Shown here one piece after another: positions 1 to 64,000 of a stretch of DNA of 64,000 nucleotides. Within the stretch, counting starts at the first letter, position 1; each line of letters opens with the position of its first letter. The DNA lies in assembly GCF_020149915.1 (NCBI RefSeq), contig NZ_CP083760.1, forward strand, positions 2,604,001 through 2,668,000, given 5' to 3'. The translations under genes were made by a program, and so were the position numbers. Below the pieces are notes generated by a model. The model was not told the DNA's origin. It saw only the letters and a list, made by a program, of their open reading frames with translations, and searched no databases. Source of the DNA: Candidatus Sulfidibacterium hydrothermale. Lineage in GTDB: Bacteria; Bacteroidota; Bacteroidia; Bacteroidales; F082.

Positions 1-306
1 AGCAAAAACAAAGAGAATCCCACTATCCGGATTGTCCCTGAACTCCGGGCACACACCCGCTTTTTATGGGAAAACCTTACCGGAAATATAGAAACGTTGC
101 CCTATGATTTTCAGTTTGTTTTTTGTCGGAACACATTGATTTATTTCGATCGTGAAACCCAGAACAAGGTGGTAACCCGCTTATTAAAGCACCTGAAACC
201 GGGCGGATATCTCATTGTCGGGCATTCCGAATCGCTTTTACACCAACTTCCACCCGGTGTAAAAGTCATTCAGCCTACTGTTTATCAAAAAATTAAGAAA
301 TCATGA
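1..306 (+). CDS. cheR: CheR-type chemoreceptor methyltransferase, C-terminal part
   Basis: The reading frame is open from base 1, so the gene begins upstream and only the last 101 residues are visible. It contains the end of a SAM-dependent methyltransferase fold: FVFCRNTLIYFD (the CheR signature strand) and LKPGGYLIVGHSESL near the end. CheR methylates glutamates on chemoreceptors using S-adenosylmethionine. The stop overlaps the start of the next gene in an ATGA arrangement, and cheD and cheB follow, which supports a chemotaxis-type adaptation operon. No methyl-accepting receptor is visible in the window. Confidence 0.9.
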   Translation, partial: SKNKENPTIRIVPELRAHTRFLWENLTGNIETLPYDFQFVFCRNTLIYFDRETQNKVVTRLLKHLKPGGYLIVGHSESLLHQLPPGVKVIQPTVYQKIKKS

Positions 307-1169
307 AGCATACAGACAAGCCGAACAAAGAAATAAAAAACCTACAGGAAGAAAATCGCCGGTTACTTGCTGAAGTTGAAGAACTCAACAAAAAACTGGT
401 GGAATCAGAAGCTTTCAAAAGCCATTTTCTTTCCAATGTAACCAACGAAATCGTCAATCCGTTTGCTTCGGTCATCGGGCTTTCGCAACAAATTATGACG
501 CTGTACAAGAACAGCTGTCCTGAAGCGGCAGAAGTGGCCGCACTAATTCACGCAGAAGCATCTTCACTTGACTTCCAACTGCGTAATATTTTTGTGGCAG
601 CCCGTCTCGAAGCCGGCGAAGAAATCCCCGAGCCTTCCAAAATCATCATGGAAGAAGTATTGCAGGAAACCATAAAAAAAATCCGGCAGGAAGCCGACAA
701 AAAAGAAATCCGCATCGTAGTAAACACCAATCCGGATTGTCCGGATTTCGTTACGGATAAAAACAAACTGGACCTGATTTTGCTCAATCTTCTCAGTAAT
801 GCCATTCACTTTTCAGAAAACGGGAAAACAGTAACGCTTTCCACCGACTGCACGGATCAGGAATTGATTATTGAAGTAAAAGATGAAGGGATCGGCATGA
901 CGAAAGAAGAAAAAAGCCGGATTTTCGACCGTTTTCACCGGGCCAATCCGCGAATACAATCGGTAAGTCCCGGCAGCGGACTGGGACTGGCTGTAGTGGA
1001 AGGTCTGCTGTTTTTGCTCAATGGAAATATTGAAATAGAAACAGCTCCCGGAGCAGGCACAACCATTAAAGTAACCCTGCCTGCAATGAGTATCGACGAC
1101 ATACCGTCGGACGATGTACTTTTTTTTGATGATGATGACGAAGAAAACAGCGAAGAAGAAAGTTTCTAA
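303..1169 (+). CDS. Histidine-kinase-like ATPase protein lacking the phospho-acceptor histidine
   Basis: A 288-residue soluble protein. Residues 1-38 are a predicted coiled coil rich in Glu, Lys and Leu. Residues 39-110 look like a dimerisation/phosphotransfer (DHp) domain, but the position of the usual SHELRTP histidine reads VTNEIVNP, with Asn48 instead of His. Residues 145-262 form a HATPase_c domain with a good N box (LLNLLSNAIHFS), G1 box (DEGIGM) and G2 box (GSGLGLAVV). The C-terminus is very acidic. The gene is coupled to cheR by a 4-base overlap and lies 5 bases before cheD. It may be a pseudokinase, or it may act on a partner; which one is not visible. Confidence 0.8.
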   Translation: MKHTDKPNKEIKNLQEENRRLLAEVEELNKKLVESEAFKSHFLSNVTNEIVNPFASVIGLSQQIMTLYKNSCPEAAEVAALIHAEASSLDFQLRNIFVAARLEAGEEIPEPSKIIMEEVLQETIKKIRQEADKKEIRIVVNTNPDCPDFVTDKNKLDLILLNLLSNAIHFSENGKTVTLSTDCTDQELIIEVKDEGIGMTKEEKSRIFDRFHRANPRIQSVSPGSGLGLAVVEGLLFLLNGNIEIETAPGAGTTIKVTLPAMSIDDIPSDDVLFFDDDDEENSEEESF

Positions 1170-1174
1170 TTCAA

Positions 1175-1654
1175 ATGCAACCGTTTAAAACATACTACCT
1201 TTATCCGGCAAATATTTTTGCCAGCAGAGAGATGTACCATATCACGACACTTCTCGGATCCTGCGTGGCAGTATGTCTTTACGATACCCGTCAGCGTTTT
1301 GGCGGGATGAACCATTTTATGCTTCCGTTGTGGAACGGAAAAGGACTGGCTTCCCCGAAATTTGGAAATATTGCCATCCGGCAACTGGTACAAAAAATGG
1401 AATTTCTCGGAAGCGATAAAAAAGATTTGATTGCCAAAGTTTTCGGCGGAGCTGCGGTACTGGATGTCAGCTCCGAATTATTTAATGTGGGCAGCCGCAA
1501 TGCCGACGTAGCACTTTCCGAACTGAAAATGTTAAATATCGAGGTGGTGGCTTCCAGCATTAAAGGAGAAAAAGCACGAAAAATAATTTTTAATACTTTT
1601 ACAGGTGAAGTCAGACAAAAATACATTGAAAAACGCGGAGACAAAAAATCATGA
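1175..1654 (+). CDS. cheD: Chemoreceptor glutamine deamidase CheD
   Basis: A 159-residue protein matching CheD, which deamidates receptor glutamines to glutamates so that CheR can methylate them. The family's catalytic pair is visible: Cys30 in TLLGSCVAVCLYD and His47 in GGMNHFMLP. Further family features are KVFGGAAVL and the NVGSRNADVA loop. The length is normal. The stop overlaps the start of cheB in an ATGA arrangement, so translation is probably coupled. The start at 1175 lies 5 bases after the preceding stop. Confidence 0.93.
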   Translation: MQPFKTYYLYPANIFASREMYHITTLLGSCVAVCLYDTRQRFGGMNHFMLPLWNGKGLASPKFGNIAIRQLVQKMEFLGSDKKDLIAKVFGGAAVLDVSSELFNVGSRNADVALSELKMLNIEVVASSIKGEKARKIIFNTFTGEVRQKYIEKRGDKKS

Positions 1655-2730
1655 TTTCAGGTAAACCCATAAAAGTATTGCTGGTGGATGACTCGGCTAT
1701 GGTCACAAAAGTAGTCTCCCATATCATTAACGAAGACAAAGAGCTTACCGTAATGGGGGTGGCAGCCAATCCGTATGAAGCGGTTGAGATCATGAAAAGA
1801 GAGAAGCCCGATGTTATCCTGTTAGATATTGAAATGCCCCGGATGGACGGACTCACGTTTCTGCGAAAGATCATGACACAACATCCTATTCCGGTGGTTA
1901 TTTTTTCGGGCGTGGCTCCAAAAAACTCCCGTAATGCAGTAAAAGCACTGGAATACGGAGCAGTAGCTGTTTTACAAAAACCCAAATCCATTCTTTCTCC
2001 TGAATTCCAAGAAACAAAGATCCGTTTTTTAGAAGCCCTGAAAGGAGCTGCAGCATCTGTTACCGGTTTACCTTTGCTCAGGAGAAGAATACACGATGTT
2101 TCCATTTTCGCAGAAAACGAAATCACAGAACTGGAAAAGCATCAAAAGGCCACCTTACTTCCCAGCCGAAAAGTTATTGTCCTTGGGGCATCGACCGGCG
2201 GAACGCAAGCCATTGAATTTTTGATGCGAAACATAAAAACAGACCTTCCCGGAATGCTGATTACACAACACATGCCGGGCGAATTTACCAGGGCTTTTGC
2301 CGAACGGCTCAATACCATCTCAAAATTACACATTCAGGAAGCGGAAGACGGAGAAATCGTCCACAACAATACTGTTTATATTGGCAACGGTTTTTATCAT
2401 ATTCTTCTGGAGAAAGAGCAAAACACTTATAAAGTCCGGATAAAAGACGGGCCACTGGTCAACCGGCATAAACCCTCGGTCGATGTATTATTCCGCTCGG
2501 CTGCGCGGCAAGCCGGCCCTCAGGCATTAGGAATTTTACTCACCGGGATGGGAAACGACGGCGCCAAAGGTTTGTTGGAAATGAAAGAAGCCGGCGCCAT
2601 AACGATTGCCCAGGACGAAAAGAGTTCTGTGGTTTTCGGCATGCCCCGGGCAGCCATTCAACTGGGTGCCGCTCAATACATTCTATCGCTCAATGAAATA
2701 TTAAAATTTTTAAACCACTATACACCATGA
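1651..2730 (+). CDS. cheB: Chemotaxis response regulator protein-glutamate methylesterase CheB
   Basis: A 359-residue two-domain protein. Residues 7-125 are a receiver domain with VLLVDDS and phospho-acceptor Asp59 in VILLDIEMP. Residues 165-355 are the methylesterase domain, with the catalytic triad visible as Ser181 (GASTGG), His207 (TQHMPG) and Asp303 (GMGNDGAKG). It removes methyl groups from chemoreceptors and also deamidates them when phosphorylated. It is the last gene of the cheR-kinase-cheD-cheB block. An AT-rich inverted repeat at about 2799-2825 could end the transcript weakly. Confidence 0.95.
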   Translation: MISGKPIKVLLVDDSAMVTKVVSHIINEDKELTVMGVAANPYEAVEIMKREKPDVILLDIEMPRMDGLTFLRKIMTQHPIPVVIFSGVAPKNSRNAVKALEYGAVAVLQKPKSILSPEFQETKIRFLEALKGAAASVTGLPLLRRRIHDVSIFAENEITELEKHQKATLLPSRKVIVLGASTGGTQAIEFLMRNIKTDLPGMLITQHMPGEFTRAFAERLNTISKLHIQEAEDGEIVHNNTVYIGNGFYHILLEKEQNTYKVRIKDGPLVNRHKPSVDVLFRSAARQAGPQALGILLTGMGNDGAKGLLEMKEAGAITIAQDEKSSVVFGMPRAAIQLGAAQYILSLNEILKFLNHYTP

Positions 2731-2851
2731 AAAAAACGCCACTCATTTTAATAATCTCAACTAACCGTAAAAAATAATGCGTTAGCAAAAGTCATAACTA
2801 AATGAAAAAATATTTTTTTTCATTTGTAACAAAAACAAAACTTTAAAACCC

Positions 2852-4426
2852 ATGAAAGTCGACAAAAAAGACAAAATTCTGGTAGTGGATGATATGGCTA
2901 TTAATCTGGAACTGATTAAATCGGTTTTGGGGAAAGATGGAAAATATTCACTGGTAACCGTCACGGATGGGGTTTCAGCCATTCGAAAAGCTAAAACGAA
3001 CAATTTCGACCTGATTTTGCTTGACATCATGATGCCAGGAATGGACGGTTATGAAGTCTGTAAAATACTGAAATCGTATCCCACTACCAAAGATATTCCC
3101 ATAATTTTTCTTACTGCACTCAACGATCCGAAAAATATTCAAAAAGCCTTTCAGTTTGGGGCTGTAGATTATATTTCAAAACCTTTTTCGAAAGAAGAAC
3201 TTACCGCACGGGTAAACCTGCATATTTCACTGAAACACACTACTGAGGAGCTTATCAAAGCCAAAAGGGCTGCTGAATCGGCAGCAGAAGCCAAAGCCAT
3301 ATTCCTGGCCAATATGTCGCATGAGTTGCGTACGCCCATGAACGGGATCATCGGAATGGTTGACATTCTAAAAAGGACCCCGCTCACTGATGCCCAGCGC
3401 GAATACCTGAGTATCATCGAATCGTCCGGAGAAAACCTTCTGACCATTATCAACGATATTCTTGATCTATCAAAAATTGAGGCGGGGCACATGGAACTGG
3501 AAAACATTCCTTTCTCACTAAAGGAAGAGCTTACCCGCGTTATGAATATCCTGCAGGTAATTGCCGACAAGAAAAAACTTCCGCTGGTACTTAAAATTGC
3601 CGATGGGGTTCCTCCTTATGTAAGTGGCGATCCGGTACGATTAAAACAAATCATTATCAATCTGGTAAACAATGCCATTAAATTTACAGACAAAGGAAGT
3701 GTTACCGTTTCTGTAGAAAAAAAAGGCGTGGAAGACGGAAAAGTACAGCTTCTTTTCAAGGTGATGGATACCGGTATTGGCATTTCTCCCGAAGGACAAA
3801 AAAAATTATTTCAATCCTTCTCGCAAGTGGATAAATCGACTACCCGAAAATATGGCGGCACCGGTCTGGGACTGATGATCAGTAAAAACCTGACGCACAT
3901 GATGGGAGGTGAAATTGGCGTGGAAAGCGTTGAAGGCGTTGGCTCTACTTTCTGGTTTTATGTTTATCTGGATGTTTCGGATGAAGAAAGTTATAAAAAA
4001 CAAAATGAAACGGAACAACAATCCGACCTCACCAAAAAACGGATTCAGCTTAAGCTTCATATTCTACTGGCTGAAGACAACAAAATCAATCAAAAGGTAG
4101 CCACACTCAACCTGAATAATCTTGGACATGATGTGGATGTTGCCAATAACGGAAAAGAGGCCGTAGAGATGTTTAAGAACGGAAATTACGACATCATTTT
4201 CATGGATGTTCATATGCCGGAAATGGATGGTGTGGAAGCCTGCAAAAAAATACGAGAGATTGAAAAAAAGGAAAATCGTATAAAAAAAATACCTATCATT
4301 GCAATGACAGCAAATACCTCCGAAGACGAAAGAAAAAAGTATCTTGAGGCAGGTATGGACGGTTATGTAGCAAAACCCTTTAAACAAAAAGAATTAATTG
4401 AAATTTTCACGCAGTTTGCTGTATAA
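2852..4426 (+). CDS. Hybrid sensor kinase with receiver, kinase and receiver domains
   Basis: A 524-residue cytoplasmic protein without membrane segments. Domain order: receiver (residues 6-122, Asp58 in LILLDIMMP), short coiled coil, DHp with His157 in [10 protein letters not shown], HATPase_c (N box [13 protein letters not shown]1 DTGIGIS, G2 GGTGLGL), and a second receiver (residues 400-520, Asp452 in IIFMDVHMP). The first receiver probably takes phosphate from another kinase and so controls this one. No output domain is attached; the lone receiver protein 14 bases downstream is an obvious partner candidate. Confidence 0.92.
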
Positions 4427-4440
4427 CAGGAGTTAGCCGT

Positions 4441-4848
4441 ATGAAACAATTTGACTTTAATCACAAGAATATTCTCATCGTAGAAGATACTATCACTAGC
4501 AGTCGTTTTTTTGATGCGGCACTGAGCCGTACCAATGCCAACCTGTTTTGGGCTGAAGATGCCGATGAAGCTATCGATATTTTCAACAAAGAAAAAATAG
4601 ACCTGGTTTTGCTCGATTTAAATCTGCTTACCACCAGTGGTTTTGATGTTTTAAAATACATACGCGAAAGGGATAAAAAAATCCCCATCGTAGTGCAAAC
4701 CGCTTATATTCTTTCCGGTGAAGAAGAGATGAGTTTTAAGCTGGGAGCCAACGATTTCATCGCTAAACCCATTAAACTCAACCACCTGATTGAAACCGTA
4801 GGAAAATTTCTGAGCAACCGCGAAGAAAAAGAAACCCCTTCAGAATAA
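4441..4848 (+). CDS. Single-domain response regulator
   Basis: A 135-residue receiver-only protein. It has the acidic pair in ILIVEDT, phospho-acceptor Asp59 in LVLLDLNLL, the conserved Thr in VVQTAY and Lys in FIAKPI. It has no DNA-binding or enzymatic output domain, so it works by protein contact or as a phosphate relay or sink, similar in build to CheY or Spo0F. It follows the hybrid kinase by 14 bases and is probably co-transcribed. The short C-terminal tail is charged (REEKETPSE). Confidence 0.9.
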   Translation: MKQFDFNHKNILIVEDTITSSRFFDAALSRTNANLFWAEDADEAIDIFNKEKIDLVLLDLNLLTTSGFDVLKYIRERDKKIPIVVQTAYILSGEEEMSFKLGANDFIAKPIKLNHLIETVGKFLSNREEKETPSE

Positions 4849-4867
4849 GCCAGGAGATTTTTCGGTG

Positions 4868-4941
4868 TGGAGCATATCGGAGTCGAACCGATGACCTCTT
4901 GATTGCGAACCAAGCGCTCTGACCAACTGAGCTAATGCCCC
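4868..4941 (-). tRNA. tRNA-Ala (anticodon CGC)
   Basis: On the minus strand the sequence folds into a complete cloverleaf. The acceptor stem is GGGGCAT with ATGCTCC and contains the G3-U70 pair that identifies alanine tRNAs. The D arm (AGCTCAGTTGGTCAGAGC) and T arm (GGTTCGACTCC) are normal. The anticodon loop is TTCGCAA, giving anticodon CGC, at 4905-4907. The 3' CCA is not encoded. Confidence 0.93.
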
Positions 4942-5015
4942 TTTTTTTATTTTATTTCATACTGATACTAAAAAAGGGATAACTTGCATTTCAACAAATT
5001 ACCCCCTTTTCTTTG

Positions 5016-5089
5016 TCGGAGTGGCAGGACTCGAACCTGCGACCACTTGCACCCCATGCAAGCATGCTAGCCAACTGCACCACACCCCG
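5016..5089 (-). tRNA. tRNA-Pro (anticodon GGG)
   Basis: On the minus strand the acceptor stem CGGGGTG pairs with CACTCCG (one G-U pair). The anticodon stem is CTTGC with GCAAG, and the loop is ATGGGGT, giving anticodon GGG at 5053-5055, with G37 as usual for proline tRNAs. The T loop GGTTCGAGTCC is canonical. CCA is not encoded. A decayed copy of the 5' half lies about 180 bases further along. Confidence 0.93.
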
Positions 5090-5184
5090 ATTTGTTATGA
5101 ACAACTTCGCTGCCGAAGTGGCTGCAAAAGTAATAATTTTTTAATTTGTCAAGCGAATATTTATGCTTCTTTTTTTCTCTTTTT

Positions 5185-5267
5185 CCGGAGAAAATTGTGA
5201 CAGTCGAACCGACGACCATCCCGACAACCCTTTGTCGGGACATGCTAGCCAACTGCACCACACCCCG
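5185..5267 (-). pseudogene. Decayed copy of tRNA-Pro
   Basis: Bases 5241-5281 repeat 5063-5102 with one inserted T. This covers the 5' acceptor strand and D arm of the tRNA-Pro gene plus flanking DNA. The 3' half (5185-5220) keeps only weak similarity: cggag and a tcgaacc T-loop core. The anticodon arm is replaced by an inverted repeat, TCCCGACAA with TTGTCGGGA, that forms a 9-bp hairpin. The 3' acceptor strand no longer pairs. It is probably not a working tRNA. Confidence 0.65.
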
Positions 5268-5316
5268 ATTTGTTTATGAACGTTTTTTTCTTTTTCCGCT
5301 GCCATGATTAGAAAAA

Positions 5317-8016
5317 TTATTTCCATACCGGCAACACACACTTTTTGCTTCTGTGCTGTAAAACCGATTGAAAATCAAACAGACTTTTCTGCATCACAGC
5401 CGAATTTTCGGAATGGCAGGTCAGACAAGCCCCCACGGTCAACATTTTTTTCTGTTCAGCCACATTTAAAGGAAACACATTTTTGCGTGTGGAAACCATT
5501 CCTGTCCGGTTTTTCAAAAAACCGGTCCATGCATCTTCAGGCAAGCCATCATGTGGATTATCTTGATATGTTGAATTAAATTCCCATATACCATGATGCT
5601 GAACAATCCGGTAAGTCAGTTTTCCTTTTCCAAAACCCAACGCAACCGGATTGTTATGACAAGTTTTGCAGGAACGACCTTTTGCCGAAGTCGTATGCGG
5701 TGCTGCAGGAGCAAATAACCGTCTAAAAAGTAACGAGTCGTGCCGGCGGTGCGTATAACTTTCCCGGTCAATGGTCATAATCATCCCCGGAATTACCGGA
5801 ACAAATTCCCGTTTTTTGTCCTTTTCCCGTATCCCCAAAGCCGGCAGCTGCGCCAGATATTGCCCGGTATACTCTACCCAACTGCCTTTTTTCTCGCGGT
5901 TCAACACCATGTTATATCCTCTTTCTTGCGGGTCATATTCGTTATGACAACCAATACAGGAAGGCGCCCAGGCACTATGACAAGCCGAACAGCTCACATC
6001 AGCATGTACCGGTGCCGTACAAACAGCTGCCGGCTTTTGCAAACGATATGTTTTCCCGCTATTTTTGGTGATTAGCCAGGCCGTATCTCCCTGCACAACA
6101 CTGTTCACAAGAACATGGTGATGTTTTCGCGTCAAAAGGTAATCATGTCCGGCAATTTTACCATAACGTAAAGCCGCCACTTTGGCCGATTCGGAATCCA
6201 TTTTTTTAGCATTGGTTATCAGTGGTTTATCCGTAAAATGACAATCTTCACATTGCACATCTTCCTGATCTTCCTCATGCAAATAATGTTTTCCGTCTCC
6301 CATCAAAGTATAGGAATGATGACAGTCAATACACGACAATCCTAACCGGTGATGCACATCATCCGGTTCTTTCCGAAATACACGAACACTATCTATCAAC
6401 CGGTAATGCCCCGTATCCGGTATTTGCGCAGGAGCCAAAGGCGTTTCATGCCATCCCTCATAACTGGTAGAAATTCGTCCCGACCGGCTATGACAGCCAA
6501 AACAATGCCGGTTACTGATATTCAAATCCAACGAAGGATGCTGTTGTAATGCCAATTCAGAATAATCAATACTATCGTGATTTCCTTTTTCGCTTTGTGG
6601 ATGATAATTTAAATGACAAGCAAGACACCCGCCACCCCGACTTTGTTCCGTAACAGGTCCCGGATGTATTTTAGGATTCCCCAAATGACACCGGACACAC
6701 AAATTTCGCAAATGTTCATCGGCAGCCGAATTCCCCAAATGATGCACATCCGTTAACCCGTCGGGAGATGACTGTTCTCCAAAAGCATACCGGTCCACAT
6801 TAATCATTCCGTTCAGCGTAGCCATCAGTCCGGTACCTATGCGTTGGGTAATTTGCGGATGGCAGGCGGCCGTTCCGCAACTTTGCTCCACACGGTCCAA
6901 ATTTCCGGGAATAAGCATCATATTTTTGTGCGCTTGTTTTTCATCGGTAGCAAACGGATTTCCTCCATGACAAGAATAACAACCGATAACTTTCGGATCA
7001 TGCGAAGCCACAAACCCGTGAACCTGCCGGTGGCAAACCACGCAACTCTCTTTTCTCCCAAAAATCAGCGGGGCACTATCCGCCCGGGATCTGGGAAAAT
7101 GCATATAAAGGTTTACACGCTCTGTCCGGAAATGCTGCAATACCTGATAACGGTAATTCTTCTGCCCCGGAAAAATCCACTGGTCATCACTTCCTTTGAA
7201 GAATAATCCGGACAACGTCAGTAAAAAATATATTACCGAAAAAAGAAACAGCAACCTTTTGCTGTAAAAAGCCATTTTCACTTTTCCCAAACGGGCATAA
7301 AAAAGCAATACAACAAACAATAACAATCCGATTAAAACAATCGCGGGATAGCGTAAAAAATGTAACAGCTCCTGAAGACCCACAAAATACCAGGGGCCCT
7401 TTACCGTCGGATTTAAACCATCATGCAACGGAGCAGAAAAAATCATGCTCAAAAACAACAACGAAAAAAACAGTAAAACAAAATCAGAAGCCTTTGGCCA
7501 AATTCGCCGGTTGGTTTTTACCAGAATAACCAATAACAACACGCCAAAAGTGATAATATGATGGAAATAAATCAACAAAGAAGTTCCCTTTGCCCCCATC
7601 AACAAAAGCCGTAAATATTTTCCGGCAAAAGGAATAGCTTCTATCAGACTTCCAAAAATTTGTCGCGTCCGTACACTGTCAGCGTCGCCTTTCAGGAAAA
7701 AGCCGGTAAGCATGGCCATAAAAAGGAATAAGACGCCCAAAACAAAAACCCATACCGCTTTTGATTTTAATTTTTCGGGAAACGGTTGACGATAATAGTT
7801 ATACAAATGGAGAAAACTAAAAACGAAAAAAAACTGGGCACCCCAGAAATGAAAATTCCGGACAATGGCTTCCCAAGGGTTAACCACCAACATCCGGCTT
7901 ACCGACAAATACGGATGTTGCACCTGATAAAAAAGAGAGAGTAAAATACCCGAAAACAGCACATAAAAAAACAGTGCCAATGCCAATCGGCCGGATGTTG
8001 ATTCTTTTTTTGACAA
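5317..8016 (-). CDS. Cytochrome b fused to a multihaem (about 12-haem) cytochrome c
   Basis: About 900 residues. The first ~310 residues are a cytochrome-b-like membrane domain with about eight hydrophobic segments, including NFHFWGAQFFFVFSFLHLYN and YFHHIITFG, which carry candidate haem-b histidines. The rest is periplasmic and has eleven CXXCH motifs (such as CVVCH, CYSCH, CLACH, CIDCH, CLTCH) plus one CX4CH (CGTAACH). It resembles a quinol-oxidising module joined to a c-haem wire; no Rieske gene is nearby. The frame is open up to 8133 but has no ATG there. The TTG at 8016 places the first membrane segment just after the start (SKKESTSGRLAL) and is preferred, though uncertain. It is divergent from the next gene. 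Confidence 0.85.
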   Translation of the reverse strand: MSKKESTSGRLALALFFYVLFSGILLSLFYQVQHPYLSVSRMLVVNPWEAIVRNFHFWGAQFFFVFSFLHLYNYYRQPFPEKLKSKAVWVFVLGVLFLFMAMLTGFFLKGDADSVRTRQIFGSLIEAIPFAGKYLRLLLMGAKGTSLLIYFHHIITFGVLLLVILVKTNRRIWPKASDFVLLFFSLLFLSMIFSAPLHDGLNPTVKGPWYFVGLQELLHFLRYPAIVLIGLLLFVVLLFYARLGKVKMAFYSKRLLFLFSVIYFLLTLSGLFFKGSDDQWIFPGQKNYRYQVLQHFRTERVNLYMHFPRSRADSAPLIFGRKESCVVCHRQVHGFVASHDPKVIGCYSCHGGNPFATDEKQAHKNMMLIPGNLDRVEQSCGTAACHPQITQRIGTGLMATLNGMINVDRYAFGEQSSPDGLTDVHHLGNSAADEHLRNLCVRCHLGNPKIHPGPVTEQSRGGGCLACHLNYHPQSEKGNHDSIDYSELALQQHPSLDLNISNRHCFGCHSRSGRISTSYEGWHETPLAPAQIPDTGHYRLIDSVRVFRKEPDDVHHRLGLSCIDCHHSYTLMGDGKHYLHEEDQEDVQCEDCHFTDKPLITNAKKMDSESAKVAALRYGKIAGHDYLLTRKHHHVLVNSVVQGDTAWLITKNSGKTYRLQKPAAVCTAPVHADVSCSACHSAWAPSCIGCHNEYDPQERGYNMVLNREKKGSWVEYTGQYLAQLPALGIREKDKKREFVPVIPGMIMTIDRESYTHRRHDSLLFRRLFAPAAPHTTSAKGRSCKTCHNNPVALGFGKGKLTYRIVQHHGIWEFNSTYQDNPHDGLPEDAWTGFLKNRTGMVSTRKNVFPLNVAEQKKMLTVGACLTCHSENSAVMQKSLFDFQSVLQHRSKKCVLPVWK

Positions 8017-8198
8017 TGGGAAAAGATTTGAAGCGAAAATACAAAAATGAGAAGATCCCTGGCTACAGAAAATCCCTTCCAACACCAAACTTTTTCTTCC
8101 CTGCCAAAATATCCTCCTGTAATTTATACCCAATTCACTTTATTTCATCCCAACAAAATTGTAACTTGGCTGTTTTAAAACAGTTAAACATTTTCGAC

Positions 8199-8930
8199 AT
8201 GAAAAAACCAGATTTGTCAGGCTTTGCCTGTTTTACGCAAAAGTTGGAAGTAGCCCCCTTTCCGGGAAATACGCTCCACGACCTGGTTGTATTGGAATCA
8301 GATCCCGAACAGGGATATTTTTTTGGCGGGGCTTTGCCCGAAGAGATGAAAAAAGCCAATGATCATCACCTGTATCTGGTGGTTAAACAGACCATTCCCT
8401 GTTTCCAGGACAAAATTATCCAGAAGGCTTACGCACTCCAGTCAGAACACAAAACCAATTTTCATTTGTCGCCCGGACAAATTATTTTTGAAAACAAGCC
8501 CCATTCCTGTATCCGTGTTCGCGTTCATGAAATTGACCATTTAAAGACCTTTATTGACGAACTGGAAGAAATGGGTGTTGAATTTTACTGCAAACGCCGA
8601 TACAAACACATGAAGCCTTATACCAGTTTGGTGATGTTTAAAAAATATGTAGAACTGGAAAAAACCGGAGAAGCCGTTTACCGGAACATGAATGATGCAC
8701 ACATCCATTTTGTGGAAATTCCTTCCCAAATTGATTATCCGGTTTTTGAAACCATGCGTGAAGACATTAGAAATAATTGCGAGCTCAACATGTTTCATAT
8801 GGCCTTAATCTACATTTATTCAAAAGAAAAAGTCCACAACCTGGCAGCCATCTATTCCAACGCATGTAACGAAGAACGACTCCCCCTACTGGCAGAGTTC
8901 CTGCATAAGGAAATTCAACGCCTGTTATAG
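8199..8930 (+). CDS. Hypothetical protein, function not recognised
   Basis: A 243-residue protein that I do not recognise. There is no signal peptide or membrane segment, so it is probably cytoplasmic. The frame is open further upstream (to 7974), but the ATG at 8199, giving MKKPDLSGFACF, is the natural start; the upstream part overlaps the divergent cytochrome gene. The sequence is mixed alpha/beta with acidic and aromatic residues and three scattered cysteines, none arranged as a metal motif. It sits between two multihaem cytochrome genes, which may hint at a role in cytochrome maturation or regulation, but nothing in the sequence shows that. Confidence 0.75.
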   Translation: MKKPDLSGFACFTQKLEVAPFPGNTLHDLVVLESDPEQGYFFGGALPEEMKKANDHHLYLVVKQTIPCFQDKIIQKAYALQSEHKTNFHLSPGQIIFENKPHSCIRVRVHEIDHLKTFIDELEEMGVEFYCKRRYKHMKPYTSLVMFKKYVELEKTGEAVYRNMNDAHIHFVEIPSQIDYPVFETMREDIRNNCELNMFHMALIYIYSKEKVHNLAAIYSNACNEERLPLLAEFLHKEIQRLL

Positions 8931-9035
8931 CCTGTTCCGGAAAAAAAAGAAAAATTTAGAGCGAGAATAAATTAAAAAAACAGGTTTTTATTATTTTTTC
9001 CGTTCTTTTTCATACCGGTTAAAAAACAGGTTTAC

Positions 9036-9061
9036 AATTTATTACGCATGCGTAATAAATT
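9036..9061. promoter_or_regulatory. Perfect 26-bp palindrome upstream of the octahaem cytochrome gene
   Basis: The half-site AATTTATTACGCA is followed directly by its exact reverse complement, with no loop. The absence of a spacer and of a T-run makes a DNA-binding site more likely than a terminator. It lies about 100 bases before the start at 9164. A shorter palindrome, TTGAATTATCAA, overlaps its right edge at 9060-9071. A possible -7 box TAGATTTG follows at 9129-9136. Confidence 0.6.
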
Positions 9062-9163
9062 GAATTATCAATCCTATTTAAATGTATTACAAATAATTGA
9101 TTAGGCTAACATTATGATAGAAGTTTAATAGATTTGCAGCATATTCCAGAAAAGAAATAACCT

Positions 9164-10828
9164 ATGAAAAAGTTTTTCGAAATTATCCTGATTATAATTG
9201 TCCCCTGGATTGTAATCTTTTGGATTGTTTTTACCTATAACAGCGATAAGGACAGGGACTATTATTCCGAGAAGAAGATCGAGATCAAACGCGACTCGAT
9301 TCCGGTAGACCACTCGAAGTTTGCTGTATTGCAGCAAAAGTTTAAAACACCGCAAGACATGACCAAAGCTTGTTTAAGCTGTCATAATGGACGCGGTAAA
9401 GAGTTCATGAAAACTCCGCACTGGCTTTGGTTGCAAAAGGACACCATTCCGGGAAGAGGTGTTTTTGAACTGGGGAAAAGGAACCTGATGAACGATTTTT
9501 GTATCGGCATCAACTCTAACGAGAACCTCTGTTCCATGTGTCATGCCGGTTACGGTTATTCCAACAAGAATTTCGACTTCCACAACCAAAATAATATTGA
9601 CTGTGTGGTTTGTCACGATAACACGGGAACCTACCACAAATCCAATCCCTGTAAAGGAGCCAATAATCCGAAAGCGGGTTTGCCGGCACTGGGAGTAGAT
9701 TTGAATTACGTAGCCCAACATGTAGGCCCGCCACACAAACGCAATTGTGGTCAGTGTCACTTTGTTGGTGGTGGTGGCAATAATGTAAAACACGGCGACT
9801 TGGAAATGGGGCTGTTGCATTGTACCCGTAATGTAGATGTACACATGGCCTCCAAAGGAAAAGATGCCGAAAATTTACGTTGCCAGGATTGTCATAAAAC
9901 GGAAAACCATAATATTACCGGACATTTATATACGGTAGCATCGTCGGCACACAACCGGGCTACCTGTGTAGAATGTCACACTTCTCATCCGCACAAAAGC
10001 AAACTGTTAAATAACCACTTCAAAACCGTTGCTTGCCAGACCTGTCATATTCCTGAATACGCCAAAATGGCTCCGACCAAAATTATCTGGGACTGGTCAA
10101 CAGCAACCAAAATGAACAAAAACGGAAAACCGATTTTTGATAAAGTCTTGCATAAAGACACCACCTATACTTATGACGGAAGAGTTTACAAACACGTGGA
10201 AATTCAGTTCGACTCCCGTCACGGAACCGCTGTCTTTAAAAAAGATGTAAAACCTGAATATGTGTGGTTCAATGGAACTGCTAACCATCACTTGTTGCAT
10301 GACAAAATTAAAGACACTACAAAAGTATTGGTTCTTAACCCATTATTCGGATCTTATCAGGATAATGTGAATCCGGCTGACCCGAAACATCCTTCAAAAA
10401 TATGGCCGGTAAAAATCATGCGCGGAAAACAACCGTTTGATCCGGTGAACGATATTCTGATTCAACCCATGCTGGCTAGCCGTATTAAAGGAAGCGGAGC
10501 GCTTTGGGCCGATTTCAACTGGAACGAATCTGCCGCTCATGGTATGAAATATATCGGACTTCCTTACAGCGGACATTATTCATTCCTGAAAACAGAAACC
10601 ATGTGGCCTCTGAACCACGAAGTTTCTCCGGAAGACAAAGCCCTGCAGTGCACCGATTGCCACAATGCGCAGGACAGCCGTCTGAAAAATCTGACCGGTT
10701 TTTATCTCCCGGGAAGAGATCATAACTCACTGCTCGACCATGCTGGTATGATCTTTATCATCCTGGTACTTATTGGCGTAAGCGTTCACGGCTTCTTAAG
10801 GATTGTTAGCAACAAAAAAAATAATTAA
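9164..10828 (+). CDS. Octahaem c-type cytochrome, tetrathionate reductase (Otr) family
   Basis: A 554-residue protein. Residues 3-25 are a hydrophobic anchor or uncleaved signal, and a second hydrophobic segment lies near the C-terminus (MIFIILVLIGVSVHGFL). Between them are eight CXXCH haem sites: CLSCH, CSMCH, CVVCH, CGQCH, CQDCH, CVECH, CQTCH and CTDCH. Haem number, anchor and the cytochrome b561 gene that follows fit the octahaem tetrathionate reductase family described from Shewanella. Such enzymes reduce tetrathionate in vitro and also nitrite or hydroxylamine, so the true substrate is open. It is expected to face the periplasm and take electrons from the next gene's product, 14 bases downstream. 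Confidence 0.85.
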   Translation: MKKFFEIILIIIVPWIVIFWIVFTYNSDKDRDYYSEKKIEIKRDSIPVDHSKFAVLQQKFKTPQDMTKACLSCHNGRGKEFMKTPHWLWLQKDTIPGRGVFELGKRNLMNDFCIGINSNENLCSMCHAGYGYSNKNFDFHNQNNIDCVVCHDNTGTYHKSNPCKGANNPKAGLPALGVDLNYVAQHVGPPHKRNCGQCHFVGGGGNNVKHGDLEMGLLHCTRNVDVHMASKGKDAENLRCQDCHKTENHNITGHLYTVASSAHNRATCVECHTSHPHKSKLLNNHFKTVACQTCHIPEYAKMAPTKIIWDWSTATKMNKNGKPIFDKVLHKDTTYTYDGRVYKHVEIQFDSRHGTAVFKKDVKPEYVWFNGTANHHLLHDKIKDTTKVLVLNPLFGSYQDNVNPADPKHPSKIWPVKIMRGKQPFDPVNDILIQPMLASRIKGSGALWADFNWNESAAHGMKYIGLPYSGHYSFLKTETMWPLNHEVSPEDKALQCTDCHNAQDSRLKNLTGFYLPGRDHNSLLDHAGMIFIILVLIGVSVHGFLRIVSNKKNN

Positions 10829-10842
10829 AAAATCTTTGACTT

Positions 10843-12375
10843 ATGAAAAGGGTATTAATTTATAAACGATACGAACGGTTTTGGCACTGGACACAGGCTG
10901 CATTGATTTTGTTGCTCGCTTTAACAGGTTTTGAAGTTCATGGTGTTTATCACCTCTTCGGATACGAACAAGCCGTGCTTTTTCACCGCAACCTTGCCTG
11001 GGCTTTCATTATCCTGATTGTCTTTACCCAATTTTGGAATCTGACCACCGGCGAATGGCGGCAGTATATTCCTTCTACCAAAATGTTGAAAGCGCAAATT
11101 GAATATTATATCACCGGTATTTTCCGGCATGCGCCTCACCCCACACGAAAAACAGTATACAACAAATTTAATCCGTTACAACGTCTGACTTATCTCGGGC
11201 TTCGCATTCTGATTATTCCGGTTGTCGTTTTTAGTGGTTTGCTATACATGTACTATGTTTATATTGTTAACCACGGCGCCATACATGATTTAGGCCCCAT
11301 TGCCTATCTGCACACTGCCGGAGCTTTTCTGTTGCTCGGTTTTGTGATCGGCCATGTTTATCTGACCACCACAGGTCACCGGCCGTTATCAGCTATCAAG
11401 GCGATGATCACCGGTTGGGAAGAAATGTCGGATGAAGACGCCGAAATTGCACTGGAAGAAAATCTGAAAGTAGCTCTGATCGAAAGCCGTAAAGGAATTA
11501 GCGGACGCGGTTCTATTGAAAAAGAAGGAATGTTTGAACATGCTTTCGAAGATGTAGTGGAAAAACTGGGAATCGATACCGAATCAACCCGGTTACGCGA
11601 AAAACTGCTGAAATCGAATGTGGGTTACTTCCGTATTAACAAAGACGGAAACTACGAAGAAGTAAACGATGTATGGCTGAACCTGTACAAATGTGTAGAT
11701 AAAAACAGCGTAATCGGTTCACATGTAACAAAAGACAGAACCCCGGAAGGAAAAGAGAAAATCATGAAACTGGTGAACCGCGTACTATCCGGCGAAACCA
11801 TTACCGGCGAACGGGTAGAACGTGTTTGTAAAGATGGTTCTATCGGATACCATACCGTTTCAGCAGCTCCTTATTACGATAAAGACGGAAATATTATCGG
11901 AGTGGAAGGCTTTATTATGGATATTACCGCTCAGGTAGAAGCCGAAAAAGCCCTCGAAAAGAAAATCGCCTCCGGAGATAAAAACGATGACTTTTACAAA
12001 ATGATGAAATCGTCAAAAGAAGTAGGCTATTACCGGATCGACAAAGACGGTTTTTATCAGGATGTAAATGACACTTATGTCAAATTGTATAAATACGATT
12101 CAAAAGATGAAATTATCGGGAAACATTATTCTCTGAGCCGGACTAAAGAGGATTTTGAAGCCCTGAAAAAATCATTTGAACGGGTACTCAAAGGGGAAAC
12201 CATTCCGTTTGGTATCACCCGCCGGTATTGTAAAGATGGTTCTATCGGCTATCACCATATCACCATGACTCCGGTTTACGAAAATGGTAAAATCGTAGGC
12301 GTGGAAGGCTTTATTGTAGATAAAACCGATAAAAAACTTGCCGAAGAAGAACTTAAAGCAAGTGGACAGGTTTAA
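10843..12375 (+). CDS. Cytochrome b561-type membrane subunit fused to two PAS domains
   Basis: A 510-residue protein. Residues 1-195 form a b561/Ni-Fe-hydrogenase-type cytochrome b with four membrane segments; candidate haem ligands are His15 (FWHWTQAA), the His in LFHRNLAW, and those in AYLHTAG and IGHVYLTTTGH. After a charged linker come two tandem PAS domains of similar sequence, each with a GYFRI/GYYRI start, a CKDGSIGYH core and a VEGFI end. No kinase, cyclase or DNA-binding output follows. The b561 part probably passes quinol electrons to the octahaem cytochrome. The cytoplasmic PAS pair could sense redox state, or gate or recruit a partner. A terminator follows at 12400. Confidence 0.85.
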   Translation: MKRVLIYKRYERFWHWTQAALILLLALTGFEVHGVYHLFGYEQAVLFHRNLAWAFIILIVFTQFWNLTTGEWRQYIPSTKMLKAQIEYYITGIFRHAPHPTRKTVYNKFNPLQRLTYLGLRILIIPVVVFSGLLYMYYVYIVNHGAIHDLGPIAYLHTAGAFLLLGFVIGHVYLTTTGHRPLSAIKAMITGWEEMSDEDAEIALEENLKVALIESRKGISGRGSIEKEGMFEHAFEDVVEKLGIDTESTRLREKLLKSNVGYFRINKDGNYEEVNDVWLNLYKCVDKNSVIGSHVTKDRTPEGKEKIMKLVNRVLSGETITGERVERVCKDGSIGYHTVSAAPYYDKDGNIIGVEGFIMDITAQVEAEKALEKKIASGDKNDDFYKMMKSSKEVGYYRIDKDGFYQDVNDTYVKLYKYDSKDEIIGKHYSLSRTKEDFEALKKSFERVLKGETIPFGITRRYCKDGSIGYHHITMTPVYENGKIVGVEGFIVDKTDKKLAEEELKASGQV

Positions 12376-12399
12376 TTCCTGTATAAAACATAATTTCTG

Positions 12400-12434
12400 A
12401 AAAAAGGAGATCCATAACGGGTCTCCTTTTTTAT
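12400..12434 (+). terminator. Rho-independent terminator after the b561-PAS gene
   Basis: The inverted repeat AAAAAAGGAGA with TCTCCTTTTTT, a loop of about 10 bases, followed by TTATTTT. It lies 25 bases after the stop and ends the octahaem cytochrome operon. Confidence 0.8.
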
Positions 12435-12580
12435 TTTACCACATTGTAATCTGTTTGCGGGCAGTAAGCCAAACAAAAAGGGATAAGCCGTAAAAATTCT
12501 TTGCCACGCCAAAAAAGTAATCCGGTATTAAACTTTGTTAAAAAAATATTACTCTTAAGCAAAAGGGAATAATTTTTAAT

Positions 12581-12588
12581 TACTTTTG
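12581..12588 (+). promoter_or_regulatory. -7 promoter box TACTTTTG of the flavoprotein gene
   Basis: An exact match to the Bacteroidota -7 consensus TAnnTTTG, 37 bases before the ATG at 12625. No clear -33 TTTG lies at the expected 19-21 bases upstream. Confidence 0.5.
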
Positions 12589-12624
12589 CATTGTTAATTA
12601 TTTAACAATTTAAATCTGTTCAAA

Positions 12625-13989
12625 ATGAAAAAGTACGATGTAATTATCATAGGTGCCGGGCCTTCCGGAATTGTAACCGGAGTAACCGTAAAAAAATATT
12701 TTCCGGAAAAATCAGTCCTGATGTTAACCAAAGAAGAAAAGGGATTGGTTCCCTGCGGAATTCCTTATATCTTTAACAAACTGAACTCGGTTGAGGCCGA
12801 TGCCATGGGGCCAAAACCCTTACTCGATCTGGGCGGTGAAGTAATTGTCGATGCCGTAACCGATGTGAACCTGAAAGAAAAATATGTTGTTGGCCAATCG
12901 GAAACGCGCTACGGATATGACAAACTGGTTTTTGCCACCGGCTCGATCCCGATAAAAGCCACTTTTATCAAAGGACACGATCTGGAAAATGTCTTTTACG
13001 TCAAAAAAAGCTACCAGTATATCAGCGAACTTTTTGAAAAATTACAACAGAAAAAAAGAATTGTAATTGTCGGAGGAGGATTTATTGGAGCTGAGGTGGC
13101 AGAACAACTGGCAGCATATCCCGACAAGGAGATTACCCTTATTGAAAGCGAATCGCAATGTTTTTCCAAAGCATTTTCTGTCAAACTGAGCAAAATTGCC
13201 ACAGAACAGTTGCGGAAAACCCGCGTAAATGTTCTCACCGCATCGTTGGTAAAAGAAATTGCCGGAAGCAACGGTAAAGTGGAAAAAGTTATTCTGAGTA
13301 ACGGGAAAGAAATTCCGGCAGAAGCGGTTATCCTTTCTGTTGGATACAAACCCAACACCGACCTGGCCGTTAAAGTAGGCTTACCGCTCAACGTCATGGG
13401 AGCCATTAAAGTGGACAGCTACGAAAGAACTTCCATAAAGGATGTTTGTGCCGTCGGCGATTGCTCCCAGACTATCGGATTTCTGACAGGCCGCAGCGAC
13501 CATATCATGCTGGCTTCCACCGCTACTGCCGAAGCACGGGTACTTGGCTACAACCTGTTTGGGATCCGTATCCGAAAACATTTCAAAGGAACCATTGCGG
13601 TATTTTCCACTAAAATTAACGGACTGACCATGGCTTCCGCCGGGATCAATGAAAACACGGGCAAAGATGCCCACGTTGATTTTCTGACGGCCGAATTCAC
13701 AGATGTGGACCGGCACCCGGGAACCTTACCTGATGCATCCCCCCTCACAGTGCGATTGAACTTTTCTCCCTGCGACGGAGCCATTCTGGGTGCAGAAGTT
13801 TGGGGAGGACCATCTGCCGCAGAGATCATCAACACACTAAGCCTGGCCATTCAAAAGTACATCACGGTGTACGAACTGATCTCATTCCAAATCGGCACCC
13901 ATCCATTACTTACCGGCGCACCTACCAAACCGGTAATTATTAAAGCGGCGGAAAAAGCCATTATGATGTTACGAAAAAGAGAAGATTAA
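12625..13989 (+). CDS. FAD-dependent disulfide oxidoreductase, CoA-disulfide / persulfide reductase-like
   Basis: A 454-residue flavoprotein. It has an N-terminal FAD-binding motif (IIIGAGPSG), an NAD(P)H-binding motif near residue 147 (IVIVGGGFIGAE), an FAD motif near residue 275 (DVCAVGDCSQ) and a C-terminal dimerisation domain. A single redox cysteine, Cys44 in LVPCGIPY, sits where CoA-disulfide reductases, NADH oxidases and NAD(P)H sulfur reductases carry theirs. There is no CXXXXC pair, so it is not a lipoamide or glutathione reductase. Next to a sulfur gene cluster, reduction of CoA-bound or other persulfides and polysulfide with NAD(P)H is plausible, but the substrate cannot be read from the sequence. 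Confidence 0.82.
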   Translation: MKKYDVIIIGAGPSGIVTGVTVKKYFPEKSVLMLTKEEKGLVPCGIPYIFNKLNSVEADAMGPKPLLDLGGEVIVDAVTDVNLKEKYVVGQSETRYGYDKLVFATGSIPIKATFIKGHDLENVFYVKKSYQYISELFEKLQQKKRIVIVGGGFIGAEVAEQLAAYPDKEITLIESESQCFSKAFSVKLSKIATEQLRKTRVNVLTASLVKEIAGSNGKVEKVILSNGKEIPAEAVILSVGYKPNTDLAVKVGLPLNVMGAIKVDSYERTSIKDVCAVGDCSQTIGFLTGRSDHIMLASTATAEARVLGYNLFGIRIRKHFKGTIAVFSTKINGLTMASAGINENTGKDAHVDFLTAEFTDVDRHPGTLPDASPLTVRLNFSPCDGAILGAEVWGGPSAAEIINTLSLAIQKYITVYELISFQIGTHPLLTGAPTKPVIIKAAEKAIMMLRKRED

Positions 13990-14001
13990 CCGGAAAAATA
14001 C

Positions 14002-14034
14002 AAAGGCCGTCAAGAAGTTGACGGCCTTTTTTTT
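14002..14034 (+). terminator. Rho-independent terminator after the flavoprotein gene
   Basis: A perfect 12-bp stem, AAAGGCCGTCAA with TTGACGGCCTTT, with a GAAG loop and a run of eight T. It separates convergent genes and may also act on the minus strand. Confidence 0.9.
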
Positions 14035-14050
14035 AATCTGATATTTTACA

Positions 14051-15262
14051 TTAATTGTCCACAAAATCTTTATCTCCAAAAACAGCCAGGCCGCCCAGCG
14101 AAGTTTCTTTATAAAGACTAGGCAAATCTTTTCCGGTCTGTTTCATCACACGGGTAACCGTGTCAAAACTGATAAAATGCCTGCCATCAGACAGAATAGA
14201 ATAGCGGGCTGCATCAAAAGCACGAACTGCTGCATGCACATTTCGCTCAATACAAGGGATTTGTACCAGGCCATTTACCGGATCACAAGTAAGACCAAGG
14301 TGATGTTCCAGTCCCATTTCGGCAGCATATTCAATTTGTGCCGGAGTTCCGCCGCCTATCTGCGTAGCGGCAGCCGCAGCCATGGCACAGGCCGTCCCTA
14401 CTTCGCCCTGGCATCCTACTTCAGCTCCTGAAATCGAAGCATTGTGTTTTACGATATTTCCAATCAATCCGGCCGTGGCTAACGCCCGGATAACTTTCTC
14501 GTCACTGATCTTAAAATGTTCCTGACTCATTTTTAAAACAGCCGGCAAGATACCGGCAGAACCACAAGTCGGAGCCGTAACCACCTCTCCGCCCGAAGCA
14601 TTTTCTTCTGCCACGGCAAGTGCATAGGAAAAGATCCGGCTGGTTACACGCGCATAATCTTTCAATCCCAACGATTTAGCATAATATGATGCCGCTTTTC
14701 GTTGCAATTTCAATCCGCCGGGCAATAATCCTTCGTGTTTCAATCCTTTTTCGATAGCACTTTTCATCACCTCCCAAACCTGTGCAAGATATGAGCGGAT
14801 AGGATCTCCTTCCGTTTCAAAAACCAGTTCCCAAAAAGTTTTTCCGGTTTTTTTATAATAATCCAGTACATCTTGCATATTCTCCTGTGAATAAACATGT
14901 ACGGCCTGCTGGTCTTTGGTTTGTTCATCCACAATCTTACCGCCCCCCACGCTATAAACCAGCCAAAGGTCGGCAGGCTGACCGGCATCGGCTACTTCAA
15001 AGGTCAAGGCATTGGGATGAAACGGTTTGGATTCGTTCTTTTTCCAGACAATCTCCACATGAGCCGGTTCCAATTCACGCATGACCGAAACATCGGTTAA
15101 ATGTCCTTTTCCGGTCAAGGCCAGACTACCGTAAAGCGTTACGCGGAACGAACGGGCTTCCGGATGCCGTTTTCTGTATCTTTTGGCAGCCCGCACCGGT
15201 CCCATGGTGTGGCTGCTGGAAGGCCCGCGGCCAATCCTGAATATTTCTTTAATTGATTCCAT
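14051..15262 (-). CDS. sdaA: L-serine ammonia-lyase (serine dehydratase), iron-sulfur type
   Basis: A 403-residue single-chain enzyme that converts L-serine to pyruvate and ammonia. The beta domain is at the N-terminus (IGRGPSSSHTMGP motif) and the alpha domain follows. Cysteines suited to an oxygen-labile 4Fe-4S cluster are in TAPTCGSAGILPAV, GCQGEVGTACAMA and CDPVNGLVQIPCIERN. The length and motifs are typical of bacterial fused SdaA. It is monocistronic, with the convergent flavoprotein gene on one side and a divergent patatin gene on the other. Confidence 0.95.
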   Translation of the reverse strand: MESIKEIFRIGRGPSSSHTMGPVRAAKRYRKRHPEARSFRVTLYGSLALTGKGHLTDVSVMRELEPAHVEIVWKKNESKPFHPNALTFEVADAGQPADLWLVYSVGGGKIVDEQTKDQQAVHVYSQENMQDVLDYYKKTGKTFWELVFETEGDPIRSYLAQVWEVMKSAIEKGLKHEGLLPGGLKLQRKAASYYAKSLGLKDYARVTSRIFSYALAVAEENASGGEVVTAPTCGSAGILPAVLKMSQEHFKISDEKVIRALATAGLIGNIVKHNASISGAEVGCQGEVGTACAMAAAAATQIGGGTPAQIEYAAEMGLEHHLGLTCDPVNGLVQIPCIERNVHAAVRAFDAARYSILSDGRHFISFDTVTRVMKQTGKDLPSLYKETSLGGLAVFGDKDFVDN

Positions 15263-15476
15263 TGTTTTCTCTTAAAATCGCTTTTTACAGAAACCAAAAG
15301 TAACGAAAATGCAAAAGCAGGATTACCCTTTCCGTTAATATTAACAATATTGATATATTTGCATAAATTTGTTCGTCTGGCAACCTTTTTTTGGAAAACC
15401 TGACTAAAAAACAATTAAAAACTTCACAAAAAACAGCAAACCAAAGTTACATTATCAAAGAATAAAGTCCCTGCAC

Positions 15477-17699
15477 ATGAAAAAAATTTTACTCCTTTTT
15501 GGTATTCTTTCCATTGTAATCACCGGTAACTTATACGGTCAGGTGAAGGACTCCGTTCCAACAAAACGTGTTCGTCCTAAAGTGGGATTGGTTTTAAGTG
15601 GCGGAGGGGCTAAAGGTTTTGCATACATTGGTTTATTAAAGGTTTTACAGGAAGTAAATCTTCATATTGACTATATTGGCGGAACCAGCATTGGAAGCAT
15701 CATTGGCTCTTTATATGCCGTAGGCTATGCTCCTGACACCATTGCAAAGATCATTCGTGAACAGGACTGGGACGCCCTGCTTACAGACAAAATTGAGCGG
15801 CGATACATCAATTTTGAAGACAAAGAATATGCAGAGAATTACATTATCAGCTTACCGCTAAAGAAAAAATCCGTTGCTCTGAAAGAAGCCCTCTACGAAG
15901 GTCAGGATGTGAACCTGATGCTGAATCACACCCTTAACGTGGCTTATAAAACCCGGGATTTTAATAACCTCCCCATTCCGTTTTTATGTATGGGAACCGA
16001 TTTGTTAACCGGAAAAGCCATTGAGCTCCGGTCGGGTTATCTGCCCATGGCAGTCAGGGCCAGCATGTCTATTCCCGGCTATTTTACCCCAACCTATTAT
16101 CAGGGACATTATCTTGTAGATGGTGGCGTAGTCAATAATTTTCCGGTGATTAACGTAAAAAAAGCCGGAGCACAATTCATCATCGGAGGAAATGTGCAAC
16201 AAGGACTCACCAAAGACATCAAGAAACTGGATACTTTTACCAAGATCCTTGATCAGGTTATCTCTTTCAACCGGGTGGCAGCCAACGAACAAGCCTATAA
16301 AAACACCGATCTTTTAATCAATATCAAAATGAACTATGGCATGATGGATTTCACCAAATACGATTCCATTATGGCCATTGGAGAAAGAGTAGCCCGGCAA
16401 CATTATCAGCAGCTTAAAAGGCTGGCCGATTCGCTCAATGCAATTCAATTTATTCCGGCCAACAAATGCGATGCCCGTCCGCTGGATTCCATTTACATCA
16501 ACGATATTCAGATTAACGGATTAAAACAGTTAAAGCCCCAGTTTGTTGGACATTATTTCAAAGATATTATTCATAAAAAAATCAGCTTAAAGAAATTAGA
16601 AGACAGAATCAATTACACTTACGGAACCAATTATTTCGACCATGTTTTTTATGAACTTCAGGGAGACAATGACAGTGTAAGGCTTATCCTGAATTTAAAA
16701 GAAAAAAGTCTGGGAACTATCCGCGCTTCGGTACATTACGACAACGATTATTCAGGAAGCATTCTGGTAGGGGCTACTTTCCGGAATCTGGTACGCGGCA
16801 CTAAGCTTTATACCGATGCTGTACTGGGTCCCAATCCACGATTGCGCACCTTGTTCCTGGTCGAAAATGGCCGGTCACCCGGATTGGGAATTACTACAAA
16901 TTTTTATGAATTTGATTTTGATACCTATAAAAACGATGTAAAAACCGATGAAGTAAGTTTCACCAACTTTTCGGGTGCCGTTTTTATGAATGCCACGGTA
17001 AAAAATATTTACAACTTCAGAGCAGGATTTCAATATGAATATTTCCGCTTCCGAATGCAATACGACACTACTTACGAATCGGATTTGGTTTCCAGCTTTA
17101 ACAGTTACGGAAATCTTTTCCTCTCTTTTCGTTCTGATACTTACGACAACAAACTTTATCCGCGAAGAGGATTCCAGTCTACCTTAATGGCGAAATACGT
17201 TATGCCGCTGTCGAACAGCTGGATAAAAGATGTTTTTGGAAATGCATTAATTGTCTATTTTAAATACAACCAGGCTCTTCCTATAGGACAAAAATTTTCA
17301 TTACGGCCCGGTATTTTTCTGGGAGCCACAGTACGGGGCGATAAACTACCACCGATACAAAACTTTTTTACTTTCGGCGGGCTGAACACTTCCAACTACA
17401 TTGAAAACTATCAGGATTTTACCGGGGTAAAATTTAGCCAGCAAGGAGGTCTTTATGCCGCTATATTCAAAGCCAAACTGCAATATCAGTTTGCCAAAAA
17501 ACATTACATAATTGCCCGTTGTGACCTGGGGAACAATGCCATGTCACTCGACGACCTATTTACCTCCGAAACATTCATGATCGGTTATGGAGTAACTTAC
17601 AGTTATGATAGTTTTATTGGTCCGCTGGAATTAACAATCATGAGCTCCAACCAGTGGAAAAGGTTGCAAGCTTTTATCAACATTGGTTTTTGGTTCTAA
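15477..17699 (+). CDS. Patatin-like phospholipase with C-terminal outer-membrane beta-barrel
   Basis: A 740-residue exported protein with a signal peptide (residues 1-21, ending YGQ). Residues 35-235 are a patatin domain with oxyanion loop GGGAKG, catalytic Ser71 in GGTSIGS and catalytic Asp215 in DGGVVNN. A POTRA-like stretch follows (about 340-405), then a BamA/Omp85-like 16-strand barrel that ends in an aromatic residue (NIGFWF). The architecture matches PlpD-like two-domain phospholipases. It probably acts on lipids at the cell surface or periplasm. The stop overlaps the end of the convergent regulator gene by four bases. Confidence 0.9.
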   Translation: MKKILLLFGILSIVITGNLYGQVKDSVPTKRVRPKVGLVLSGGGAKGFAYIGLLKVLQEVNLHIDYIGGTSIGSIIGSLYAVGYAPDTIAKIIREQDWDALLTDKIERRYINFEDKEYAENYIISLPLKKKSVALKEALYEGQDVNLMLNHTLNVAYKTRDFNNLPIPFLCMGTDLLTGKAIELRSGYLPMAVRASMSIPGYFTPTYYQGHYLVDGGVVNNFPVINVKKAGAQFIIGGNVQQGLTKDIKKLDTFTKILDQVISFNRVAANEQAYKNTDLLINIKMNYGMMDFTKYDSIMAIGERVARQHYQQLKRLADSLNAIQFIPANKCDARPLDSIYINDIQINGLKQLKPQFVGHYFKDIIHKKISLKKLEDRINYTYGTNYFDHVFYELQGDNDSVRLILNLKEKSLGTIRASVHYDNDYSGSILVGATFRNLVRGTKLYTDAVLGPNPRLRTLFLVENGRSPGLGITTNFYEFDFDTYKNDVKTDEVSFTNFSGAVFMNATVKNIYNFRAGFQYEYFRFRMQYDTTYESDLVSSFNSYGNLFLSFRSDTYDNKLYPRRGFQSTLMAKYVMPLSNSWIKDVFGNALIVYFKYNQALPIGQKFSLRPGIFLGATVRGDKLPPIQNFFTFGGLNTSNYIENYQDFTGVKFSQQGGLYAAIFKAKLQYQFAKKHYIIARCDLGNNAMSLDDLFTSETFMIGYGVTYSYDSFIGPLELTIMSSNQWKRLQAFINIGFWF

Positions 17700-18376
17700 C
17701 CGTTTTCTTTTATTTTCTGCAATCGCGAACGGTCCAGAATGCGAATATGCTTTCCGTGAACCGTGATAATCCCTTCTTTGGATAGCGTATTTAAAAGCCG
17801 GCTGATGGTTTCACGCGAAGTACAAACCAAATCGGCCATATCATTCCGGCTCAGAGGCAAATCATACTCATCCGAATTATAGATTTCCTCAGATAAATAG
17901 AGTAAAGTACCCGCCAGCCGGCCATATATTTGACTTTGTACCAAATGCAAACAACGATGAAACTGCTCCAGTTCATTTTTGCATACCCCCATCAAAATCT
18001 CATACGAGAATTCAGGATTAACATTCAACAACTTTTTAAAGATGTGTATATCAATGAAACAAGCCGAAGACGGCTCTAAAGCTATTGCCGAGTAATGGTT
18101 GATCTTATCACCCATAGTGGTAGGAAGCCCCAGATAGCAGGGTGCTTTTTTCAGGCGCAGGATTTGCGTTCGTTGGGGCCCTTCCATGGTCAATTTCACC
18201 AAACCCGTTTGTAAGTATATGATATTGGAAGAGAGCGCATTTTGCTTGAAAATCGTTTCTCCTTTTTTAAAAGCGGCTTCCACACAACTGCTTCCTAACA
18301 TATTCAATTCGGGAATATCCAGATTCTTCACGGCTTCCGACTTCAGCAGGCACACCGAACAACTAACTGACTTCAT
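17696..18376 (-). CDS. Crp/Fnr family transcriptional regulator
   Basis: A 226-residue regulator. A cyclic-nucleotide-binding-type beta-roll (residues 30-140) is followed by a Crp-type winged helix-turn-helix with recognition helix SRETISRLLNTL. Cys6 and Cys9 (VSCSVC) and Cys31 near the N-terminus could hold a metal or iron-sulfur cluster, as in Fnr, but this spacing is also common in other Bacteroidota Crp/Fnr proteins. The Arg-Glu-Thr-Ile-Ser-Arg series would suit a TGTGA-type half-site, and exactly such a palindrome lies upstream at 18403-18422, overlapping this gene's promoter. It is divergent from the dsrE operon and probably regulates it and itself. Confidence 0.9.
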   Translation of the reverse strand: MKSVSCSVCLLKSEAVKNLDIPELNMLGSSCVEAAFKKGETIFKQNALSSNIIYLQTGLVKLTMEGPQRTQILRLKKAPCYLGLPTTMGDKINHYSAIALEPSSACFIDIHIFKKLLNVNPEFSYEILMGVCKNELEQFHRCLHLVQSQIYGRLAGTLLYLSEEIYNSDEYDLPLSRNDMADLVCTSRETISRLLNTLSKEGIITVHGKHIRILDRSRLQKIKENG

Positions 18377-18388
18377 AAATTTTTTTTA

Positions 18389-18396
18389 CAAATGTA
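18389..18396 (-). promoter_or_regulatory. -7 promoter box of the Crp/Fnr gene
   Basis: On the minus strand TACATTTG matches the TAnnTTTG consensus, 13 bases before the start codon. The Crp/Fnr palindrome at 18403-18422 covers the spacer and -33 region, so binding there should repress this promoter. Confidence 0.55.
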
Positions 18397-18402
18397 AGAC
18401 AT

Positions 18403-18422
18403 ATTGTGACATAAATCACAAT
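18403..18422. promoter_or_regulatory. Crp/Fnr-type operator between regulator and dsrE operon
   Basis: A perfect palindrome, ATTGTGA-N6-TCACAAT, identical in form to the TGTGA-N6-TCACA consensus of Crp-type sites. It lies in the divergent intergenic region next to the only Crp/Fnr gene of the window. Relative to the dsrE promoter box at 18475 it is centred roughly 75 bases before the expected transcription start, a position compatible with activation. Confidence 0.8.
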
Positions 18423-18450
18423 TTATTGCAACCAACATCACGCGGGTTTT

Positions 18451-18482
18451 CTTGTTTCCCCCTCTTGCGCCCTGTAATTTTG
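18451..18482 (+). promoter_or_regulatory. Promoter of the dsrE-tusA-hdr operon
   Basis: -33 element CTTG (18451-18454), 20-base spacer, and -7 element TAATTTTG (18475-18482), matching the Bacteroidota sigma-factor consensus. The ATG of dsrE is 43 bases downstream, preceded by a purine-rich ribosome site, AGAGGAGGA. Confidence 0.7.
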
Positions 18483-18525
18483 CATTGTTAAAAAAATAAC
18501 TAATTAAAAAGAGGAGGACACAAAA

Positions 18526-18945
18526 ATGGCAAACAAAAAAATGACCTTGGCACTCTTCTCAGGAAGTGTGGACAAACTGACTGCCGCAGGAGTAATTCTT
18601 GGCGGAGCCGCTGCTGAAGATATGGATGTGGAAATTTTCGTTCTGCTTCAGGCAGCCTTTGCATTTAAAAAAGAAAATGCACAAGTCAACGACCGGGTAG
18701 CGGAAATCACGGACAAAAAAGATGAATTTCTGGCTTCACTCAAGCGGCTGAATGCTCCCCACTGGACGGAAGCTTTCCGTACAGCCAAAGAAATGACCAA
18801 TGTAAAAATTCACATTTGCGGTTTTGCTGGCAAGGTATGGCACGGTGAAAAAATAGATGATTTCATCGATCTCGCCGACGACATTGTAGGCATTGGCGAA
18901 TACATCACCGCCGCCGAAGAATCAGATGTTAACTTGTTTATTTAA
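18526..18945 (+). CDS. DsrE-family sulfur carrier protein
   Basis: A 139-residue cytoplasmic protein of the DsrE/DsrF-like fold (FSGSVDKLTAAGVILGGAAA at the start). Its only cysteine is Cys98 in IHICGFAGKVW, suited to carrying a persulfide. In sulfur oxidisers DsrE-type proteins pass sulfane sulfur together with TusA. It is the first gene of a seven-gene operon whose other members are tusA and Hdr/Qmo-like subunits, so it is probably the sulfur carrier of this system. The strong ribosome site GAGGAGG suggests high expression. The exact DsrE subtype cannot be told by eye. Confidence 0.88.
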   Translation: MANKKMTLALFSGSVDKLTAAGVILGGAAAEDMDVEIFVLLQAAFAFKKENAQVNDRVAEITDKKDEFLASLKRLNAPHWTEAFRTAKEMTNVKIHICGFAGKVWHGEKIDDFIDLADDIVGIGEYITAAEESDVNLFI

Positions 18946-18963
18946 CCCCAAAAATATAAAACC

Positions 18964-19212
18964 ATGAATGTAGAAGAATTAAAAAGCATTAAAATTGACA
19001 AATCGGTAGATGCACGCGGAACATCCTGCCCCGGCCCACTGCTGGCAGCAAAAAAAGCCATCGGACAAATTGAAAAAGGTCAGGTTATGGAAGTACTTTC
19101 TGCTGACGAAGGAACCAAAAGGGACATCCCCAAATGGTGCAACAAAAAAGGATTCGAATATCTCGGAACCATTGAAGAATCAGGCTTTTACAGAATCTTG
19201 TTAAGAAAATAA
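18964..19212 (+). CDS. tusA: TusA-family sulfurtransferase
   Basis: An 82-residue protein with the TusA signature: Cys22 in DARGTSCPGPLLAAKKAI. This cysteine carries a persulfide in family members. A second cysteine, Cys59 (KWCNKKGF), lies where several TusA proteins have none. It lies 18 bases after dsrE and 1 base before the mvhD-like gene. The dsrE-tusA-hdr order is known from sulfur-oxidising bacteria and archaea, where TusA delivers sulfur to a heterodisulfide-reductase-like complex. Confidence 0.93.
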   Translation: MNVEELKSIKIDKSVDARGTSCPGPLLAAKKAIGQIEKGQVMEVLSADEGTKRDIPKWCNKKGFEYLGTIEESGFYRILLRK

Positions 19213-19213
19213 A

Positions 19214-19630
19214 ATGGATAGAGAAAAAGTATCGGCAGCTCCGAAGATTCTGGTTTTTTCCACGGAAAAAATCTCCGATCCCGCCATTGACATGGCCGGG
19301 CTGCTCAAACTTCACTATCCGCCAACAGTTTACACCATTCCCGTTCCCTGTTCAAGCGCCATCAAATCCCGTTGGATACTGCACGCCCTTGAACAGGGAT
19401 TCGACGGGGTTTTTATCGCTGCTGACGGTACCGATTGCCCTTACGGGGAAAGCTGCACGGAAAAAACCGGTGAAATCGTCCGGAAAACCATGGAACAGAT
19501 GAAAGAAAAAGGCATTGATCCTGCCCGGCTGAAAATGGCCGCCATCTGCTCGGTGTGCAGCGAACCTTTTGTAAAACACATCAAAAGCTTTTCAGCTTAC
19601 TTGTCGGAAAGTGCAAAAAAACAACCATGA
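19214..19630 (+). CDS. MvhD/FlpD-type iron-sulfur electron transfer subunit
   Basis: A 138-residue protein of the methyl-viologen-reducing hydrogenase delta subunit family: DMAGLLKLHYPPTVYTIPVP, then ALEQGFDGVFIAADGTDCPY and GIDPARLKMA. Cysteines in VPCSSA, TDCPYGESC and ICSVCSE could hold a 2Fe-2S cluster. In QmoB and in some HdrA proteins this domain is fused to the flavoprotein; here it is a separate gene. Translation is coupled to the next gene by an ATGA overlap. No hydrogenase genes are nearby, so its partner is presumably the HdrA-like proteins. Confidence 0.88.
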   Translation: MDREKVSAAPKILVFSTEKISDPAIDMAGLLKLHYPPTVYTIPVPCSSAIKSRWILHALEQGFDGVFIAADGTDCPYGESCTEKTGEIVRKTMEQMKEKGIDPARLKMAAICSVCSEPFVKHIKSFSAYLSESAKKQP

Positions 19631-20931
19631 TGAATCAGGAAAAACAACTGGAATACGATGTGCTGGTAGTGGGCGGCGGAATTGCCGGCGGCGAAGCTGC
19701 CCTGAACCTCGCCAACCTCGGATACAAAATCCTGCTGATAGAAAAAGAACTTTCCATCGGCGGAAAAATGATACTGCTGAGCAAAGTCTTTCCTACCCTC
19801 GACTGTGCAGCCTGTATCACCACTCCTAAGGTTTCCGAAATTGCCCGCCACCCGAACATCGACATTTTTACCAGTACCGAAGCAAAAAGTATTACCAAAA
19901 AAGGCGAACATGATTTTGAAGCACGTATTTTAAAAAAGCCCCGGTATGTTATCATGGAAGACTGCACCGGATGCCAGTTGTGCGAAGAAGCCTGTCCGGT
20001 AAGTGTTACCGATGAATACCAGTACGGACTCACCGGACGCAAAGCCGCTTACATCCCCTTCAGCATCGCCAGCCCGCGTGTGGCCGCCATCGACATGGAC
20101 AACTGCATTTTGTGCGGTGCCTGCGAACGGGCGTGTCCTACCAAGTGCATCGACTTCACCCAAACCGAAGAAAACCTTCTCGTGAAAGTCAAAGCCGTGG
20201 TGATTGCCACCGGTTTCAACCTGTTCGATCCCTTAAAAATCCCGCGTTACGGTTACGGAAAATACAAAAACGTGATCACTTCCATGCAAATGGAACGCGA
20301 GCTGGCTCCTACCCGCCCGTTCAACACCATTTTGCGTCCCGGCGACGGAAAAATCCCCGACAACATTGCTTACGTTTTATGTACCGGCTCGCGCGACCAC
20401 AGCGTCGGAAACCCCATCTGCTCACAGGTGTGCTGCATGTATTCCATCAAACAGGCCCAATTGCTTATGGGTGCATTACCCATGGCCGACATCACGCTTT
20501 ATTACCTGAACATCCGGGCTTTCGGAAAAGGATTTAACGAGTTCTATGCACAGGCACAAGACATGGGCGTGGAGTTTGTAAAAGGAAAAGTAGCCCGTAT
20601 TAAAGAAAAAGAAAACGGAAACCTGATTTTACGTTACGAAGATATTGTGGACGGAAAAGTGAAAGAAGCCGAACACGACCTCGTGGTACTTTCCGTAGGC
20701 GTTCTTCCTAACGAAGGCATTTCCGACAAATTCGAAAACGAAGAACTTCGGCTTGACGAATTTCATTTTATCAAACAGAAAGACCTGTTGGCCAGTCCGG
20801 CAAAAACCAGTATCGACGGCGTTTTTGTGGCCGGAACTGCTTCGGGGCCCATGGACATCCCCGATTCCATTTTATCCGGAGGCTCCGCTTCGGCACAAAC
20901 AACAAGCTATTTAAGGAGGGCTGTCTCATGA
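19627..20931 (+). CDS. Short HdrA-like / QmoA-like flavoprotein with two 4Fe-4S clusters
   Basis: A 434-residue protein starting at ATG 19627 (ATGA overlap; the frame is open upstream but overlaps mvhD). FAD motif VVGGGIAGGEAAL, the Hdr/Qmo element LDCAACITTPK, then a ferredoxin insert with CTGCQLCEEACP and CILCGACERACP, and the late FAD motif GVFVAGTASGPMDIPDSI. It lacks the N-terminal domain and C-terminal ferredoxin domain of full-size HdrA. With the next gene it gives two different HdrA-type flavoproteins in one operon, as in QmoA/QmoB of sulfate reducers. It probably forms part of a membrane-associated electron-transfer complex with the QmoC-like subunit. Confidence 0.88.
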   Translation: MMNQEKQLEYDVLVVGGGIAGGEAALNLANLGYKILLIEKELSIGGKMILLSKVFPTLDCAACITTPKVSEIARHPNIDIFTSTEAKSITKKGEHDFEARILKKPRYVIMEDCTGCQLCEEACPVSVTDEYQYGLTGRKAAYIPFSIASPRVAAIDMDNCILCGACERACPTKCIDFTQTEENLLVKVKAVVIATGFNLFDPLKIPRYGYGKYKNVITSMQMERELAPTRPFNTILRPGDGKIPDNIAYVLCTGSRDHSVGNPICSQVCCMYSIKQAQLLMGALPMADITLYYLNIRAFGKGFNEFYAQAQDMGVEFVKGKVARIKEKENGNLILRYEDIVDGKVKEAEHDLVVLSVGVLPNEGISDKFENEELRLDEFHFIKQKDLLASPAKTSIDGVFVAGTASGPMDIPDSILSGGSASAQTTSYLRRAVS

Positions 20932-22862
20932 AAAAGAAAATAGGTGTTTATATCTGTCACTGCGGCGGAAACATTTCCGACTATGTGGATGTGGAAAAAG
21001 TCAGAAAAGCCGTAGAAAAAGAAGAAGGTGTTTTTCTTGCCAAAACCACCATGTTTGCCTGCGCCGATTCCAACCAGAAAGAAATGGTGGAAGACATCAA
21101 AGAAAACCAGCTCGACGGCGTAGTGGTAGCTTCCTGTTCGCCCAAGCTGCATCTGCTTACTTTCCGTGCGGCAGTCGAACGTGCCGGCATGAACAAGTAC
21201 AACTACGTTCACGCCAACATCCGCGAACAGGTTTCGTGGGCCCATTCCGACAACAAAGCCGGTGCTACCGAAAAAGCGGTTAAAGTGGTAAAAGCAGCCA
21301 TTGCCAAGGTGCGTTATGCCCACTCGCTCGAACCGGTGAAGGTCGAAGCGGTGAATGCCGTGGCAGTTATCGGTGCCGGAGTAGCCGGCATGCGGGCCGC
21401 CATCGAATTTGCCGAAGCCGGCACCGACGTGTATCTTATCGAACGCGAACATTTTGTGGGCGGCCGTGTTTCACAATGGGACAACCTCTGTACTACCGAA
21501 GAAACCGGAAAAGAGCTGGTAACCCGGTTGTACGACGAAGTGATGAAACTCGATAAAGTAACTCTGTTTACCGGGGCCGAAGTCATCGAAAATTCAGGCA
21601 GTGTCGGAAATTTCACCCTGAAAGTGAAAATCACCCCCCGCTACATCAAAAAACACTGCAACAAAGGCCAGCTTCAAAAAGCCATTGAAGTATGTCCGGT
21701 GGTCGTACCCGACGAATTTAACTTCAACATCACCAACCGGAAAGCCATTTACCACAATTACCCGAGTGAATATCCGCACTTACCGGTTATCGACATAAAA
21801 AACTGTACCCGCTGCGGTGCCTGCGAAGCCGTTTGCGAAAGCATCGACTTCAGCCAGAAAGCCGAAACGCTGACGCTTCGCGTGGGTTCTATCCTGCTGG
21901 CCACCGGTTTCGACCCATACGAGCCCAAAAAAGGTGAATTCGGCTACGGCGAAATCGACAATGTGGTCACTTTTCCGCAGTTTAAACGGATTGTCCATAT
22001 CTGCGATAAAGAATTGATATACAAAGACAAAAAAATAAAAAACGTCGCTTATATTTATTGTGTCGGCAGTCGCCAGGTGGACGGTGAAAACAAATACTGC
22101 TCGCGTTACTGCTGTACTTCGGTAATTCACACGGCCAACACCGTTAAAAAGAAATACAACGAAGTTTACAATTATCATTTTACGCGAGGAATACGAACCT
22201 ACGGAAAACAGGAACTCATCTACGAAGAATCGTGTAAAAACGGCGACATTTACCTGCAGTCGTTCGAATACGATCCGCCCAAAGTGGAGAAAAAAGGCGA
22301 CAAAACCATCGTCACCATCGAAGACGTGCTTACCGGTAAAAAAGAGCTGTCGGTAGAAGCCGACCTCGTGGTTCTTGTTACCGGCATGGTGCCGCGCAAA
22401 GACAATTCCATCGGCAATCTGCTGAAGATTCCCCGCGGACGTGACAAATTTTTCAACGAAATCCACATGAAACTGCGTCCGGTGGAAACGGTAATCGACG
22501 GAGTAACCATTGCCGGAGCCAGCCAGGGCCCAAAAAATATCATGGAATCCATGAATTCGGCCCTGTCGGCAGCATCCAAGAGCTTTTCACTCATCAGTTC
22601 CGGCGAACTCGACCTGGAACCCACCATTGCCACCGTGGACACCACCCTTTGCGAATGGTGCGGAAAATGCGCGGAAGCCTGTCCTTTCGATGCTTTCGAA
22701 AAAGTGGAAATCGACGGCAAAACCGTAGCAAAAGTAAATCCTGCCGTTTGTAAAGGATGCGGTATGTGCCTGCCGGTATGTCCTTCCAATGCACTGAACC
22801 TTGTCGGATTGTCCGACGAAGAAGTGGAAAGCATGATTGATGTTTTGTTAACACACGATTAA
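20928..22862 (+). CDS. Full-size HdrA-like iron-sulfur flavoprotein (QmoB-like without MvhD domain)
   Basis: A 644-residue protein. N-terminal domain with YICHCGGNISDYVD and ASCSPKLHLLTF; FAD motif near residue 143 (VAVIGAGVAGMRAA) followed by GGRVSQWDNLC; a central cluster motif CTRCGACEAVC; late FAD motif VTIAGASQGPKNIMES; C-terminal two-cluster ferredoxin with CEWCGKCAEACP and CKGCGMCLPVCP. HdrA proteins split electron pairs at FAD and feed iron-sulfur chains. The start overlaps the previous stop (ATGA). The C-terminal MvhD domain that QmoB carries is instead the separate gene at 19214. Confidence 0.9.
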   Translation: MKKKIGVYICHCGGNISDYVDVEKVRKAVEKEEGVFLAKTTMFACADSNQKEMVEDIKENQLDGVVVASCSPKLHLLTFRAAVERAGMNKYNYVHANIREQVSWAHSDNKAGATEKAVKVVKAAIAKVRYAHSLEPVKVEAVNAVAVIGAGVAGMRAAIEFAEAGTDVYLIEREHFVGGRVSQWDNLCTTEETGKELVTRLYDEVMKLDKVTLFTGAEVIENSGSVGNFTLKVKITPRYIKKHCNKGQLQKAIEVCPVVVPDEFNFNITNRKAIYHNYPSEYPHLPVIDIKNCTRCGACEAVCESIDFSQKAETLTLRVGSILLATGFDPYEPKKGEFGYGEIDNVVTFPQFKRIVHICDKELIYKDKKIKNVAYIYCVGSRQVDGENKYCSRYCCTSVIHTANTVKKKYNEVYNYHFTRGIRTYGKQELIYEESCKNGDIYLQSFEYDPPKVEKKGDKTIVTIEDVLTGKKELSVEADLVVLVTGMVPRKDNSIGNLLKIPRGRDKFFNEIHMKLRPVETVIDGVTIAGASQGPKNIMESMNSALSAASKSFSLISSGELDLEPTIATVDTTLCEWCGKCAEACPFDAFEKVEIDGKTVAKVNPAVCKGCGMCLPVCPSNALNLVGLSDEEVESMIDVLLTHD

Positions 22863-22873
22863 AAATTGACATC

Positions 22874-23158
22874 ATGGAAATTATCAAGGGAAAAACCATC
22901 AAATACATCAAAGAAAAGCGCACGGTACCCCAAAGCGTTAAAGAAAACCTGAAATATTTCAACCAGATGAAAAAAGCGCTGTTGAATGCTTTGCGCGAAA
23001 GTCCAAAAACAGTGCCCCAGCTGGCGGAAGTTCTTCAAAAGCCGACAGACGAAGTCTTGTTTTACCTGATGAGTTTATTGAAATACGGCTTTGTGGAAGC
23101 CGGTGAACCGGATGATAACGAAGAATATTTTTATTATAAAATAAAAGACAATGGCTAA
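22874..23158 (+). CDS. Small winged-helix-like protein in the hdr operon
   Basis: A 94-residue basic protein. Residues 32-75 (LLNALRESPKTVPQLAEVL, then VLFYLMSLLKYGFVEAG) look like a winged helix-turn-helix of the kind found in ArsR/MarR-type proteins. There are no cysteines. It begins 11 bases after the full hdrA gene and overlaps the qmoC-like gene by eight bases, so it is tightly embedded. It may be a structural or assembly subunit that uses the fold for protein contact, or a regulator; the sequence does not decide. Confidence 0.7.
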   Translation: MEIIKGKTIKYIKEKRTVPQSVKENLKYFNQMKKALLNALRESPKTVPQLAEVLQKPTDEVLFYLMSLLKYGFVEAGEPDDNEEYFYYKIKDNG

Positions 23159-24278
23159 GATAGATCCGACATTCGCCAAAGAACTGCAAAAATACGGAAC
23201 GGCAGATTTTCAGGCATGCTACAGTTGCGGTAACTGTACAGCCGTCTGCAACCTGACGGATGAAAACGCCAATTTCCCGAGGATGTACATTCGTTACGGC
23301 ATGCTCGGATTAAAAGATGAAATACTCGACAGCAAAGACCTGTGGATGTGCTACGCCTGTGGCGACTGCACCGCCCACTGTCCGCGCGAGGCCATCCCCG
23401 GTGACTATATGGCCACCCTGCGACGCTATGCCATCGCCCATTACGAGCCTACCGGCATTACCCGGCTGATTTTTAAAAACAATCCCTGGTACATTGCAAT
23501 CATTATTTTGCTGGCCGTAATTTTGGGCTTTTTCCTGCTCACACTCAAACCCGATATGACCATCTCGCGCTGGATATTCCAGTACATGCCTTTCGAAATC
23601 ATTCACAACACCGGTGAAGTGGTTTTTGCCCTGACCGGACTGTTTATGCTTATCGGTTTCTGGAATATGTTCCGGCATCTGTCCCGAAACTACCGGCACG
23701 AAAAAAAGGAAAAACCCAAATCGTCGCCACTTGCTTCTTTAAAATATGTCATCAACGAGCTGACTACCATGAAACGTTACCAGACCTGCGACAGCGAAGA
23801 AGACGGCTTTTGGTATAAAAAACCGGCCGTTGTCCGCCCCTGGTTTATTCACTGGTCTATCATGTGGGGTTTCATCGGATTGCTGTTAGCCACCATTCTC
23901 GACTTTTTACTGAAAAATCCGGCTACTACCGTCTGGTGGCCGTCACGCATTCTCGGAACCGTTTCCGGATTGTTTATGATGTACGGCGCAACCATGGCAT
24001 TGTACTACCGTTTTAGCAAAATTACCGATGCTTACGCCCATTCCAAACTGGCCGACTGGGTTTTCCTGTGGTCGTTGTGGATAACAGGCTTTACCGGATT
24101 CTGGATGGAAACCGCTGTTTTTCTCGGCGGAAATGACATGCTCGACCAAATCATTTTTATCATCCACACCATTATGGCTATGGAGCTGGTTTTGTTATTT
24201 GCTTTTTCAAAATTTGCCCATGCCTTATATCGGCCGGTGGCACTGTACATGTATCACCGTATGGCCCTGACAAATTAG
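23151..24278 (+). CDS. QmoC-like subunit: HdrC ferredoxin domain fused to HdrE-type cytochrome b
   Basis: A 375-residue protein. Residues 20-100 carry two 4Fe-4S motifs, CYSCGNCTAVC and CYACGDCTAHCP, as in HdrC. The remainder has about six membrane segments with possible haem-b histidines (RPWFIHWSIMWG, YAHSKLADW, IFIIHTIMAME). This HdrC-HdrE fusion is the build of QmoC, which links soluble Hdr-type flavoproteins to menaquinone. It is the last gene of the operon and is followed by a terminator at 24315. Without aprAB in the window, the partner redox reaction is unknown. Confidence 0.88.
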   Translation: MAKIDPTFAKELQKYGTADFQACYSCGNCTAVCNLTDENANFPRMYIRYGMLGLKDEILDSKDLWMCYACGDCTAHCPREAIPGDYMATLRRYAIAHYEPTGITRLIFKNNPWYIAIIILLAVILGFFLLTLKPDMTISRWIFQYMPFEIIHNTGEVVFALTGLFMLIGFWNMFRHLSRNYRHEKKEKPKSSPLASLKYVINELTTMKRYQTCDSEEDGFWYKKPAVVRPWFIHWSIMWGFIGLLLATILDFLLKNPATTVWWPSRILGTVSGLFMMYGATMALYYRFSKITDAYAHSKLADWVFLWSLWITGFTGFWMETAVFLGGNDMLDQIIFIIHTIMAMELVLLFAFSKFAHALYRPVALYMYHRMALTN

Positions 24279-24314
24279 CTCTCCCTTTCTCAACAACTGT
24301 ATAAATCTGTCACG

Positions 24315-24358
24315 AACAGGCTTGTCGGACTTCCCCGGTCCACAGCCTGTTTTTTTTG
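24315..24358 (+). terminator. Terminator of the dsrE-hdr-qmoC operon
   Basis: The inverted repeat AACAGGC with GCCTGTT, a long GC-rich loop (23 bases) and a run of eight T. It lies 37 bases after the qmoC-like stop. Confidence 0.7.
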
Positions 24359-24784
24359 TGCTTTTTTCTCCATTGCCCAGAACTATCCATCATTATTTCA
24401 TTCCTGTTTTTGATGGTTACATCCCCCAATTTTTAAACGGTTATCCCGATAAGGCATTTTTCAGATGAAAATTCCTGATAATTTATTCTTGTTATAAATT
24501 AATCACACAATTAATTGCATAACAACTTATTACAATTACATCTTTTTCACCCCATAAAACCACCAAAACAATAAACAACACATTATCAATATTTAAGCTA
24601 TTTGTTTAGAACAGATTCAAATAAACTGTTTTTTCAAAATTAGATAATATATTTGTCTATGCATATATATCTATAGTCATATTTATATTGAATTCTGTTT
24701 AATATGTCAACAGATAAGAAACAGAGTTTCAGATCTTTTATAAGAAAACAAAAGAAAAACACATGATCATTTAAAATATTCCGG
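24359..24784. other. AT-rich leader region of the psr operon
   Basis: About 425 bases with no credible ORF. It is strongly AT-rich after 24450. A -7 box TATATTTG lies at 24648-24655, about 130 bases before the psrA start; the -33 side is weak (ACTG, 19 bases upstream). No perfect copy of the Crp/Fnr palindrome of 18403-18422 is present. Confidence 0.5.
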
Positions 24785-27046
24785 ATGAAAACAAGACGTC
24801 AATTTATCAAAATCACAACAGCAGGTGCCGGCGCTGCAGCTCTCGGATTACATTCCATAAAAGTAAAAGGGCTCAGTCTGTTTGATTCTGCCGAACAGGA
24901 ACCGGTCAGCGATGAAAACATGACCGCTACGCCTACCTATTGCGAGGTTTGTTTCTGGAAATGTGCCGGCTGGACTTATGTGGACAAAAAAGGCCGGGTC
25001 AGAAAAGTTATCGGGAACAAAGAAGATCCGCACTGTAACGGACGACTTTGCCCGAGAGGCACCGGCGGTGTCGGAATGTACAACGATGAAGACCGGTTAA
25101 AAACACCACTCATTCGCGAAATTGACAAAAACGGATACCAGTATTTCCGTAAAGCCAGCTGGAAAGAAGCACTGGACCTGGTGGCATCAAAAATGGACAA
25201 GTTGCGGATGGAACACGGTCCTGAATGCTTGGCTCTGTTTAGCCACGGCACCGGCGGAAAACTTTTTTCCCACCTGGTAAAAGCATACGGCACACCGAAC
25301 ATTACCGCCCCGTCCTTTGCCCAGTGTCGCGGACCACGCGAAGTGGGTTTTACCGCTACTTATGGCGAAGGAGTCCTTTCACCGGAAAGAACGGATATCC
25401 GTGATACCAAATGTCTGGTTCTGATTGGCTCGCACATCGGAGAAAACATGCACAACGGGCAAATACAGGAAATGTCGCAGGCACTTGATAATGGCGCTAC
25501 CATTATTACTGTTGACCCGCGGTTTTCCACGGCAGCATCTCACTCCAAATATTGGCTCCCCATTAAACCGGCTACCGATATAGCCCTGTTGCTGGCCTGG
25601 ATGAATGTGATTATTGAAGAAGAATTATATGATAAAGCGTATGTAAAAAAATACACCTACGGCTTTGACGATCTTAAAAAACATGTGGCCGACAAAACTC
25701 CCGAATGGGCTTATGGCATTACTACCATTGAGCCGGAAGTAATCCGTCGTACAGCAAGAGAAATGGCGGCTGCCGCACCTTCGGTAATTGTCCACCCGGG
25801 ACGCCATGTAACCTGGTACGGAGATGATACCCAACGCTCCCGGGCTATTGCTATTTTGAATGCCCTGCTGGGATCGTGGGGACGAAGAGGCGGATTTTAC
25901 AATCCTGAAAAAGTGCATCTGCCCAATTATCCTCACCCGCCCTATCCCAAACCCAAACGGTCGTGGCGCGATGCTTTCCCGAAAAACAAATACAAACTGG
26001 TTACCGAAGTACTTTCCACCGGGATTTGCGATGCTACCATTCCGAATCCCGATTTAGACTGCCACTTGCGCGGATGGATCGTTTACGGAACCAACCTGAT
26101 GGCTTCGTTACCCGACCAGAAAAAAACGCTGGAAGCTATTCATCACCTGGATTTTCTGGTGGTCATTGACACCATGCCCATGGATATTACAGGATATGCC
26201 GATGTGGTACTTCCCGAATGTACTTATCTGGAACGCTACGATCCGCTGAGAACATCGCCCCATCGCGAGCCTTATCTTGCTTTGCGCATGCCGGCAGTAA
26301 AACCGAAATATGACACCAAACCCGGCTGGTGGATCGCCAAACAACTGGCTCACCGTCTCGGACTGGATGACTATTTTAAATGGAATAATATCGAAGAACT
26401 CCTTGACTGGCAGCTCAAAAAAGTAGGATCATCCCTTGAAGAGATGAAACGTGTCGGGGTAAAGAAATTCCCGCGTGAGTATCAGGATTTATATAATCTG
26501 CAGGATTTACCGGATTACGAATTCAACACCAATACCGGAAAAATTGAATTGTATGCCACCGAGCTGGCTGCCGAAGGCTTTGATCCGTTCCCCAACTACA
26601 CTCATCATCCGGAACCGCCACAAGGCTACTACCGGTTAAACTACGGCCGTGCCCCCATGCATACTTTTAGCCGTACGATCAACAACCACAATCTTTGGGA
26701 CTTAAAAAAGGAAAACAAAGTTTGGGTAAATCCAAAAGTAGCTGATCTGTGGGAATTAAAAGACGGACAGGAAGTTTGGTTAAAAAATCAGGACGGAATT
26801 ATCTCATCATTTCCTGTTAAAGTAAGAGTTACTGAACGTATCCGGTGGGATTCGGTTTATCTGGTCCATGGTTTTGGACAAACCGATAAAAAACTGACCC
26901 GTGCTTTTGGCCGTGGAGCCAGTGACTCTGAGCTGGTATCCAAAATTTACGAAGATCCCATTATGGGAGGTACCGGCATGAGAAGCAATTTTGTTACTTT
27001 TTTAAAAGAAAATCCCAGAAAAAACAGAGAGGAGGTTAAAGCATGA
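24785..27046 (+). CDS. psrA: Polysulfide/thiosulfate reductase-type molybdopterin oxidoreductase, catalytic subunit
   Basis: A 753-residue protein of the DMSO-reductase superfamily. It has a Tat signal peptide (KTRRQFIK, residues 3-10), a 4Fe-4S motif (CEVCFWKC, then RLCPRG) and a putative molybdenum ligand Cys181 in SFAQCRGPREVGF. The domain order (bis-MGD cofactor, C-terminal molydopterin-dinucleotide binding) and the psrB and psrC genes that follow place it with PsrA/PhsA/TtrA enzymes. It acts in the periplasm. Polysulfide, thiosulfate and tetrathionate are all possible substrates; the sulfur genes downstream favour a sulfur compound. The stop overlaps the psrB start by four bases. Confidence 0.9.
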   Translation: MKTRRQFIKITTAGAGAAALGLHSIKVKGLSLFDSAEQEPVSDENMTATPTYCEVCFWKCAGWTYVDKKGRVRKVIGNKEDPHCNGRLCPRGTGGVGMYNDEDRLKTPLIREIDKNGYQYFRKASWKEALDLVASKMDKLRMEHGPECLALFSHGTGGKLFSHLVKAYGTPNITAPSFAQCRGPREVGFTATYGEGVLSPERTDIRDTKCLVLIGSHIGENMHNGQIQEMSQALDNGATIITVDPRFSTAASHSKYWLPIKPATDIALLLAWMNVIIEEELYDKAYVKKYTYGFDDLKKHVADKTPEWAYGITTIEPEVIRRTAREMAAAAPSVIVHPGRHVTWYGDDTQRSRAIAILNALLGSWGRRGGFYNPEKVHLPNYPHPPYPKPKRSWRDAFPKNKYKLVTEVLSTGICDATIPNPDLDCHLRGWIVYGTNLMASLPDQKKTLEAIHHLDFLVVIDTMPMDITGYADVVLPECTYLERYDPLRTSPHREPYLALRMPAVKPKYDTKPGWWIAKQLAHRLGLDDYFKWNNIEELLDWQLKKVGSSLEEMKRVGVKKFPREYQDLYNLQDLPDYEFNTNTGKIELYATELAAEGFDPFPNYTHHPEPPQGYYRLNYGRAPMHTFSRTINNHNLWDLKKENKVWVNPKVADLWELKDGQEVWLKNQDGIISSFPVKVRVTERIRWDSVYLVHGFGQTDKKLTRAFGRGASDSELVSKIYEDPIMGGTGMRSNFVTFLKENPRKNREEVKA

Positions 27047-27576
27047 GATACGCCATGGCCATTGACACTAAAAAATGTGTCGGCTGCAGCGACTGCGTTG
27101 TTGCCTGCCAAACAGAAAATAATGTTCCTCACGGTTATTGCCGCGACTGGATTGTGGAAAGTGTAAGCGGAACTTATCCCGTTGTAGAACTGGAGTTTCG
27201 CTCAGAGCGCTGTAATCACTGCGACAATGCACCCTGTGTAAGATGTTGCCCGACAGGGGCAAGCCACATCGCCGAAGGCGGAATTGTACTGGTTACACAC
27301 GATGAGTGCATCGGATGTGGCGCTTGTATTGAATCTTGTCCTTACGAAGCCCGTTATCCGCATCCGGACGGTTACGTGGATAAATGTACTTTTTGTATTC
27401 ACCGGGTAGAAAAAGGGCAAAACCCTGCCTGTGTGGATGTTTGCCCTACTCATTGCCTGCATTTTGGCGATCTGGACGATCCCAACAGCGATGTTTCCGT
27501 TGCCATGCGCGACCGCAAATGGAAAGTTCTGGCTCCTGAAGCCGGTACCAAACCACAATTGTATTTTCTTATGTAA
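27043..27576 (+). CDS. psrB: Four-cluster ferredoxin subunit of the Psr-type reductase
   Basis: A 177-residue protein with four 4Fe-4S motifs: CVGCSDCVVAC, CNHCDNAPCVRCCP, CIGCGACIESCP and CTFCIHRVEKGQNPACVDVCP. This is the build of PsrB/PhsB/DmsB/NrfC subunits, which pass electrons from the membrane quinol site to the catalytic subunit. It has no signal peptide and probably travels with PsrA through the Tat system. It begins ATGA-overlapped with psrA and is followed by psrC 20 bases later. Confidence 0.93.
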   Translation: MRYAMAIDTKKCVGCSDCVVACQTENNVPHGYCRDWIVESVSGTYPVVELEFRSERCNHCDNAPCVRCCPTGASHIAEGGIVLVTHDECIGCGACIESCPYEARYPHPDGYVDKCTFCIHRVEKGQNPACVDVCPTHCLHFGDLDDPNSDVSVAMRDRKWKVLAPEAGTKPQLYFLM

Positions 27577-27596
27577 CCTGCTAAAATCCAATTAAA

Positions 27597-28538
27597 ATGA
27601 AAGAAGAATTATTTGCCAGCGGACGTCATATTCCACATATCGATCCTTACCTGAACATCTGGCACTGGCCCATTGCCCTTTATCTGTTTTTAGGCGGACT
27701 GGCAGCCGGAATCCTATTTTTTGCAGGCTATTTTGTGGTAAAAGGAAAAGAAAAAGAGATGCCCGCCACGGTAAAATGGGCAACCATTATCGCCCCCCTG
27801 GCACTCGTCATCGGATTATCCGCTCTCTTTTACGATTTGCACCACAAACTCTACTTCTGGCGGCTTTACACCACCATCCGGCTTTCATCGCCCATGTCAT
27901 GGGGAGCCTGGACCCTCATGGTCATTACCCCGTTATCTTTTGTCTGGGTAGCCAGTTACATGAAAGAGATGTTTCCCAAGTGGGACTGGAAACTGGAAAT
28001 TCTCAACAAATTCGAAAGATGGGTTATCAAAAACCGGGTTCCTTTTGCCTGGATTATGATGATCCTGTCCATTATTCTCGGGGTTTACACCGGAATTTTA
28101 CTTTCCGCTTTTAATGCAAGGCCGTTGTGGAACACTTCCATTCTGGGTCCGTTGTTTCTCACTTCTGGACTTTCAACCGGACTGGCTGCCATTATGTGGA
28201 TTTCCAAAAGTGAACAGGAAAGAAAAGTCATCAGCCGGATTGACCTGATCCTCATCCTGGTCGAACTTTTCTTAATCATCCACCTTTTTATGGGATTTTT
28301 AGCCGGAACAGCCGTAAAACAGGAAGCAGCTGCGCTGTTTCTCGGTGGAGAGTTTACCGTTACTTTCTGGGTATTTGTCGTCATTCTCGGACTGGCTTTC
28401 CCCGCCACGCTCGAAGCGCTGGAATTGCGCGGTTATCATGTTCCGAAATGGCTTCCTCCTTTTCTCATTCTGTTTGGCGGACTGGCTTTCCGTTTTATTA
28501 TGGTGGAAGCCGGACAAATTACACGATTTTTATACTAA
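27597..28538 (+). CDS. psrC: NrfD/PsrC-type quinol-binding membrane subunit
   Basis: A 313-residue integral membrane protein with about eight hydrophobic segments and the NrfD family pattern (HWPIALYLFLGGLAAGILFF near the start, SSPMSWGAWTLMV, LSAFNARPLWNTSILGPLFL). It has no haem. It oxidises menaquinol, or reduces menaquinone, for the PsrA-PsrB unit. It sits in the psrABC order with short spacers and is followed by sulfur transporter genes. Confidence 0.93.
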   Translation: MKEELFASGRHIPHIDPYLNIWHWPIALYLFLGGLAAGILFFAGYFVVKGKEKEMPATVKWATIIAPLALVIGLSALFYDLHHKLYFWRLYTTIRLSSPMSWGAWTLMVITPLSFVWVASYMKEMFPKWDWKLEILNKFERWVIKNRVPFAWIMMILSIILGVYTGILLSAFNARPLWNTSILGPLFLTSGLSTGLAAIMWISKSEQERKVISRIDLILILVELFLIIHLFMGFLAGTAVKQEAAALFLGGEFTVTFWVFVVILGLAFPATLEALELRGYHVPKWLPPFLILFGGLAFRFIMVEAGQITRFLY

Positions 28539-28561
28539 ACCGAAAATAAAAACTCAATAAA

Positions 28562-29089
28562 ATGGATACAAATCATAACAGACCCCATTACATCAATCCT
28601 TATCTCGGCGGAGTATTGCTGGGATTATTGGTCCTGTTAACGGTGTATATTACCGGACGCGGGCTGGGTGCCAGCGGAGCAGTAAAAAGCACAGTGGTCA
28701 CCACCGCCAAGATAATTACCCCGGCCAAAGCCGAGCACAATGCCTACATGAAAAAATTCATCAGTCCGGATCATTCTCCCATGTACAATTGGCTGATTTT
28801 TGAATCACTCGGGATTTTCTTCGGCGGACTTCTTTCCGGGATTCTTTTCGGAAGGGTTAAAAAATTCAGGATTGAAAAAAGCCCGAAAATCACGAACAAA
28901 ACCCGGTTATTAGCCGCTTTAGCCGGTGGAATTCTCTTCGGTATCGGCAGCCAGTTCGGACGTGGATGTACCAGCGGGGCCGCGCTGAGCGGAAGTGCTA
29001 CTTTTGCTTTTGGCGGTGTACTGGTTATGCTTGCCATCTTCGGTACCGGTTACATTCTAGCCTGGTTTTTCAGAAAATTATGGATTTAA
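28562..29089 (+). CDS. YeeE/YedE-type sulfur transporter half, first
   Basis: A 175-residue membrane protein with about four hydrophobic segments. The family signature GRGCTSGAALSG holds its only cysteine. YeeE of Spirochaeta thermophila imports thiosulfate through a line of cysteines. Here the transporter is split into two consecutive genes of about half size, each with one cysteine, as in PmpA/PmpB-type pairs. A long extracytoplasmic stretch (residues 35-70) precedes the second membrane segment. Its place between psrC and rhodanese genes suggests transport of a sulfur compound. Confidence 0.88.
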   Translation: MDTNHNRPHYINPYLGGVLLGLLVLLTVYITGRGLGASGAVKSTVVTTAKIITPAKAEHNAYMKKFISPDHSPMYNWLIFESLGIFFGGLLSGILFGRVKKFRIEKSPKITNKTRLLAALAGGILFGIGSQFGRGCTSGAALSGSATFAFGGVLVMLAIFGTGYILAWFFRKLWI

Positions 29090-29109
29090 AAACTTAAAAA
29101 CAATTCAAA

Positions 29110-29712
29110 ATGGGACCATTAATACCTAACGGAATCATCAACGGGGACTGGAGTTTTGTTATAGCATTACTCATCGGTATCGCTTTTGGATTTCTCCTTG
29201 AAGCATCCGGTTTTTCCTCTTCACGCAATATCACCGGCGTTTTTTACGGTTACAATTTTGTTGTACTACGCGTCTTTTTTACTGCTGTAATTGTTGCCAT
29301 GGTCGGACTGCTTTATTTCGATTATTTCGGATGGCTTGACCTGAGCAAGATTTTTATCCTGCCCACGTTTCTGAAGCCTATGTTGCTGGGCGGAGTTATC
29401 ATGGGACTGGGATTCATCATCGGCGGTTTCTGCCCGGGAACCAGTTACACAGCTATCGCTATCGGTAAACTGGACGGTTTATTTTTTGCTATCGGCCTTT
29501 TCATCGGAATTTACATTTTCGCCCTGGCTTTCCCGCTGTTCAAAGATTTTTATTACAGCGACAACATGGGACATGTCACGCTGACCGATGTAACCGGCAT
29601 TCCGGCGCCCTGGTTTGCTGCCGGGTTTACCGTAATTGCTCTCGCGGCTTTCTGGATTACCATGGTCATTGAAAAACGCGTCAGGAAAAATTTTACAGAA
29701 TATAAATTTTAA
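29110..29712 (+). CDS. YeeE/YedE-type sulfur transporter half, second
   Basis: A 200-residue membrane protein with about five hydrophobic segments. The signature GGFCPGTSYTAIAIGKLDG holds its only cysteine. It lies 20 bases after the first half and probably pairs with it to make one channel. The conserved SSSRNITGVFYG segment near residue 40 is also typical of this family. The cargo (thiosulfate, sulfite or a persulfide-bound sulfur) cannot be deduced from the sequence. Confidence 0.88.
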   Translation: MGPLIPNGIINGDWSFVIALLIGIAFGFLLEASGFSSSRNITGVFYGYNFVVLRVFFTAVIVAMVGLLYFDYFGWLDLSKIFILPTFLKPMLLGGVIMGLGFIIGGFCPGTSYTAIAIGKLDGLFFAIGLFIGIYIFALAFPLFKDFYYSDNMGHVTLTDVTGIPAPWFAAGFTVIALAAFWITMVIEKRVRKNFTEYKF

Positions 29713-29716
29713 CATT

Positions 29717-30343
29717 ATGAACCGAAATTATATTTTCCTTACCCTGCTTATGCTGGCACTGGCATTGGGCACACTTTTTATAAAAAAGGAGCCTGCACTG
29801 CCTGAAACGCCGCCCGAGACATTATTACCCGAGACATTATTATGGGAAATCATACAGCCTACCCGGTACGTTTCAACGGATCAGGTGGCCAAAATGATCA
29901 TCCAGAAAGATCCGTCATTAGAGATCGTGGATGTTCGCTCACCCAAAGCTTTTTCCCGGTTTACCCTGCCTGGTGCTGTAAACGTGCCACCCGACAGTCT
30001 GCTCTCTCCTTCCGGTTCTGATTATTTTGGAATCCCGGGAATAAAAGTCGTTTTTATTTCGGACGACGGAATTTTGGCTGACCAGATGTGGGTTTTAGCA
30101 AAAAGATTGGGATATAAAGACTTATATGTTATGAAAGGTGGGCTTAACCGTTGGATGGAAACCATTATCCAACCTAAAGAACCCGGTGAAGGTGAACCTT
30201 ATACCGCCTTTGAGAAATATGAATTCCGCCAAGGCGCCCGGCTCTATTTTACCGGCGCCAAAGTAAAAACGACCAAAGCCACAAAAACCAAAGTTGTTGT
30301 ACGGCGAAAAAAGAAAGCTACCGTCGCTTCCGGCGGATGTTAA
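29717..30343 (+). CDS. Membrane-anchored rhodanese-like protein with C-terminal cysteine tail, first
   Basis: A 208-residue protein starting at ATG 29717, four bases after the transporter stop. Residues 4-22 are a membrane anchor; the rest probably faces the periplasm. A rhodanese fold follows (LEIVDVRSPKAFSRFTLPGAVNVP and YVMKGGLNRW), but the catalytic-loop cysteine is replaced (VVFISDDGILAD). The only cysteine in the protein is the final residue, in the tail RRKKKATVASGGC. The next gene ends in the same 13 residues. It may be a sulfur carrier with a swinging tail, comparable in idea to SoxY or DsrC, rather than a classical sulfurtransferase. Confidence 0.85.
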   Translation: MNRNYIFLTLLMLALALGTLFIKKEPALPETPPETLLPETLLWEIIQPTRYVSTDQVAKMIIQKDPSLEIVDVRSPKAFSRFTLPGAVNVPPDSLLSPSGSDYFGIPGIKVVFISDDGILADQMWVLAKRLGYKDLYVMKGGLNRWMETIIQPKEPGEGEPYTAFEKYEFRQGARLYFTGAKVKTTKATKTKVVVRRKKKATVASGGC

Positions 30344-30367
30344 TCGTTTTATCAAAAAGTAAAAACC

Positions 30368-31006
30368 ATGCACGAACACGAACATAATCCCAAAAAGACC
30401 CTGATCACCGTCATCATTTTTGTGCTCATTATTATTGTCGGATTTCTGACGCTGCACAAACCCCGTTTCCGGTACCAACTTACCATTAACGAGACGGTAA
30501 AAATGTTAAAAGATAAAAACAATGCTTTTTATCCTTATCAGCTTACCGATGTCATCGACCAGGTAAATACCAAAGTCGTTCTGATCGATATCCGCAATAA
30601 GTTTGCTTTTAGCCGCGGACATATCCCTGGAGCTGAAAATATTTCGGCATACGACCTAACCCAAAAGAAAAACATCAAACACCTGGAAGCATTGGCAGAT
30701 AAAGGAATTACTGTTGTCCTTTACGGTAATGATCAACTACAGGCCAATGGCCCGTGGATGTGGTTCAGGATGACCGGCTTTAACAACGTAAAATACCTTC
30801 TTGGAGGATATAATTACTATCAGAAACATAAAAACAACCTGGCACAAACGCAAAAAGACAAAAGCTATCTTACCGGCATTCCACGGTATGACTATGCTAA
30901 GCTTGCCAGCAGTCCGGCACAAACAACTGTTTCAAAAACGAAAGTGAAAAAACCGGTAATCATCCGCAGAAAGAAAAAAGCTACCGTGGCTTCCGGTGGA
31001 TGCTAA
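30368..31006 (+). CDS. Membrane-anchored rhodanese-like protein with C-terminal cysteine tail, second
   Basis: A 212-residue protein. After a His-rich start (MHEHEHNPKK) a membrane anchor spans residues 11-28. The rhodanese fold is recognisable (VVLIDIRNKFAFSRGHIPGAENI and VKYLLGGYNYY), but the catalytic cysteine is replaced (VVLYGNDQLQAN). A flexible Lys/Ser/Thr-rich segment leads to the tail RRKKKATVASGGC, whose last residue is the only cysteine. It is the last gene of the psr operon. Its final 185 bases are the left edge of the 2,391-bp tandem repeat, so two extra tail fragments follow downstream. Confidence 0.85.
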   Translation: MHEHEHNPKKTLITVIIFVLIIIVGFLTLHKPRFRYQLTINETVKMLKDKNNAFYPYQLTDVIDQVNTKVVLIDIRNKFAFSRGHIPGAENISAYDLTQKKNIKHLEALADKGITVVLYGNDQLQANGPWMWFRMTGFNNVKYLLGGYNYYQKHKNNLAQTQKDKSYLTGIPRYDYAKLASSPAQTTVSKTKVKKPVIIRRKKKATVASGGC

Positions 31007-31028
31007 TTTAAAGGACAAAAATCTTTTT

Positions 31029-31061
31029 AAAAAGCTGTTTCTGAAAGGGACAGCTTTTTTT
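31029..31061 (+). terminator. Terminator of the psr-rhodanese operon
   Basis: The inverted repeat AAAAAGCTGT with ACAGCTTTTT, an 11-base loop and a T-run, 22 bases after the stop. It recurs at +2,391 and +4,782 within the tandem copies. Confidence 0.8.
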
Positions 31062-31130
31062 ATACCGATTGAAAATCAAAATGCGCTTTTGGTTCATTTC
31101 AATCCCAAAAGCGCTTTGATTTAGTATCGG
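31062..31130. repeat. Dispersed hairpin element, copy A
   Basis: It begins ATACCGATTG and contains a perfect 10-bp stem GCGCTTTTGG with CCAAAAGCGC around the loop TTCATTTCAATC. It also lies at 33453 and 35844 through the tandem duplication. A related copy, keeping even most of the loop, is at 40501-40556, and a diverged one at 42642-42696. Confidence 0.75.
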
Positions 31131-31144
31131 CATTTACAATGGTA

Positions 31145-33212
31145 TTATTTGAAAAAAACCCGGGTTATTCCTGCCCCTCCCAATTCCACCGGAGCATCCC
31201 CAAAACGTTCAATTTCTTTCACCGACTGCAAATATTCGCGGATAATCTCCCGCAGAATACCATAACCTTTTCCATGTAAGATACTTACTTCTTTTATACC
31301 GAGTAGCAGGGCATCATCGATATAACGGGTCAAAAGCGCCATAGCCTCATCAGCCCGTTTGCCACGCAGATCAAGCGTCAGTTCAAAGTGAGCGGCTTTT
31401 TGATTGATCTCACGCATTACACCCGAATGACTGACTTTTGGTGATTTTGTTACCGGCTTTTTATCTGTTCTCTGCAATTTGTCCCGGGCAATCTTCAGAC
31501 GGATATTATTGACATTGACATAACAGTCTTTACCTTCAACGGAAACCACTTCGCCTACAGTATTGCTGTCTTTTACCAAAACAAAATCGCCCGGACGCAA
31601 AGGTCTATCCGGTAAAATTTCCACTTTTTCCGGCTGCTCTTTCCTGTTTTTCGATTTACGGGAATTCTCTTTTTTATACTTTGTTTTGGGTGAAGCTGTT
31701 AATGATTTCTCTAATTGACTTTTATGTTTTTCGAGTTGCTTACGCAATTTTTGTGTGGTTTCCTTTTCAGCCTGTACTTCCCTGATTTGCCGGATGGTAT
31801 TTTCGATCATACGGTTCGACTGCCGGACAATTTCCAATGCTTCTTCTTTTGCCTGCTGAAGAATCTGTTTTTTTTCTTTTTCGAGTTGTTCGGTCAAATG
31901 CCGGTATTTTTCAATCTGTTGCGAAAGTGTGACATCGGCTTCAGCAAGTTCTTTTTCTTTTTGCGAAAGATTAATTTTATCCGCTTCAAGTTGTTGAAGC
32001 TGGGTATCAAAACGCAAGTGCTTTCCGCCACTTTTTTTGCGGGCACGATTCAGCACATCCTGCGGAAATCCTATTTTCCGTGCTATCTCAAAGGCAAAAG
32101 AGCTGCCCGGCTTCCCCGTTTTCAACCGATACAACGGTTTTAAAGCTTCCACATCAAAAAGCATGGCTCCGTTTTGTGCGCCATCAAGCCGGTCGGCAGC
32201 CAATTTCAGGCTGGTGTAATGCGTTGTGAGCACACCAAAAGTCTGTTTATGCACCAACTGCTCCAAAACGGCTTCAGCAATAGCAGATCCCAGTTGCGGT
32301 TCGGTACCCGTACCAAATTCGTCAATTAAAACCAGGCTCCGGCTGTTGGCATGCTGTAAAAAATATTTCATGTTCAGCAGATGCGAGCTGTAAGTACTCA
32401 GGTCATTCTCCAGCGACTGTTCGTCTCCTATGTCTATGAAAATATTTTCAAAAACAGGAAACTTACTGTCAGGCGAAACCGGAACCGGCAACCCACATTG
32501 CAACATGTATTGTAATAATCCCACCGTCATCAAACAAACCGATTTCCCCCCTGCATTGGGTCCGGAAATCAACAACAAGCGATTTTCTTTGGTAAGTTCC
32601 ATATCAAGAGGTACCACTGTTTTTCCCGAATCTTTATGAGCAAGAAACAGCAAAGGATGAACTGCTTTTTTCAGATAAAGATGACGTTCATGAGTCAACA
32701 TGGGCAAAGAAGCCTCGATTTTTTTCGAGAACAATGCCTTGGCACGAATAAAATCAAAAAGTCCCAACACCCGGTATGACTTTATCAGCGAATCGATATA
32801 CGGCCGCAGCCGGTCGCTGAAACGGGTCAGTATGGCAATGATCTCCCGGCGTTCTTCACTTTCAAGTTCCAGAATCTCGTTAGAGACTTCGAAGCTGTTT
32901 AACGGCTCAATAAAAACCGTTTGTCCGGTGGCCGACTCATCAATAATAATTCCTTTCAATGCCCTTTTATCCGCCGCTTTAACAGGAATCACCGCCCGTC
33001 CGTTGCGCAGCGTGATTTCGGCATTTTCGGGAAGCCATCCCGACTTCTTTGCCTGTGAAAAAGCCTTGCGTACTTCCTGCATCACCTGCCGTTGCTTGCG
33101 TGACAGTTTCACCCGGATAGCAGCCAGTTTTTCAGAAGCAGTATCTTTTATTTCCCCCTTGTCATCAATAATACGGCCGGCATGCAGCAAAATTTCCCCG
33201 GGAACAGTAATC
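31145..33212 (-). pseudogene. mutS2: mutS2 fragment 1, 5' end missing
   Basis: Identical to the 3' part of the intact mutS2 at 35927-38371 but lacking about the first 125 codons. It keeps the MutS core, the Walker A motif GPNAGGKS and the Smr domain. An in-frame extension to 33313 runs through antisense rhodanese sequence, so a chimeric 722-residue reading frame exists, but no native promoter or start is present. It is probably not expressed as a working protein. Confidence 0.85.
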
Positions 33213-33397
33213 AGAAACATAAAAACAACCTGGCACAAACGCAAAAAGACAAAAGCTATCTTACCGGCATTCCACGGTATGACTATGCTAAGCTTGCCAG
33301 CAGTCCGGCACAAACAACTGTTTCAAAAACGAAAGTGAAAAAACCGGTAATCATCCGCAGAAAGAAAAAAGCTACCGTGGCTTCCGGTGGATGCTAA
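33213..33397 (+). pseudogene. 3' fragment of the second rhodanese gene, copy in unit 2
   Basis: It encodes the last 61 residues of the protein at 30368-31006, including the RRKKKATVASGGC tail. The membrane anchor and rhodanese fold are missing. A chance in-frame ATG at 33182 in mutS2 antisense DNA makes a 71-residue frame, without export signal. Confidence 0.85.
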
Positions 33398-33535
33398 TTT
33401 AAAGGACAAAAATCTTTTTAAAAAGCTGTTTCTGAAAGGGACAGCTTTTTTTATACCGATTGAAAATCAAAATGCGCTTTTGGTTCATTTCAATCCCAAA
33501 AGCGCTTTGATTTAGTATCGGCATTTACAATGGTA

Positions 33536-35603
33536 TTATTTGAAAAAAACCCGGGTTATTCCTGCCCCTCCCAATTCCACCGGAGCATCCCCAAAACGTT
33601 CAATTTCTTTCACCGACTGCAAATATTCGCGGATAATCTCCCGCAGAATACCATAACCTTTTCCATGTAAGATACTTACTTCTTTTATACCGAGTAGCAG
33701 GGCATCATCGATATAACGGGTCAAAAGCGCCATAGCCTCATCAGCCCGTTTGCCACGCAGATCAAGCGTCAGTTCAAAGTGAGCGGCTTTTTGATTGATC
33801 TCACGCATTACACCCGAATGACTGACTTTTGGTGATTTTGTTACCGGCTTTTTATCTGTTCTCTGCAATTTGTCCCGGGCAATCTTCAGACGGATATTAT
33901 TGACATTGACATAACAGTCTTTACCTTCAACGGAAACCACTTCGCCTACAGTATTGCTGTCTTTTACCAAAACAAAATCGCCCGGACGCAAAGGTCTATC
34001 CGGTAAAATTTCCACTTTTTCCGGCTGCTCTTTCCTGTTTTTCGATTTACGGGAATTCTCTTTTTTATACTTTGTTTTGGGTGAAGCTGTTAATGATTTC
34101 TCTAATTGACTTTTATGTTTTTCGAGTTGCTTACGCAATTTTTGTGTGGTTTCCTTTTCAGCCTGTACTTCCCTGATTTGCCGGATGGTATTTTCGATCA
34201 TACGGTTCGACTGCCGGACAATTTCCAATGCTTCTTCTTTTGCCTGCTGAAGAATCTGTTTTTTTTCTTTTTCGAGTTGTTCGGTCAAATGCCGGTATTT
34301 TTCAATCTGTTGCGAAAGTGTGACATCGGCTTCAGCAAGTTCTTTTTCTTTTTGCGAAAGATTAATTTTATCCGCTTCAAGTTGTTGAAGCTGGGTATCA
34401 AAACGCAAGTGCTTTCCGCCACTTTTTTTGCGGGCACGATTCAGCACATCCTGCGGAAATCCTATTTTCCGTGCTATCTCAAAGGCAAAAGAGCTGCCCG
34501 GCTTCCCCGTTTTCAACCGATACAACGGTTTTAAAGCTTCCACATCAAAAAGCATGGCTCCGTTTTGTGCGCCATCAAGCCGGTCGGCAGCCAATTTCAG
34601 GCTGGTGTAATGCGTTGTGAGCACACCAAAAGTCTGTTTATGCACCAACTGCTCCAAAACGGCTTCAGCAATAGCAGATCCCAGTTGCGGTTCGGTACCC
34701 GTACCAAATTCGTCAATTAAAACCAGGCTCCGGCTGTTGGCATGCTGTAAAAAATATTTCATGTTCAGCAGATGCGAGCTGTAAGTACTCAGGTCATTCT
34801 CCAGCGACTGTTCGTCTCCTATGTCTATGAAAATATTTTCAAAAACAGGAAACTTACTGTCAGGCGAAACCGGAACCGGCAACCCACATTGCAACATGTA
34901 TTGTAATAATCCCACCGTCATCAAACAAACCGATTTCCCCCCTGCATTGGGTCCGGAAATCAACAACAAGCGATTTTCTTTGGTAAGTTCCATATCAAGA
35001 GGTACCACTGTTTTTCCCGAATCTTTATGAGCAAGAAACAGCAAAGGATGAACTGCTTTTTTCAGATAAAGATGACGTTCATGAGTCAACATGGGCAAAG
35101 AAGCCTCGATTTTTTTCGAGAACAATGCCTTGGCACGAATAAAATCAAAAAGTCCCAACACCCGGTATGACTTTATCAGCGAATCGATATACGGCCGCAG
35201 CCGGTCGCTGAAACGGGTCAGTATGGCAATGATCTCCCGGCGTTCTTCACTTTCAAGTTCCAGAATCTCGTTAGAGACTTCGAAGCTGTTTAACGGCTCA
35301 ATAAAAACCGTTTGTCCGGTGGCCGACTCATCAATAATAATTCCTTTCAATGCCCTTTTATCCGCCGCTTTAACAGGAATCACCGCCCGTCCGTTGCGCA
35401 GCGTGATTTCGGCATTTTCGGGAAGCCATCCCGACTTCTTTGCCTGTGAAAAAGCCTTGCGTACTTCCTGCATCACCTGCCGTTGCTTGCGTGACAGTTT
35501 CACCCGGATAGCAGCCAGTTTTTCAGAAGCAGTATCTTTTATTTCCCCCTTGTCATCAATAATACGGCCGGCATGCAGCAAAATTTCCCCGGGAACAGTA
35601 ATC
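33536..35603 (-). pseudogene. mutS2: mutS2 fragment 2, 5' end missing
   Basis: The second truncated copy, identical in translation to fragment 1, also lacking about the first 125 codons and fused in frame to antisense rhodanese sequence up to 35704. Confidence 0.85.
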
Positions 35604-35788
35604 AGAAACATAAAAACAACCTGGCACAAACGCAAAAAGACAAAAGCTATCTTACCGGCATTCCACGGTATGACTATGCTAAGCTTGCCAGCAGTCCGGC
35701 ACAAACAACTGTTTCAAAAACGAAAGTGAAAAAACCGGTAATCATCCGCAGAAAGAAAAAAGCTACCGTGGCTTCCGGTGGATGCTAA
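35604..35788 (+). pseudogene. 3' fragment of the second rhodanese gene, copy in unit 3
   Basis: The same 61-codon tail fragment as at 33213-33397, left by the tandem duplication. It has no anchor, no fold and no native start. Confidence 0.85.
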
Positions 35789-37994
35789 TTTAAAGGACAA
35801 AAATCTTTTTAAAAAGCTGTTTCTGAAAGGGACAGCTTTTTTTATACCGATTGAAAATCAAAATGCGCTTTTGGTTCATTTCAATCCCAAAAGCGCTTTG
35901 ATTTAGTATCGGCATTTACAATGGTATTATTTGAAAAAAACCCGGGTTATTCCTGCCCCTCCCAATTCCACCGGAGCATCCCCAAAACGTTCAATTTCTT
36001 TCACCGACTGCAAATATTCGCGGATAATCTCCCGCAGAATACCATAACCTTTTCCATGTAAGATACTTACTTCTTTTATACCGAGTAGCAGGGCATCATC
36101 GATATAACGGGTCAAAAGCGCCATAGCCTCATCAGCCCGTTTGCCACGCAGATCAAGCGTCAGTTCAAAGTGAGCGGCTTTTTGATTGATCTCACGCATT
36201 ACACCCGAATGACTGACTTTTGGTGATTTTGTTACCGGCTTTTTATCTGTTCTCTGCAATTTGTCCCGGGCAATCTTCAGACGGATATTATTGACATTGA
36301 CATAACAGTCTTTACCTTCAACGGAAACCACTTCGCCTACAGTATTGCTGTCTTTTACCAAAACAAAATCGCCCGGACGCAAAGGTCTATCCGGTAAAAT
36401 TTCCACTTTTTCCGGCTGCTCTTTCCTGTTTTTCGATTTACGGGAATTCTCTTTTTTATACTTTGTTTTGGGTGAAGCTGTTAATGATTTCTCTAATTGA
36501 CTTTTATGTTTTTCGAGTTGCTTACGCAATTTTTGTGTGGTTTCCTTTTCAGCCTGTACTTCCCTGATTTGCCGGATGGTATTTTCGATCATACGGTTCG
36601 ACTGCCGGACAATTTCCAATGCTTCTTCTTTTGCCTGCTGAAGAATCTGTTTTTTTTCTTTTTCGAGTTGTTCGGTCAAATGCCGGTATTTTTCAATCTG
36701 TTGCGAAAGTGTGACATCGGCTTCAGCAAGTTCTTTTTCTTTTTGCGAAAGATTAATTTTATCCGCTTCAAGTTGTTGAAGCTGGGTATCAAAACGCAAG
36801 TGCTTTCCGCCACTTTTTTTGCGGGCACGATTCAGCACATCCTGCGGAAATCCTATTTTCCGTGCTATCTCAAAGGCAAAAGAGCTGCCCGGCTTCCCCG
36901 TTTTCAACCGATACAACGGTTTTAAAGCTTCCACATCAAAAAGCATGGCTCCGTTTTGTGCGCCATCAAGCCGGTCGGCAGCCAATTTCAGGCTGGTGTA
37001 ATGCGTTGTGAGCACACCAAAAGTCTGTTTATGCACCAACTGCTCCAAAACGGCTTCAGCAATAGCAGATCCCAGTTGCGGTTCGGTACCCGTACCAAAT
37101 TCGTCAATTAAAACCAGGCTCCGGCTGTTGGCATGCTGTAAAAAATATTTCATGTTCAGCAGATGCGAGCTGTAAGTACTCAGGTCATTCTCCAGCGACT
37201 GTTCGTCTCCTATGTCTATGAAAATATTTTCAAAAACAGGAAACTTACTGTCAGGCGAAACCGGAACCGGCAACCCACATTGCAACATGTATTGTAATAA
37301 TCCCACCGTCATCAAACAAACCGATTTCCCCCCTGCATTGGGTCCGGAAATCAACAACAAGCGATTTTCTTTGGTAAGTTCCATATCAAGAGGTACCACT
37401 GTTTTTCCCGAATCTTTATGAGCAAGAAACAGCAAAGGATGAACTGCTTTTTTCAGATAAAGATGACGTTCATGAGTCAACATGGGCAAAGAAGCCTCGA
37501 TTTTTTTCGAGAACAATGCCTTGGCACGAATAAAATCAAAAAGTCCCAACACCCGGTATGACTTTATCAGCGAATCGATATACGGCCGCAGCCGGTCGCT
37601 GAAACGGGTCAGTATGGCAATGATCTCCCGGCGTTCTTCACTTTCAAGTTCCAGAATCTCGTTAGAGACTTCGAAGCTGTTTAACGGCTCAATAAAAACC
37701 GTTTGTCCGGTGGCCGACTCATCAATAATAATTCCTTTCAATGCCCTTTTATCCGCCGCTTTAACAGGAATCACCGCCCGTCCGTTGCGCAGCGTGATTT
37801 CGGCATTTTCGGGAAGCCATCCCGACTTCTTTGCCTGTGAAAAAGCCTTGCGTACTTCCTGCATCACCTGCCGTTGCTTGCGTGACAGTTTCACCCGGAT
37901 AGCAGCCAGTTTTTCAGAAGCAGTATCTTTTATTTCCCCCTTGTCATCAATAATACGGCCGGCATGCAGCAAAATTTCCCCGGGAACAGTAATC
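35604..37994. repeat. Tandem repeat unit 3 (2,391 bp)
   Basis: The third copy. Its right edge continues into the native 5' part of mutS2, so this copy contains most of the intact gene. Confidence 0.93.
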
Positions 37995-38371
37995 TCAGCT
38001 GCCGGAAGTTTCAATTGCGGAAAGGCATCTTCTTCAGTATGCTGAAAAAATTCCTGAATATCCTGAAGTGTTTGCAAAGAACCTTTCAGATCAAACAGCA
38101 TTTCCTGTGAAAGATAAGAACCGGGAACTTTCAGCTGTTCCAGTCCGCTTCGCAGATCAAAATAATTTTGTGCAGGAAAATGTTTCCCGGTTTCGATGAT
38201 CTGGATAAACTCACCGGTTTGCAGCAGCATCTTCTCAATTAACGGCAAACGAGACGAAAACCGCATTTTATCCACATATTCCCGCCCGATTTCGCTGATG
38301 CAATTTTCGGCAAGCAGCAAACGAAGAGTATCAAAACCGATTTTATGTTCAAAATTTTCCGGATAAATCAT
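35927..38371 (-). CDS. mutS2: Endonuclease MutS2 (intact copy)
   Basis: An 814-residue protein. N-terminal MutS-like lever and clamp regions (to about 310), an ATPase domain with GPNAGGKS and LVLIDEFGTGTEP, a long coiled coil (about 500-620) and a C-terminal Smr nuclease domain with LDLRGKRADEA and HGKGYGILRE. MutS2 acts on branched DNA and on collided ribosomes, and restrains recombination. The frame is open to 38395 with TTG, but the ATG at 38371 fits better because a -7 box TACCTTTG (minus strand, 38377-38384) would otherwise lie inside the coding region. Two truncated copies lie downstream. Confidence 0.93.
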   Translation of the reverse strand: MIYPENFEHKIGFDTLRLLLAENCISEIGREYVDKMRFSSRLPLIEKMLLQTGEFIQIIETGKHFPAQNYFDLRSGLEQLKVPGSYLSQEMLFDLKGSLQTLQDIQEFFQHTEEDAFPQLKLPAAEITVPGEILLHAGRIIDDKGEIKDTASEKLAAIRVKLSRKQRQVMQEVRKAFSQAKKSGWLPENAEITLRNGRAVIPVKAADKRALKGIIIDESATGQTVFIEPLNSFEVSNEILELESEERREIIAILTRFSDRLRPYIDSLIKSYRVLGLFDFIRAKALFSKKIEASLPMLTHERHLYLKKAVHPLLFLAHKDSGKTVVPLDMELTKENRLLLISGPNAGGKSVCLMTVGLLQYMLQCGLPVPVSPDSKFPVFENIFIDIGDEQSLENDLSTYSSHLLNMKYFLQHANSRSLVLIDEFGTGTEPQLGSAIAEAVLEQLVHKQTFGVLTTHYTSLKLAADRLDGAQNGAMLFDVEALKPLYRLKTGKPGSSFAFEIARKIGFPQDVLNRARKKSGGKHLRFDTQLQQLEADKINLSQKEKELAEADVTLSQQIEKYRHLTEQLEKEKKQILQQAKEEALEIVRQSNRMIENTIRQIREVQAEKETTQKLRKQLEKHKSQLEKSLTASPKTKYKKENSRKSKNRKEQPEKVEILPDRPLRPGDFVLVKDSNTVGEVVSVEGKDCYVNVNNIRLKIARDKLQRTDKKPVTKSPKVSHSGVMREINQKAAHFELTLDLRGKRADEAMALLTRYIDDALLLGIKEVSILHGKGYGILREIIREYLQSVKEIERFGDAPVELGGAGITRVFFK

Positions 38372-38376
38372 CGCGA

Positions 38377-38384
38377 CAAAGGTA
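38377..38384 (-). promoter_or_regulatory. -7 promoter box of mutS2
   Basis: On the minus strand TACCTTTG matches TAnnTTTG only five bases before the ATG at 38371, which implies a leaderless or nearly leaderless transcript. Confidence 0.45.
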
Positions 38385-38538
38385 GCGAAAATCAACAGCC
38401 TGAAGGATAAAACAAGTGCAACTGTTTACTTTTCCTTGATCTTCATTTCCGTTGTCTGCTGGCAGCATCTGTTTTTCTTCATCAAAAAAATTCATTACTT
38501 GACAAAACATGAAAAACAGTTCTTTCTGATACTTTTAA

Positions 38539-40257
<1,719 letters not shown>

Positions 40258-40582
40258 ACCATCATTCCTTTCAAGGTTGACATTTACAATTTGTTTTCTA
40301 TATCAAATTTTATTCTGACATAATTGTCTATTTGTGAGTTGACTTGCGCATTTCCTTTAATTATATCGCGTGATCTAACGTATTAGTGCTTGAACCTGCG
40401 GTGAAACAAAAATCTTAATTGTTTTTCTTGACATCTTTTTCAAATATTTATATATTTGAAAGCACGTAACCAACTGTTTAAATGAAGATTGTGTGCTGCA
40501 ATACCGGTATGCGCTTTTGGTTCATTTCAATCCAAAAGCACTTTGATTTATAAGTATATTTTTTATTAAAAAAGGAGGTACT
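40258..40582. other. Intergenic region with promoter and structured leader
   Basis: No ORF. A promoter CTTG (40427-40430), 20-base spacer and TATATTTG (40451-40458) fits the Bacteroidota consensus. The expected leader contains hairpin element copy B (40501-40556), then a strong ribosome site, GGAGG, at 40574-40578, five bases before the ATG at 40583. Confidence 0.6.
40501..40556. repeat. Dispersed hairpin element, copy B
   Basis: It begins ATACCGGTAT and has stem GCGCTTTTGG with CCAAAAGCAC and loop TTCATTTCAAT, nearly the same as copy A at 31062. It lies inside the leader of the following gene. Confidence 0.7.
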
Positions 40583-42652
40583 ATGAAAAAATATCTACAA
40601 AAGTATTTTGCAGTAATATTCTTTCTTATAACCATCTCATACAGTTATTCCCAAAATTTCCAGTTTCAATCGCTAAAAAATTTATACGGAGGCACCGTAA
40701 ATACCATTGCCAACGTGGGAACAGTCACTCTATATGCAGGAACCAATACTGGCATTTACTGCTCATCAGATCACGGAAAACACTGGGAGAAAGAACTGGA
40801 CGGGTTAACAGTCAATAAAATTGTAGCCTATTCCAAAGATCAGATTTATGCAGGTACCAGCAATGGCCTTTACGAAAGAAGGGCCGACCATTGGAACAAA
40901 ATCACAGGATTTACTGATGGCGTTGTAAATGATATTGGCATTTTATCATCCGGAGTAATTTTTGTCAGTGTACAAGGCGAAGGTCTTTTCAAGGGCAAAG
41001 CCGGTGACACTATTTTTTCTGAAGTTACTACATTAGGTTATTCTTCTTATAAATATCACATTACCTGTAATAATGAGACGGTTTTTGTAGACCGCATGAT
41101 GTCTAATGACGGAGGGGAAACCTGGGAAAAACTGGAAAATGGCTGGCCCGAATTCCGAAGTCTTAACACTATTGGAGCAAATATGACCGACAGCCTGATC
41201 ATTGCCGGAAGTGACAACGGAGTTTTTCGATATAACTTAAAAGACCAAACCTGGGAAAATTTGAATCTTTATCAATCTTGCCTTGATATTACCATTGACG
41301 ATGGTGGTCATATTTTTCTCGGCTCAGCCGGCGGCGTTTATTACTCTTCTAACCGCGGCGATAACTGGCAACAAATTAACACTGGCCTGCTCGGAGCTTA
41401 TGTTCCTGCAGTATGTATCATGGCGGATTCCGTTTATGCTGCTACTCTTTACGGGATAAATGCCTGTGAAATCGGACAAACATCTTGGGGAACAGCGAAT
41501 ACAGGTATTACTGAAGTACCGGTTTATGCTGTATTACCACTGGAAAATTATCTACTCATCAGCTCGGGAAGAGGAGTCATACGCACTAAAGACGACGGAA
41601 TTTCGTGGGAACCTACTCTCCGTATGGATGTAGGTATTGATTTTGAAGATCGCGTTTCAAAATTCTTGCAAACAACCGACGGAAAAATCTACGCAGGAAC
41701 AATGACCGGACTTTACTACTCTAACGATCAGGGTCATACATGGTTTATTAACCGAGAATATTCAGGACAACAAATTTATGATTTTGTTTTTGACAAAAAC
41801 GGAGACCTGCTAAAAGCAACTGCCGATGGAATTTACCGGTCAGCGGATAATGGGCTGACGTGGACAAAGCTTAACGAAGACAATGATCTTGGCACCATAA
41901 CCTGCATTACGACTGACGATAATGACAATATTTATGCCGGAACCTACCAAGGTATTTATGCTTCAAACGATGGAGGAAAAACATGGACAGATATTGCACA
42001 AGACTCTTTGAAAAATTTCCGTTTTGTTCGCTTAATTCAACATGGAAATTATGTTTATGCCGCCACTTCCAACGGAATCTTTACCTATGATATCTTTTAC
42101 AACAACTGGTCAGAAAGTCAGACCGGGATGGGCGAAAAGTATGTTACCGATCTGATTCGTACAACAGATAATAAATATTATGCGTCCACGCTTTCCGGAA
42201 TCTATTTTTCATCTGACAGTTGTGCCAGTTGGCAAGCTATCGACATGGGCAGCGCGAACAAGAATGTTCAGTGCATGGCATTCGATTCCAAAGGAAATTT
42301 TTATTACGGAACAACCAATAACGGTGTTTATACTTCTAAGACATCACTAACCGGAATATCAGAACCAACAAAACAAAAAGATTTTGCTTTATCAAACGCC
42401 CCCAACCCTTTCCAAAATCGGACGACCATTACCTACATATTACCCGAAAGCAAAACAAAAATACCGGTAACGCTTACGGTTTTGAATATGTTGGGACAAA
42501 AAGTAGCTGTTTTGTACCATGGCGAACAATTTCCGGGAGAACATCAAATAACTTTCACCCCAAAAAATCAAAAACCAGGAATCTATTTTGTTGTACTTAA
42601 AGTGGGAGAAAAACAGATCTTAAAAAAGATGCTGCTAAATAATACCGATTGA
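40583..42652 (+). CDS. Secreted beta-propeller (BNR/sortilin-type repeats) protein with type IX sorting domain
   Basis: A 689-residue protein with a signal peptide (residues 1-23, ending YSYSQ). It holds many repeats of the Asp-box/Ycf48-like kind (SSDHGKHWEK, SSNRGDNWQQ, SNDGGKTWTD, SSDSCASWQA), which fold into beta-propellers. The last ~85 residues are a type A C-terminal sorting domain of the type IX system (NAPNPFQNRTTITYILPE, then GIYFVVLKVGEKQILKKMLL). It should be exported and attached to or released from the cell surface; ligand or enzymatic role unknown. The last three codons and stop lie within a dispersed repeat element. Confidence 0.88.
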   Translation: MKKYLQKYFAVIFFLITISYSYSQNFQFQSLKNLYGGTVNTIANVGTVTLYAGTNTGIYCSSDHGKHWEKELDGLTVNKIVAYSKDQIYAGTSNGLYERRADHWNKITGFTDGVVNDIGILSSGVIFVSVQGEGLFKGKAGDTIFSEVTTLGYSSYKYHITCNNETVFVDRMMSNDGGETWEKLENGWPEFRSLNTIGANMTDSLIIAGSDNGVFRYNLKDQTWENLNLYQSCLDITIDDGGHIFLGSAGGVYYSSNRGDNWQQINTGLLGAYVPAVCIMADSVYAATLYGINACEIGQTSWGTANTGITEVPVYAVLPLENYLLISSGRGVIRTKDDGISWEPTLRMDVGIDFEDRVSKFLQTTDGKIYAGTMTGLYYSNDQGHTWFINREYSGQQIYDFVFDKNGDLLKATADGIYRSADNGLTWTKLNEDNDLGTITCITTDDNDNIYAGTYQGIYASNDGGKTWTDIAQDSLKNFRFVRLIQHGNYVYAATSNGIFTYDIFYNNWSESQTGMGEKYVTDLIRTTDNKYYASTLSGIYFSSDSCASWQAIDMGSANKNVQCMAFDSKGNFYYGTTNNGVYTSKTSLTGISEPTKQKDFALSNAPNPFQNRTTITYILPESKTKIPVTLTVLNMLGQKVAVLYHGEQFPGEHQITFTPKNQKPGIYFVVLKVGEKQILKKMLLNNTD

Positions 42653-42696
42653 AAATCAAAATGCGCTAAAAGAACATTTTAAAATACAATTGGTAT
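42642..42696. repeat. Dispersed hairpin element, copy C (diverged)
   Basis: Its first 24 or so bases match copy A exactly (ATACCGATTG, then AAAATCAAAATGCGC), but the centre differs. It is bounded by the inverted repeat ATACCGATTG with CAATTGGTAT (one mismatch). It overlaps the end of the secreted-protein gene and supplies its last codons and stop. Confidence 0.65.
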
Positions 42697-42739
42697 AAAT
42701 AGACAAACCCAACCTCTTAAAACATCAAGACTTCCAATA

Positions 42740-42773
42740 AAAAAATCCCCTTCCGGTAAGAAGGGGATTTTTT
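42740..42773. terminator. Bidirectional terminator between the secreted-protein gene and rpsA
   Basis: A perfect 14-bp stem, AAAAAATCCCCTTC with GAAGGGGATTTTTT, and a six-base loop. A-run and T-run on either side let it work in both directions for these convergent genes. Confidence 0.9.
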
Positions 42774-42792
42774 ATGACGAAAAGAATAATGA

Positions 42793-44811
42793 TTATTTAT
42801 TTTTCTTTTCTTCTTTTTCAAGGTCTGACTTCAGATTAGCCAAAACGTCCAAATCGCCGAGTGTGGTTTTTTCCAGTTTCTCGTTCAATTTTTTCACCGC
42901 ACGTTTTGTACTCTTCACATCTTCTTTGCCTGAACCTTTCCGTTTTTCCGGTTCCTGATAGGTTTCCAGATGCGACAAAATGATTTTCTTATTGTCTTTG
43001 GAAAACTCAATGACTTTGAAATCCACTTTGTCGTCTACTTTCAGGGAAGTACCGTCGGCTTTTTTCATATGACGGGTAGGAACAAAGCCTTCCACACCAT
43101 AAGGCAAAGCAACCACAGCACCCCGGTCTAAAACATTAATGACAGTACCTTCATGAACCGATCCTGGAGTAAAGACGGTTTCGAAAACATCCCACGGATT
43201 TTCTTCGAGTTGTTTGTGTCCCAGGCTCAGACGACGGTTTTCTTCGTCTACATCCAAAACTACCACATCTATTTTTTCACCGATTTTGGTAAATTCGGCC
43301 GGATGTTTGATTTTTTTCGACCAGGAAAGGTCGCTGATGTGAATTAAACCATCCACACCTTCTTCAATCTCAACAAAAATGCCGAAGTTGGTGAAATTAC
43401 GAACAGTAGCAGTATGTTTGGAACCTACCGGATAACGGTCGCGAATATTTTTCCACGGATCCGGAATCAGCTGACGCATACCCAACGACATTTTACGCTC
43501 TTCGCGGTCGAGTGTTAAAATCACAGCTTCCACTTCGTCGCCTACTTTCAGGAAATCCTGAGCAGTACGCAGATGCTGCGACCATGACATTTCCGAAACA
43601 TGGATCAGTCCTTCCACTCCGGGAGAAATTTCGATGAAAGCACCGTAATCGGCAATCACCACTACTTTTCCTTTTACTTTGTCGCCTACTTTCAGGTTCG
43701 GATCCAGCGAATCCCACGGATGCGGGGTTAACTGTTTCAGACCAAGGGCAATCCGTTTTTTGTTTTCGTCAAAGTCAAGAATAACCACCTTCAGTTTCTG
43801 GTCAAGTTCTACTACTTCAGAAGGATGATTAATCCGGCCCCATGAAAGGTCAGTAATATGGATCAAACCGTCCACACCACCCAGGTCAATAAATACACCG
43901 TAAGAGGTAATGTTTTTGACAGTTCCTTCCAGAACCTGTCCTTTTTCGAGCTTGGCAATAATTTCTACTTTCTGAGCTTCCAGTTCTTCTTCGATCAATG
44001 CTTTGTGCGAAACCACCACATTCTTGTACTCCTGATTGATTTTCACCACTTTGAATTCCATGGTTTTATTCACGAACACATCGTAATCGCGGATGGGTTT
44101 CACATCAATCTGTGAACCGGGGAGGAAAGCTTCAATGCCAAATACATCAACAATCAAACCACCTTTGGTACGGCTTTTTACATAACCGTTAATAATCTCT
44201 TCTTTTTCGTATGCTTCGTTAATACGTTCCCACGATTTCAGGATACGGGCTTTTTTATGAGAAAGAATCATCTGGCCAGAGGCATCTTCCTGATTCTCAA
44301 CATAAATTTCTACCGTATCACCCACTTTTAAATCGGGGTTGTAACGAAATTCGTTATAAGGAAGCACACCATCCGATTTATAGCCAATGTTAACGACTAC
44401 TTCACGGGAATTGATAGAAACCACTTTTCCTTCAATCACCTCGTGTTCGGTAATCGAGCTGAGTGTTTTGGAATAAACTTCTTCCAACTTAGCCCGTTCT
44501 TCTTTGGAATAGCTGTCTTGTTTGGTGTTCAGCGCATCCCAGTCGAACTCTTCCGGTTCGGCGGTTTTTTCCGCTTTTTCTTCCGTTTTTGCTTCTTCGG
44601 CCGGAGCTTCTTTTACTTCTGCTTCCGGTTGTGCAACGGGTTCAGCTTTAGGCTCTTCGGCTTTTTCTGCTGCCGTTTCTTCTGCGGCAACTTCTTCTTT
44701 TTGGGGTTCTTCAGCAGTTACTTCTTCTTTTTTTACTTCTGCTGCTTTAGTTTCATCTACGGGAGCTTCCTTTTCGGGAGTTTCGTTGATGTTTTTTTCG
44801 TTATCTGACAT
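42793..44811 (-). CDS. rpsA: 30S ribosomal protein S1
   Basis: A 672-residue protein. The first ~105 residues are low-complexity and acidic (Glu, Ala, Lys, Pro), as in Bacteroidota S1. Six S1 RNA-binding domains follow, for example VKNITSYGVFIDLGGVDGLI and GKVVVIADYGAFIEISPGVE. A Lys-rich tail ends it. It binds mRNA at the small subunit. The frame also has an ATG at 44832, but the second ATG (MSDNEKN, 44811) gives the usual family start. A -7 box TAATTTTG lies on the minus strand at 44947-44954. Confidence 0.95.
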   Translation of the reverse strand: MSDNEKNINETPEKEAPVDETKAAEVKKEEVTAEEPQKEEVAAEETAAEKAEEPKAEPVAQPEAEVKEAPAEEAKTEEKAEKTAEPEEFDWDALNTKQDSYSKEERAKLEEVYSKTLSSITEHEVIEGKVVSINSREVVVNIGYKSDGVLPYNEFRYNPDLKVGDTVEIYVENQEDASGQMILSHKKARILKSWERINEAYEKEEIINGYVKSRTKGGLIVDVFGIEAFLPGSQIDVKPIRDYDVFVNKTMEFKVVKINQEYKNVVVSHKALIEEELEAQKVEIIAKLEKGQVLEGTVKNITSYGVFIDLGGVDGLIHITDLSWGRINHPSEVVELDQKLKVVILDFDENKKRIALGLKQLTPHPWDSLDPNLKVGDKVKGKVVVIADYGAFIEISPGVEGLIHVSEMSWSQHLRTAQDFLKVGDEVEAVILTLDREERKMSLGMRQLIPDPWKNIRDRYPVGSKHTATVRNFTNFGIFVEIEEGVDGLIHISDLSWSKKIKHPAEFTKIGEKIDVVVLDVDEENRRLSLGHKQLEENPWDVFETVFTPGSVHEGTVINVLDRGAVVALPYGVEGFVPTRHMKKADGTSLKVDDKVDFKVIEFSKDNKKIILSHLETYQEPEKRKGSGKEDVKSTKRAVKKLNEKLEKTTLGDLDVLANLKSDLEKEEKKNK

Positions 44812-44946
44812 TAAAAATAACTTGTGTTTCATTTCAACCGTCCGATACTTGTGAAAATGAAACGGGTTAAACCATACTTTTTACTTGTTTTAAAAAATTG
44901 ACGAATAAAACTTTACGCCAACCTCGGACCTTTTAAAACAAGGCTG

Positions 44947-44954
44947 CAAAATTA
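44947..44954 (-). promoter_or_regulatory. -7 promoter box of rpsA
   Basis: On the minus strand TAATTTTG matches TAnnTTTG, about 135 bases before the start, implying a long leader that could allow S1 autoregulation (inference). The -33 element is not clear. Confidence 0.45.
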
Positions 44955-45045
44955 GGAATTTTTCTTTTAAATTTTAAGCCGGATTCCATTTTTTATTTTT
45001 ACGGACATACCCGACAAAAACAAACTGACAATCAAATAATTATCG

Positions 45046-46929
45046 TTAAAAACCAAATTCCAGATCCAGCTTATCTTTTAACTGGTTTAACACAGGATAT
45101 TCTTTGGAAAGCTTCTCAAAACGTTCACGATCAGTATAAGCTTCTTTTTTTACCATCTGCGTATCCACAATGGCATCAAGCGTAATTTGGTTATTGTTGA
45201 GTTCTTTTTTCAAAAAATCAAGCAGAACATTGACATTGAGCTTGTCTTCTTTGATTACAATATTGGGGACATGATATTCAATCCGGAAATTCTCTTTTAC
45301 CACCGGATTTCCCTTTGAAAGCGTAAGTGCAAAACTGGGCGACCGGCTTTTGTAACTTTCAACAAATTGTTGCCATACCGTTTCCAGTTTTTCCTGCGAA
45401 AAAGGCGTGGCAATTACCGGTTCGTCTCCTTCTTTTTTCCCATTCTCTTTTGCTCTCAAAGCCTGAAGGGTTTCTTTAATTGAGATATTACGCATACTGC
45501 TGCGTTTTGCCCCTACAGAAGCCCCATTTTCTGTTGCCGGCTTGGTCGTTTTTTGGGTTGTCGGAGGCGTAAAAGTTTTCTCCTGAGGAGCGGGTTCCGG
45601 AGTTTTTTTGTCCTTTTCAACAGACACTTGGGGAGGAACTGTTTTTTCAACAGGCGGCTCTTCTTTAGGTTCAGACAAATCGGAAGAAACCGGTTGTTTT
45701 TCCTGTGGCATGACCGGTTTTTCTTCTTTTCCGGCAACAGGAACTTTTTCCGGAGACGGCGTAACCGTTTTTTCATAAACCGGCGGCTTCTCAGTGGAAA
45801 CAGAAACCGTCTGTTCTTCGGTTACCGATGGCATTCCTTTGGCCAGTGTACTCAGGCGGGTAAGCGCAATCTCCACATGCAACCGCTTATTGTTACTTGA
45901 TTTATAATCCAAATCGTATTGATTACAAATGTCAAGTGCCTGAAAAAGCAAGGCTGTACTACAGCGAGCGGCTTGCTCTTCGTAATGTTTCCGGAGTGCC
46001 GGACTGGTTTGCAGTAATTTGGCGGTTGTTTTATTCTTTGCAACCAGCAGATTCCGAAAATGGTCATTTAACCCGCTTAAAAAATCCTGTCCGTCAAAAC
46101 CGTTTTGCAGGATTTCATCCAAAATAAGTAAAAGCGCGGTGAATTCTCCTTTTAGCAATGCATCGGTAACCCGGAAATAATATTCATAATCCAGGATATT
46201 CAGATTCTCGATAACATCTTTGTACGTAATTTTTTTCCCGCTGTAACTTACAATCTGATCGAAGGTCGAAAGGGCATCGCGCAAAGCGCCGTCCACTTTT
46301 TGGGCAATAACATGCAACGCTTCTTCCTCCGCTTCAATTCCCTCATTGCGGGCAACAAAAGCCAAATGATTGGCAATGTCTTCCACCTGAATACGGCGAA
46401 AATCAAAAATCTGACAACGCGAAAGAATAGTGGGTATAATTTTATGTTTTTCGGTGGTCGCCAGAATAAATTTAGCATATGACGGAGGCTCCTCCAGCGT
46501 TTTTAAAAAAGCATTAAAAGCCGCAGTAGAGAGCATGTGTACCTCATCAATAATGTACACTTTGTATTTTCCTGATTGAGGCGGAATACGTACCTGATTG
46601 ACCAGATTCCGGATATCATCTACTGAGTTATTGGAAGCGGCATCCAGTTCATGAATATTAAAAGAGGCATTTTCATTAAACGCACGGCACGATTCACATT
46701 CGTTACACGGCTCACCGTCAGGGGTTGGATTCAGACAGTTAATGGTTTTTGCCATGATGCGGGCACAGGTTGTTTTTCCCACTCCACGCGGACCGGTAAA
46801 AAGAAAAGCCTGTGCCAAATGTCCGGTAACAATGGCATTTTTCAAGGTAGAAGTAATGGCATCCTGCCCTACAACCTGCGCAAAAGTAGACGGACGATAT
46901 TTTCGTGCTGAAACAATATAGTTCTCCAT
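45046..46929 (-). CDS. dnaX: DNA polymerase III subunits gamma and tau
   Basis: A 627-residue protein. The AAA+ clamp-loader domain (1-230) has Walker A FTGPRGVGKTT, zinc-binding cysteines in INCLNPTPDGEPCNECESC, Walker B IIDEVHML and the SRC motif TILSRCQIF. A clamp-loader collar domain (to 365) follows, then a long Pro/Glu/Lys-rich linker and a C-terminal tau-like domain. The start is ATG 46929 (MENYIVSARKYRP); the frame's TTG at 46935 is unlikely. A good promoter lies just upstream. Confidence 0.95.
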   Translation of the reverse strand: MENYIVSARKYRPSTFAQVVGQDAITSTLKNAIVTGHLAQAFLFTGPRGVGKTTCARIMAKTINCLNPTPDGEPCNECESCRAFNENASFNIHELDAASNNSVDDIRNLVNQVRIPPQSGKYKVYIIDEVHMLSTAAFNAFLKTLEEPPSYAKFILATTEKHKIIPTILSRCQIFDFRRIQVEDIANHLAFVARNEGIEAEEEALHVIAQKVDGALRDALSTFDQIVSYSGKKITYKDVIENLNILDYEYYFRVTDALLKGEFTALLLILDEILQNGFDGQDFLSGLNDHFRNLLVAKNKTTAKLLQTSPALRKHYEEQAARCSTALLFQALDICNQYDLDYKSSNNKRLHVEIALTRLSTLAKGMPSVTEEQTVSVSTEKPPVYEKTVTPSPEKVPVAGKEEKPVMPQEKQPVSSDLSEPKEEPPVEKTVPPQVSVEKDKKTPEPAPQEKTFTPPTTQKTTKPATENGASVGAKRSSMRNISIKETLQALRAKENGKKEGDEPVIATPFSQEKLETVWQQFVESYKSRSPSFALTLSKGNPVVKENFRIEYHVPNIVIKEDKLNVNVLLDFLKKELNNNQITLDAIVDTQMVKKEAYTDRERFEKLSKEYPVLNQLKDKLDLEFGF

Positions 46930-46951
46930 AAACAATCCGGATTTGGGAAGT

Positions 46952-46981
46952 CAAAAGTAAGAAATTAAACTTTGTACCAAA
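46952..46981 (-). promoter_or_regulatory. Promoter of dnaX
   Basis: Minus strand: -33 element TTTG (46981-46978), 18-base spacer, -7 element TACTTTTG (46959-46952). This is one of the clearest Bacteroidota-type promoters in the window. The leader would be about 15-20 bases. Confidence 0.65.
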
Positions 46982-47074
46982 AGATAATCCAAACAAAACC
47001 CGATGATTTTTCTTGCTGTGGAAAACCAGCATTCATCTTTTATGCACGGGCAAAGCAACTGGGTAAAAACAAAA

Positions 47075-47102
47075 AATCCGGGCATTGGTTAATACCCGGA
47101 TT
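47075..47102 (-). terminator. Terminator after rpsT
   Basis: The inverted repeat AATCCGGG with CCCGGATT, a 12-base loop, followed on the minus strand by TTTTTTGTTTTT. Confidence 0.8.
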
Positions 47103-47128
47103 CCTATTATGGTAACAGATTTTTTCTT

Positions 47129-47383
47129 TTAGGCCAATTTATTCACATGTTTGGTAATCTTTGATTTCAGATTGCCCGCTTTGTTCTTATGAATAATTTT
47201 TTTCTTTGCCAGTTTGTCAATCATTGCATACAGTCTGGGCATCTGCTCGGCAGCTTCTTTTGGGTCGGTCAGTGCTCTGAATTTCTTCACTGCATTACGT
47301 ACTGTTTTGGCATAGTAACGATTATGCACTCTTCTCTTTTCGTTTTGTCTGATTCTTTTGAGAGCTGATTTATGATTAGCCAT
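47129..47383 (-). CDS. rpsT: 30S ribosomal protein S20
   Basis: An 84-residue, very basic protein with the S20 pattern: [21 protein letters not shown] at the start, [13 protein letters not shown] in the middle, [20 protein letters not shown] at the end. It binds 16S rRNA near the 5' domain. A -7 box TAATTTTG is on the minus strand at 47422-47429, and a terminator follows at 47075, so it is a single-gene unit. Confidence 0.96.
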
Positions 47384-47474
47384 AATTCTAATTATTGTTT
47401 TTATAATTCCTTTTGGGGCTGCAAAATTAAATAAACTTTTAATATAAAAAAGACTTTCTATCTTTTTTTCATAT

Positions 47475-48770
47475 TTATTCTGTTTTTATCTCTCCGGTCA
47501 ACACCGGTTCGTCCAACAAAACGACACCGGTAAGCCTTACCCGGTAAAACCGATTGTGTTCCAACCCCTTTTGCTGGATAAGAACCGGAATATAATGTTC
47601 ACCATAACCCAAAGCAAAACCTTCTTCATTGAATTGTTCGATAAGTACAGTCTGTTCTTTGCCAATCCATGATTTCCGGTAACGCAGTTTCATTTCATCC
47701 GACAGGCTGCGAATAATTGCAGAACGACGGTTTTTTTCTTTTTCCGGAATCTGATCGGGCATACGTTCTGCACGGGTTCCTTTCCGTATGCTGTATTTAA
47801 ACGTATGGATATGTCCAAACTGTAATCGTTTGGCCATGGCTACACTTTCCTGAAAATCGGCTTCCGTTTCACCCGGAAATCCGACAATAATGTCAGTGGT
47901 CAAATGGAAATCAGGATAGCGCCGGCGGATTTCAGCCACCATTTCTTCAAACAATTGTGCGGTGTACATGCGTCGCATCCGTTTTAAAATCGTTTCCGAA
48001 CCACTTTGCAAACACAAATGCAAATGCGGAGCAAGTTTGGGATGAGAAAACAAACGGAAAAAACTCTCGGTAAAGCCGTCCGGCTCCATGGAAGAAATTC
48101 GCAACCGGAAATCACCCGGAAGCTCCAGGATCTTTTCCACCAATTGTTCAAAATCAGTATCTCCATCTTGATACCGGCCAATATTCACTCCGGTCAGCAC
48201 CACTTCTTTAAACCCAAATTCCACGACCTGACGGATGTTTTCAAGCACATCAGCTACCGGCCGACTGGTTGCCCGGCCACGAACTTTAGGAATAATACAA
48301 TACGTGCAGAAATTATTACAGCCATCCTGAATCTTAATCAGGCTACGCGTGTGTAACGTGGTCTTTGCCGCTTCATAACCAAAAAGATCTTTTTCAAAAC
48401 GGTCGGGTGTCACCACTTCACCCTGTGTCCAGGCTTCCACCAAAGAAGGAATGGCCGATTTATGGTCATTATCCACAACAAAATCGACTTTTTCCCCCTC
48501 TTCCAGGCTCTCCTTGTAATTGGTAGCCATACAGCCTGTTACAATCTTTAACGCTTCCGGATGTTTCCGGAAAACCTGATTCATCACCTGTTTTGACTTC
48601 CGGTCACTTTGGTTGGTTACCGTGCAGGTATTTACCACATACACATCGGCATCTTCCGAAAAGTCAACGACTTCGTAGTCCATTTGGGTGAATTCTGAAA
48701 TCAGTGCATCCGTTTCAAATAAATTTAACCGGCACCCCAGTGTTTTAAAAGCAATTTTTTTCTTCATCAT
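47475..48770 (-). CDS. mtaB: tRNA t6A37 methylthiotransferase MtaB
   Basis: A 431-residue radical-SAM enzyme that adds a methylthio group to t6A37 of ANN-decoding tRNAs. The N-terminal domain has cluster cysteines in TLGCRLN, VNTCTVT and VTGCMA. The radical SAM motif is [13 protein letters not shown] domain closes the protein ([22 protein letters not shown]). The TLGCRLN motif and lack of a MiaB-type signature support MtaB. The start overlaps the miaB stop (ATGA), so the two methylthiotransferases are translationally coupled. Confidence 0.92.
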
Positions 48771-50221
48771 CTTCTGTTTACCGGTTCCGATTTTTCAACA
48801 GCAACCAAGTCTCCTTCCATCGAAAAAGAAGCAGCACTATGTATTTTCACCTGTACAAACTGTCCGATGAGTTTTTCATCATCCGAAGCAAAACGCACAA
48901 TCAGTTTCCCTTCGGTCAATGCCGACAGGTAACCGTTTTTCCGGTCTTTCCCACGCACCAAAACGGTCATCGTTTTTCCGATTAAACTTTGATTATAAGC
49001 CAGCGAATGCTTCATCAGTTCTTCAGTAAGCATATGATAACGGGCTTTTTTCACTTCTTTTGGGATATCATCGGCCCAACGCGAACTCACTGCGCCCGGT
49101 CGGGGTGAATATTGTGCGATATAAGCCATGTTGTATTGAAATTCTTCCATCGCCCGACGGGTATTTTCAATCTGTTCTTCCGTTTCGCCGGTAAAACCGA
49201 CAATAATATCGGTAAACAGCGTCGCTTCAGGAATCAACCGGCGAATGGTTTGCACAATATGACGGTACCGTTCCACCGTATGTTTCCGGTTCATCCGTAC
49301 CAACATGGCATCATCACCCGATTGTATGGGCAAATGAATTTGTTTGGCCAGACAAGGATACCGGGCAATTACTTCAATTACTTCATCGGTCATATCCCGC
49401 GGATGCGGCGAAGTAAAATAGACCCAAAATTTCTCTTTTCTCTGGTTTCCAAACTCGCCAATCATTTGCAAAAGCTCGGCAAAAGAGACTTCTTCTCCTT
49501 TTTTATCCAGTCCGTAAGAATTGACATTCTGCCCCAGCAGGGTAATGCTTTTATATCCATTTTCCACCAAATGGCGCAATTCGTCCATAATTTCACCGGA
49601 AGGACGCGATACTTCACGTCCCCGGGTATAAGGAACCGCACAATACGTACAAAATTTATTACATCCGTTTTGGATAGGAATATACGCTTCCCATCCCGAA
49701 CCATATTTTGGGGTGATGTGCCAGAATTCTTCAATGCCCTTCTCGGGATGTTTTTCTTTTTCCGTTTCCACGGGCAAAGCCGCTTTTTTCATCCGAAAAG
49801 CCGCTTCATTCCGGCTTTCTTTTTCGGGCCATTCCATTTCCTGCAGCCCTTTATCCATCGCCTGCATTCCGGCGGGTGTTACGATACCATACTGATGAAT
49901 CATGGTGGGCAATTCGGGCAATTCATTCATGGTAAATACCAAATCGAACTGCTTCAGGAATTTTTCACGGTCAGCCGGCAAAACGCAACCGGTAACAAAG
50001 GTGATCAGGTTTTTTTTATTTTTCCACCGGTTCCATTTCTGAATACGGGAATACACTTTATCGATGGCTTTTTGCCGCACCGAACAGGCAATAACCCCCA
50101 ACAAATTGGCTTCCTCTTCCCTATCGGTTGGCTCAAAACCCATTTCATCCAGCACCCGCTGTACTCTTTCGCCATCCGAAATGTTCATCTGGCATCCCAA
50201 CTGTAAAATAAAATATTTCAT
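48767..50221 (-). CDS. miaB: MiaB-type tRNA methylthiotransferase
   Basis: A 484-residue radical-SAM protein. The N-terminal domain has LGCQMN, IACSVRQKAIDKV and VTGCVLP with the three cluster cysteines; the radical SAM motif is CNKFCTYC; a TRAM domain follows. MiaB converts i6A37 to ms2i6A37. An extra segment of about 50 charged residues sits between the first domain and the radical SAM core (around 120-165), making it longer than usual (about 440). ATG 50221 (MKYFILQLG) is chosen over an upstream TTG at 50287. The N-terminal sequence departs from typical Bacteroidota MiaB, so an unusual lineage or paralog is possible. Confidence 0.85.
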   Translation of the reverse strand: MKYFILQLGCQMNISDGERVQRVLDEMGFEPTDREEEANLLGVIACSVRQKAIDKVYSRIQKWNRWKNKKNLITFVTGCVLPADREKFLKQFDLVFTMNELPELPTMIHQYGIVTPAGMQAMDKGLQEMEWPEKESRNEAAFRMKKAALPVETEKEKHPEKGIEEFWHITPKYGSGWEAYIPIQNGCNKFCTYCAVPYTRGREVSRPSGEIMDELRHLVENGYKSITLLGQNVNSYGLDKKGEEVSFAELLQMIGEFGNQRKEKFWVYFTSPHPRDMTDEVIEVIARYPCLAKQIHLPIQSGDDAMLVRMNRKHTVERYRHIVQTIRRLIPEATLFTDIIVGFTGETEEQIENTRRAMEEFQYNMAYIAQYSPRPGAVSSRWADDIPKEVKKARYHMLTEELMKHSLAYNQSLIGKTMTVLVRGKDRKNGYLSALTEGKLIVRFASDDEKLIGQFVQVKIHSAASFSMEGDLVAVEKSEPVNRR

Positions 50222-50660
50222 GTTTCTTTCTTGTGCTATTCCCGTCAAAATGATTCCGTTATACCGGCCAATATTCAAATTTTTCAAACCTTGTTCTACC
50301 GGTTATTCAGAAATCCGTTTGGGGAGTGCAAAAGTACATATTATACCTGAATTACCCTTTAGAAAGCAAATTACAAACTGAATCAAAGTCTCTTGATGAT
50401 TAATCCGTTTCAAAACCGCTATACAAACTTAAAATTCTTCCTTATCACAGAAGCAATAGATAACACGTTTAACCGTTGAAATAGGAGAATGGAATACTTG
50501 AAATATGATGCATTCTGCCGGACAATAAAAAAATACCATCCGACAAATCACAATCGTGAATTTTTCACAATTTTCTTCATTTCAAATAAATTTAATATGC
50601 ACTATGTTTCATTTATCCATATCTTAGCACAAAAAATTTATCATTAATATCATTAATCTT
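50222..50660. other. Divergent intergenic region between miaB and pckA
   Basis: About 440 bases with no credible ORF. A -7 box TACTTTTG for miaB lies on the minus strand at 50329-50336. Ahead of pckA there are overlapping short inverted repeats around 50549-50570 (TCAC-AATC-GTGA and GTGA-ATTTT-TCAC), which resemble Crp-type half-sites but with wrong spacing. No clear pckA promoter box was found. Confidence 0.4.
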
Positions 50661-52268
50661 ATGGAAAGATCAGCGTTAAACCAATACGGAATTCATGATG
50701 TAAAAGAAATTTTACATAATCCGTCTTATGAAACACTTTTTGAAGAAGAAACCAAACCCGGTTTAGAGGGGTATGAAAAAGGGCAGGTTACCGAACTGGG
50801 AGCCGTCAATGTAATGACCGGCATTTTTACGGGACGGTCACCAAAAGACAAATACATTGTCATGGATGACGTTACCCGGGATACCATCTGGTGGAACAAT
50901 CCGATTTCACCCAATGATAACAAGCCCATTTCACCTGAAATCTGGAAAGACCTGAAAGAAACCTCAGCACGTCAGCTCTCGGGAAAAAGACTTTTTGTAA
51001 TGGATAGTTTTTGCGGTGCAGATAAAGCATCGCGGATGAAAGTCCGTTTTATCACCGAAGTAGCCTGGCAGGCCCATTTTGTAAAAAATATGTTTATCCG
51101 GCCTACGGAAGAAGAACTGGAAAATTACGGTGAACCTGATTTTGTAGTCCTGAATGCATCGAAAACGGTCAATAAAAAATGGAAGGAACACGGCCTGAAT
51201 TCAGAAGTCTATACGGCATTTAATCTGACCGAAAGAATGCAGGTTATCGGCGGAACCTGGTATGGCGGTGAAATGAAAAAAGGCATTTTTGCCATGATGA
51301 ACTACTATCTGCCGTTAAAAGGAATGGCTTCGATGCACTGTTCGGCCAACATGGGAAAAAAAGGCGATGTCGCCATCTTTTTCGGCTTATCCGGCACCGG
51401 AAAAACCACCCTTTCCACCGACCCGAAACGGTTGCTCATCGGTGATGACGAACACGGATGGGATGACAACGGAGTATTTAATTTCGAAGGCGGTTGTTAT
51501 GCCAAGGTAATCCATCTCGACAAAGAAGCAGAACCCGATATTTATAATGCCATCAAACGCAATGCTTTACTTGAAAATGTTACGGTGGATGAAAATGGAA
51601 AAATTGATTTTGATGACGATTCGGTTACCCAAAACACACGGGTTTCTTATCCGATTTACCACATCAAAAACATTGTAAAACCGGTTTCACGCGGCGGACA
51701 CGCCGAAAAGGTTATTTTCCTGAGTGCAGATGCTTTTGGTGTTTTACCTCCGGTTTCCAAGCTGACCAAAGAGCAGACAAAATACCACTTCTTATCCGGA
51801 TTTACCGCCAAACTGGCCGGTACCGAGCGGGGAGTTACCAGTCCGCAACCGACTTTCTCGGCCTGTTTTGGAGAGGCTTTCCTGTCGCTTCACCCCACAA
51901 AATACGGTGAAGAGCTGGTAAAAAAGATGGAGCAAAATAATACGAAAGCTTATCTTGTAAATACGGGCTGGAACGGAACCGGCAAACGAATCTCCATCAA
52001 AGACACCCGCGCCATCATTGATGCCATTCTGGATGGTTCCATTGAAAAAGCAGAAACCAAAACCATTCCCATTTTTAACCTTGAAGTGCCCACGGCCCTT
52101 CCTAATGTCGATCCGGATATTCTTGATCCGCGCGATACTTACAGCAATCCTTCGGAATGGGAAGAAAAAGCCAAAGACCTGGCTTCACGGTTTATTGAGA
52201 ACTTTAAAAAGTATACCGATACCGAAGAGGGACAACGTCTGGTGGCCGCCGGACCACAACTCCCCTAA
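50661..52268 (+). CDS. pckA: Phosphoenolpyruvate carboxykinase (ATP)
   Basis: A 535-residue enzyme that interconverts oxaloacetate plus ATP with phosphoenolpyruvate, CO2 and ADP. Visible signatures are the early [16 protein letters not shown], the PEPCK motif and P-loop [16 protein letters not shown], the metal-binding [10 protein letters not shown] and the C-terminal [19 protein letters not shown]. Anaerobic Bacteroidota often run it toward oxaloacetate during succinate formation. It is a single gene followed by a strong terminator shared with gyrB. Confidence 0.97.
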
Positions 52269-52287
52269 CAACCTTTCCTGGTCACAA

Positions 52288-52320
52288 AACAAAAGGCTGC
52301 CTTGTAGGCAGCCTTTTGTT
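52288..52320. terminator. Bidirectional terminator between pckA and gyrB
   Basis: A perfect 14-bp stem, AACAAAAGGCTGCC with GGCAGCCTTTTGTT, and a five-base loop, between two convergent genes. Confidence 0.9.
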
Positions 52321-52338
52321 TTATAATAAACTCAATGC

Positions 52339-54303
<1,965 letters not shown>

Positions 54304-54336
54304 CTATCCTTTGGAAAAATTCTCCCTTTAAACAGG

Positions 54337-54344
54337 CAAAAGTA
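54337..54344 (-). promoter_or_regulatory. -7 promoter box of gyrB
   Basis: On the minus strand TACTTTTG matches TAnnTTTG, 39 bases before the gyrB ATG; no clear -33 element. Confidence 0.45.
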
Positions 54345-54422
54345 CGAAAAAACCCGTTTTAATTTACGTTTTTCATCCAGCCAAAGCCTAAAGTTATCAA
54401 CCGTTAACGCAAATAAAAAGCG

Positions 54423-56207
54423 TTAAAACCGGTATCGGATTCCTGCCATAACTTCCAAGCCAACTACCGGATATCCATCATAACGAAAATATTGTTTATT
54501 CAGCAGGTTGGTTACCCGGATAAAAGCGGACAGTTGTTTGTCGATAAGATAATCGGCTCCGATGTTTACATCCAAATAACGCGATAAACGGTAATAAGGA
54601 TCTTCCGGATAATAGATATTCCACTGATAGGTTTCGGCCCAGCGCTCGGCCATATAATTCACTTCAAACCAGGGTTTTATTTTTTTCAACTCATAAGACA
54701 CTCCCATTTGCATCTCAAATAACGGCTTATATAACGGATGTTCCGTATCGTCAAGCGAATATTGATGATACGTTCCTTTCAGCCACACATCCAAACCCGG
54801 AACATTTCCATAAGTCAGACTACCGCTCAAATCCAGCACATGTCCGGAAGTATAATAAACCATATAAGCATTTTTAAACGCAATATATTCCCCGTTGCTG
54901 TTGGTGTAAAAAAGCGGGCCAATATTCAGGGAAATATCATGATTGAAATAGGCCATATCGGAAAACGAACGATATCCGGTACGGAATTCAAAACCAAAAC
55001 GCCGGGCAATATTGCCGCGGAAGCCGCCAAAGGCTTCAAATTTGGTATTCTCCCACCGGAAATCTTTCTGCATGGAAGAAAGAAACGGATTCTCCCGGCT
55101 CATTTTGTCCAGCGAATTTTTGTTTAGCCCACCGTCCACACCGGCGAAAAAAGAAAATACCCCCGGTGCTACATTCACATTAACATGCAAATAAGGATAG
55201 AAATGTAACTTGTCACTCTGCTGCTTAAGCCACTGGAAATTAAACCCGGCTTTAAAAGAAAACATTCCGTAACGGGCATCAAAATAGGGCATGAAACGGG
55301 CAAAATAATCTTCCTCCGAGCGGTAACCTTCCGGTAATTCATCCGCTTCGTTTTGATAATAACAGAACCCACCTTCCGTACCCAGTTGCTGATGATTAAA
55401 AATGTTGGTTACTTTAAAACTTTTGTGCAAATCGAACTGAAAACCGGCATAGGTTTCTGACATGCCGTGCTTATCAGAAAGATAATACGCATCTGCCCGG
55501 AAAAAATGATGTAACTTATAGTTGGTGCGATAAGCACTGGCAAACTGCACCCCAAAAGAAGCTTTCTGATAATACTGTTTTAGGTTCGGATCTTTGGTAT
55601 CGTAATCCAAAGTATCACCAGCCGTATTGTATCCGTAATAGCGGTTAGACCGGATTTGATATCCGCCGGAAAAAGACAAAATATGATACCGGAAAAAACG
55701 GTCGTACCAGATTCCGGCTTTCGAATCCGTATAAGGAGAAGGCAAATAATCTTTAATATTCAAAAAGGACGAGTGGTGCCGTAAATCTACCGTTAACCGG
55801 TACCGTTTTGCTTTCCCTCCGGAATAGTAATATTCCATCAGCGGACTGATACGGCTTCCCAACCCCAGCGTCAATAAGTTATTCCAAACAGATAATTTTT
55901 CAGCTACCGGTATATGTGTCAGCGGTTTTACCGGCTGAAGCTGCAAAACAGTAGGCACTTTTTTATCAAAAAAGGAAGAAGAAACTGGACTTGACGGAAA
56001 AGCAAGGGAAGGAACCTCGGGTTTTCTTTCCACTTTCAGAGCAGTACCTGTCCGCGGACGACTACTTCCGTAAATCACCACACTTTCGTTGTGTTTTTGT
56101 CTTAATGTATCCGCATGGTTCTGGGCCCGGGCCGAAGAAGCTACAAAAAACAGAAGCCCCAGCACCGGCATCAAAATATTTCGATTTTGAAAAACACTTA
56201 CCGTCAT
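54423..56207 (-). CDS. Outer-membrane beta-barrel protein, TonB-dependent-receptor-like, without plug
   Basis: A 594-residue exported protein with a signal peptide (residues 1-28, ending ARAQ). The remainder is rich in alternating aromatic strands typical of a large outer-membrane barrel, and the end (FIRVTNLLNKQYFRYDGY, then GIRYRF) looks like the last strands of a TonB-dependent receptor. No TonB box or plug domain was seen before the barrel. It is translated with the TPR protein upstream: its ATG shares one base with that gene's TAA stop. The pair probably works together at the outer membrane; cargo or role unknown. Confidence 0.82.
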   Translation of the reverse strand: MTVSVFQNRNILMPVLGLLFFVASSARAQNHADTLRQKHNESVVIYGSSRPRTGTALKVERKPEVPSLAFPSSPVSSSFFDKKVPTVLQLQPVKPLTHIPVAEKLSVWNNLLTLGLGSRISPLMEYYYSGGKAKRYRLTVDLRHHSSFLNIKDYLPSPYTDSKAGIWYDRFFRYHILSFSGGYQIRSNRYYGYNTAGDTLDYDTKDPNLKQYYQKASFGVQFASAYRTNYKLHHFFRADAYYLSDKHGMSETYAGFQFDLHKSFKVTNIFNHQQLGTEGGFCYYQNEADELPEGYRSEEDYFARFMPYFDARYGMFSFKAGFNFQWLKQQSDKLHFYPYLHVNVNVAPGVFSFFAGVDGGLNKNSLDKMSRENPFLSSMQKDFRWENTKFEAFGGFRGNIARRFGFEFRTGYRSFSDMAYFNHDISLNIGPLFYTNSNGEYIAFKNAYMVYYTSGHVLDLSGSLTYGNVPGLDVWLKGTYHQYSLDDTEHPLYKPLFEMQMGVSYELKKIKPWFEVNYMAERWAETYQWNIYYPEDPYYRLSRYLDVNIGADYLIDKQLSAFIRVTNLLNKQYFRYDGYPVVGLEVMAGIRYRF

Positions 56208-59200
56208 TATTTTTTGTTTTTGTTTTGTTTTGTAGAGCCTGTTGATTTCACGGCAGGCAAAGCAGCCAGTTTTTTACGGGCTACTTGTTTCAAATCGTTC
56301 CCCGGATAATTGGCAATAATACTTTTTAGCGTTTCCCTGGCCTGGAAAATATTTCCCCGGGCCACATATACATCAGCCAACAAAATAAAACCTTTAGCCA
56401 CCCAGTAAACTTCTCCGGGATATTGATCAGACAAAGCATAAATTAATTTCTCGGCGGCATCGTAATTTTTGTTTTTATACTGAAGAAGAGCGAGATAATA
56501 TTTTGATTCTGCTCCGCGATAATCTTTGCTCAGCTTATCGGTAATGGCAAATTCACGTTGGGCCGTCTTCCATTTTCCACTTTTCCAGGCCGCTTTAGCC
56601 AACACAAAATGAGCATAAATCGTTTGATCTTCACTCACTTCGGGCATCCGTAATATTTCAGCGGCTGCTTTTGCTGCAAGCGTTTCATTGCCCGAGAGAT
56701 AAGCAGCCCGCATTTGTCCGTCTACCGCTTCCAGTTTCAACGACGGATCTTCTGCCATCTTCTGCACCTTCCGGTAATTTTCCGCGGCCTTTTTAAAATC
56801 TTTCCGGGCATATTCCATCCGGGCTGCTTTTACCAGCGCAGGCAAAGTAAAATCATTAACCGGCCATTGAATAATCTTATCAAAATATTTCAAAGCCATT
56901 ACCGTATCTTTCTGACGGGCATAACATTGCCCAAGATAATGCCAGGCTTTAACTTTAAATCCGCCCTGCGGGAATTGTTTCAGATAATTCTCCAATGCTT
57001 TTTCAGCTTTCGGACAATTTCCTGAAAGAAAAGCATCTTCTCCTACCGAAAACGTCAGCGAATCTTCCTGGCTTTTGGATATCTGGACAAAACTCAGCGT
57101 ACGGGCATAGGCAAAATAAGCCGCCGGATCGCCTTTGTCTTTATAAATGCTCTCGAGTGTACTGAGTGCCACACGCGCTTCACCCGAAGCCGGATAAGCT
57201 GCAATAACCGCCTTTAATTGCCGGATCGCCTTATCATACTGGTTGTTTTTATAATAAAGCAATCCCATTTTCACCCGGGCCATCCGGGCATAAGAGCTGG
57301 CGGGTCTTTCTTTGACAATACGTTGAAAGTAGACAATTCCCTGACGGGGACGATTCAATGAACTGGCATAAGTGGTAGCCAAATCGTAAAGTGCCCGTGC
57401 ATAATAAGGCGATCGGGGATAGCGCTGCACCAGCTGCTGCAAGACTTGTACTTTTTTGGAAAACGCTCCCTCTGCCCCATAACAAAACGCTTCTTCGTAC
57501 AAAGCATAATCTGCATTACGCGCTCCGGCACTCACCACTTTACGATACCACGGAATCGCTTGCTTGTAATTTTCCAATAGCGTATAACTATCCGCAATTC
57601 GCAATTTGGCATCTGCCCGCATGGTCGGATTATCATAAGGCTGGCTTAAAAACCTTTTGAACCAAACGATCGCCTGCGAATAATTTTTTTGTTTGAAATA
57701 GGCATAAGCCAAATCGTAATAAGCCGGAATATACAACGAAGACGAAACAGCTCCCCGCGATGTCAAAAAGTATTTATACATACGAATAGCGGTGCCATAT
57801 TGCCCGAGATTGTAATAACAGGAAGCCTGCCAGTAAAGACTGCGCCGTTTTATATCGGCATCACTGTTGTAGCGAGCCGCTTTTTTAAAATAAACCAATG
57901 CCTTTGAAAACTGTCGCTGGGTATAAAAATCAACGGCCTGGGTAAAAGCCAGTTTTTGATAAGCAATCTGCAGGCTTTTCTGTTTTACTCCCGATTTTTC
58001 GATCGAAGAAAGCGCCGCCATGTTATTATGTGTATTCACAAAAAGCCGGGCCAATAAAGCTGCCGCTTCGGACCTGCGATTTTCCGGCACTTCCGGATTG
58101 TTCACAAATTGTTGTACCAATGCAATGGCGTCATGATTCTGATCACCTTTATTCCGTATGGTAAGCCGGGCATAAGCCAACAACGCTTCGGCACCTGTTT
58201 CATTAGCCGGATTGGCCTGAAAAGCCGAAACAAAAGCATTCTGGGCAGCTTGTATTTGTGCGGTCTTCTGATAACAAATCCCCAGATGATACCAGGCATT
58301 CTGGGCGATTTCGCCTCCGGCATCTACCGCCCGCTGAAAATAATAAAGTGCTTCGGCATATTTTCCGTTTTCATAAAAAGTAATTCCTATCCGATAGGAT
58401 TCTTCCGGCGCAATAGTACTTCGCGCTTCTTTAACATATTGGGTATAATAAGGCAATGCTTCGGCATAACGATTCAATTTATAATAACTGTTGGCAATCA
58501 AACGATTTACCATAGCCTTTTGGTTATACCGGGCATGAGGCAACAACTGCTGTCCCACAGAAATTACTTTTTTATATTCCTTTTGCTGATAATATAACTG
58601 CATCAAATATAACGGAACCGTTTTCCGAAAACGCGGATCATCTTTGATCAGCAAAAAAGCCTGAAGCGCCTGACTATTATTTTTCATTTCCAACTGAGCA
58701 TAACCATAGTAATATGCTGCCGGGGCAGCAAACGGACTTTGGGTATGCATCACCTTACGAAACAGCCGAAGTGCTTCATCCGTTTTGTTCCGCTTTAACA
58801 AACAATAACCTTTCAAATAATCGTAATGATATTGTTGTTGCTTATTCAGCTTGTTATATGAAATCTGCTGAAGGACTTTCAGTGTTTGACTATATCGGCG
58901 ATTACGAAAATACGCCACGGCCATGGAAAATTTCACCGAAGGCATCCAGACACTTTCCGGATATTGGCTGATGAAACGGCTTAAACGTACCATCGCATCA
59001 TTTTCCTGTAGTTTCACGGCACAATCTGCTGCATAATAAGCTGCATTTTCGGCTTTCAGGTTTTGTTTCTCAGGCAACCGGCTCACATACCAATCAAACA
59101 TCTTTTCGGCAGCTCCGTAATTGGCTTGCCGGTACAACTCCACCGCTTTACGGTAAATATCAGCCGGAGCACGGTAAAAATCGGTTTCCTGCGCCCGGAT

Positions 59201-59263
59201 ACCCTGCAAAATCCCGGTAAGAAACAAAAAGAAAACAACGGCTTTTCGAAGATTACGATTCAT
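56207..59263 (-). CDS. Large tetratricopeptide-repeat protein, exported
   Basis: A 1,018-residue protein with a signal peptide (residues 1-23, MNRNLRKAVVFFLFLTGILQ then GIRAQ). The frame extends to 59341, but the ATG at 59263 gives this clean signal peptide. Almost the whole chain consists of TPR-type helical repeats, with many ALxYFxKAxxY and YPxSxxAxxA units, some resembling the YbgF/BamD style. TPR scaffolds hold protein partners in the periplasm. The gene is joined by a one-base TAATG overlap to a beta-barrel gene, which points to a periplasm-to-outer-membrane complex. Confidence 0.85.
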   Translation of the reverse strand: MNRNLRKAVVFFLFLTGILQGIRAQETDFYRAPADIYRKAVELYRQANYGAAEKMFDWYVSRLPEKQNLKAENAAYYAADCAVKLQENDAMVRLSRFISQYPESVWMPSVKFSMAVAYFRNRRYSQTLKVLQQISYNKLNKQQQYHYDYLKGYCLLKRNKTDEALRLFRKVMHTQSPFAAPAAYYYGYAQLEMKNNSQALQAFLLIKDDPRFRKTVPLYLMQLYYQQKEYKKVISVGQQLLPHARYNQKAMVNRLIANSYYKLNRYAEALPYYTQYVKEARSTIAPEESYRIGITFYENGKYAEALYYFQRAVDAGGEIAQNAWYHLGICYQKTAQIQAAQNAFVSAFQANPANETGAEALLAYARLTIRNKGDQNHDAIALVQQFVNNPEVPENRRSEAAALLARLFVNTHNNMAALSSIEKSGVKQKSLQIAYQKLAFTQAVDFYTQRQFSKALVYFKKAARYNSDADIKRRSLYWQASCYYNLGQYGTAIRMYKYFLTSRGAVSSSLYIPAYYDLAYAYFKQKNYSQAIVWFKRFLSQPYDNPTMRADAKLRIADSYTLLENYKQAIPWYRKVVSAGARNADYALYEEAFCYGAEGAFSKKVQVLQQLVQRYPRSPYYARALYDLATTYASSLNRPRQGIVYFQRIVKERPASSYARMARVKMGLLYYKNNQYDKAIRQLKAVIAAYPASGEARVALSTLESIYKDKGDPAAYFAYARTLSFVQISKSQEDSLTFSVGEDAFLSGNCPKAEKALENYLKQFPQGGFKVKAWHYLGQCYARQKDTVMALKYFDKIIQWPVNDFTLPALVKAARMEYARKDFKKAAENYRKVQKMAEDPSLKLEAVDGQMRAAYLSGNETLAAKAAAEILRMPEVSEDQTIYAHFVLAKAAWKSGKWKTAQREFAITDKLSKDYRGAESKYYLALLQYKNKNYDAAEKLIYALSDQYPGEVYWVAKGFILLADVYVARGNIFQARETLKSIIANYPGNDLKQVARKKLAALPAVKSTGSTKQNKNKK

Positions 59264-59414
59264 TCGGATAGTACTAAATTTTGAATAAAAGTAAGGAGAA
59301 GTCGTTTTCGTCTCCTCAATGCATGCACAACTTATCAACATGCATTAGTGAAACGTTTGAAGCGCTAAAATGTTATCCTGCAAGAGGAAGAAATATTGGC
59401 CTAACCGATTAAAT

Positions 59415-61064
59415 TTACTGAAAATTAATGCCCTGCTTGTTGTTGGTGTATTTTTCAAGCAGTTCAAATCGCAATGCGGTATAAAGGTCAAAAATCTCAT
59501 CCGTCACTTTTGCCGAATAACGGGTAAGATATTCCCGTGCTTTTTTCGGATGTTTTTTATACAAAGCCAAAGCTTCTTTTTCAACTGCCGGTTGGTCGGC
59601 AAAAATTTTATTTTCGAGCGGAGTACGGGCTTTTACCACATCGCGATAAGCATCCTGCCAACGAAGATAAAGCAGGTTATCCACAAAATCGATAGCCCAT
59701 TTCAGTGATTGCGGGCTGTATTTATCCGGATTATAGGTTTTCAGTTTCGGATTTACCGATGTAATCCCACAATACAACGGCACATACATTCCGGTATGCT
59801 GGTTATCTTCATAAACCCAATACACCCCGCCAATGGCATCGGGCAACCACGACCGCAGCTGGGCAATCATGCCGTATCCGCCTTTGGCCACATTACGACG
59901 ATTGTTGATCTTCAGCAATTTCCGCATAGCGGTTGTCGGAAAAGGAGTCGCCAGCGGACTTTTTTCCATTTTTCCGTCTTTTCCGGGCACATACCACTGG
60001 GGAACATTACTCATGTCGTAAATGGTACCGTGATATACCGAGCGCTGAAAAGCCATTACATCCCGTACGGAAATCTTTTTTTCCGGCTTGATGGCAAAAG
60101 GATAAATGGAGAGCGGCTCCACATACTGATGATAATCGTCCAGCCCACCGTAAGGATTATTGGTCCGGCGCGGAGGCCAATGACGATAATGAGGCGCTAC
60201 CGTACTGTAAAACAGCCAAAAACGATCGGTAGCCCATTCGCGCGGAATGGGAGCATACACATTTTGCCACACAAAAGGTTCGCCCGATTTCGGGTTATAC
60301 CATCCTTTTTTGATGGCAAAGCTTTTGTAATTGGGAGAAGCCATAAAATTGGCCGTATCTTTTATGTTGATTTGCTTAATGATCAACCAGTTGGGAATGA
60401 CAAGGGCTTTATCATCCGGAATCCGCTCGGCAGCCCAAATTGCTCCGGGTTTCCCCGATTTAGGATCCCATCCGGGGCCTACGGCCACCACTTCAAAAAC
60501 CCAGGCTTCGTTTGGATCGGCTACGACCAGCGTTTCCGATTCTCCAAAATCCGAAGGCAGAAAACCATACTTCTCCATCAGATGACCGATGAATTTCACC
60601 GCATCACGAGCTTTGGTGTAACGTTGCAGGGCAAAAATCATCGCCTGCTCCGCCGTCATGATTTGTTTGTTTTTTGTCCGGTCGAAATGCAATTCGGCCC
60701 GCATACTGGTCGTACTTTCAGCAATGGCCAGCTGATGCTCATTCATATGCGAATAAGCCGAATGAAAATATTGATACGTATGCCGCACCTGCGGAATAAA
60801 TCCCAACGTATCGCCGTAACTATCCAGCGGCTGCCGTACATTTTGAATTCCCCAGTAAACCGGAATCATGGCTCCGGCCGGAAAATCCATGGCCGGCACC
60901 ACACGAATGCGGCAATCATCTCCATTATCGGTTTGCGAAATAATGACCGAACCATCGGCAGATGCTTTTTTCCCCACCGCAATCACAGTACAAGCCTGGA
61001 TAGCAGGTTCCGCAGTAAGAAAAAAGAAAAAGAGAAAAATCAGGGCGTGTACTTTTTTTATCAT
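59415..61064 (-). CDS. C69-family dipeptidase, exported
   Basis: A 549-residue protein. The signal peptide ends at AIQA, leaving Cys25 (CTVIAVGKKAS) as the new N-terminus; C69 (PepD-like) enzymes use exactly such an N-terminal cysteine nucleophile. Family features are the early DGSVIISQTDNGDDC and WVFEVVAVGPGWDP. It probably cleaves dipeptides in the periplasm or acts as an amidase. Signal peptidase processing would itself activate it. It precedes a methyltransferase gene on the same strand by 11 bases in the direction of reading. Confidence 0.88.
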   Translation of the reverse strand: MIKKVHALIFLFFFFLTAEPAIQACTVIAVGKKASADGSVIISQTDNGDDCRIRVVPAMDFPAGAMIPVYWGIQNVRQPLDSYGDTLGFIPQVRHTYQYFHSAYSHMNEHQLAIAESTTSMRAELHFDRTKNKQIMTAEQAMIFALQRYTKARDAVKFIGHLMEKYGFLPSDFGESETLVVADPNEAWVFEVVAVGPGWDPKSGKPGAIWAAERIPDDKALVIPNWLIIKQINIKDTANFMASPNYKSFAIKKGWYNPKSGEPFVWQNVYAPIPREWATDRFWLFYSTVAPHYRHWPPRRTNNPYGGLDDYHQYVEPLSIYPFAIKPEKKISVRDVMAFQRSVYHGTIYDMSNVPQWYVPGKDGKMEKSPLATPFPTTAMRKLLKINNRRNVAKGGYGMIAQLRSWLPDAIGGVYWVYEDNQHTGMYVPLYCGITSVNPKLKTYNPDKYSPQSLKWAIDFVDNLLYLRWQDAYRDVVKARTPLENKIFADQPAVEKEALALYKKHPKKAREYLTRYSAKVTDEIFDLYTALRFELLEKYTNNKQGINFQ

Positions 61065-61075
61065 TTTTCAGCGTA

Positions 61076-61735
61076 TTAAGATTTTTCCGGCTTCCGGGCC
61101 ACCATCAACCGGGCATATTTTTTGAAATAAAGATGCTCTTTAAAATCATCAAAGCCAAAACCGGAAAGCATTTGCTTTAAATCACGTTCAATAAAATCGA
61201 AAGCATACGGACATTCTCCTTTCTGAAAAGGAATCCGGTAATAAAACGGCATGGCATTCATGTCGAATTCAGCAAAATCAAGAATATTGAACGTTCCCCC
61301 CGGTTTCAAATGATTAAACGCATTTTGAATAATGTTTTCGCGGATATTCTGCGGGAAACCGTGAAGCACAAAACTGATAAAAACCTTATCATATTTTTTA
61401 TCCAGCTGAAAAGGCAGATCGATGCGATGGTTCAAAAACTCAGTATTGGGATAACGGCTGCAGTTTTTCTTGAACTGTACTTCCATTGCTTCGGAGATAT
61501 CCAGACCGGTAATAAAACCTTTGTCACTCAGATATTGCATCATCAAACAGGCATTGCGTCCTGTACCACAGCCAAAATCCAGAATTGCATCTTCTTTCTG
61601 AATTTGCATATCCTTAATAGCCCGATGAATAAACCCTTTGTATTTGCCAAAAGAGAGCAGGTTCATCAGTGTGTCGTAATGTTTGGAAATAAACGGGTTC
61701 AGTTCAACGCCCGATTCGGGATATAATTTTTTCAT
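61076..61735 (-). CDS. Class I SAM-dependent methyltransferase
   Basis: A 219-residue protein with the SAM-binding motif ILDFGCGTGRNACLM near residue 52 and the later motif FNHLKPGGTFNILDFAEF. It resembles UbiE/arsenite-methyltransferase-like enzymes, but the substrate cannot be told. No membrane segment. It lies just upstream of the dipeptidase gene on the same strand and may be co-transcribed with it. Confidence 0.85.
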   Translation of the reverse strand: MKKLYPESGVELNPFISKHYDTLMNLLSFGKYKGFIHRAIKDMQIQKEDAILDFGCGTGRNACLMMQYLSDKGFITGLDISEAMEVQFKKNCSRYPNTEFLNHRIDLPFQLDKKYDKVFISFVLHGFPQNIRENIIQNAFNHLKPGGTFNILDFAEFDMNAMPFYYRIPFQKGECPYAFDFIERDLKQMLSGFGFDDFKEHLYFKKYARLMVARKPEKS

Positions 61736-61747
61736 CGTATTAAAAAT

Positions 61748-62062
61748 TTATTCGAGCCAGGGATCCATATTGGTATTGGTGCTGGCATAAATATCCGTAT
61801 TGTGATAACGCAAAATGGTTTTCAGCAGATCAATTTTCCCGGCGGCTTCTTTATTTTCAGGATTCAGTTCAGTTACCTTCCGGTAATCGTTCATGGCTTC
61901 GCCGTACCGGTTCAGTTTATAAAAAAGCTCAGCCCGGACAAAGTACAGACCTTCATCGTCAGGCTGAGCCTCAATCATTTTATTCAGTTCATTTACAGCT
62001 TCAAGAATGGCTTTTTCACCTTCGACATTCTGAAACTGATTTAACTTCGCTCCTTTTTCCAA
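61748..62062 (-). CDS. Small TPR protein
   Basis: A 104-residue soluble protein with about two tetratricopeptide repeats (LYFVRAELFYKLNRYGEAMN and YRKVTELNPENKEAAGKIDL). It has no signal peptide. It lies 12 bases upstream of the methyltransferase gene on the same strand and probably belongs to its transcript. It most likely binds a protein partner; the partner is unknown. Confidence 0.8.
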   Translation of the reverse strand: MEKGAKLNQFQNVEGEKAILEAVNELNKMIEAQPDDEGLYFVRAELFYKLNRYGEAMNDYRKVTELNPENKEAAGKIDLLKTILRYHNTDIYASTNTNMDPWLE

Positions 62063-62077
62063 TTCTTCCGGAATTAA

Positions 62078-62359
62078 TTATTTATAGAAGCAAATATACG
62101 AACTTGTTTCGTTTACTTTGTATTTAAAATTTTTGTGATCGGGGATAGTAAATGTTTCGAAAGGTTTGTAATCTTTCCATTGCTCTTCCCCTTCAATCCA
62201 CACGCTGATAATGCCCGAAGTTACCGTAGTCACTTCTTTTTTTATGGCACCAAATTCGTATTCTCCCGGAGAGATAATCCCTACGGAAAAAGGATTTTTT
62301 CCGTCGTCGTAAGTCAATGACTGGACGCGCTCGCCATGATATTTTCTCAAATGAAACAT
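62078..62359 (-). CDS. ppnP: Pyrimidine/purine nucleoside phosphorylase PpnP
   Basis: A 93-residue cupin-like protein matching the former UPF0345 family (E. coli YaiE/PpnP): VGIISPGEYEFGA, EVTTVTSGIISVWIEG, FETFTIPDHKNFKYKV and the end SSYICFYK. PpnP splits various nucleosides with phosphate into base and pentose-1-phosphate. The length is normal. It is 15 bases before the small TPR gene in reading direction. Confidence 0.9.
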   Translation of the reverse strand: MFHLRKYHGERVQSLTYDDGKNPFSVGIISPGEYEFGAIKKEVTTVTSGIISVWIEGEEQWKDYKPFETFTIPDHKNFKYKVNETSSYICFYK

Positions 62360-62432
62360 AAGGCTTGATTTTTATGATTAGCAGTGGTAAATATAGCGGA
62401 AAAATCCATACGAATCAAGTCATCCGGACATT

Positions 62433-62756
62433 TTAACGCTTTTTATATTTCTCCACGGCTTGCTTCACGGTAATATCACCGGCATAATCTACCAGTTTGG
62501 CTCCCGTTTTCTGAAGTACTTCACCAGCCTTGGGGCCGAAATTCCCTCCGGTAATTACCATATCAGCGCCCAGCGTAGCGGCAAGCTGTGCTGCCTGGAT
62601 ACCTACACCATGTTCGGCTTGTTTGTTTTCTTCGTTGGAATGCCACGTAAGTTCACCGGTGGCATCATCATAAAGGCTAAATCCCGGAGCCCGTCCAAAA
62701 CGGTCGCTCACAGGAGCATCCCATCCTTCTCTTTTGGCTGCAATTAATATTTTCAT
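62433..62756 (-). CDS. NifX/NifB-type dinitrogenase iron-molybdenum cofactor family protein
   Basis: A 107-residue protein of the NifX/NafY/NifB C-terminal family: MKILIAAKREGWDAPVSDRF, then GADMVITGGNFGPKAGEVLQ. Members bind iron-molybdenum or other iron-sulfur cofactor precursors; many exist in organisms without nitrogenase. It has no cysteine, so any cluster would be held otherwise. It is followed on its 5' side by two ferredoxin/MinD-type ATPase genes on the same strand, a gene association common in strict anaerobes. Confidence 0.87.
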   Translation of the reverse strand: MKILIAAKREGWDAPVSDRFGRAPGFSLYDDATGELTWHSNEENKQAEHGVGIQAAQLAATLGADMVITGGNFGPKAGEVLQKTGAKLVDYAGDITVKQAVEKYKKR

Positions 62757-62821
62757 CGTTTTTATTTTTTATTGATTAACAAATATATTTTATTATTTAT
62801 TTCACTAACAATATCTTACGC

Positions 62822-63700
62822 TTATTTATCCGTTAATTCCCGCACTTCTTCCCAGGCTTTTACCAGTTTTTCGCGCAATGCTCCCTGGTCATATTCCACA
62901 ATGGTTTTAGCCTGAGATATCGCCTCGGTAAAACGAACATCGTAAGGAAGCTCTGCCAGTAACGGCACGTCATTTTCTTCCAGGAACTGTTTTATCTGTC
63001 CTGCCATCTCCGGATTGATATCGGCTTTGTTGATAATACAGCCGCTTTTCAGTTTCAGCTTGCGAATGAGTTCGTACACCCGCGAAAGATCATGCAAACC
63101 GGAAACAGTAGGTTCGGTAACCATCACCACAAAATGCGCACCGGTAAGCGAGGCCACCACCGGACAACCAATTCCGGGAGAAGCATCAACGAGTACATAT
63201 TTTTTCTGCTGTTCCAAAGCCATTTTTTTGGCTTCTTCACGCACTTTGGTTACCAGTTTTCCGGAATTGTCGGCAGCAATTCCCAAACGGGCATGCACCA
63301 GCGTATTTCCAAAACGGGTGTTAGAGACATAAAACTTCCCGGCCAGACGCGGATGCATCTCAATGGTTCGTGTAGGACAAACCTGATAACAATAACCACA
63401 TCCTTCGCACTCCATCGGGTCAATCACAAACTCACCGTCGATATGAGAAACCGCATCAAAATGACAAACTTTCATACATTTAAAACAGTGTACACAACCG
63501 TCGGTTTTCACTTCGTACACCTTTCCGCTGTAAAAGTCTTCTTCAACCTGTATTTCAGGTGCTGTCAGCAAATGCATATCTGCCGCATCCACATCACAAT
63601 CGGCCAAAACAAGGTCTTTAGCACCCAACGCAGCAAAAGCGGCGGTAATGGATGTTTTTCCGGCACCTCCTTTTCCTGAGAGTACAACAATCTCTTTCAT
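62822..63700 (-). CDS. MinD/Mrp-type ATPase with inserted two-cluster ferredoxin domain
   Basis: A 292-residue protein. The deviant Walker A motif LSGKGGAGKTSITAAF is at residues 7-22. A ferredoxin insert (about 60-115) has CVHCFKCMKVCHF and CEGCGYCYQVCPT. The remainder continues the P-loop fold (VLVDASPGIGCPV, VTEPTVSGLHDL). Such proteins are thought to help assemble or handle iron-sulfur or metal clusters with ATP. Its start overlaps the stop of another ATPase of the same family by four bases. Confidence 0.9.
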   Translation of the reverse strand: MKEIVVLSGKGGAGKTSITAAFAALGAKDLVLADCDVDAADMHLLTAPEIQVEEDFYSGKVYEVKTDGCVHCFKCMKVCHFDAVSHIDGEFVIDPMECEGCGYCYQVCPTRTIEMHPRLAGKFYVSNTRFGNTLVHARLGIAADNSGKLVTKVREEAKKMALEQQKKYVLVDASPGIGCPVVASLTGAHFVVMVTEPTVSGLHDLSRVYELIRKLKLKSGCIINKADINPEMAGQIKQFLEENDVPLLAELPYDVRFTEAISQAKTIVEYDQGALREKLVKAWEEVRELTDK

Positions 63701-64000
63701 GCCCTGTCCTCCGTCAGTTTTAAGATCCCTGAATAAATTTTCTCTATTTCATTCCGGATGGCCGGCAGTGTATCTACCATATTTTTCCCTTTTGAATAAA
63801 GCACGGCTGCCTCCGTCAGATGCGGCAATTTGCCAATAACCGGAATTTGTTTTTGCTCGCAATAATGCAATACCTCATCGTTACCAATACCGTACTTATT
63901 GATAACGACAGCATATTTTTTACCTAATTCGCCCATGGTATCCATTGCCAATTTCAGATCATGAAAACCAAACGGCGTAGGTTCGGTAATTAACAACACC
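63697..64000 (-). CDS. MinD/Mrp-type ATPase, C-terminal part
   Basis: Only the last ~101 residues are in the window; the gene continues past base 64000. It shows the late P-loop-fold segment VLLITEPTPFGFHDLKLAMD and a C-terminal region similar in layout to the ATPase at 62822 (IPVIGKLPHLTEAAVLYSKG). The stop overlaps the next start in an ATGA arrangement, so the two ATPases are probably made together and may form a heterodimer. Confidence 0.85.
   Translation of the reverse strand, partial: VLLITEPTPFGFHDLKLAMDTMGELGKKYAVVINKYGIGNDEVLHYCEQKQIPVIGKLPHLTEAAVLYSKGKNMVDTLPAIRNEIEKIYSGILKLTEDRA

Follow-up and report, generated by a model that had tools for sequence, protein, structure and literature searches.

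The window analyzed here, a stretch of 64,000 nucleotides (positions 2,604,001 to 2,668,000 of NZ_CP083760.1) from the 3.27 Mb genome of Candidatus Sulfidibacterium hydrothermale, which consists of a single contig, contains an operon encoding, in this order, PsrA, PsrB, PsrC (NrfD), the half transporters YeeE1 and YeeE2, and two rhodanese-like proteins, R1 and R2, with intergenic gaps of at most 25 bp (Table 1). The N-terminus of PsrA resembles a Tat signal, scoring 20.1 bits against PF10518, under the cut-off of 22.7. PsrA matches 2vpw, deposited as a thiosulfate reductase and presumably the Thermus polysulfide reductase, over nearly its whole length (E 3.4e-192); its best NCBIfam family is PhsA, at 462 bits and thus under the cut-off of 694, so that its substrate may be polysulfide or thiosulfate.

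Table 1. Features of the operon and of the adjoining repeat, in window coordinates.
Feature	Position	Strand	Remarks
PsrA-type molybdopterin subunit	24785..27046	+	closest solved structure 2vpw
PsrB-type 4Fe-4S ferredoxin subunit	27043..27576	+	
PsrC / NrfD-type membrane subunit	27597..28538	+	
YeeE1, PmpA-like half transporter (C-terminal half of YeeE)	28562..29089	+	PF04143; Cys136
YeeE2, PmpB-like half transporter (N-terminal half of YeeE)	29110..29712	+	PF04143; Cys108
R1	29717..30343	+	N-terminal helix (probable anchor), rhodanese-fold domain, Ser115 at loop, 28-residue unstructured tail ending in GGC
R1 tail RRKKKATVASGGC	30302..30340	+	13 residues
R2	30368..31006	+	R1 paralog, rhodanese-fold; hydrophobic N-terminal stretch; Gly120 at loop; tail as in R1
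R2 tail RRKKKATVASGGC	30965..31003	+	13 residues
Orphan copy of R2 C-terminus with tail	33203..33397	+	part of triplication; probably not functional
Second orphan copy of R2 C-terminus with tail	35594..35788	+	part of triplication

Upstream of the psr operon, window positions 9164-12375 encode an octaheme cytochrome that scores 512 bits against the tetrathionate reductase family (cut-off 375) and, after it, a PAS-domain cytochrome b; the same upstream region encodes a flavoprotein nearest to CoA-disulfide reductases and HdrA2-like proteins, both below their family cut-offs. Also upstream of psrA (window 18526-24278) lie a small DsrE-like frame, HdrA2-like proteins and a ferredoxin/membrane protein that we labelled HdrC; the DsrE-like label is likewise our own, the frame having no NCBIfam match. 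These genes are possibly the cytoplasmic end of a sulfur route.

R1 (208 aa) and R2 (212 aa) are both recognized as rhodaneses by Pfam (PF00581; 56.1 and 60.7 bits, cut-off 22.2). As an earlier note on this DNA had pointed out in proposing that they carry sulfur, each contains a single cysteine, located at the very end of a 13-residue tail (RRKKKATVASGGC) that is identical in the two proteins and encoded by codons differing at 7 of the 13 positions. The bodies are as diverged as the note had stated, with 31% identity over the best-aligned 155 residues, tail included, and about 19% in a family alignment without the last 45 residues. The AlphaFold2 model of R1, based on 56 sequences, agrees with the N-terminal anchor proposed earlier by predicting a helix at residues 3-19, followed by a linker, a confident core that Foldseek matches to solved rhodaneses, and a helix at residues 162-179; the tail (residues 181-208) has a pLDDT of 55-59 and no structure. 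A profile of 29 R1 proteins matches 1qxn, deposited as a sulfide dehydrogenase and which we take to be Wolinella Sud, with an E-value of 1.2e-05, and profile alignment to solved rhodaneses places Ser (R1) or Gly (R2) opposite the catalytic cysteine, the absence of which had been read from the loop sequence.

Among 74 R1 proteins, that of the window included, 65 have Ser at the loop site, four Gly, two Ala and three Cys, and no cysteine occupies this site in any of 70 R2 proteins. That the proteins contain no other cysteine is true of the window pair but does not extend to their relatives, 39 of the 74 R1s having a cysteine at position 145, outside the loop. The R1 copies of four loci (L134, L150, L155 and L265) combine a cysteine at the loop position with the tail cysteine, and are natural test cases for a kept or regained active site. 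Those of L134, L150 and L155 stand in the same operon as in the window, so that a loop cysteine in homologs apart from psr and yeeE genes, which the earlier note had named as contrary to its proposal, is not what was encountered.

Pattern searches for GGC followed by a stop codon across the window genome returned 12 matches with TAA or TAG and 12 with TGA. Four of these 24 correspond to R1, R2 and two duplicated R2 ends, and the remaining 20 to frames of 4-91 aa unlike R1 or R2, ruling out the tail as a general feature of many proteins in this genome. The duplicated ends belong to a perfect tandem triplication (window 30819-37991) with a 2391-bp unit covering the R2 3' end and the greater part of a gene that, judging by its sequence, we take to be MutS2-like, resulting in two MutS2-like frames of 722 aa with a truncated N-terminus and one of 822 aa. 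As the three units are identical, the triplication is either very recent or an assembly artefact.

A search of 60 genomes, including that of the window, identified R1 in 40 (weakest E 1.2e-17) and R2, at E ≤0.001, in a slightly different set of 40, one of them reached only at 8.5e-4 (G037). YeeE1 (E <1e-40) was detected in 39 genomes, every one among the 40 with R1, which favors a sulfur-carrying role in concert with YeeE; in the sole R1 genome without YeeE1, R1 sits at a contig end (G010). A scan of a species-level genome collection with two short peptide patterns derived from a 20-sequence R1 alignment, which reaches close relatives only, yielded 73 loci; several of these are close relatives of one another or contigs shared with the 60-genome search, and the counts are therefore not independent. 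The nearest named records to the window genome are Bacteroidales MAGs, Draconibacterium and Maribellus, and the titles of the 73 records name Bacteroidetes/Bacteroidota groups or Chlorobi/Chlorobiota, apart from those of two near-identical 7027-bp contigs titled Neomarinimicrobiota BH26 (L137 and L141), which carry the operon and are possibly mis-binned.

The psr and yeeE neighborhood to which the earlier note had drawn attention recurs as psrABC-yeeE1-yeeE2-R1-R2, with constant order and strand, in nearly every one of the 73 loci (R1 in 73, R2 in 69, YeeE1 in 71, YeeE2 in 70, PsrC in 71, PsrB in 70 and PsrA in 64), and one locus presents an extra divergent PsrA/PsrB pair (L176). For all but one (L129) of the nine loci devoid of PsrA, the available sequence starts within 3 kb upstream of R1, and L142 and L161 start at R1 itself. 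R2 was not found in L117, which ends inside R1, nor in L175, L176 or L177. Since an R2-type frame of L177 came up with a more sensitive profile, the R2 count is a lower bound. Of the 142 R1 and R2 frames in these loci, all but one include a stop codon, and 140 of those 141 terminate in GGC or, for L170, in GGCE, placing a cysteine at the last or next-to-last position. Failure of the tail to persist in homologs, the other observation that the note had regarded as adverse, was thus not borne out, and chance or composition is ruled out as the source of the tail cysteine. Basic residues, which the earlier note had supposed might dock to a partner, are abundant in the last 20 positions, with a mean of 6.4 Lys/Arg in 72 R1 tails and 6.5 in 68 R2 tails, and a minimum of three. 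The only exception among the 141 frames is the R2 of L149, and two other loci (L193 and L188) also harbor R2-type paralogs without the tail; examination of the frames downstream of these three paralogs for the lost tail found none, and the R1 beside each retains it. The existence of such paralogs speaks against a carrier role for the tail.

In a class-wide draw, the R1 profile matched 358 of 395 genomes at E ≤0.001, nearly all through ordinary rhodaneses, and six genomes (the window genome and five others) fell below 1e-60, the next best being 8e-15. In a phylum-wide draw, 41 of 296 genomes fell below 1e-18. The family is hence widespread yet patchy in the phylum. From these 41 genomes we compiled 40 regions of 38 genomes, the window genome and G449 being already covered and G501 left out. 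An octaheme cytochrome is encoded in 19 of the regions, PsrA in 18, neither in three (L241, which is cut by a short contig, L278 and L280) and both in none.

The arrangement with the octaheme cytochrome constitutes a second operon type, which in four loci (L178-L181) reads octaheme cytochrome, a double rhodanese with intact loop cysteines (R3), YeeE1, a YeeE2::R1 fusion of 412-433 aa and an R2-like protein, with R3, the fusion and the R2-like protein each ending in GGC. All 19 octaheme regions of the phylum sample encode YeeE1 and a YeeE2::R1 fusion ending in GGC, GGCG or GGCT, split in two frames in L274. In the 18 Psr regions, R1 ends in GGC (2), EGC (15) or DGC (1), and that of L258 is itself a fusion; the remaining three end in GGC (L241), FQC (L278) and MGC (L280). 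The glycine pair is therefore not universal in the phylum (REGC, RDGC, RMGC and RFQC ends), which weighs against the carrier reading. It weighs in its favor that in the 22 fusions that could be aligned, out of 23 listed (the start of the L275 fusion was not found), neither the GGC nor the YeeE2 cysteine varies, although the rhodanese half has few invariant positions. Over the additional loci (L178-L197 and L241-L280), the last or next-to-last residue is a cysteine in 72 of 79 frames matching the R1 profile, the other seven being the R2-type paralogs of L193 and L188 and five other rhodaneses. Given that the arm persists where the octaheme cytochrome replaces PsrABC, and that R1 is then fused to YeeE2, the constant partner of the arm is YeeE rather than Psr.

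Both half transporters present an invariant cysteine, Cys136 in YeeE1 (72 of 72) and Cys108 in YeeE2 (71 of 71). YeeE1 Cys136 aligns, in a weak match (E 0.034) with residue 293 counted by hand, with C293 of StYeeE, which has been described as the first cysteine of the sulfur path (PMC11073785), and this correspondence favors sulfur exchange with the tail. YeeE2 had no match among solved structures; by eye, from motif spacing and a weak match to a TsuA model, Cys108 falls in the C91 motif of StYeeE and Ser36 at the position of C22, which is reported to lie at the cytoplasmic interface with YeeD (PMC11073785). The serine at this position argues against the carrier reading, as do the short gaps of the window operon, which leave no room for a YeeD gene between its genes, and the doubt voiced elsewhere, on account of the distances involved, about direct cysteine-to-cysteine transfer inside YeeE (PMC11582611). 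The model of the fusion is confident for the rhodanese half but poor for the membrane half (mean pLDDT 64.7), and the 50 Foldseek matches listed contained rhodanese-type or other soluble entries and no YeeE; the topology hence rests on helix counting and on charges assessed by eye. About five predicted helices precede the R1 anchor, and the C-terminus of YeeE2 is basic (EKRVRKN). From these features, and from the cytoplasmic location of StYeeE C22, we infer that the rhodanese domain probably lies outside the cytoplasm.

We lean towards the reading that R1 and R2 are extracytoplasmic, membrane-tethered swinging-arm sulfur carriers that exchange sulfur with YeeE1 and YeeE2. A rhodanese domain without its catalytic cysteine would serve as scaffold for a flexible, basic tail of about 28 residues, the tip of which, a single cysteine behind two glycines, would take up sulfane sulfur or thiosulfate on the outer side of the cytoplasmic membrane, the site at which PsrABC or the octaheme cytochrome would reduce polysulfide, tetrathionate or thiosulfate. 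The sulfur might be supplied on the reductase side or taken straight from polysulfide, thiosulfate or tetrathionate. The tip would then exchange it with the cysteine path of the split transporter, entering at the outer cysteine, YeeE1 Cys136, and the R1 and R2 tails would stay alike because the same dock must accept both. With YeeE constant and the reductase variable, the most likely dock is the outer side of YeeE1/YeeE2. This reading is also favored by the constancy of the tail cysteine and of the gene order around R1, by the predicted lack of structure in the arm next to a confident core, and by the matched variation of R1 and R2 tails within genomes, which has no counterpart in their codons.

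It is also conceivable, if unlikely, that the arms act as Sud does, feeding polysulfide sulfur to the PsrA active site, and that YeeE is a mere neighbor. The presence of psrABC upstream in the same operon, the extensive match of PsrA to 2vpw and that of the R1 profile to 1qxn are all in agreement with this possibility, but the octaheme operon type dispenses with PsrABC while preserving YeeE1, YeeE2 and the tail, and in it R1 is fused to YeeE2. We attach a rather low probability to a redox tether or gate, in which the tail cysteines would form disulfides with each other or with the YeeE cysteines, holding or gating the complex and carrying no sulfur. Matched R1 and R2 tails would suit a symmetric disulfide, and YeeE1 and YeeE2 each offer one invariant cysteine; the tail persists, however, in operons where R1 alone was found (L183-L187 and many of L241-L280), and tailed rhodaneses with intact loop cysteines are better suited to sulfur handling.

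The likeness of the two tails might alternatively have arisen by gene conversion between neighboring genes, with no functional need. To assess their co-variation, we used the 69 of 70 R1-R2 pairs, window included, in which both proteins have the tail, and retained 45 with R1 identity below 80%. Over the 11 residues preceding GGC, R1 and R2 of the same genome are 75.6% identical, as opposed to a mean of 45.8% and a maximum of 54.9% over 10,000 permutations of the partners, whereas the bodies do not co-vary (19.1% identity within genomes and 18.6% across). Compared with the tail of the nearest relative, within-genome likeness is higher in 29 of the 45 genomes, tied in 7 and lower in 9, a weaker effect that tells against the carrier reading. 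The adjacency of R1 and R2 and the duplication of the R2 end in the window would be compatible with conversion, as would the observation that, across genomes, the tails of paralogs are about as alike as those of orthologs at equal divergence. Nevertheless, the two genes use the same codon at 227 of 497 shared tail positions, where codon usage alone would give 219.2 (z 0.76; only pairs with at least 300 codons of usage data entered this test), and this chance-level identity indicates that the likeness is held at the protein level, as the earlier note had concluded from the 7 differing codons of the window tails. Together, these data rule out recent DNA duplication or recent gene conversion of the tail; an older conversion followed by codon saturation is conceivable but would still require the protein sequence to be held, and conversion without function is very improbable. 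Thiocarboxylate chemistry of the ThiS/MoaD/QbsE type, with a protease stripping the cysteine and the bared GG being activated, is suggested by the GGC end and can be dismissed as highly implausible, given that the cysteine is constant while the glycines vary, that the R1 domain has a rhodanese fold according to Foldseek and that the protein is predicted to lie outside the cytoplasm.

The same arm occurs on other rhodaneses. Among 28 R3-family frames counted over L105-L197 and L241-L284, some of them the same gene more than once, the tail is present in 10 of the 11 that are encoded within 600 bp of R1, R2 or a fusion on the same strand, and in none of the 17 others. A smaller count over 30 loci, leaving out the 136-aa, single-domain protein of L227, found the tail in six of 29, all adjoining yeeE1, R1 or R2 on the same strand, and in none of the other 23. 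The one neighboring R3 that lacks the tail, in L190 (190-1218), is separated by 7 bp from a tailed R2 of the same strand, and its existence weighs against a carrier role; tail-less R3s also include two L189 copies at about 0.9 kb or more from a tailed R2 and copies 7-9 kb upstream in the same gene run. The dependence of the R3 tail on its neighborhood is thus strong, not strict. Where present, R3 tails resemble the R1 and R2 tails of their own locus (KEEEGGC in L173 and L174, poly-Gly-Cys in L182).

L281-L284 encode R4, a short single-domain rhodanese that has a loop cysteine and ends in GGC. Its gene has cytochrome genes on one side and that of a tail-less R3 on the other, adjoins an octaheme cytochrome and cytochrome b pair in L281 and L284, and is separated from R3 by a regulator gene in L282. 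Of the further double rhodanese encoded in L281-L284, only the L282 version ends in GGC. In the window genome, the search for relatives of R3 and R4 found none except R1 itself. A loose lipobox pattern is present in five of six tailed R3 and four of six R4 proteins; these lipobox-like N-termini would place the R3 and R4 arms outside the cytoplasm, in keeping with the carrier reading. Between the double rhodaneses of L281 (8925-10046) and, by eye, L282 (7562-8716) lies a gene for a Porin_O_P-type outer-membrane protein, possibly an outer-membrane entry for sulfur oxyanions.

More tentatively, and with somewhat greater doubt than assurance, the tailed proteins may together form a Bacteroidota extracytoplasmic sulfur-relay module, in which one GGC arm, mounted on several rhodanese types (two dead anchored rhodaneses, the YeeE fusion and active exported rhodaneses), would hand sulfane sulfur along a chain of arms and on into a YeeE channel lined with cysteines, as a rhodanese-built counterpart of SoxYZ for sulfur reduction, not oxidation. 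Such a module would help explain the handling of polysulfide and tetrathionate by these Bacteroidota, and would illustrate how a swinging arm can be built on an enzyme fold that has lost its catalytic residue.

Comparison with known systems sets R1 and R2 apart from each of them. They have the rhodanese fold of PF00581 and lack its catalytic loop cysteine. Sud, the partner of polysulfide reductase, binds polysulfide sulfur through a single cysteine in its rhodanese loop; R1 and R2 share its fold and by gene position are associated with Psr, except in the octaheme operon type, whereas the window proteins have no loop cysteine and their sole cysteine is on the tail. DsrC also has a flexible C-terminal arm with a cysteine near its end, but is a cytoplasmic protein with another fold and another tail motif. 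Carriers of the ThiS/MoaD/QbsE type have a ubiquitin-like fold and an essential GG that forms a thiocarboxylate, unlike R1 and R2, with their rhodanese fold and a tail in which the cysteine, not the GG, is conserved across the phylum. YeeE1 (175 aa) and YeeE2 (200 aa) are half-size PF04143 proteins with one conserved cysteine each and as such correspond to PmpA and PmpB, described as YeeE halves of about 130 aa with one conserved cysteine each (PMC11582611); with these, YeeE (TsuA) and SoxT are the closest known transporters. YeeE1 and YeeE2 are longer than PmpA/PmpB, and differ in being accompanied by, or fused to, a cysteine-tailed rhodanese.

The closest functional parallel would be SoxY, which has a fold of its own, unlike that of rhodanese. 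R1 and R2 resemble it in their C-terminal Gly-Gly-Cys arm, and differ in having a rhodanese fold, an N-terminal helix and the cysteine as last or next-to-last residue, and in standing with Psr or an octaheme cytochrome and YeeE. In the periplasmic SoxYZ, the sulfur substrate is bound by the cysteine of the SoxY GGCGG motif (PMC6067878, PMC11582611). The sulfur of SoxYZ is said to reach the cytoplasm by unknown means, SoxT1A having been shown to be needed and a carrier-to-channel hand-over being weighed in the discussion of that work (PMC11582611); here carrier and transporter are encoded together, sometimes in one polypeptide, so that such a hand-over becomes directly testable. Searches of the open-licence literature listed no earlier description of a cysteine-tailed dead rhodanese. 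The recurrence of such arms in related bacteria, next to a sulfur reductase and a YeeE-type transporter, suggests a mode of extracytoplasmic sulfur carriage that had not been described. If the proposed model is right, R1 and R2 would work like SoxY, and yet they are not SoxY.
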